This document shows, piece by piece, positions 1 to 20,292 of a stretch of DNA of 20,292 bases. Below the pieces are notes generated by a model. It saw nothing but the letters and a program-made list of their open reading frames with translations. It was not told the DNA's origin and did not search any database. Numbering within the stretch: the first letter of the stretch is position 1; each line of letters starts with the position of its first letter. Origin of the DNA: a virus. The stretch covers positions 1-20,292 of the IMG/VR virus record IMGVR_UViG_3300009034_003741. One strand, 5' to 3'. A program made the translations under genes and the position numbers.

Positions 1-156
1 CGTGAGATCGTTCGCCAGATATGGCAAGGGAATGTCGCGGTCAACAATGAGTTCCCTGGCCTAGAGTATCTGGCCGGTGGCGACCTGATACTCTAGGCCA
101 GGGAACTCATTGTTGACCGCGACATTCCCTTGCCATATCTGGCGAACGATCTCACG
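1..156. repeat. Perfect 70-bp inverted repeat at the contig end (fold-back)
   Basis: Bases 1-70 are the exact reverse complement of bases 87-156, separated by a 16-nt non-palindromic loop (71-86). The right arm is coding sequence of the methyltransferase gene; the left arm is its mirror image and terminates the contig. Such perfect fold-backs at contig tips are typical of amplification or library chimeras. A covalently closed hairpin telomere would look similar, but here the palindrome lies in the middle of a conserved enzyme domain, which argues against a genome end. Treat everything left of about base 87 as unreliable. Confidence 0.95.
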
Positions 157-672
157 TTGTGCTTGCACACCTGCCACCAGCATCTCTGCCAGCGTGACGA
201 GATTGTGCCCACTGCCACAACCGAATTCATATACAGTGTCGATATCTTCATTGTCGAAATAGGATAGGAAGAGAACTATTCGATAGAGCCTGTAGAAGGC
301 GAGCTCGATCAGCAATTCATTGTTTGCAATTGCATAGTCTCCATGGATTCGGACAGGCTGACCCTTCCTTAAAAGATATTTCGGGATGAGCCAATTGACA
401 TCCCCGGTCTCCCGGTAACCTGTAAGGTTCTGACCCCATCCAATATCCCACCTATCTTTCTCACCGGCCTCGGTGAGATTGTTAGAGTTGATCGTTTTGA
501 GCACTTCCAAGATGACTCGATCCCTGGAGTGCGTGAGAAGGAAACGATATGCCAGATCGATATATATGTTGCTAAAGTAATGATACCATTCTTCCTCAAC
601 AGGAAGTCCTATTATGTGGGAAAAATCATTGATATCAATCTGTCTTCTGTGTCCTGCCATGAGTTTTTCCAT
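61..672 (-). CDS. SAM-dependent methyltransferase, 3' end lost at the fold-back
   Basis: A class I (Rossmann-fold) SAM-dependent methyltransferase, presumably acting on a sugar intermediate of the adjacent cluster. The SAM-binding glycine motif EFGCGSGHN sits at about residues 149-157, after a long N-terminal region (MEKLMAGHRRQ...). The ATG at 672 overlaps the stop of the E1-beta gene as TAATG and has an AAAGGA ribosome site, so it is chosen over the upstream ATG at 762, which would overlap that gene by 90 bp. The frame runs into the inverted repeat: residues to about 195 are genuine, the next six come from the loop, and the last ones plus the stop come from the mirrored arm. Most of the catalytic domain after motif I is therefore missing from this contig. 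Substrate unknown. Confidence 0.8.
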   Translation of the reverse strand: MEKLMAGHRRQIDINDFSHIIGLPVEEEWYHYFSNIYIDLAYRFLLTHSRDRVILEVLKTINSNNLTEAGEKDRWDIGWGQNLTGYRETGDVNWLIPKYLLRKGQPVRIHGDYAIANNELLIELAFYRLYRIVLFLSYFDNEDIDTVYEFGCGSGHNLVTLAEMLVAGVQAQREIVRQIWQGNVAVNNEFPGLEYQVATGQIL

Positions 673-1718
673 TAGAATGGTCCTTTGAATCTGTTCTCGT
701 GAGAATAATCGATTACATTGTCCACATCCATTTTTTCCAGGCCAAGTTCCATTTCTATACATCGGATAAGGCTTATCGCATTCGGATAGAACTTATTTTC
801 CAGATGGCGGGCGGTTGGAATAGGTGAGGGCTTGAAACCTATGCGTATGATATGGCCGGGCAATACGCTACAATTCTCAAGCAGCGTACACATAATCTCT
901 GCAGAGAGGCCAGAATATCTCCAGTCATTATCTGCGATGATGACGCGCCTTGTCCTGTCTACCGAAGCAACGGCATTTCCTATACAGATGGGATTGGCCC
1001 AGCGAAGGTCAATTACCTCAACACTAACATCTCTCTCTTCCATGACCTCTGCTGCCTTCAATGCTTCGGCTACCATCCAGGACGTGGCTATGATAGTGAC
1101 ATCATCTCCATGGCGAATGATGTTACTTGTCATCGGCGTTTCATAGATTCCCTCCGGCACGTTCCCCTCTGCCCAGTAGAGCCAGCGATGCTCGATCAAA
1201 AGCGTGGGATCCGATCCCCTTATTGCGCTTATCAGCATCCCCTTGGCATCATGCGGTGAGAATGGCATACCAACCCTGAGTCCGGGAATGCCAGAGAACA
1301 TGCCATGTAGGGACTTGGAATGATGGCATCCCTGCCCCCATCCCCGGCCCACAATACCACGAATGGTAAGCGGGATAGGCTGTCCAGAGATATAATGATT
1401 ACTTGCTGCCATGTTGACCAATTGATTGAGGGCCAATAGCATAAAATCCATACGGATGTGAATCTGAACCGGGCGCAATCCACGCATGGCTGCACCGATA
1501 CCAAATCCTGTCAGCGCAGCTTCGGACAGAGGAGTATCCAATGATCGTCCCGGATAAAGTAGATCTAGTTTGTCTGTCGTACCGAACACTTTCTTGTGAT
1601 CCGGCACGCCGATCCCATAAACAAAAACAGATGGATCCTTTTCCATCATAAGTACCAACGCTTCATTGATAGCCTCAACGTAAGTTAGGCTCCTAGTATC
1701 TTCCACTGTATACCCCAC
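672..1718 (-). CDS. Alpha-ketoacid dehydrogenase E1 beta-like subunit (transketolase-type)
   Basis: Beta subunit of a thiamine-diphosphate-dependent E1-type enzyme, 348 aa, close to the usual 325-350 aa. Family motifs seen: DTPLSEAALTGFGIGAA (about 61-77), the GWGQGCHHSKSLHG stretch with the conserved His pair (about 127-139), and IPGLRVGMP followed by DAKGML (about 144-161), then the transketolase C-terminal domain. It should pair with the alpha subunit directly upstream to form an alpha2beta2 enzyme. The start is GTG at 1718, overlapping the alpha gene by 26 bp; the ribosome site is weak and a GTG four codons further in (1706) is also possible. The gene ends in TAATG with the methyltransferase. 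No lipoyl E2 or E3 gene is nearby, so a classical dehydrogenase complex is not supported. Related pairs occur in surface-polysaccharide loci (family knowledge); the substrate here is unknown. Confidence 0.88.
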   Translation of the reverse strand: MGYTVEDTRSLTYVEAINEALVLMMEKDPSVFVYGIGVPDHKKVFGTTDKLDLLYPGRSLDTPLSEAALTGFGIGAAMRGLRPVQIHIRMDFMLLALNQLVNMAASNHYISGQPIPLTIRGIVGRGWGQGCHHSKSLHGMFSGIPGLRVGMPFSPHDAKGMLISAIRGSDPTLLIEHRWLYWAEGNVPEGIYETPMTSNIIRHGDDVTIIATSWMVAEALKAAEVMEERDVSVEVIDLRWANPICIGNAVASVDRTRRVIIADNDWRYSGLSAEIMCTLLENCSVLPGHIIRIGFKPSPIPTARHLENKFYPNAISLIRCIEMELGLEKMDVDNVIDYSHENRFKGPF

Positions 1719-2637
1719 TTTCTACATCTTCATCTAGCGAATCTAGCTTCGCCATCTCCGCAGCGCGCTTGACTCTCCTCGCTACCGAGCTTTGTAATTC
1801 CCTGATTGCATTGAACGGGACACCGGCATTCATGAGATTGTTGATCCTGACAGAGATAGAATCTCGTTCCATCCATTGAAGATATTCATCTACAGATCTA
1901 TATTTCTCATCGTGATCGCTGTCTACACCAACATGCTCAAGATAGCGATAGTATTTCCAGTGAATAAATACCGGGATCCCGGCCTCTCCCCATTTTATTG
2001 CCTGCTGCGCGATACCGACCACATCATCCACGTCGGTTGACTCGCCAGAAAAGGTACCGATAAAGAAATGTTCCATGATAAGGTTCAGTTCCCCGGCATA
2101 TCCATTCCGCTGTATCTTCCTCGTATGTACTGCCAGATCGTTATCCTCACAGACAAAAATGATGGGCACACGATAGAGACAGGCCAGGTTGATCGACTCC
2201 CAAAATACTCCTTCATTTGTTGCGCCATCACCAAAGAATACTACAGCAATGCGATTGGTCTTGTTGTACTTTTCAGCAAAGGCGGCACCCACGGCGATGG
2301 GAATCTGTGCAGCAACAATGCCAGAGGAAAGGAAATGCCCAAAGTCCGGTTCTGCGATGTGCATGGATCCGGCCCGACCAGCATTCGGCCCCCTTGCCTT
2401 CCCATACATCTCTAGGAAAAATCCCTCTACATCATCCGTGCAGGCGAGAAATGGAGCGTGGCTTCGGTAGGAATTGAAAACGATAGCTCTTTCCCCGAGT
2501 GCATGCAGGATGCCAGTAGCAATGTGTTCGCTGCCCATTGACATATGCATTGGTGTTTTCATCTCATCTTCGCGATAATGGGAAGAAATATATGACTCGA
2601 CTTCGCGAATTGTATAAAGTGTTTTCAGTAGCTCCAT
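1693..2637 (-). CDS. Alpha-ketoacid dehydrogenase E1 alpha-like subunit (ThDP-binding)
   Basis: Alpha subunit of the E1-type ThDP enzyme, 314 aa. The cofactor/Mg motif is plain: GDGATNEG at residues 136-143, ending at EDN about 27 residues later (N166). Other E1-alpha signatures are HMSMGSEHIATG (about 31-42), SYRSHAPFLA (about 56-65), GRAGSMHI (about 87-94) and the SSGIVAAQIPIAVGAAFA stretch (about 104-121). The chemistry would be decarboxylation of a 2-ketoacid with formation of an acyl or hydroxyalkyl-ThDP intermediate; the acceptor is not known. The ATG at 2637 shares its A with the stop of the kinase gene (TAATG) and follows GGAAAGGAAATGTA, so translation is probably coupled. The phage setting is odd for a central-metabolism family and suggests a specialised sugar-modifying role (inference). 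Confidence 0.9.
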   Translation of the reverse strand: MELLKTLYTIREVESYISSHYREDEMKTPMHMSMGSEHIATGILHALGERAIVFNSYRSHAPFLACTDDVEGFFLEMYGKARGPNAGRAGSMHIAEPDFGHFLSSGIVAAQIPIAVGAAFAEKYNKTNRIAVVFFGDGATNEGVFWESINLACLYRVPIIFVCEDNDLAVHTRKIQRNGYAGELNLIMEHFFIGTFSGESTDVDDVVGIAQQAIKWGEAGIPVFIHWKYYRYLEHVGVDSDHDEKYRSVDEYLQWMERDSISVRINNLMNAGVPFNAIRELQSSVARRVKRAAEMAKLDSLDEDVESGVYSGRY

Positions 2638-3629
2638 TACATTTCCTTTCCAAATTTAGGCTGTATAATTTCTGCACCTTTGCGGGATAATGAAAACGGC
2701 ACGATAATAGATATGGGCTGCATTGTAGCAAGGAACTTTTCGCGTTCTTTCCAGGGAACGTAGAAAACCATAAAGCCCCCTCCGCCTGCCCCCAGCGCCT
2801 TTCCGCCGAGGGCACCCCCCTTTATTGCCTCATCATAGATATAATCTAGTCCCGAAGAGGCAGAGGAAATCATGGGCGAGAGAGACTTTTTGATTTGCCA
2901 GGATTCGTGCAAAAGGTGGCCGATATCATCCAGGCGATGGAGTACCAGGGCATAATATGCCTTATCCACCATCTCGACCAATTTGCCAACATCCTTTTCT
3001 CCGATATCTTTGACAATATCCTGGGCAATAAGGGAACTTCTTCTTTGGAGATGTGTATATACAAGGAATAGATTATTGATAAGATCGGACATTAGCATAT
3101 TTTCAGTATGCAAATCGATAATCTCCATCTTCTCACCCGGGCCAAATTCGTAGATGTGAAATCCGCCATATGTGGCCGCTGCCTGATCTTGCCAACCAAC
3201 TGTTTCCCCGAGAACTTCACGCTCCAGATAGATGCTATCCCTGAAAATAATTCTGTCCCATGGCGGATGTCCATCTTTATAGGTATAGAGAGCGTTGAGC
3301 AGGGCGACCGCGAATGAAGACGACGACCCCATGCCGGAACGAGCAGGAAGCTCGCCATGGTAGTGAATTTCAATCCCATCTGTTATGGGAGCCATCTCTA
3401 ATGCACCGCGAACTGCAGGATGCAAAATATCTCGGGCCTCCTCACATAACTCGACATGTCGCCATACGACCTTGAATGGGATTTCATGATATGGATGAGA
3501 AACAGAGATATAGCAATATTTATCGATAGCCATGCTTAACACCTTACCACCGTTATCGATAAACCATTCTGGATAGTCACTCCCTCCACCGAATAGAGAG
3601 ATACGATATGGAGCACGCGAGATGATCAT
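2637..3629 (-). CDS. GHMP-family sugar kinase, HddA-like
   Basis: A GHMP kinase of 330 aa that phosphorylates a sugar or sugar phosphate with ATP. The N-terminus MIISRAPYRISLFGGGSDYP and the following AIDKYCYISV strongly resemble D-glycero-alpha-D-manno-heptose-7-phosphate kinases (HddA). The ATP-binding motif 2 is at about residues 94-107 (LPARSGMGSSSSFA), and motif 3, GGKALGAGGGGFMVFYV, lies near the C-terminus. In HddA pathways the product feeds GDP-heptose formation; no isomerase, phosphatase or guanylyltransferase is in the window, so host or other phage genes would have to supply them. The start ATG overlaps the stop of the 69 aa gene by ATGA and the end overlaps E1 alpha by TAATG. Fucokinase or another sugar kinase cannot be excluded. 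Confidence 0.87.
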   Translation of the reverse strand: MIISRAPYRISLFGGGSDYPEWFIDNGGKVLSMAIDKYCYISVSHPYHEIPFKVVWRHVELCEEARDILHPAVRGALEMAPITDGIEIHYHGELPARSGMGSSSSFAVALLNALYTYKDGHPPWDRIIFRDSIYLEREVLGETVGWQDQAAATYGGFHIYEFGPGEKMEIIDLHTENMLMSDLINNLFLVYTHLQRRSSLIAQDIVKDIGEKDVGKLVEMVDKAYYALVLHRLDDIGHLLHESWQIKKSLSPMISSASSGLDYIYDEAIKGGALGGKALGAGGGGFMVFYVPWKEREKFLATMQPISIIVPFSLSRKGAEIIQPKFGKEM

Positions 3630-3835
3630 GGTTTCCTAAATAGCTCCCTGAGTCTTCTTTTCATTACTCTACGAAATTTATCTATGCTACGATTCTCAAT
3701 TGGCTTCTCTGCAGAAAGAAGGATATCGATGGCTCTTTCCCTATCCTCTGCACTCATTGTGCCACAACAGAGATCGTCCCTCTTCTTTCTGTTCATTTCC
3801 TCAATTAGTCTATATAGCGTCCCGCTACTATCCAT
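3626..3835 (-). CDS. Small charged protein of unknown function (69 aa)
   Basis: I do not recognise this protein. It is 69 aa, rich in Arg/Lys and Glu/Asp, probably helical, with a Cys-Cys pair at about residues 23-24 and a very basic C-terminus (MKRRLRELFRKP). It is likely a real gene: it overlaps the upstream dehydratase by 8 bp, ends in an ATGA overlap with the kinase, and has the ribosome site AAGGAAAA just before its ATG at 3835. Its place between two sugar enzymes suggests a role or partner in the same pathway, but nothing in the sequence says which. Confidence 0.7.
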   Translation of the reverse strand: MDSSGTLYRLIEEMNRKKRDDLCCGTMSAEDRERAIDILLSAEKPIENRSIDKFRRVMKRRLRELFRKP

Positions 3836-4787
3836 TTTTCCTTGCCTTTGCCCTGTGATACTCTAGCAGATCATTAAGTGTTCTTCTCAGCGGAATCTCA
3901 GGCTCCCATCCCGTTTTTTCTGTGAACTTCTTTGTGTCGGGAATTTGCAATGTCACATCTGTATGCCTGAAAAGAGAGAGATCGGACTTATACTCAATCT
4001 TGGCGGTCGATAGCGAGATAAGAATCTGCAGCATATTCTCTATGCTCATTGTTTCACATCCACCTATGTTATACACCTGCCCGAAAGAGCAGAACTGTGT
4101 CAACCAGTATGCTCTTACCATATCCCTCACATCACAGAAGGTACGTATAGAGGTAAGGTTACCGACGTTGATAGTGTCACGGTGGCCCATCTCCACTTCT
4201 ACGATTTGTTTAGCGAAAGCAGAAGCAACAAAGACATCGCCACGCCTGGGCCCGGTGTGCGTGAAGGCCCTGGTGCGAACTGTAGGTAGTCCATGCGCTT
4301 CATATTCTTCCTGGGCAAGCAGATCTACCGCCGCCTTACTTACACCGTATGGAGAGACTGGGTTAAGTGGGTGAGCCTCATCCATAGGAGTATATTCGGG
4401 TTGCCCATATACCTCAGATGAAGAACATACATGCACCATTTTCACACATTCCGCCCTTCTCGCAGCAAAGAAGAGATTGGCTGAACCAATCACGTTAGTC
4501 TGCAGTGTGGAGATGGGAGCCGTATGAGAGTAAGGAACGTAGCTCTGGGCAGCAAGGTGGAAAATGATATTCGGCCTGACGCTATCAATCACTTTCTCTA
4601 TAGATTCGAGATCCAGCAGATCGCCAAACCTGAGAGTGATAGAGCGATTGATGAGAAGATGAGAAATGTTGTCTAACGGGCTTCGCCACCGAGCAAGACC
4701 ATAGACGCGGTGTTGATAATGATTAACGATGAAATCCGCCAGGTGAGAGCCGACAAATCCGGTTATTCCAGTTATGAGGATATTCAA
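3828..4787 (-). CDS. GDP-mannose 4,6-dehydratase-like SDR (NDP-sugar 4,6-dehydratase)
   Basis: Extended short-chain dehydrogenase of 319 aa, predicted to convert a GDP-sugar (mannose or manno-heptose type) to its 4-keto-6-deoxy form with bound NADP. Seen: dinucleotide motif TGITGFVGSHL (about 6-16), active-site CSSSEVYG (about 121-128, with the Glu expected of dehydratases), an intact YGVSK (Y147, K151), and the family signature THTGPRRGDVFV, typical of GDP-mannose 4,6-dehydratases. The start is TTG at 4787 after GAAAGGAACTTCG, a leader almost identical to that of the glycosyltransferase gene at 14380. With the HddA-like kinase downstream it recalls the DmhA step of 6-deoxy-heptose synthesis (family knowledge; assignment here is inference). 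Length is a little short compared with 340-370 aa Gmd proteins. Confidence 0.87.
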   Translation of the reverse strand: MNILITGITGFVGSHLADFIVNHYQHRVYGLARWRSPLDNISHLLINRSITLRFGDLLDLESIEKVIDSVRPNIIFHLAAQSYVPYSHTAPISTLQTNVIGSANLFFAARRAECVKMVHVCSSSEVYGQPEYTPMDEAHPLNPVSPYGVSKAAVDLLAQEEYEAHGLPTVRTRAFTHTGPRRGDVFVASAFAKQIVEVEMGHRDTINVGNLTSIRTFCDVRDMVRAYWLTQFCSFGQVYNIGGCETMSIENMLQILISLSTAKIEYKSDLSLFRHTDVTLQIPDTKKFTEKTGWEPEIPLRRTLNDLLEYHRAKARKNG

Positions 4788-4799
4788 CGAAGTTCCTTT

Positions 4800-5774
4800 C
4801 TATTCAGTAATTTCTGAAGTTCTATCTCGATACCATTTGATTGTCTCCCTTAGTCCATCCTCTAGGGAGTATTCCGTCTTGAACCGTAGTATACCACAAG
4901 AACGCGAAATATCCAAAATTCTTACCGGGATAGTTGTGGGCTTTGTATCATCGTAAATAATCTCGGAAGGCCGATGTCCTGATACTTCAGCCAGCGTATC
5001 TACGACCTCGCGAACTGTCTTCGGATCACCAGAGGCAATATTAAAATCGGTATACCCTATTTGCGGGTGCCTTCCGGTGAACTCGCTTGCATCTATGATA
5101 CCACGGGCCAGATCCTTGACATAGATATAATCACGGATTTCTTCCCCCGTGCCCCACACGACAAGTGGATCTGCTTTTAACTCAAACTCACTAATCTTAT
5201 TAGCTATAAAGTGCGAGAGATGAGGATCGAACTTGTCACGCGGTCCATAGGTATTCGATGGGCGGATGATGCAGGTCTTCATTTTGCGTTCCAGGCGTGT
5301 GGCATAGGAGATGCATAGAACCTCTGCAAACTTTTTCATCCAGGCAACCCACCAGTACTTTGGGTGCGGAGAGCCCTCCCAGGCCATGGATTCAACACAT
5401 GGAACCTTGCCCATGTCCGGATAGACGCATGATGACGAGATGAAAGTGAAAACCTCCACTCCACATTGATACGCCGCATTGAGCATGTGGGTATTCATTA
5501 CAATATTATCGGTGACATGGACGAGCGGATTGTTAACCATGTCATACGCACCAGAGGTAATCGCTGCGCACATGAAGACGCGGGAAGCTCTCCAGCAGGC
5601 ACGCATACAGTCATCCATATTGCGTAGATCGGCACGGATTTGCTCCGGGCCATTTCTGCGAGGAGCAGACATAAAATAGGTACCGCGAACAGAATGCCCA
5701 CGGCTGATCAATTCATCTGTGACATGTGAGCCGATGAGACCCGAGTCCCCGGCTATGAGACAATCAATTTTCAC
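4800..5774 (-). CDS. GDP-fucose-synthase-like NAD-dependent epimerase/reductase
   Basis: Extended SDR of 324 aa resembling GDP-L-fucose synthases (3,5-epimerase/4-reductase) and NDP-sugar epimerases. The dinucleotide motif is AGDSGLIGSHV (about 8-18); FISSSCVYPD (about 111-120) and RPSNTYGPRDKFDP (about 171-184) are family signatures. By hand alignment the catalytic YxxxK reads VAWMK: Lys147 is kept but the Tyr position is Val143. The start is GTG at 5774, well placed after AGAAGGAGAACTCTTCA and at the beginning of the Rossmann strand; a longer ORF reaching 5921 would lie inside the upstream gene. It overlaps that gene by 11 bp. Most likely it follows the 4,6-dehydratase in the pathway, but the missing Tyr leaves its activity uncertain. 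Confidence 0.82.
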   Translation of the reverse strand: MKIDCLIAGDSGLIGSHVTDELISRGHSVRGTYFMSAPRRNGPEQIRADLRNMDDCMRACWRASRVFMCAAITSGAYDMVNNPLVHVTDNIVMNTHMLNAAYQCGVEVFTFISSSCVYPDMGKVPCVESMAWEGSPHPKYWWVAWMKKFAEVLCISYATRLERKMKTCIIRPSNTYGPRDKFDPHLSHFIANKISEFELKADPLVVWGTGEEIRDYIYVKDLARGIIDASEFTGRHPQIGYTDFNIASGDPKTVREVVDTLAEVSGHRPSEIIYDDTKPTTIPVRILDISRSCGILRFKTEYSLEDGLRETIKWYRDRTSEITE

Positions 5775-6546
5775 TGAAGAGTTCTCCTTCTTTGTAAGGA
5801 ATCGAATCGGTAGGCAACACGCTGTCGCCGGGCTTCTGGGGGCAGGGATTGTCAAGATAGATAACCGGAAGGCCAAACAAGGTCTGCTGGCCCCCATCGG
5901 CCCCTTTTGCTTCACTGGCATCCCAAGGAAGGTTGTTTATAAGCGAAAGACCGGACAGGGCCTGTTTTCCTTTGTCGTCCGTAGCAGGCTCAGTCGGATT
6001 ATGCAGCACGCTTGCATCCCGCTCGGAGAGAATTGGCGTGGATATAGGCCAACGAATGCCCACCGTTGGATCGTTCCAGGCAATAGTGAACTGCCCCTCG
6101 CGATCATAGAGTTCTGATTGCTTGTAGTGAAAAATCGCTATATCCGTGAGAACAAGATGCCCATTTCCACAGCCTGGCGGAATGAGGACAGATAGATAGT
6201 TACGATCCGACAAGGTAAGCCCCACGTATTGATATCGAGTCGGTGAATCTTCTCTCCAGTCTACCACGACAAGGAAGAAAGCTCCATAGAGACACGAAAC
6301 GAGCTTGTACGTTTTGTAATCTCCATGGATGCCGCGCAGGACATTGCGCCGAGAAATCGAGATATCATCTGCACACCATATGCTCGGGCCATTCTCGTCA
6401 CGAATACCTACATGACCAAGGCGACAGTCATAATCGAGGAAATTCCACAGCTCGCGATAAACGCCACGGTGATCTTCGAATACGGGTGGTGGCGTGACAA
6501 GCTTAACGCCTTTTATTTCTGTATCGATTACATTGATTCCTGACAT
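5764..6546 (-). CDS. RmlC-type dTDP-4-keto-sugar 3,5-epimerase-like cupin with C-terminal extension
   Basis: Cupin-fold NDP-4-keto-sugar 3- or 3,5-epimerase-like protein. RmlC signatures: FEDHRGVYREL (about 23-33), SRRNVLRGIHGD with the candidate catalytic His74, IPPGCGNGHLV (about 122-132), HYKQSELYD with a candidate catalytic Tyr141, and WNDPTVGIRWP (about 157-167). The cupin is complete by about residue 180; the remaining 80 residues are a Pro/Gly/Ser-rich tail not typical of RmlC (usually about 180 aa). It would act on a 4-keto intermediate such as the 4,6-dehydratase product, like the epimerase step in GDP-6-deoxy-heptose routes (inference). The ATG at 6546 follows an AAGGGGG site and overlaps the fusion gene by 19 bp. 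Confidence 0.87.
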   Translation of the reverse strand: MSGINVIDTEIKGVKLVTPPPVFEDHRGVYRELWNFLDYDCRLGHVGIRDENGPSIWCADDISISRRNVLRGIHGDYKTYKLVSCLYGAFFLVVVDWREDSPTRYQYVGLTLSDRNYLSVLIPPGCGNGHLVLTDIAIFHYKQSELYDREGQFTIAWNDPTVGIRWPISTPILSERDASVLHNPTEPATDDKGKQALSGLSLINNLPWDASEAKGADGGQQTLFGLPVIYLDNPCPQKPGDSVLPTDSIPYKEGELFSEN

Positions 6547-8870
6547 TGCTCCCCCTTTAGTGGGTTATAACGATTCTTTTCTTGCCCGTTAGCGAGATAC
6601 CACTCTATGGTCTGGGTAATTCCTTCTTCAAGTCTAACCCCTGGTTTCCACCCCCATAAAAGGAGGGCTGCAACATTGCTCAATACACGGCGGGGAAATC
6701 CTGATGGTTTTGTCTTGTCATACACATAGAGAACATCAAGGTGACTACAGATAATTTCTGCAACGGTATTGATAGAATATGCATCCGAGCCCCCAAGATT
6801 GACATATGTATAATTGTGCATTCCATATCGCCCGGCTGCCAGAATTCCCCTCGCTACATCCGTACAGTAAACAAAGTCGCGAACAGCCTTACCATCTCCC
6901 CATACTACAACATCTTCACCGCTCTTTTTCGCCAGGCATGCCTTGGCGATTAGCGAAGGAATGACCATCCCTGTCTCAGGATCAAAGTTGTCACCAGGGC
7001 CATAGACATTGGATGGACGGACGATAGACCAGCAAATGCTTTTCCCACATTCATTGATGTGTGCACGCATAGCTTCCTCGATAGCAAGCTTTGCTAGGCC
7101 AGGAAGATCCATAGGATATTCGTTAGTATCCAATGACTCGAAGTATATCTCTTTCCCGGGCGGATATGCCCCGATAGATGAGACAAACACGAGAGTTTGG
7201 ATATTGTACTTGATAGCAGAGCTAACAATATTCATACCCATCTGGAGCATCGGAGTATAGAATGCACTGACCCTGCTCTTTGAAACACCAGGATTGCCCT
7301 TGGTGCCCGCGACGTGGAAAATTGTATCGTGGATACTTGCGAGCCGATCACATACCCCGGATTCGGTCAGATCGTCTACAAGATACGTGACACCTTTTAT
7401 TTTTGCCTCATCTTCTGGCAATTCGAGCGAAACTGATGTAACAATCGCCTTTTCCTCTACGAGCAGGCGGCAGACTTCTCTTCCAATCATCCCCGTACCG
7501 CCCGTGACCAGGCATTTCTTTCCTATATAATTCAGGTGGTCCTCTTTGGCCTCGATCTTTAGGGATGGATGGCGACCGACCGTTTCATAGCGAGCCCCAC
7601 GAGAGACTACAGCCTGCTCGTCAACTATCCTCCAGGGATCGAAAACGATCTGCCCTGGCATGAGGGCTTCTATAAGTTCATCGAGATCTGCATCGCTATG
7701 GTGGCGAGTGACGGCGATGGTACCTGCCCCGTACATAGTATCGGTGAGAGAAGGGTTGCCACTATAGACTGCAGAATCATAAGTTCGACATTGGCTAGAT
7801 CGGAAATACTTGGATAACTCATATCCAAACGACACATTACATTTAGTGCCCTCCTTGAAAGCAAGACCCATGATGACAAGCACATCATTTTCAGCCTCAC
7901 TTATAAGCTTGGCCACTTTTGATATCAAGTACTGTGTATATAGCTCATTGTTCCCTGCCATGTTATCGACAAGACACATTTCATGCCTCCCGATGTCATA
8001 CTCTATGCTGCCCATTACGTCAAGATCTCTTGGGAAGCATGGGCCGCCAACAGGAGTCCCAATAGAAAAATACTTATCTCCAATCCGGCTATCCATACCG
8101 ACGCCCTTTAGTACCTCCCTACCATCCACGTCCTTGAGGGATTCGCAGATGTAACCAATATGGTTTGCCAATATGACTTTATTCGATATGGCAACATTGG
8201 TTGAGAGTTTGATCATCTCGGCATTGGCAATGGAAGTACAAAAAATCCGCGTGGGAATCTCCCCATGATGTGTTACATCCTCGGCAAGGAGTAATATTGA
8301 ATCTTTTTCCTCTTCTGTATCCGCGCCAAGAATAATGTACGGCGGATTCGTAAAGCCACTCATCATCTTCCCAAGAGCAACGAACTCGGGCCAGTAGCAA
8401 AGATTGAAGTCTTTCCCACGCTTGGCACCCCCTATTTCCAGTGCACATAGGATGTCATCATTGCAATCGCCGGGATTGATTGTGGAAGAAACAATGACAG
8501 TGCGTTGTGAGTCCTTCAGATGTGGAGCAATCGCCGCGCATACCCTAAGAACCTGATTGATGGAAAAGGAACCATCGTATGCCGATGGCGTCCCGACCAT
8601 GATAATGATATAGCTGCTATTGGCAACACCATAGTCAGTACTGGATGTTACCTGAAAATCACAGTATTTGATCACATGATCCAATGCTTCTTTAACATCT
8701 GGTTCTGCAATATGATTCGAGATCTCTTTCTGGTAGATCTTGGTAACTAGAACTTTATCCTTATCGACGCCAATGACATTGCACCCGGCAATGGCAAACG
8801 ATAAGGCCAATGGCAGCCCAAGCTGGCCCAGGCCGATTACGCAGACATCATGATTCGTCTTCTCGTACAT
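6528..8870 (-). CDS. Fusion: NDP-sugar (UDP-glucose/GDP-mannose-type) dehydrogenase + NAD-dependent epimerase (SDR)
   Basis: A 780 aa two-domain enzyme. Residues 1 to about 435 are a nucleotide-sugar 6-dehydrogenase: NAD motif GLGQLG (13-18), Lys231 in NKVILAN, and catalytic Cys278 in GGPCFPRD. Residues about 448-760 are an extended SDR: GGTGMIG (457-463), VSSIGAYPP (about 563-571), RPSNVYGPGDNFDP (about 618-631). At the YxxxK position it reads PGLAK (Pro590, Lys594), so the usual catalytic Tyr is absent. The dehydrogenase would oxidise C6 of an NDP-hexose to a uronate; the SDR half might epimerise or decarboxylate it. The true start is ATG at 8870, right after AAAGGAG and the upstream stop; the ORF extends further upstream to 9152 but that lies inside the glycosyltransferase gene. 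The KxxTDDxR-like motif of dehydrogenases is altered (KEGTKCNV, about 339-346). Confidence 0.88.
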   Translation of the reverse strand: MYEKTNHDVCVIGLGQLGLPLALSFAIAGCNVIGVDKDKVLVTKIYQKEISNHIAEPDVKEALDHVIKYCDFQVTSSTDYGVANSSYIIIMVGTPSAYDGSFSINQVLRVCAAIAPHLKDSQRTVIVSSTINPGDCNDDILCALEIGGAKRGKDFNLCYWPEFVALGKMMSGFTNPPYIILGADTEEEKDSILLLAEDVTHHGEIPTRIFCTSIANAEMIKLSTNVAISNKVILANHIGYICESLKDVDGREVLKGVGMDSRIGDKYFSIGTPVGGPCFPRDLDVMGSIEYDIGRHEMCLVDNMAGNNELYTQYLISKVAKLISEAENDVLVIMGLAFKEGTKCNVSFGYELSKYFRSSQCRTYDSAVYSGNPSLTDTMYGAGTIAVTRHHSDADLDELIEALMPGQIVFDPWRIVDEQAVVSRGARYETVGRHPSLKIEAKEDHLNYIGKKCLVTGGTGMIGREVCRLLVEEKAIVTSVSLELPEDEAKIKGVTYLVDDLTESGVCDRLASIHDTIFHVAGTKGNPGVSKSRVSAFYTPMLQMGMNIVSSAIKYNIQTLVFVSSIGAYPPGKEIYFESLDTNEYPMDLPGLAKLAIEEAMRAHINECGKSICWSIVRPSNVYGPGDNFDPETGMVIPSLIAKACLAKKSGEDVVVWGDGKAVRDFVYCTDVARGILAAGRYGMHNYTYVNLGGSDAYSINTVAEIICSHLDVLYVYDKTKPSGFPRRVLSNVAALLLWGWKPGVRLEEGITQTIEWYLANGQEKNRYNPLKGEQCQESM

Positions 8871-8880
8871 GTTTTCTCCT

Positions 8881-9849
8881 TTACTTGATTCTATCGAAGG
8901 CAGATCGAATGACCCGCCTAAGCTGCGGTGCTCGAACCATCCACGTATGGAATTGAATAGTGTATTCTCGTGCAGAATGTGCGATTTCCTGCCACATCCG
9001 CCCTCCCACAAGATCTTCAAGTTTTTCGGCAACCTGGTAACAATCTCGATCTGTATAGATGGGGATTTCTTCTTCATCAAATTGCTTATACTCCTCACTT
9101 CTGGGCCACGTAAAGGAAATATACTTTCCTCCCCAGTCTTCCCCGCTGACAACCGGCATGGTATTGCTCAGTGTTGCACAACCACTTATCGATGCATCAA
9201 AAATTCTAGGTGGGCGGGTTTTCATCGTCCTGTTCATATGGATTACGACTCTGGTATGGGAAAGAAGATCGCGATATTCTTTACCGACAGATTTTCCGTG
9301 TGTAGAGCGATAGGTCCATCCTTTTCTGCGACAAAATCCCTCTAGCCATCTGTCCATTGCCGCTCGCTCTTTATTCCACCCGAGAACATAGTAGAACCCG
9401 ACATCTATGGTCTTTTCACCCACGGTATAATATTGCTCATTCGTGCAATATGGCATGCGAAAACACGGAAGATTTGTTGCCTTTCTCCACCTTTCCACAT
9501 CATCGTGATCTATCAGGACAATATCTGCATCCTTTTTCGCCCTGGCTACCCGACGAGTGAAATGTGAGTTGGTCAAGGTTGGATAGAGAGCGTACATGCA
9601 TACTTGTGGGACCATATAGGTTTTGTGTGGAGATAAGGGCGAGAACCCCGCATAATCTTTGTACTTGCCGTCGTCCCAGAAGACAATATCATACTTGCGA
9701 TATTGATGCAGGTCGAGCCTGAAGCCCTTTGTGACTACGAGATGATCCCAGGTGAATTCCGGAACTGGATATTGAAAGAAACCATCGATCCTATCCTCTC
9801 CACGGTACCAATCATTTTTGTGGACAAGTAAAGTGCGAATAGGGTTCAT
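8881..9849 (-). CDS. Glycosyltransferase, CgeB/GT-B-like
   Basis: Putative glycosyltransferase of 322 aa with two Rossmann-like halves. The C-terminal half carries RPPRIFDASISGCATLSN (about 212-229), then GEDWGGKYISF, the pattern seen in CgeB-like/Glyco_trans_1_2 proteins that bind a nucleotide sugar; the final helices include the HSAREYTIQFHTW segment. No signal peptide or membrane segment is visible, so it is cytoplasmic. The ATG at 9849 gives an ATGA overlap with the preceding gene and is preferred to the ATG four codons upstream (9861). It directly precedes the dehydrogenase-SDR fusion, separated only by its stop codon and the ribosome site, suggesting it uses a sugar made by the cluster (inference). 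Donor and acceptor unknown. Confidence 0.75.
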   Translation of the reverse strand: MNPIRTLLVHKNDWYRGEDRIDGFFQYPVPEFTWDHLVVTKGFRLDLHQYRKYDIVFWDDGKYKDYAGFSPLSPHKTYMVPQVCMYALYPTLTNSHFTRRVARAKKDADIVLIDHDDVERWRKATNLPCFRMPYCTNEQYYTVGEKTIDVGFYYVLGWNKERAAMDRWLEGFCRRKGWTYRSTHGKSVGKEYRDLLSHTRVVIHMNRTMKTRPPRIFDASISGCATLSNTMPVVSGEDWGGKYISFTWPRSEEYKQFDEEEIPIYTDRDCYQVAEKLEDLVGGRMWQEIAHSAREYTIQFHTWMVRAPQLRRVIRSAFDRIK

Positions 9850-10424
9850 AAATATTTCCACTCTGTCACAATTCTATCCTTTAGCTCCGTTACTTCCTCC
9901 GGTCCCATTCTCTTCAACAGCTCTTCCATAATCTTGTCAATTTCTTCCTTACTGATTGCATTGTGCTTGGCCTTGAGTCCCATCAGCCATTTGATATGTG
10001 CCTCATCCACTATTCTTTGATCCATATGGCGAGGAGTATCCCCGCCAAGGATGACAATAGTATTACCATAATGATTAGAAAAGCGCATCTCTGGATAAAG
10101 CTCTCTTGCGGTCAGCTTTTCAATTACATATTCGACGGGCCATCTATCTTTGAACCACTGCGGAGCCCATCTTTCCTTGATGGCTTCCCACCAATCAAGA
10201 GGATATCGAACTTCTTTTTCTTGTGCCTCCCGGCCCCAAATTGCCTTAGTAATACGGAGAATAATCTGATCCGAGAAAAACTTGGACCATATAGAGACAT
10301 CAATATGCGGTTCTTCTCCACACAAAAGCTCATCTGGAAGATATTGCATGGCGGCAAGCTTGAACTTTTCTAGCTTTACTTTCTTGTAATCCATTTCTCC
10401 ATTACCGGCCCAATTTTCCCTCAT
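9846..10424 (-). CDS. Hypothetical protein (192 aa)
   Basis: Not recognised. A 192 aa soluble protein rich in Trp, Lys and Glu, with an aromatic central part (PLDWWEAIKERWAPQWFKD) and a charged helical C-terminus. The ATG at 10424 lies 9 nt after AAAAAGGAGG. A second ATG at 10394, eleven codons in, is a possible alternative but its GGAG is only 2 nt away. It ends in an ATGA overlap with the CgeB-like glycosyltransferase. No motif supports a function. Confidence 0.65.
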   Translation of the reverse strand: MRENWAGNGEMDYKKVKLEKFKLAAMQYLPDELLCGEEPHIDVSIWSKFFSDQIILRITKAIWGREAQEKEVRYPLDWWEAIKERWAPQWFKDRWPVEYVIEKLTARELYPEMRFSNHYGNTIVILGGDTPRHMDQRIVDEAHIKWLMGLKAKHNAISKEEIDKIMEELLKRMGPEEVTELKDRIVTEWKYL

Positions 10425-10446
10425 GTTTCATGCCCTCCTTTTTGTT

Positions 10447-10869
10447 CTACTTTTCTTCTTTGGATACAAAACACCAGTGATCTTTCTGGTACGTGACAAC
10501 GCCAGTAACGCGCCTATCCTCATCCTCGATATAAAGACACAGGTGCCCATCGCTAATAGAATAAGATTCTGCATGAAGTCGATCCACAGTACCATTCGGG
10601 CGTTCTACACGGTAGATGGGCCTTTCCATAATTACCTCTTCCTCAATTGCTTTTTCGGTTTTTTCAATGACCCCAACTGTCTTTTTGATAGCCCTGCCCC
10701 GTGCCTCATTCTCTTTTTCCATAGCAAGAATGAAGTCGGTAAGATCGTTCATATCTATGTGTCTTAACTCTTTACCGACTGCAATGCAGATCGTCTCCTC
10801 GAACGGAGCATAATCAAGTGTATATGTTAAGCCACAGCCACATGCGCAATTATACAGTTTTTCAACCAT
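10447..10869 (-). CDS. Hypothetical protein with N-terminal CxCxC cluster (140 aa)
   Basis: Not recognised. The 140 aa protein begins with a Cys-rich patch, CACGCG (Cys 8, 10 and 12), which may bind a metal, followed by a charged, probably coiled-coil stretch (about 50-80) and a C-terminal beta-rich part (YRVERPNGTVDR, CLYIEDEDRRVTGVV). AAAGGAGA stands 5 nt before the ATG at 10869. It lies between the G+C-rich accessory patch and the glycosylation genes and could be a regulator or small phage accessory protein; the sequence does not decide. Confidence 0.65.
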   Translation of the reverse strand: MVEKLYNCACGCGLTYTLDYAPFEETICIAVGKELRHIDMNDLTDFILAMEKENEARGRAIKKTVGVIEKTEKAIEEEVIMERPIYRVERPNGTVDRLHAESYSISDGHLCLYIEDEDRRVTGVVTYQKDHWCFVSKEEK

Positions 10870-10919
10870 TATATTCTCCTTTTCATTGATTTATTAAATT
10901 CCTTAGATATTTCCACAGA

Positions 10920-11123
10920 CTATATTTTCTCTATCTGTGCCAGGATGTGATCGCGCTGCTGCATTAGATCCATAAGATATTTGTATTCCTGGGAGCGACC
11001 ACCATAGTATGCTGCAACCAATGCCATATCGGGGTCATCCCAGTCGATTGGCTTACCGCACAATCTTCCGCCAGCCAGCTCGCGTCGAATCTCAATTGCT
11101 AGTCCCGCTATGAATTCATCCAC
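10920..11123 (-). CDS. Small hypothetical phage protein (67 aa)
   Basis: A 67 aa protein of unknown function, acidic and helical, with a DWDDPDMALVAAYYGG core. Start is GTG at 11123, chosen because GGGGGAGAA lies 7-8 nt upstream; no in-frame ATG is available near the N-terminus. About 50 bp of untranslated sequence follow before the next gene. Compact accessory ORFs of this type are common between phage modules. Confidence 0.6.
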   Translation of the reverse strand: MDEFIAGLAIEIRRELAGGRLCGKPIDWDDPDMALVAAYYGGRSQEYKYLMDLMQQRDHILAQIEKI

Positions 11124-11180
11124 TATTATTCTCCCCCGCCCGTTAGTTGGCGACTTCTGTATCGCAGTGACGGCGGCGGG

Positions 11181-11486
11181 TCACGGGCTAGCAGCCTCTT
11201 TGGGTTCCAATAACATAACCACGCGGGCATCTAGCGCCCTAGCGAGCTTCTGAAGAAATCGCAGGTTTGGATTGCCGCCATTTGACATCTCAACTTTGGT
11301 AAGCCGACACTCACGCACGCCAGCATGCTTAGCAAGTTCATGAAGCGACCAACCTCTTGCTATTCGCAACCGCAGGATGCTAGCGCTCAAGTCGAAAACC
11401 GGCTTCAGTTTTTCGAAAGCGGCCCGAAACTCCGGGTCTTTCATCTCTTCTGCTTTCCATTCCTCAAAGTCTGTGGTTTCTGCCAT
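11181..11486 (-). CDS. Possible separately translated Xre-family HTH regulator (nested start)
   Basis: The 101 aa C-terminal part of the previous entry may be its own gene. The ATG at 11486 (MAETTDFEEWKAEE...) is preceded by GGGGAGGAGGTGGTG, the same leader that precedes the outer gene at 11732. The protein has the layout of HigA-like DNA-binding antitoxins: an acidic N-terminal helix, an ILRLRIARGWSLHELAKHAG helix-turn-helix core (about 49-69) and a C-terminal helix ending VVMLLEPKE. It would bind DNA as a dimer. Whether the outer fusion, the inner protein or both are made cannot be decided from sequence. Confidence 0.6.
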   Translation of the reverse strand: MAETTDFEEWKAEEMKDPEFRAAFEKLKPVFDLSASILRLRIARGWSLHELAKHAGVRECRLTKVEMSNGGNPNLRFLQKLARALDARVVMLLEPKEAASP

Positions 11487-11732
11487 CACCACCTCCTCCC
11501 CTGCCCTGGCGCGGATCTTGGCAGCGATGTACTCGGCTGTCGCCCACCCACCGAACGCTTCCGCCGCTTCATCTGGATTATCTGGGTGCGGCTGCTGTTC
11601 CCATTCCTTCAAGTGTGCAACTCGCTCCTCTGCCACTTTCGCGCACGCCTCGCGCTCGGCGGCGACGGCGGCAGCAATCTCTTGCTCTACATCCTCCGCA
11701 GCTAGAGTGCTGCATATCTCACAATTAGTCAT
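11181..11732 (-). CDS. REACAKVAEE-type phage protein fused in frame to an Xre/HigA-like HTH domain
   Basis: 183 aa. Residues 1 to about 80 are a familiar phage accessory protein type: an N-terminal CxxC (NCEIC), AEREACAKVAEE (about 26-37) and the usual ending AAKIRARAG (about 70-78), where such proteins normally stop. Here the frame stays open for about 100 more residues, which form an Xre/HigA-antitoxin-like domain: MKDPEFRAAFEKLKP, then helix-turn-helix RGWSLHELAKHAGV and NPNLRFLQKLARALDA. The ATG at 11732 overlaps the previous stop as ATGA and follows GGGGAGGAGGTGGTGAG. The upstream extension to 11828 lies inside the preceding gene and is rejected. A second ribosome site precedes an internal ATG at 11486, so the HTH part may also be made alone. 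No toxin gene is adjacent. Confidence 0.72.
   Translation of the reverse strand: MTNCEICSTLAAEDVEQEIAAAVAAEREACAKVAEERVAHLKEWEQQPHPDNPDEAAEAFGGWATAEYIAAKIRARAGEEVVMAETTDFEEWKAEEMKDPEFRAAFEKLKPVFDLSASILRLRIARGWSLHELAKHAGVRECRLTKVEMSNGGNPNLRFLQKLARALDARVVMLLEPKEAASP
11487..11508 (-). promoter_or_regulatory. Strong internal ribosome binding site, duplicated leader
   Basis: On the minus strand these 22 nt read CAGGGCAGGGGAGGAGGTGG plus TG, just before the internal ATG at 11486. A nearly identical 23-nt leader (CAGGGCGGGGAGGAGGTGGT plus GAG) occupies 11733-11755 before the outer start at 11732. The core GGAGGTG matches the 16S anti-Shine-Dalgarno. In this copy it is also coding (GEEVV), as in the other copy, which encodes the last residues of the upstream gene. 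Confidence 0.7.
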
Positions 11733-11974
11733 CTCACCACCTCCTCCCCGCCCTGCTGGCGGGTGGCATGTGTCCGTATCTCGCTGCGTAAGATATTGGC
11801 GATAAAGGCAATGCTTCGAAACAGCCATATGTCACTCTGCTCTAAATAGCGTGAAGCAGTCGTGGCACGCGAAAGGAAACTACCAGCGCAAATCTCACAG
11901 AAGCCATAGACCTTTGTGCCATACGCATAATCTCCTAGTTCGGTATCATAGCCACAGTTATCGCACTCTGCCAT
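11729..11974 (-). CDS. Small zinc-ribbon-like protein (81 aa)
   Basis: An 81 aa protein with two Cys pairs, C4-x2-C7 and C26-x2-C29 (AECDNCGYD and YGFCEICAG), the spacing of a zinc ribbon or treble clef. The rest is helical without clear motif. The ATG at 11974 shares its A with the stop of the ASCH gene (TGATG) and follows GGAAGGAGGGG; a longer ORF up to 12124 lies inside that gene. It ends in an ATGA overlap with the next gene. Its role is unknown; small zinc ribbons in phages often bind nucleic acid or other proteins (family knowledge). Confidence 0.7.
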   Translation of the reverse strand: MAECDNCGYDTELGDYAYGTKVYGFCEICAGSFLSRATTASRYLEQSDIWLFRSIAFIANILRSEIRTHATRQQGGEEVVR

Positions 11975-12708
11975 CACCCCTCCTTCCCGCCCGCCATCAG
12001 CTCGCGGCGAAACTCTATGGCCCAGACCCAGGGATTCACATCCCAGCCCAGGCCGCGCTTGGCGTAGATGGAGTTCCACATCATGCTCATGCTGAATACT
12101 GCCTGCAGATCGGTGACAAGGCAATCAGCATGCTCATCGAAGTCACCAACAAACCCATATTCGCCTATCCAAGTGGCAATTCCCCCAGCTATAGCATCCT
12201 CCGCCGTGATATCCTGCACCCGCTGTACCCGCACGCTAATGACCTCCAGCATGATCCGCGATGCCCAGCGGGGCATGTGAATCGAGGGACGCCATTTGTC
12301 CCACCCTAGAGCGAAGTCAAACTCCCCGTCTGCCCGATAGATGGCTAGGGCGGCACCTTCCAGTTCGTTGCTATCAGGATGGAGACGCCACGGGCGCTCT
12401 CGGCGGATTCGATACCATGCCTCATCCCCCACGGACTCAGGCGAAATCAAGGCCCACGTCTCCCGCATCCACAGGTGGTCACCGACATTGTATGGACACC
12501 ACCTATCACACCAGTACCGCACATCCCAATCGGTAGCATTGATACAGGTCATGCCACTGGGCTTCCCGTCTGTCTTGACTACCCACAATCCATCCCAGGC
12601 CACGGATGGTACTGGCTGTGGCTTCACCGGCCTCCGCGTCTGTGTCTTTCGCCCGGCCAAGATGGCCCGCACGGCATCCCCGTTGAATAAGATCGGATGT
12701 TCCTTCAT
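11974..12708 (-). CDS. ASCH/PUA-like phage protein
   Basis: A 244 aa member of a widespread phage family often labelled ASCH-domain or 'morphogenetic' protein. Recognisable blocks are MKEHPILFNGDAVRAILAG, KTQTRRPVKPQP (about 21-32), VGDHLWMRETWA (about 76-87), the RPSIHMPRWASRIMLEV segment (about 139-155) with VQDITAEDAIAGGI following, and WNSIYAKRGLGWDVNPWVWAI near the end. The fold is PUA-like, suggesting binding of RNA or modified nucleotides, but the function in phages is not established. The ATG at 12708 follows GAGGAGG. This gene opens a patch of visibly higher G+C content (about 11.1-12.7 kb) and may have been acquired with its two downstream neighbours. Confidence 0.85.
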   Translation of the reverse strand: MKEHPILFNGDAVRAILAGRKTQTRRPVKPQPVPSVAWDGLWVVKTDGKPSGMTCINATDWDVRYWCDRWCPYNVGDHLWMRETWALISPESVGDEAWYRIRRERPWRLHPDSNELEGAALAIYRADGEFDFALGWDKWRPSIHMPRWASRIMLEVISVRVQRVQDITAEDAIAGGIATWIGEYGFVGDFDEHADCLVTDLQAVFSMSMMWNSIYAKRGLGWDVNPWVWAIEFRRELMAGGKEG

Positions 12709-12727
12709 AGCGCCTCCTCTGTTCTTC

Positions 12728-14380
12728 CTATCTTTTCTTTCTTCTGAATTGGCCCACCTTTTCCCAGGCTTCCTTACTATCGCTTCTACCTTGGATCGTT
12801 CCTTCCCACCTTCGTGCAGTCATTGGATAATGGAGAATTCCAGCGCTATATTCCTCCGGATTCTCTACATATCTAGTAATTGTATTCCAGCGATTATTCA
12901 GAACGAAGAGCTTGACCGGGTGATCCCACAGGGCGCGAAGAAGGGCAGCCTGATCTCTCTTTCCCCACTTTTTCCACTCCTTATGCCAGGCATGGAAGAA
13001 ATCTCTCGTTCGTTCATTCCTGCGAAAGGCAAGAACTCCACCGTTGAGTTGGATAACTTCCTGAGTGCCAATTTTATTGAATGTCTTATTGCACTCATCT
13101 TTATTGTCTGGGCGAACCATGCGACGGGCGATGTGAAACTTGCCCGGGTTGGTACAGATGACCATATCCCAACCATCCTGAAGGATCTTGAAGAGAAATT
13201 TGGGATCGGGTGATATAATCTCAGTATCTGCATCGAGATACATCACATAGCTCCAATTGGAAGGAGTAAGATCGTACATTGCAGTCTTGGCATGTCGAGC
13301 ACCGACATCTACATCATCACATTTGATATGGTGATCCTCAACACCGATTGGTTCCTCGCTGGCCAGGGCAATCTCGATATCCTCTGGCATAAACCTGCGG
13401 AAGCTTTTCATAGCTTGCTTGGCACACTTGCGTGCAGGCTTCCCGAAGGCGACATAGTACACGCCGCGATTGGAATTGATCGGTTCTGTGACTGGTGCCG
13501 TATCGTTTAACAATGACTCGAATGCCTCCCGGTGATCCGAAATCCACCTTTCCTCTGTATAATCACTCACTGCATCATGAAGAGCCTGCCTATCGACCTC
13601 GCCACTATGGATGGCTTGCTTTAGTGCTCTTTCCATCTGTTTCACATCGCCCCGCTCATATCTGTAAATCCCGTCCATCTCTGGAAGTTCATCCAGTAGG
13701 CCAACATTTGTAGGAATGACGATCTTGATCCCGCATGCCAGTGCTTCTAATGGCGGCATTGGATTGCCCTCGATCAGGGAAGTGCATAGGAGGATAGAGA
13801 GACCTTGGAAAAAGCGTGGAAGCTCGTCCAGGCCATAGCGAACGGAAACAATATTGGGCCACCCCTCCCCGCTTGCCGCGAGGCGTACTTTATTCATAAT
13901 AGGGCGAGAGCGTATTTGATTGAGTAATTCTGCGCCCTTTCTCTCGCCATACCTCTTGGGAACGAAGCCGCTAACGCCAACGATGGGTATATTGGTATCT
14001 GGAGGATCGACTATAGTAAACCCGGGACCAATAGGTGGATGAACTTGAGATACCCTTTTTGCGCCCTGGCTAAGGAGCATATCCCTATACAGCTTGCTTG
14101 TTACAATACAGAGATCGATCCTTTCCAATGCCTGTTTCCACCAGCGAGATTTATCTGCACGATTCCTTTCAAAGTGGGTAAAGTAGGCAGCAGTTGGTGT
14201 TTCGTTCCAGTTGAGATAAGTCTCACTGTATTCAATGTAAACTGAAAAGTAATTCAGGTCCGCACTGCCGTTCGGCCCGTGACCGGCATGCCATCCCGGC
14301 ACACGAGCTAGCGTGTTGGATAGCCTCGGGAGGATTTTATCAGATGAGTCATAGTCCCTACAGACAATATGTACGTGCAA
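12728..14380 (-). CDS. Two-domain glycosyltransferase (GT-B/GT4-like + GT-A/DxD)
   Basis: 550 aa, two catalytic-looking domains. Residues 1 to about 290 are GT-B/GT4-like with the C-terminal EX7E motif (E204-GNPMPPL-E212) followed by ALACGIKIVIPTNVG. Residues about 305-550 are a GT-A domain: GVYYVAFGK, the DxD motif in MYLDADTEI (D383, D385), LNGGVLAFRR, and FFHAWHKEWKKW with DQAALLRALWDHP. The second domain is clearly paralogous to the stand-alone protein at 15085-15705. Such fusions can add two sugars in sequence. The start is TTG at 14380 after AGAAAGGAAGTTCG; no better start lies nearby. No membrane segment is seen, so a cytoplasmic enzyme using nucleotide sugars is likely. Acceptor unknown. 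Confidence 0.85.
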   Translation of the reverse strand: MHVHIVCRDYDSSDKILPRLSNTLARVPGWHAGHGPNGSADLNYFSVYIEYSETYLNWNETPTAAYFTHFERNRADKSRWWKQALERIDLCIVTSKLYRDMLLSQGAKRVSQVHPPIGPGFTIVDPPDTNIPIVGVSGFVPKRYGERKGAELLNQIRSRPIMNKVRLAASGEGWPNIVSVRYGLDELPRFFQGLSILLCTSLIEGNPMPPLEALACGIKIVIPTNVGLLDELPEMDGIYRYERGDVKQMERALKQAIHSGEVDRQALHDAVSDYTEERWISDHREAFESLLNDTAPVTEPINSNRGVYYVAFGKPARKCAKQAMKSFRRFMPEDIEIALASEEPIGVEDHHIKCDDVDVGARHAKTAMYDLTPSNWSYVMYLDADTEIISPDPKFLFKILQDGWDMVICTNPGKFHIARRMVRPDNKDECNKTFNKIGTQEVIQLNGGVLAFRRNERTRDFFHAWHKEWKKWGKRDQAALLRALWDHPVKLFVLNNRWNTITRYVENPEEYSAGILHYPMTARRWEGTIQGRSDSKEAWEKVGQFRRKKR

Positions 14381-14392
14381 CGAACTTCCTTT

Positions 14393-14590
14393 CTATTGGA
14401 TGAGGAAAAGCATCGTCTTTTGATAGCTTGCAGTTAGCTCCATGGCCTGTGCTTCATTAAAGCCCTGACGAATAAGGGCAAGATAATACACATGGCAAAA
14501 CTTGGCCAGGGCATCGAAAGATTCATCCAATTCTTCATTGTTTGCCTTATTAAAATATTCCTCGAATTTATCAGTGTCGTCCATGTTCAT
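14393..14590 (-). CDS. Small acidic hypothetical protein (65 aa)
   Basis: 65 aa, acidic N-terminal half (MNMDDTDKFEEYF) and a hydrophobic-aromatic helix (FCHVYYLALIRQGFNEAQAM). Not recognised; the layout resembles small helical phage proteins of unknown role. The ATG at 14590 follows AGAAAGGAAGTGCA, the recurring leader of this region, which supports translation. It ends just before the TTG-start glycosyltransferase, and its stop codon lies inside that gene's ribosome site. Confidence 0.65.
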   Translation of the reverse strand: MNMDDTDKFEEYFNKANNEELDESFDALAKFCHVYYLALIRQGFNEAQAMELTASYQKTMLFLIQ

Positions 14591-14602
14591 TGCACTTCCT
14601 TT

Positions 14603-14959
14603 CTACCGATAGGCAAATTGGCGAACCGCATTGCAGCTCTCGCATTGTTCTCTTTCAGCCTTATTTGGGCGCCCGCAATACCAACATTGCCATTCCAGAG
14701 CAACGCGTTCCGCCTGAACTCGCTGGACATATTCGGCAGATTCAGAGAAAAATATCTCTCCAGCCGAAACGAGTTCCATTGTTACAAGCGGCTGTTCTAT
14801 TATCGATATAGGTCCACCAAAAATATTATCCGGTGCCGATGTCGAACATTCCATCGAGATATTTGCCACATAGCATTTACCATGTATAATTGTCCCGTCA
14901 GGGTATTCCAGCGTCACATAAGTATGTTTCGCCGTCATCATATTTGCTGTTATTGCCAC
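14603..14959 (-). CDS. Protein with C-terminal RanBP2-type zinc finger (118 aa)
   Basis: 118 aa. The N-terminal part is beta-rich (TYVTLEYPDGTIIHGKCYV). The C-terminus fits the RanBP2-type zinc-finger pattern exactly: W90-x-C92-x2-C95-x3-N99-x6-C106-x2-C109. In eukaryotes this fold binds RNA or ubiquitin; in phages such ribbons have no set role (family knowledge). A related but shorter finger is encoded at 16809-16982. Start is GTG at 14959 following AGAAAGGGCTTTC; the tandem ATGs six and seven codons later are alternatives. The gene lies between a tiny membrane protein and a small acidic protein in the glycosylation operon. Confidence 0.7.
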   Translation of the reverse strand: MAITANMMTAKHTYVTLEYPDGTIIHGKCYVANISMECSTSAPDNIFGGPISIIEQPLVTMELVSAGEIFFSESAEYVQRVQAERVALEWQCWYCGRPNKAEREQCESCNAVRQFAYR

Positions 14960-14970
14960 GAAAGCCCTTT

Positions 14971-15084
14971 CTACACTTGCCCTACCAGATTTCTCATTCT
15001 CCTAATGAAAGAAATGACAAGAATGAGTGGCATTACAATTAGCCCTATCCACGATAGAACTACCAAAAAACCAGAGTAGTCCAT
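14971..15084 (-). CDS. Single-pass membrane miniprotein (37 aa)
   Basis: A 37 aa ORF too short for most gene callers. It opens MDYSGFLVVLSWIGLIVMPL and continues ILVISFIRRMRN, giving one strong transmembrane helix (about 6-27) with a positive patch RRMR after it, so the C-terminus is predicted inside the cell. The ATG at 15084 comes directly after the TAA of the glycosyltransferase and 7 nt after AGGAG, which supports translation. Function unknown: it could anchor a glycosyltransferase to the membrane or be a small lysis or superinfection protein, but there is no motif to choose. Confidence 0.62.
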   Translation of the reverse strand: MDYSGFLVVLSWIGLIVMPLILVISFIRRMRNLVGQV

Positions 15085-15705
15085 TTACGTTCTCCTCGCT
15101 GCGCGGCCAAATAGATGGCCAATAACAGCTCCGCCATTCCATGGGCGCCCGAGAAGCCATACATGCAAAGGAAAAGCAGCCATGGCTCTCAGCATCGCGC
15201 CCTGATCTTGATCGCTAAACTTGCCCCACTCCTGTCTCCAGGAATGGAAAAACTTGTGTACCTGCGGATTCTTTCTGAAAAAGAACACCCCTCCCTGCAG
15301 GGAGAGAATCCGGCGAGATGAGTAAGCATCTATTGTTCTCCAAATCTCCTCTTTGCTGCACTTCCACAAAAAGCCCTCATTTTGTTGCGGCGAGATGGTA
15401 ACGACAAAATCCCATCCATCATCCAGGGGCTTGAAGCCCTTGTGTATAGATTGATAAGGACGTGTATCTGCATCAATATACATGGTATGATCGTATGGAG
15501 AGAGCAGATCGATATTAAGCTTGGCTTGCCTGCCGCCACGATCCTTATCCGGAAACTCAATCCAGTGAACATTGGCATCGGGATAAGGACGGTTGCTAAT
15601 CAGAGAGATTGGATAGTCATTGTAGCGACGAAGAAAGGAGATAGATTGAAAAAACTCATCCCGAGCCCTCTTCCCGTAAGCCACATAGACTATCCCCGCT
15701 GTCAT
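15085..15705 (-). CDS. GT-A-fold glycosyltransferase (DxD)
   Basis: 206 aa stand-alone GT-A domain: GIVYVAYGKRARDEFF (about 4-19), a DxD motif in MYIDADTRP (D78, D80), SLQGGVFFFRK (about 135-145) and FFHSWRQEWGKFSDQDQGAMLRAM (about 152-175, split here into family positions FFHSW and DQGAMLRAM). It is paralogous to the C-terminal half of the 550 aa protein, sharing the DxD, GG and W/DQ blocks in the same order. The start is ATG at 15705, where ATGA overlaps the upstream membrane-protein gene; the longer ORF to 15801 is inside that gene. There is no good ribosome site, so coupling is likely. It would transfer a sugar from a nucleotide donor in a metal-dependent reaction. Confidence 0.8.
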   Translation of the reverse strand: MTAGIVYVAYGKRARDEFFQSISFLRRYNDYPISLISNRPYPDANVHWIEFPDKDRGGRQAKLNIDLLSPYDHTMYIDADTRPYQSIHKGFKPLDDGWDFVVTISPQQNEGFLWKCSKEEIWRTIDAYSSRRILSLQGGVFFFRKNPQVHKFFHSWRQEWGKFSDQDQGAMLRAMAAFPLHVWLLGRPWNGGAVIGHLFGRAARRT

Positions 15706-15917
15706 GACAACAACTTGAAAAAGACAGATAAAATGACCCATAGTGGTAATGAGATAGGCCAAAACACGCTCAGACCCAGGATGAAAACAATAGAAAAGCA
15801 ACCTTCTTTTATTCCCTGCTTCGCGACGACGTATGCGGTGAATATAACTAACGCAAGCGCAATCGAACTATACCACAAAGTAAACACGAGCCAAAACCAG
15901 AATCCCAAATCCATCAT
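15702..15917 (-). CDS. Small two-pass membrane protein (71 aa)
   Basis: 71 aa, almost entirely hydrophobic: one helix at about 6-32 (WFWLVFTLWYSSIALALVIF), a short polar loop with VAKQGIKEG, and a second helix at about 41-68. The ATG at 15917 overlaps the previous stop (ATGA) and has GAGAAAGGAAAAAGAGCA upstream; a second ATG follows directly. Two-helix proteins of this size include holins and small flippase or anchor subunits, but no lysin is adjacent and no specific motif is present, so the role is open. Confidence 0.68.
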   Translation of the reverse strand: MMDLGFWFWLVFTLWYSSIALALVIFTAYVVAKQGIKEGCFSIVFILGLSVFWPISLPLWVILSVFFKLLS

Positions 15918-16156
15918 TGCTCTTTTTCCTTTCTCTCAAATGACCAATATCCATTGGCGATCAGTTCGTCAATGAATTTGCCAAGACATCTGAGACTGCA
16001 GATATGAAAATTGTCACTACCGATGCTGTAAATGAAGACTGGCATAAATTCCCGATCTATTCCACCCCCACTTTCCATGGTGATATGCATCCATGGATTA
16101 TCTCCCGGCCCCTGCTTCTTGAGGCAGATATTGCAAATTATCTGTGCAACTTTCAC
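15914..16156 (-). CDS. Small Cys-rich, probably zinc-binding protein (80 aa)
   Basis: 80 aa with C8-x2-C11 near the N-terminus and H51-I-C53-x3-C57 in a HICSLRCLGKF segment, a plausible zinc site of the treble-clef type where a chain binds metal between a knuckle and a helix. The end is charged (FERKEKEQ). Start is GTG at 16156 after TAGGTAAAA. It sits directly behind the 223 aa protein and overlaps the membrane-protein gene by 4 bp. Similar small HxCSxxC proteins occur in phages with unknown function. Confidence 0.65.
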   Translation of the reverse strand: MKVAQIICNICLKKQGPGDNPWMHITMESGGGIDREFMPVFIYSIGSDNFHICSLRCLGKFIDELIANGYWSFERKEKEQ

Positions 16157-16162
16157 TTTTAC

Positions 16163-16834
16163 CTACCAATCATCAGCACTACTGAGATAATTCGGATCAG
16201 TCCAATTGGGCGGAAGGGCAAGGATAAGTGGTTTTGTCCTATAGATTGCCCTCAGAAGCGCATGGTGTATAGAAGGTGATCGTCCTTTCTCTTCTTCCCA
16301 TGCCCCTATCATTGCGCGAGTATCCCCGCATCGCTTAACGAACATCAAGCTTGGATTGTACAATGGGATACGGAGATCTCCGATTAGATCGGCGGTTAAG
16401 TCCCGATCCTCCAGAGTGCCAGTATTGTTTGCCATGATATCATATTTCATAAGTGGACAAGCAACCTGCCAAATTTCAAGGAAGTTGAATCCGACCGATA
16501 ATAGTTCTTTTCTCAGCATGATTTTCGGATCCCAGATGAGCGTAAGCTCCCAGGGCAAAAGTGGACCATCAATAGCGGTGGGGATGGGATCCCCATTTCC
16601 ATCCTGAGAAAGGACGTTCCTGCCAATGCCAGGTTTGTCCATTATCCTAACGCCAAAATCATCACCGACAAACTCTCTGATCTTTGCCTTCGGATCGAAC
16701 GCTTCTCCTTCGGCAATCCATCGCAGGGCGGTAGACTTTCCTACTGCAACCCAATCCCCTGGATGATATGCGCGAAGCTTGCCATGGCGCTCAATATTCT
16801 TGAGCGTTTTAAGTTGAACCCATCGATCTGCCAA
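16163..16834 (-). CDS. Hypothetical protein, possibly a divergent glycosyltransferase (223 aa)
   Basis: 223 aa. The N-terminal part has a beta-rich segment GKLRAYHPGDWVAVGKSTAL (about 19-38) followed by a helix, a module I associate with small phage structural or neck-region proteins but cannot name. The C-terminal part (YNPSLMFVKR, MIGAWEEEK, IHHALLRAI, LALPPNW) loosely follows the order of blocks seen at the end of the two GT-A proteins of this window, where a GG/FRK strand, a Trp helix and a DQ/H-LLRA helix occur, so a degenerate GT-A domain is possible (inference). No DxD is obvious. The start is TTG at 16834 after GAAAGGAAATATC; longer readings to 16945 overlap the zinc-finger gene. Confidence 0.6.
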   Translation of the reverse strand: MADRWVQLKTLKNIERHGKLRAYHPGDWVAVGKSTALRWIAEGEAFDPKAKIREFVGDDFGVRIMDKPGIGRNVLSQDGNGDPIPTAIDGPLLPWELTLIWDPKIMLRKELLSVGFNFLEIWQVACPLMKYDIMANNTGTLEDRDLTADLIGDLRIPLYNPSLMFVKRCGDTRAMIGAWEEEKGRSPSIHHALLRAIYRTKPLILALPPNWTDPNYLSSADDW

Positions 16835-16982
16835 GATATTTCCTTTCAGTGCGTTTAGGGGCATTACAGGCAGTACATTTATAACCTGCATTTGCCGAGC
16901 TACAATACCAACAGTGCCACCATGTAATGGCAAAAGGCTTGGCATTTTTCCAATATGTACTTATGCCGCCAAACCGTCCCAT
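16809..16982 (-). CDS. 57-aa zinc-finger miniprotein
   Basis: A 57 aa ORF starting at the ATG at 16982, which shares its A with the preceding stop (TAATG); AGAAAGGAA lies upstream. The sequence contains W22-x-C24-x2-C27-x3-N31-x4-C36-x2-C39, close to the RanBP2-type zinc-finger pattern and resembling the C-terminus of the 118 aa protein at 14603-14959 (both read CWYC ... CNA). The tail is basic (APKRTERKYLGR), suggesting nucleic-acid contact (inference). It overlaps the next gene's TTG start by 26 bp. The same DNA read in another frame gives only an extension of the 223 aa gene without a ribosome site, so this reading is preferred. Confidence 0.65.
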   Translation of the reverse strand: MGRFGGISTYWKNAKPFAITWWHCWYCSSANAGYKCTACNAPKRTERKYLGRSMGST

Positions 16983-17230
16983 TAGTCAGTATTCCTTTCT
17001 TGCCATTCTTTACATGCCTGCTGAATTTCTTCCAATTGAGCCAGGGCCTCATCATCCGTTCCGCCAGAGCGCATTAGAGAAAAACCCAATTCTGACATTA
17101 CTATATAGAATGGCTTATCTGGATTCTCTTTTATTTTAGAGAGAATCCCCTCGCGACAGCCCTGGGGTATTAGATATCCCCAGAGACGCCCTTCATCTTT
17201 TTCCTGCTGTTTCCGCAAAAATTGTTCCAC
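16982..17230 (-). CDS. Hypothetical protein, first gene of the cargo operon (82 aa)
   Basis: 82 aa, charged and mostly helical (MEQFLRKQQEKDEGRLWG, then PFYIVMSELGFSLMRSGG and DDEALAQLEEIQQACKEWQ). Not recognised. Start is GTG at 17230 with TTAGGAAA 6-7 nt upstream. It lies only about 20 nt behind the predicted transcription start of the sigma-70-like promoter, so it is the leading gene of the operon. It ends in a TAATG overlap with the zinc-finger miniprotein. The position would suit a regulator or assembly helper, but no domain is visible. Confidence 0.65.
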   Translation of the reverse strand: MEQFLRKQQEKDEGRLWGYLIPQGCREGILSKIKENPDKPFYIVMSELGFSLMRSGGTDDEALAQLEEIQQACKEWQERNTD

Positions 17231-17258
17231 GCATATTTCCTAATTGTCTGCTTGTTAT

Positions 17259-17287
17259 ATTTTACTCTATTATTGTCACCTAGTCAA
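17259..17287 (-). promoter_or_regulatory. Sigma-70-type promoter for the downstream operon
   Basis: On the minus strand TTGACT (17287-17282) and TAAAAT (17264-17259) are separated by exactly 17 nt, a near-consensus housekeeping promoter. Transcription would begin near 17252 and reach the GTG of the 82 aa gene after about 20 nt. It follows directly behind the terminator of the capsid genes, so it gives the small-protein and glycosylation genes their own transcription. The spacer is A+T-rich. No operator palindrome is evident. Confidence 0.75.
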
Positions 17288-17312
17288 GAAATTGGTACGT
17301 CTTTAAGGTAAC

Positions 17313-17355
17313 AAAAAACTGCTGCGGGTGACAAGGCGAGTGCCACCCACAGCAG
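17313..17355 (-). terminator. Intrinsic (Rho-independent) terminator after the capsid module
   Basis: On the minus strand CTGCTGTGGGTG (17355-17344) pairs with CACCCGCAGCAG (17330-17319), a 12-bp stem with one G-U pair and a 13-nt loop, followed at once by TTTTTT (17318-17313). This is a textbook intrinsic terminator and ends the scaffold-capsid transcript. Confidence 0.88.
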
Positions 17356-17368
17356 GAAAGGAGGAAAG

Positions 17369-17396
17369 AAGAGGAAGGAAGGGTATCCTTCCTCTT
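17369..17396 (-). other. Perfect 10-bp stem-loop just before the terminator
   Basis: AAGAGGAAGG (17396-17387 read on the minus strand) and CCTTCCTCTT (17378-17369) form a perfect 10-bp stem with an 8-nt loop. No T-run follows, so it is not an independent terminator; together with the next hairpin it makes a tandem structure at the 3' end of the capsid mRNA, likely protecting it from exonucleases (inference). Confidence 0.7.
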
Positions 17397-17417
17397 ATTT
17401 CCAATTTATAGGTTATT

Positions 17418-17885
17418 CTATGTTGGGCTGATGACTTCTGTCCACTCAGTGACACCCACAGGCGGGAATCGCGGAATGATGCCGAACAGGCAGTATGATA
17501 CCACGCACGTATCAACGCCCACGACTGTTCGCAGGCTAACGCAATCGAACTTGTTGGTTACGTCAAGCTGGGCTGTCCGTAGCTCAATGATGCAATCTGA
17601 GTCTGCATCGCCACTCGCCTGAGTAAGCTGGGTGATTGCGTGAGTTGTGGTACCGGCTGTATTGGCAATTACCTTTGCGCCCGTTCCAGCCGTATCTGTC
17701 GCCTGCCGGATGGAGAAATCAAGTGTTGCGCCCGCCCCCATGTCAAGAACGTGGAGGATTGCAACTGCCCGGTGATAGTTCATCAAAGAGACCCATGGTG
17801 AATCATATGTGCCTGCAACAAGAGCGGGCGAGTTCTCGCTGATCAGCAACTTGTGGACCTCGGTGAATCTTTCAGTGTAACTCAT
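17418..17885 (-). CDS. Small phage structural protein downstream of the capsid gene (155 aa)
   Basis: 155 aa, rich in Ala, Thr and Val with alternating beta pattern (SLMNYHRAVAILHVLDMG, GATLDFSIRQATDTAG, then CIIELRTAQLDV). I recognise the layout from small proteins found next to HK97-type capsid genes in siphophages, with the typical WVSL.NY, GATLD and ELRT blocks, but the exact role (decoration, head completion or minor head protein) is not established. The ATG at 17885 follows GAGGAGGTAACCA, one of the strongest ribosome sites in the window, as expected of a structural protein made in quantity. It is the last gene before the terminator. Confidence 0.78.
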   Translation of the reverse strand: MSYTERFTEVHKLLISENSPALVAGTYDSPWVSLMNYHRAVAILHVLDMGAGATLDFSIRQATDTAGTGAKVIANTAGTTTHAITQLTQASGDADSDCIIELRTAQLDVTNKFDCVSLRTVVGVDTCVVSYCLFGIIPRFPPVGVTEWTEVISPT

Positions 17886-17902
17886 TGGTTACCTCCTCAG
17901 TA

Positions 17903-17929
17903 GGAGAGAGTAGGGTTACTACTCCCTCC
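17903..17929 (-). other. Intercistronic stem-loop between capsid and next gene
   Basis: On the minus strand GGAGGGAGTAG (17929-17919) pairs with CTACTCTCTCC (17913-17903): an 11-bp stem with one G-U pair and a 5-nt loop, lying between the capsid stop and the strong ribosome site of the next gene. There is no T-run. It may stabilise the capsid message or adjust the relative expression of the two genes (inference). Confidence 0.65.
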
Positions 17930-17940
17930 CATCAATTAGA

Positions 17941-19242
17941 CTATGTACTCTTGGTGCCCAAGATGACGAAAGGCGATACCTGTGTGGTACCGTCTTGCAG
18001 GGTTAGCGGGGCTGAAAGCCACGGTTGCCCATCCACACGATGTACCATCCGCCAGCTTGTCTCGTCGTAACGCCATCTGTCGAACTGTGTTGACTCGACT
18101 GTCACAGCTTGACGATCACCGAGCAAGTAGTATCTCCAATCTGCCAGAACAACATCGCCGGGTTGGCCGATCACTGGCGTCTTTTCTGTCCAGATAACCG
18201 GAAGTCCAAGCAACGTGCCCGGTACGCCATCTCTGGCATTGGGCTGCCAGATGTACGATGGGTTACCTGTTGGTCCATTCAACTGGATCAGGTCTGCCAT
18301 TGCGGATTGGGTGATAACCCACACACCGTTGCCGGAAGGCAGGAAACTCTCCATCATGTTCGCTAGGTCTGCGAAGCCAATGGCATTGTCTGCCGCACGG
18401 GCAACCGTGATCGTTGCACCTGCATTGATAACACCAAGGGGCTGACCCGCGCCCGTTCCCTGTAGGAATGCGTACTCTTCCATCCAGTTTGCCCCACCGA
18501 CAAATCCCAACTCGCCGGTTAGCAGGGCATCAAGAGAAATAGCCGCATCGTCAACTAGCTCATCGGATGCACGTGTGTATCCGATCAGCTTGTGGGCAGT
18601 CAGGGTGATCTTGCGGAATGCGGCATCGGTTGATGTCTTTTCCGTCGCTTCATCTGCCCAATAGAACTGCATCCCGCCGAACCAGTGAGGAATACCGGCT
18701 GTGGTGCCTGTTTGATCAAGCACTGGGATGGAAACACTTCTACGCCGCATCGGGATAATTGTTGCTCTCTGGCGAACAAAGTTCGACTCGGCCATTATCG
18801 CATAAAGGCGAGCAATGAATTCTGTCGGAACCAGGAACCCACCGGACGCACCAACGTTCTCAACCAGATCCTTCACCTGCGAGACTTTGCCATCCGCATC
18901 GTTGTACCAGTGAAGTCTCTCGTCTTTGTACAGGCCCTTCGACCAAAGCAGGACGCTCTTGATCAGTTCACCGAAATTCTTGAACTCTGGACCCTTTACT
19001 TGCGGCACCATTGCGATAGATGCTTTGGTGCGCTCTGCTTCAATTGCCTTGTCCAGATCCAGGGAGCTCATCTCGACCTCTTTCAGTTGCACGCCACGGG
19101 ATTTTAGATCCTTGGCATCTGTAAGAAGCGCTTCGACTTTCCCCCTATCTTCGGCTGATGCATTCTCATCGCTGAGAATCGCCTTGGCCTGTGCAAAAAG
19201 AGCGTTACTTTCTGCCAGGTATTCTTTCCAAGTCTTTGCCAT
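17941..19242 (-). CDS. Major capsid protein, HK97 gp5-like
   Basis: 433 aa phage major capsid protein of the HK97 fold. Residues 1 to about 90 are a charged coiled-coil delta domain (LAESNALFAQAKAILSDE, EALLTDAKDLKSRG), which in the family assists assembly and is often cleaved. The capsid core begins near residue 125 with the hallmark GASGGFLVPTEF, followed by IPMRRRSVSIPV, LTAHKLIGYTRASDELVDD, the EEYAFLQGTGAGQPLG segment, LLGLPVIWTEKTP and a C-terminal WRMVHRVDGQPWLSAPL block with PFVIL at the end. All parts of the fold appear present. The ATG at 19242 follows TGGAGGTAA. It lies directly behind the scaffold-like gene, the standard HK97-type order; the protease and portal would be upstream, outside the window. 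Confidence 0.95.
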   Translation of the reverse strand: MAKTWKEYLAESNALFAQAKAILSDENASAEDRGKVEALLTDAKDLKSRGVQLKEVEMSSLDLDKAIEAERTKASIAMVPQVKGPEFKNFGELIKSVLLWSKGLYKDERLHWYNDADGKVSQVKDLVENVGASGGFLVPTEFIARLYAIMAESNFVRQRATIIPMRRRSVSIPVLDQTGTTAGIPHWFGGMQFYWADEATEKTSTDAAFRKITLTAHKLIGYTRASDELVDDAAISLDALLTGELGFVGGANWMEEYAFLQGTGAGQPLGVINAGATITVARAADNAIGFADLANMMESFLPSGNGVWVITQSAMADLIQLNGPTGNPSYIWQPNARDGVPGTLLGLPVIWTEKTPVIGQPGDVVLADWRYYLLGDRQAVTVESTQFDRWRYDETSWRMVHRVDGQPWLSAPLTLQDGTTQVSPFVILGTKST

Positions 19243-19243
19243 G

Positions 19244-20278
19244 TTAGTTTACCTCCAAAATGTTCTCAGTTTCGTATTGTTCTGCTTCTATAGATTGAAG
19301 AAGGGCTTTCATTCTTGATGCTTTGGAGGTGGGTGAACTGGCGCCCGGCCCGGCCTCTGTCTTTTCGTTCTCTTCTTCTCTACTACCATCTGTCATAGCA
19401 TTGAGGATGTTCGTGCCCTTGAGGGCGGCGATCACTTTTTCCTCTCTGCCTTCTGGGATAGATATTATCATCGAAATGATAGTATCACTACCTTTTTCAT
19501 CTGAGGTTGGTACAAACTCAAACGAACCCCGGATCCACTCTTCCTTTTCAACGAATTCGATTTCAAGATCGTCACCCTCCCCAGAGGAAGTGTAGGCGAT
19601 TTTGAAATGACCAATGTTGCCGTATTCATCTACTTCCAGGATGATGTAATCAGGATAGATGTCATATACCCAATACCAGATGTCTTCCATCGGTTCTTTG
19701 TATCCGAATTGATCGTGGAAGGCATTACGAATCGCCTTGATGCGATCATACAGGGACTCGCTCTTTGCATTGTAGTATGCCTGTGGATCCCTGGCTCGTA
19801 GATCTATGTCCTTCTCCTCATCCTCTTCTTCGTTGCTCTCTTTCTCTTCCGTGCCTTCTTTCTCCTTATCCCCATCATCCATCTCCTGTTTCTCTTCGAG
19901 TTCGCCTTCTGAATTCTCCTTCTCCTCGTGATCCTCTTCTTTTTCTGTGTCTGCTTCAACATCGCCAGCTTCTTTCTCTTCTCTCTCCCCGTCCGTATCT
20001 CCTCTCTCCTCCGTATCTCCTGTATTGCCTTCTCCTCTCTCGTCACCCTTTTCGTTCTCTTTGCCCTCTTTATCTTTTTCGTCCTTTTCGCCTTTTTCCT
20101 CTTCATCTTCTTTCTCTTTTTCAGACTCACTTATGTTAATGGCAGTAATTTGATCCTCTGCCTCCCCAATAGTAGGATGGCATCCAAGCGTGTCGCCTAC
20201 CTTGCTTCCATCCTCGTCAACCTTGTATACGCAGTACTCCCCATCCTCTTCAAACATATCATACGGTTTTATCTCCAT
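19244..20278 (-). CDS. Acidic scaffold-like capsid assembly protein
   Basis: 344 aa protein directly upstream of the capsid gene, where HK97-type phages carry protease or scaffold functions. Residues 1-49 form a small domain (YCVYKVDEDGSKVG, LGCHPTIGEAEDQI). Residues about 50-158 are a very acidic Glu/Lys/Asp/Gly tract, almost surely disordered. Residues about 163-257 look globular (RIKAIRNAFHDQFGY, DIWYWVYDIYPDYIILEVD, GHFKIAYTSSGEGDDLEIEF), like domains seen in head-maturation proteins. The C-terminus is a short helix after a Pro/Ser linker, as in scaffolds that bind the capsid protein. No protease triad is visible. The ATG at 20278 lies 6 nt after AAGGAG; a TTG two codons upstream is less likely. 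The scaffold role is inferred from position and composition. Confidence 0.68.
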   Translation of the reverse strand: MEIKPYDMFEEDGEYCVYKVDEDGSKVGDTLGCHPTIGEAEDQITAINISESEKEKEDEEEKGEKDEKDKEGKENEKGDERGEGNTGDTEERGDTDGEREEKEAGDVEADTEKEEDHEEKENSEGELEEKQEMDDGDKEKEGTEEKESNEEEDEEKDIDLRARDPQAYYNAKSESLYDRIKAIRNAFHDQFGYKEPMEDIWYWVYDIYPDYIILEVDEYGNIGHFKIAYTSSGEGDDLEIEFVEKEEWIRGSFEFVPTSDEKGSDTIISMIISIPEGREEKVIAALKGTNILNAMTDGSREEENEKTEAGPGASSPTSKASRMKALLQSIEAEQYETENILEVN

Positions 20279-20292
20279 TCCCAACTCCTTAG

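What the first reader, a model, noticed from the sequence alone, without database searches (positions are those of the whole stretch)
2637..6546. Phage-borne kinase / 4,6-dehydratase / epimerase / reductase set resembling modified GDP-heptose synthesis
Beside phage head genes lie an HddA-like GHMP kinase, a Gmd-type 4,6-dehydratase with intact SSSE and YGVSK sites, a GDP-fucose-synthase-like SDR and an RmlC-type 3,5-epimerase, all overlapping and co-directional. The same set of activities (HddA, DmhA, 3,5-epimerase, 4-reductase) makes 6-deoxy-heptoses in Campylobacter capsule loci. A phage carrying this many steps suggests it makes its own sugar for virion glycosylation or for altering host surface glycans. 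The substrate assignment is inference; the missing isomerase, phosphatase and guanylyltransferase may lie beyond the left end.
Basis: partly seen in the sequence, partly recalled or inferred. Interest (0 to 1): 0.75.

Follow-up and report, generated by a model that had tools for sequence, protein, structure and literature searches.

The report
Phage cassette for a branched heptose
This virus of bacteria carries, downstream of its capsid gene, a conserved set of enzymes that probably builds an unusual seven-carbon sugar with an extra two-carbon branch; the same set occurs in many uncultured bacteria and in a second related phage, so it is a real, heritable phage trait rather than an assembly accident.

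Summary
The GDP-heptose reading is supported for two of them. The dehydratase is closest to Campylobacter GDP-heptose 4,6-dehydratase (1e-68, against 5e-33 for GDP-mannose dehydratases) and sits in its clade; the epimerase is closest to GDP-heptose epimerases. The kinase is HddA/WcbL-like but far below the HddA equivalog cut-off; the reductase is closest to GDP-fucose synthase.

The E1-centred set recurs in 33 bacterial/archaeal loci (dehydratase nearby in 25, against 0 of 46 ordinary E1 loci); one carries a complete GDP-heptose supply set (gmhA, gmhB, hddC-like). A second phage contig with a related capsid has the same gene order, and six of seven gene trees pair the two, so chimerism is very unlikely.

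Best explanation: GDP-6-deoxy-4-keto-heptose is made and E1 adds a two-carbon branch at the ketone, as proposed for AviB1/B2 in antibiotics; the product probably feeds the conserved phage glycosyltransferases. Product, acceptor and target are untested. New variant of a known kind.

The parts
17941..19242 (-). HK97-type major capsid protein (phage hallmark; upstream of the cassette)
   Evidence: phrog_10 2.1e-52; PF05065 6.9e-47; 55-93% identical copies in 11 IMG/VR contigs
15085..15801 (-). GT-A-like glycosyltransferase (GT3), conserved phage block
   Evidence: No Pfam or PHROG hit; homologous to the C-terminal half of GT2; in the same order after the capsid gene in related phages
12728..14380 (-). 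Two-domain glycosyltransferase (GT2), conserved phage block
   Evidence: Glycos_transf_1 2.4e-6, phrog_2170; 35-80% identical in related phages
8881..9861 (-). Glycosyltransferase (GT1)
   Evidence: PF13524 5e-8; 52% identical in the sister phage
6528..8870 (-). Nucleotide-sugar dehydrogenase (UGDH type) fused to an extended SDR (SDR2); start at 8870 after AAAGGAG
   Evidence: TIGR03026 233 bits, above its cut-off of 189.8; Epimerase domain 2e-40; two separate genes in the sister phage
5764..6546 (-). RmlC-type 3,5-epimerase; the last ~80 aa lie outside the epimerase domain
   Evidence: PF00908 1e-40; best solved relatives are GDP-heptose 3/5-epimerases, 4e-35 against 1.6e-25 for RmlC; H67, K74, Y134, D173 kept
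4800..5774 (-). GDP-fucose-synthase-like SDR (SDR1), probable ketone reductase
   Evidence: PDB 1e6u 4e-36; NF047922 6.5e-41, below its cut-off
3828..4787 (-). NDP-sugar 4,6-dehydratase of the GDP-heptose (DmhA) clade
   Evidence: PDB 7us5 1.4e-68, 2pk3 5e-60, GMDs 5e-33; CSSSEVYG and YGVSK; tree
3626..3835 (-). Small 69-aa ORF of unknown function
   Evidence: Overlaps both neighbours; no family hit
2637..3629 (-). HddA/WcbL-like GHMP sugar kinase
   Evidence: PDB 4usm/4usk (WcbL) 1e-31; WcbL catalytic R13 and D163 match R9 and D148
1693..2637 (-). ThDP-dependent E1 alpha subunit (alpha-keto-acid-dehydrogenase type)
   Evidence: PF00676 2.5e-45; GDG...N ThDP motif invariant in 11 relatives
672..1718 (-). 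ThDP-dependent E1 beta subunit
   Evidence: PF02779 and PF02780; active-site Glu (E66, in DTPLSE) and H133 invariant in 16 relatives
79..762 (-). Class I SAM methyltransferase, cut by the contig end
   Evidence: 33% identical to full-length homologues of the cassette; fold-back at the contig end; homologue folds as a class I methyltransferase

Best explanation
A tailed phage carries an inherited operon for an unusual nucleotide-activated sugar. [quoted passage not shown] GmhA, GmhB and HddC activities, not found on this contig, come from the host or from unsequenced phage DNA. The DmhA-like dehydratase makes GDP-6-deoxy-4-keto-heptose. The RmlC-type enzyme epimerises C3 and/or C5. The E1 alpha/beta enzyme decarboxylates pyruvate on thiamine diphosphate and adds the two-carbon unit to the sugar ketone, leaving a tertiary alcohol with an acetyl branch. 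SDR1 and/or SDR2 reduce a remaining ketone, and the methyltransferase methylates the product. The phage's own glycosyltransferases then attach it to the virion or the host surface. Shown here: gene content, catalytic residues, family and clade of the dehydratase and nearest relatives of the epimerase, conservation of the cassette in bacteria and in a sister phage, selection on its proteins. Inferred: substrate, order of steps, the branch, the target.
For: Dehydratase: best solved relative is GDP-heptose 4,6-dehydratase 7us5, 1.4e-68, against 5e-33 for GMDs; in one clade with it apart from GMD and RMD, 95/97 support. Epimerase: top eight solved relatives are GDP-heptose-pathway epimerases; catalytic H67, K74, Y134, D173 and N121/H123 kept. 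Kinase: WcbL/HddA nearest, catalytic R and D kept. Bacterial locus L046 has HddC-like, GmhB, GmhA, dehydratase, kinase, E1 alpha/beta and methyltransferase in a row; L041 and L044 have GmhA with an HddC-GmhB-like gene. E1: dehydratase present in 25 of 33 loci of this E1 subfamily, 0 of 46 ordinary E1 loci; no E2 or E3 recognised among the shared neighbour families. Precedent: AviB1/AviB2, Pau11/Pau12 and KbDH are proposed or shown to add a C2 unit from pyruvate to a ketone or ketosugar (PMC4425429; PMC12247030). Phage trait: sister phage L192 collinear; window and sister pair in six of seven trees; changes concentrated at third codon positions.
Against: No biochemical data. Kinase, epimerase and dehydratase all score below the NCBIfam equivalog cut-offs. 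The epimerase has Ser where C. jejuni enzymes have Ile56, a position proposed to contact C7. If a C4 reductase and E1 both use the 4-ketone they compete, so two products, or a later role for the SDRs, must be assumed. Similarity of this E1 pair to AviB/KbDH was not compared directly. gmhA, gmhB and hddC are absent from the window and from the sister contig, and four large IMG/VR contigs have dehydratase and E1 without the kinase.
Confidence: 0.5

Rival explanations
1. A plain GDP-6-deoxy-heptose pathway as in Campylobacter capsules. Kinase, dehydratase, epimerase and SDR1 make an unbranched 6-deoxy-heptose, and the E1 pair serves another sugar or another purpose.
For: All four Campylobacter-type activities are present. 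Many IMG/VR contigs have kinase plus dehydratase without this E1 subfamily.
Against: E1 alpha/beta lies directly next to the kinase or dehydratase in the window, the sister phage and many bacterial loci. SDR1 is not nearest to the Campylobacter reductases.
Confidence: 0.22
2. A hexose pathway: the dehydratase acts on GDP-mannose or another NDP-hexose and the HddA-like kinase phosphorylates a hexose, giving a branched or 6-deoxy hexose.
For: Curated HddA cut-off not met; Ser as in RmlC at epimerase position 56; SDR1 closest to GDP-fucose synthase; heptose supply genes absent from both phage contigs.
Against: Large score gap in favour of heptose dehydratases and epimerases; gmhA, gmhB and hddC-like genes in related bacterial loci; WcbL-type kinase residues.
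Confidence: 0.18
3. E1 alpha/beta is an ordinary dehydrogenase component (pyruvate or acetoin) carried to alter host central metabolism, unrelated to the sugar genes.
For: Pfam E1 family; nearest solved structures are pyruvate dehydrogenase E1.
Against: Scores far below the curated PDH cut-offs (210 against 394 and 224 against 321 bits); in relatives it travels with sugar genes (25 of 33 against 0 of 46).
Confidence: 0.06
4. Assembly chimera joining phage genes to a bacterial polysaccharide locus.
For: The sugar genes have many bacterial relatives; the contig end is a fold-back.
Against: A second contig with a related capsid (75%) has the same order from capsid through E1 beta at 30-60% protein identity in the sugar genes, and six of seven trees pair the two. 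All genes on one strand without a sharp break in base composition at the cassette.
Confidence: 0.02

Closest known systems
Campylobacter jejuni capsular GDP-6-deoxy-heptose pathways (HddA, GDP-heptose 4,6-dehydratase DmhA/WcbK, C3/C5-epimerases MlghB/DdahB, C4-reductases; PMC10680097, PMC7949155)
   Same: Same activities; dehydratase and epimerase have these enzymes as nearest solved relatives.
   Different: Here phage-borne; with an E1 alpha/beta pair, methyltransferase, UGDH and second SDR; reductase nearer GDP-fucose synthase; gmhA, gmhB and hddC not on the contig.
alpha-keto-acid-dehydrogenase-2 sugar-branching enzymes (AviB1/AviB2, Pau11/Pau12, KbDH-alpha/beta; PMC4425429, PMC12247030)
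   Same: Two-subunit ThDP E1 beside an NDP-sugar 4,6-dehydratase, epimerase and ketoreductases, with no E2 or E3 seen.
   Different: Known cases are antibiotic clusters; here the partner is a GDP-heptose-type dehydratase in a phage and in polysaccharide-type bacterial loci. Sequence clade with AviB not tested.
Cyanophage heptose and LPS genes (SynMITS9220M01, Bellamy; PMC7378029)
   Same: Phage-borne HddA-like kinase and DmhA-clade dehydratase (45% identical), with nucleotidyltransferase, GmhA and glycosyltransferases nearby.
   Different: No E1 alpha/beta of this type found there; T4-like phages rather than this HK97-type lineage.
Virion-glycosylating phages with their own glycosyltransferases (mycobacteriophages Che8, Corndog, Myrna; PMC12363180)
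   Same: Phage-encoded glycosyltransferases; here a glycosyltransferase block follows the capsid gene.
   Different: Here the phage also carries sugar-nucleotide biosynthesis; the glycan target is unknown.

Membership tests
GDP-heptose 4,6-dehydratase (DmhA/WcbK) | Closer to characterised heptose dehydratases than to GDP-mannose dehydratases | tested here: met
   7us5 1.4e-68 against 5e-33; clade with 7us5 supported 95/97
GDP-heptose 4,6-dehydratase (DmhA/WcbK) | Dehydratase catalytic residues S/T-E and YxxxK | tested here: met
   CSSSEVYG and YGVSK, as in 7us5
[quoted passage not shown]
   Needs enzyme assay
HddA/WcbL heptose-7-phosphate kinase | GHMP fold motifs and WcbL catalytic R13 and D163 | tested here: met
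   R9 and D148 aligned, also invariant in 10 relatives
HddA/WcbL heptose-7-phosphate kinase | Curated NCBIfam equivalog cut-off for HddA | tested here: not met
   112.5 bits against 600; described as HddA-like, not filed as HddA
GDP-heptose C3/C5-epimerase (MlghB/DdahB) | Catalytic H67, K74, Y134, D173 | tested here: met
   All kept
GDP-heptose C3/C5-epimerase (MlghB/DdahB) | Proposed C7-contact residues Ile56 and His123 | tested here: inconclusive
   His123 kept, Ile56 is Ser
C2-branching alpha-keto-acid dehydrogenase 2 (AviB1/B2, KbDH) | Alpha and beta E1 subunits with intact ThDP and active-site residues | tested here: met
C2-branching alpha-keto-acid dehydrogenase 2 (AviB1/B2, KbDH) | Linked to a 4-ketosugar-forming dehydratase, without E2/E3 | tested here: met
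   25 of 33 against 0 of 46 loci; no E2/E3 recognised among shared neighbours (not an exhaustive profile search)
C2-branching alpha-keto-acid dehydrogenase 2 (AviB1/B2, KbDH) | Sequence clade with AviB or KbDH | not tested
   Reference sequences were not at hand
C2-branching alpha-keto-acid dehydrogenase 2 (AviB1/B2, KbDH) | Carboligation of pyruvate to a ketosugar | not testable with these tools
   Needs assay
Pyruvate dehydrogenase E1 | Curated PDH E1 cut-offs | tested here: not met
   210 against 394 bits (alpha), 224 against 321 (beta)

The most novel reading that the evidence does not exclude
An undescribed and widespread pathway for two-carbon-branched GDP-6-deoxy-heptoses (nine-carbon sugars), shared by uncultured bacteria of many phyla and by several phage groups, with phages using the sugar to decorate virions or to remodel the host surface.
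Probability: 0.35. Interest if true: 0.78.

Novelty: new variant of a known kind. Interest (0 to 1): 0.6.

Why it matters
Two-subunit thiamine enzymes that graft two carbons onto ketosugars are described from antibiotic clusters. Here the same kind of enzyme is tied to GDP-heptose chemistry in surface-polysaccharide-type loci of many phyla and in phages, which predicts a class of branched heptoses that can be tested with a handful of purified proteins. It would also show a phage committing at least eight genes to a sugar that its own glycosyltransferases could use, making a virion-glycosylation hypothesis testable.

Tried and rejected
Kinase alone as a viral query found nothing; an alignment query then found at least 107 viral contigs. 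E1 alpha against deposited phages gave only weak, ordinary E1 hits. Terminase and T4-portal profiles marked only one of the four large IMG/VR contigs (L011) as phage, so L010, L012 and L013 are not relied on as phages. The fold search of the methyltransferase gave only generic class I matches (TM about 0.4), so its acceptor is not inferred. Considered and rejected: chimerism (sister contig); the stop at 61 as a real gene end (fold-back); filing the kinase as HddA or E1 as PDH (cut-offs not met). tRNA search empty. The E1 alpha model was not searched further. The 7us5 paper was not held. Literature searches found no report of this gene combination, but the library lacks most subscription journals.
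Full report
What is there. The window is effectively a whole 20,293-base IMG/VR virus record. All credible genes lie on the minus strand. Transcription runs from a highly charged protein (19244-20290) and an HK97-type capsid protein (17941-19242), through small proteins and glycosyltransferases GT3 and GT2, regulators, GT1, then a nucleotide-sugar dehydrogenase fused to an SDR (6528-8870), the RmlC-type epimerase, SDR1, the dehydratase, a 69-aa ORF, the kinase, E1 alpha, E1 beta and a methyltransferase cut by the contig end. The finding's four genes are confirmed at their coordinates.

The contig end. Bases 1-76 are an inverted copy of 81-156 (97%, 4 bases apart), a fold-back. The stop of the methyltransferase ORF at 61 is therefore artefactual and sequence left of about 80 is not new. 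Nothing can be said about genes beyond it.

Family placement. Dehydratase: GDP-heptose 4,6-dehydratase 7us5 at 1.4e-68, then 2pk3 reductase 5e-60, then GMDs at 5e-33. In a 45-protein tree, 7us5, a cyanophage enzyme, the cassette enzymes and the window form one group apart from GMD and RMD (95/97); the RMD rows have long branches. Epimerase: the eight best solved relatives are GDP-heptose-pathway C3 and/or C5 epimerases (4e-35 to 9e-34), RmlC follows at 1.6e-25. Mapped on MlghB numbering the window reads S56 H67 K74 N121 H123 F132 Y134 D173: catalytic residues kept, H123 heptose-like, S56 as in RmlC (PMC7949155). Kinase: WcbL/HddA nearest at 1e-31, WcbL catalytic R13 and D163 kept, but 112.5 bits against the curated 600. 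SDR1: E. coli GDP-fucose synthase 4e-36; the entries 7anh, 8ewu, 7m13 and 7anc, which I take to be the Campylobacter heptose reductases (deposited as GDP-L-fucose synthase), come only at about 1e-18 to 4e-13.

A scan of about 85,000 bacterial and archaeal genomes with E1 alpha found 33 loci at 42-48% identity plus lower-scoring ordinary E1 proteins. In L014-L046 the neighbourhood contains E1 beta in 32, dehydratase in 25, SDR1 in 21, RmlC in 18, kinase in 18, SDR2 in 17 and methyltransferase in 15 of 33; in the 46 ordinary E1 loci L048-L093 none of these was found. Several loci are cut by contig ends, so these are lower bounds, and the loci were picked with this window's E1 alpha, so they are not an unbiased sample. 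The order dehydratase-kinase-E1 alpha-E1 beta(-methyltransferase) recurs, some loci with an extra gene between. In Anaerolineae locus L046 the genes HddC-like, GmhB (164 bits, cut-off 178), GmhA (193 bits, cut-off 209) precede dehydratase, kinase, NUDIX, E1 alpha, E1 beta and methyltransferase. L041 and L043 have an HddC-GmhB fusion, and L041 and L044 a GmhA. This is the strongest evidence that the starting sugar is a heptose.

Role of E1. Its ThDP motif and active-site residues are invariant among relatives. No E2 or E3 was recognised among shared neighbour families. The literature gives a precedent: AviB1/AviB2 and Pau11/Pau12 (PMC4425429; PMC4753412) and KbDH (PMC12247030) are reported or proposed to put a two-carbon branch from pyruvate on C3 or C4 ketosugars, with the branch ketone then reduced, methylated, oxidised or aminated. 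Some cassette loci carry further thiamine enzymes: split transketolase (13 loci), once fused to the methyltransferase (L018), and acetolactate-synthase-like proteins (L026). That fits a theme of carbon-branch chemistry but is inference.

Phage linkage. Eleven IMG/VR contigs carry related capsids (55-93%), and most of those long enough share the block capsid, o17418, o16163, GT3, GT2. Contig L192 (the record of L109; 15,716 bases) has capsid 75%, o17418 58%, o16163 44%, GT3 42%, GT2 52%, GT1 52%, then UGDH 30%, SDR2 41%, RmlC 51%, SDR1 43%, dehydratase 55%, kinase 37%, E1 alpha 45%, E1 beta 60%, in the window's order. There UGDH and SDR2 are separate genes, an HNH-like ORF lies between dehydratase and kinase, and the kinase is split between two reading frames. 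The window and this contig are sisters in the trees of dehydratase (99/89), E1 beta (97), SDR1 (99), RmlC (94), E1 alpha (95) and weakly SDR2 (51), but not the kinase, whose branches are long. Between the two, third codon positions differ at 65-68%, second positions at 24-39%, consistent with selection on the proteins. Chimerism is thus very unlikely, and the cassette predates the split of two well-diverged phages.

Wider occurrence. HddA-like kinases were found in at least 107 IMG/VR contigs, and 45 of the 80 kept carry a DmhA-clade-like dehydratase nearby. L156, with RecA and other replication genes, has dehydratase, E1 alpha, E1 beta, SDR2, RmlC, SDR1, kinase and HddC-like; L145 is similar but its locus begins inside E1 alpha. 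IMG/VR classification was taken as given. Phage-borne heptose genes as such are already reported in cyanophage SynMITS9220M01 (PMC7378029), so that part is not new.

Conclusion. Supported: an inherited phage cassette of GDP-heptose-type enzymes joined to an E1 pair, matching a bacterial cassette. Inferred: GDP-6-deoxy-4-keto-heptose as intermediate, a C2 branch, use by the adjacent glycosyltransferases. Open: substrate, product, target, host, and the source of GmhA, GmhB and HddC activities.

Noticed in passing
window 1-156: Fold-back at the contig end: arms 1-76 and 81-156, 97% complementary, 4 bases between; truncates the methyltransferase gene.
   Followed up: yes
window 6528-8870: UGDH-type dehydrogenase and SDR2 are one ORF here but two genes in the sister phage contig.
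   Followed up: partly
window 12728-14380 and 15085-15801: GT2 appears to be a GT-B domain plus a GT-A-like domain (DADTE motif); GT3 resembles its second half. Both belong to a conserved block after the capsid gene in related phages.
   Followed up: partly
window 5764-6006: The epimerase ORF has about 80 extra C-terminal residues outside the RmlC domain.
   Followed up: no
L018:9732-11663: The cassette methyltransferase is fused to a transketolase C-terminal half; other loci have split transketolase genes next to it.
   Followed up: partly
L030, L037, L041, L043, L044: Two E1 alpha/beta pairs of different subfamilies lie in the same locus.
   Followed up: no
L109:7374-8400: An HNH-endonuclease-like ORF sits between dehydratase and kinase in the sister phage, and its kinase is split between two frames.
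   Followed up: partly
L112-L191: HddA-like kinases are common in viral contigs (at least 107), often with a DmhA-clade-like dehydratase.
   Followed up: partly
window 19244-20290: Very acidic, Lys/Glu-rich protein upstream of the capsid gene; no Pfam hit.
   Followed up: no
window 11974-12708: Member of phrog_874 (unknown function, 2e-60) in a stretch of higher G+C (about 0.55-0.58) between GT2 and the cassette.
   Followed up: no
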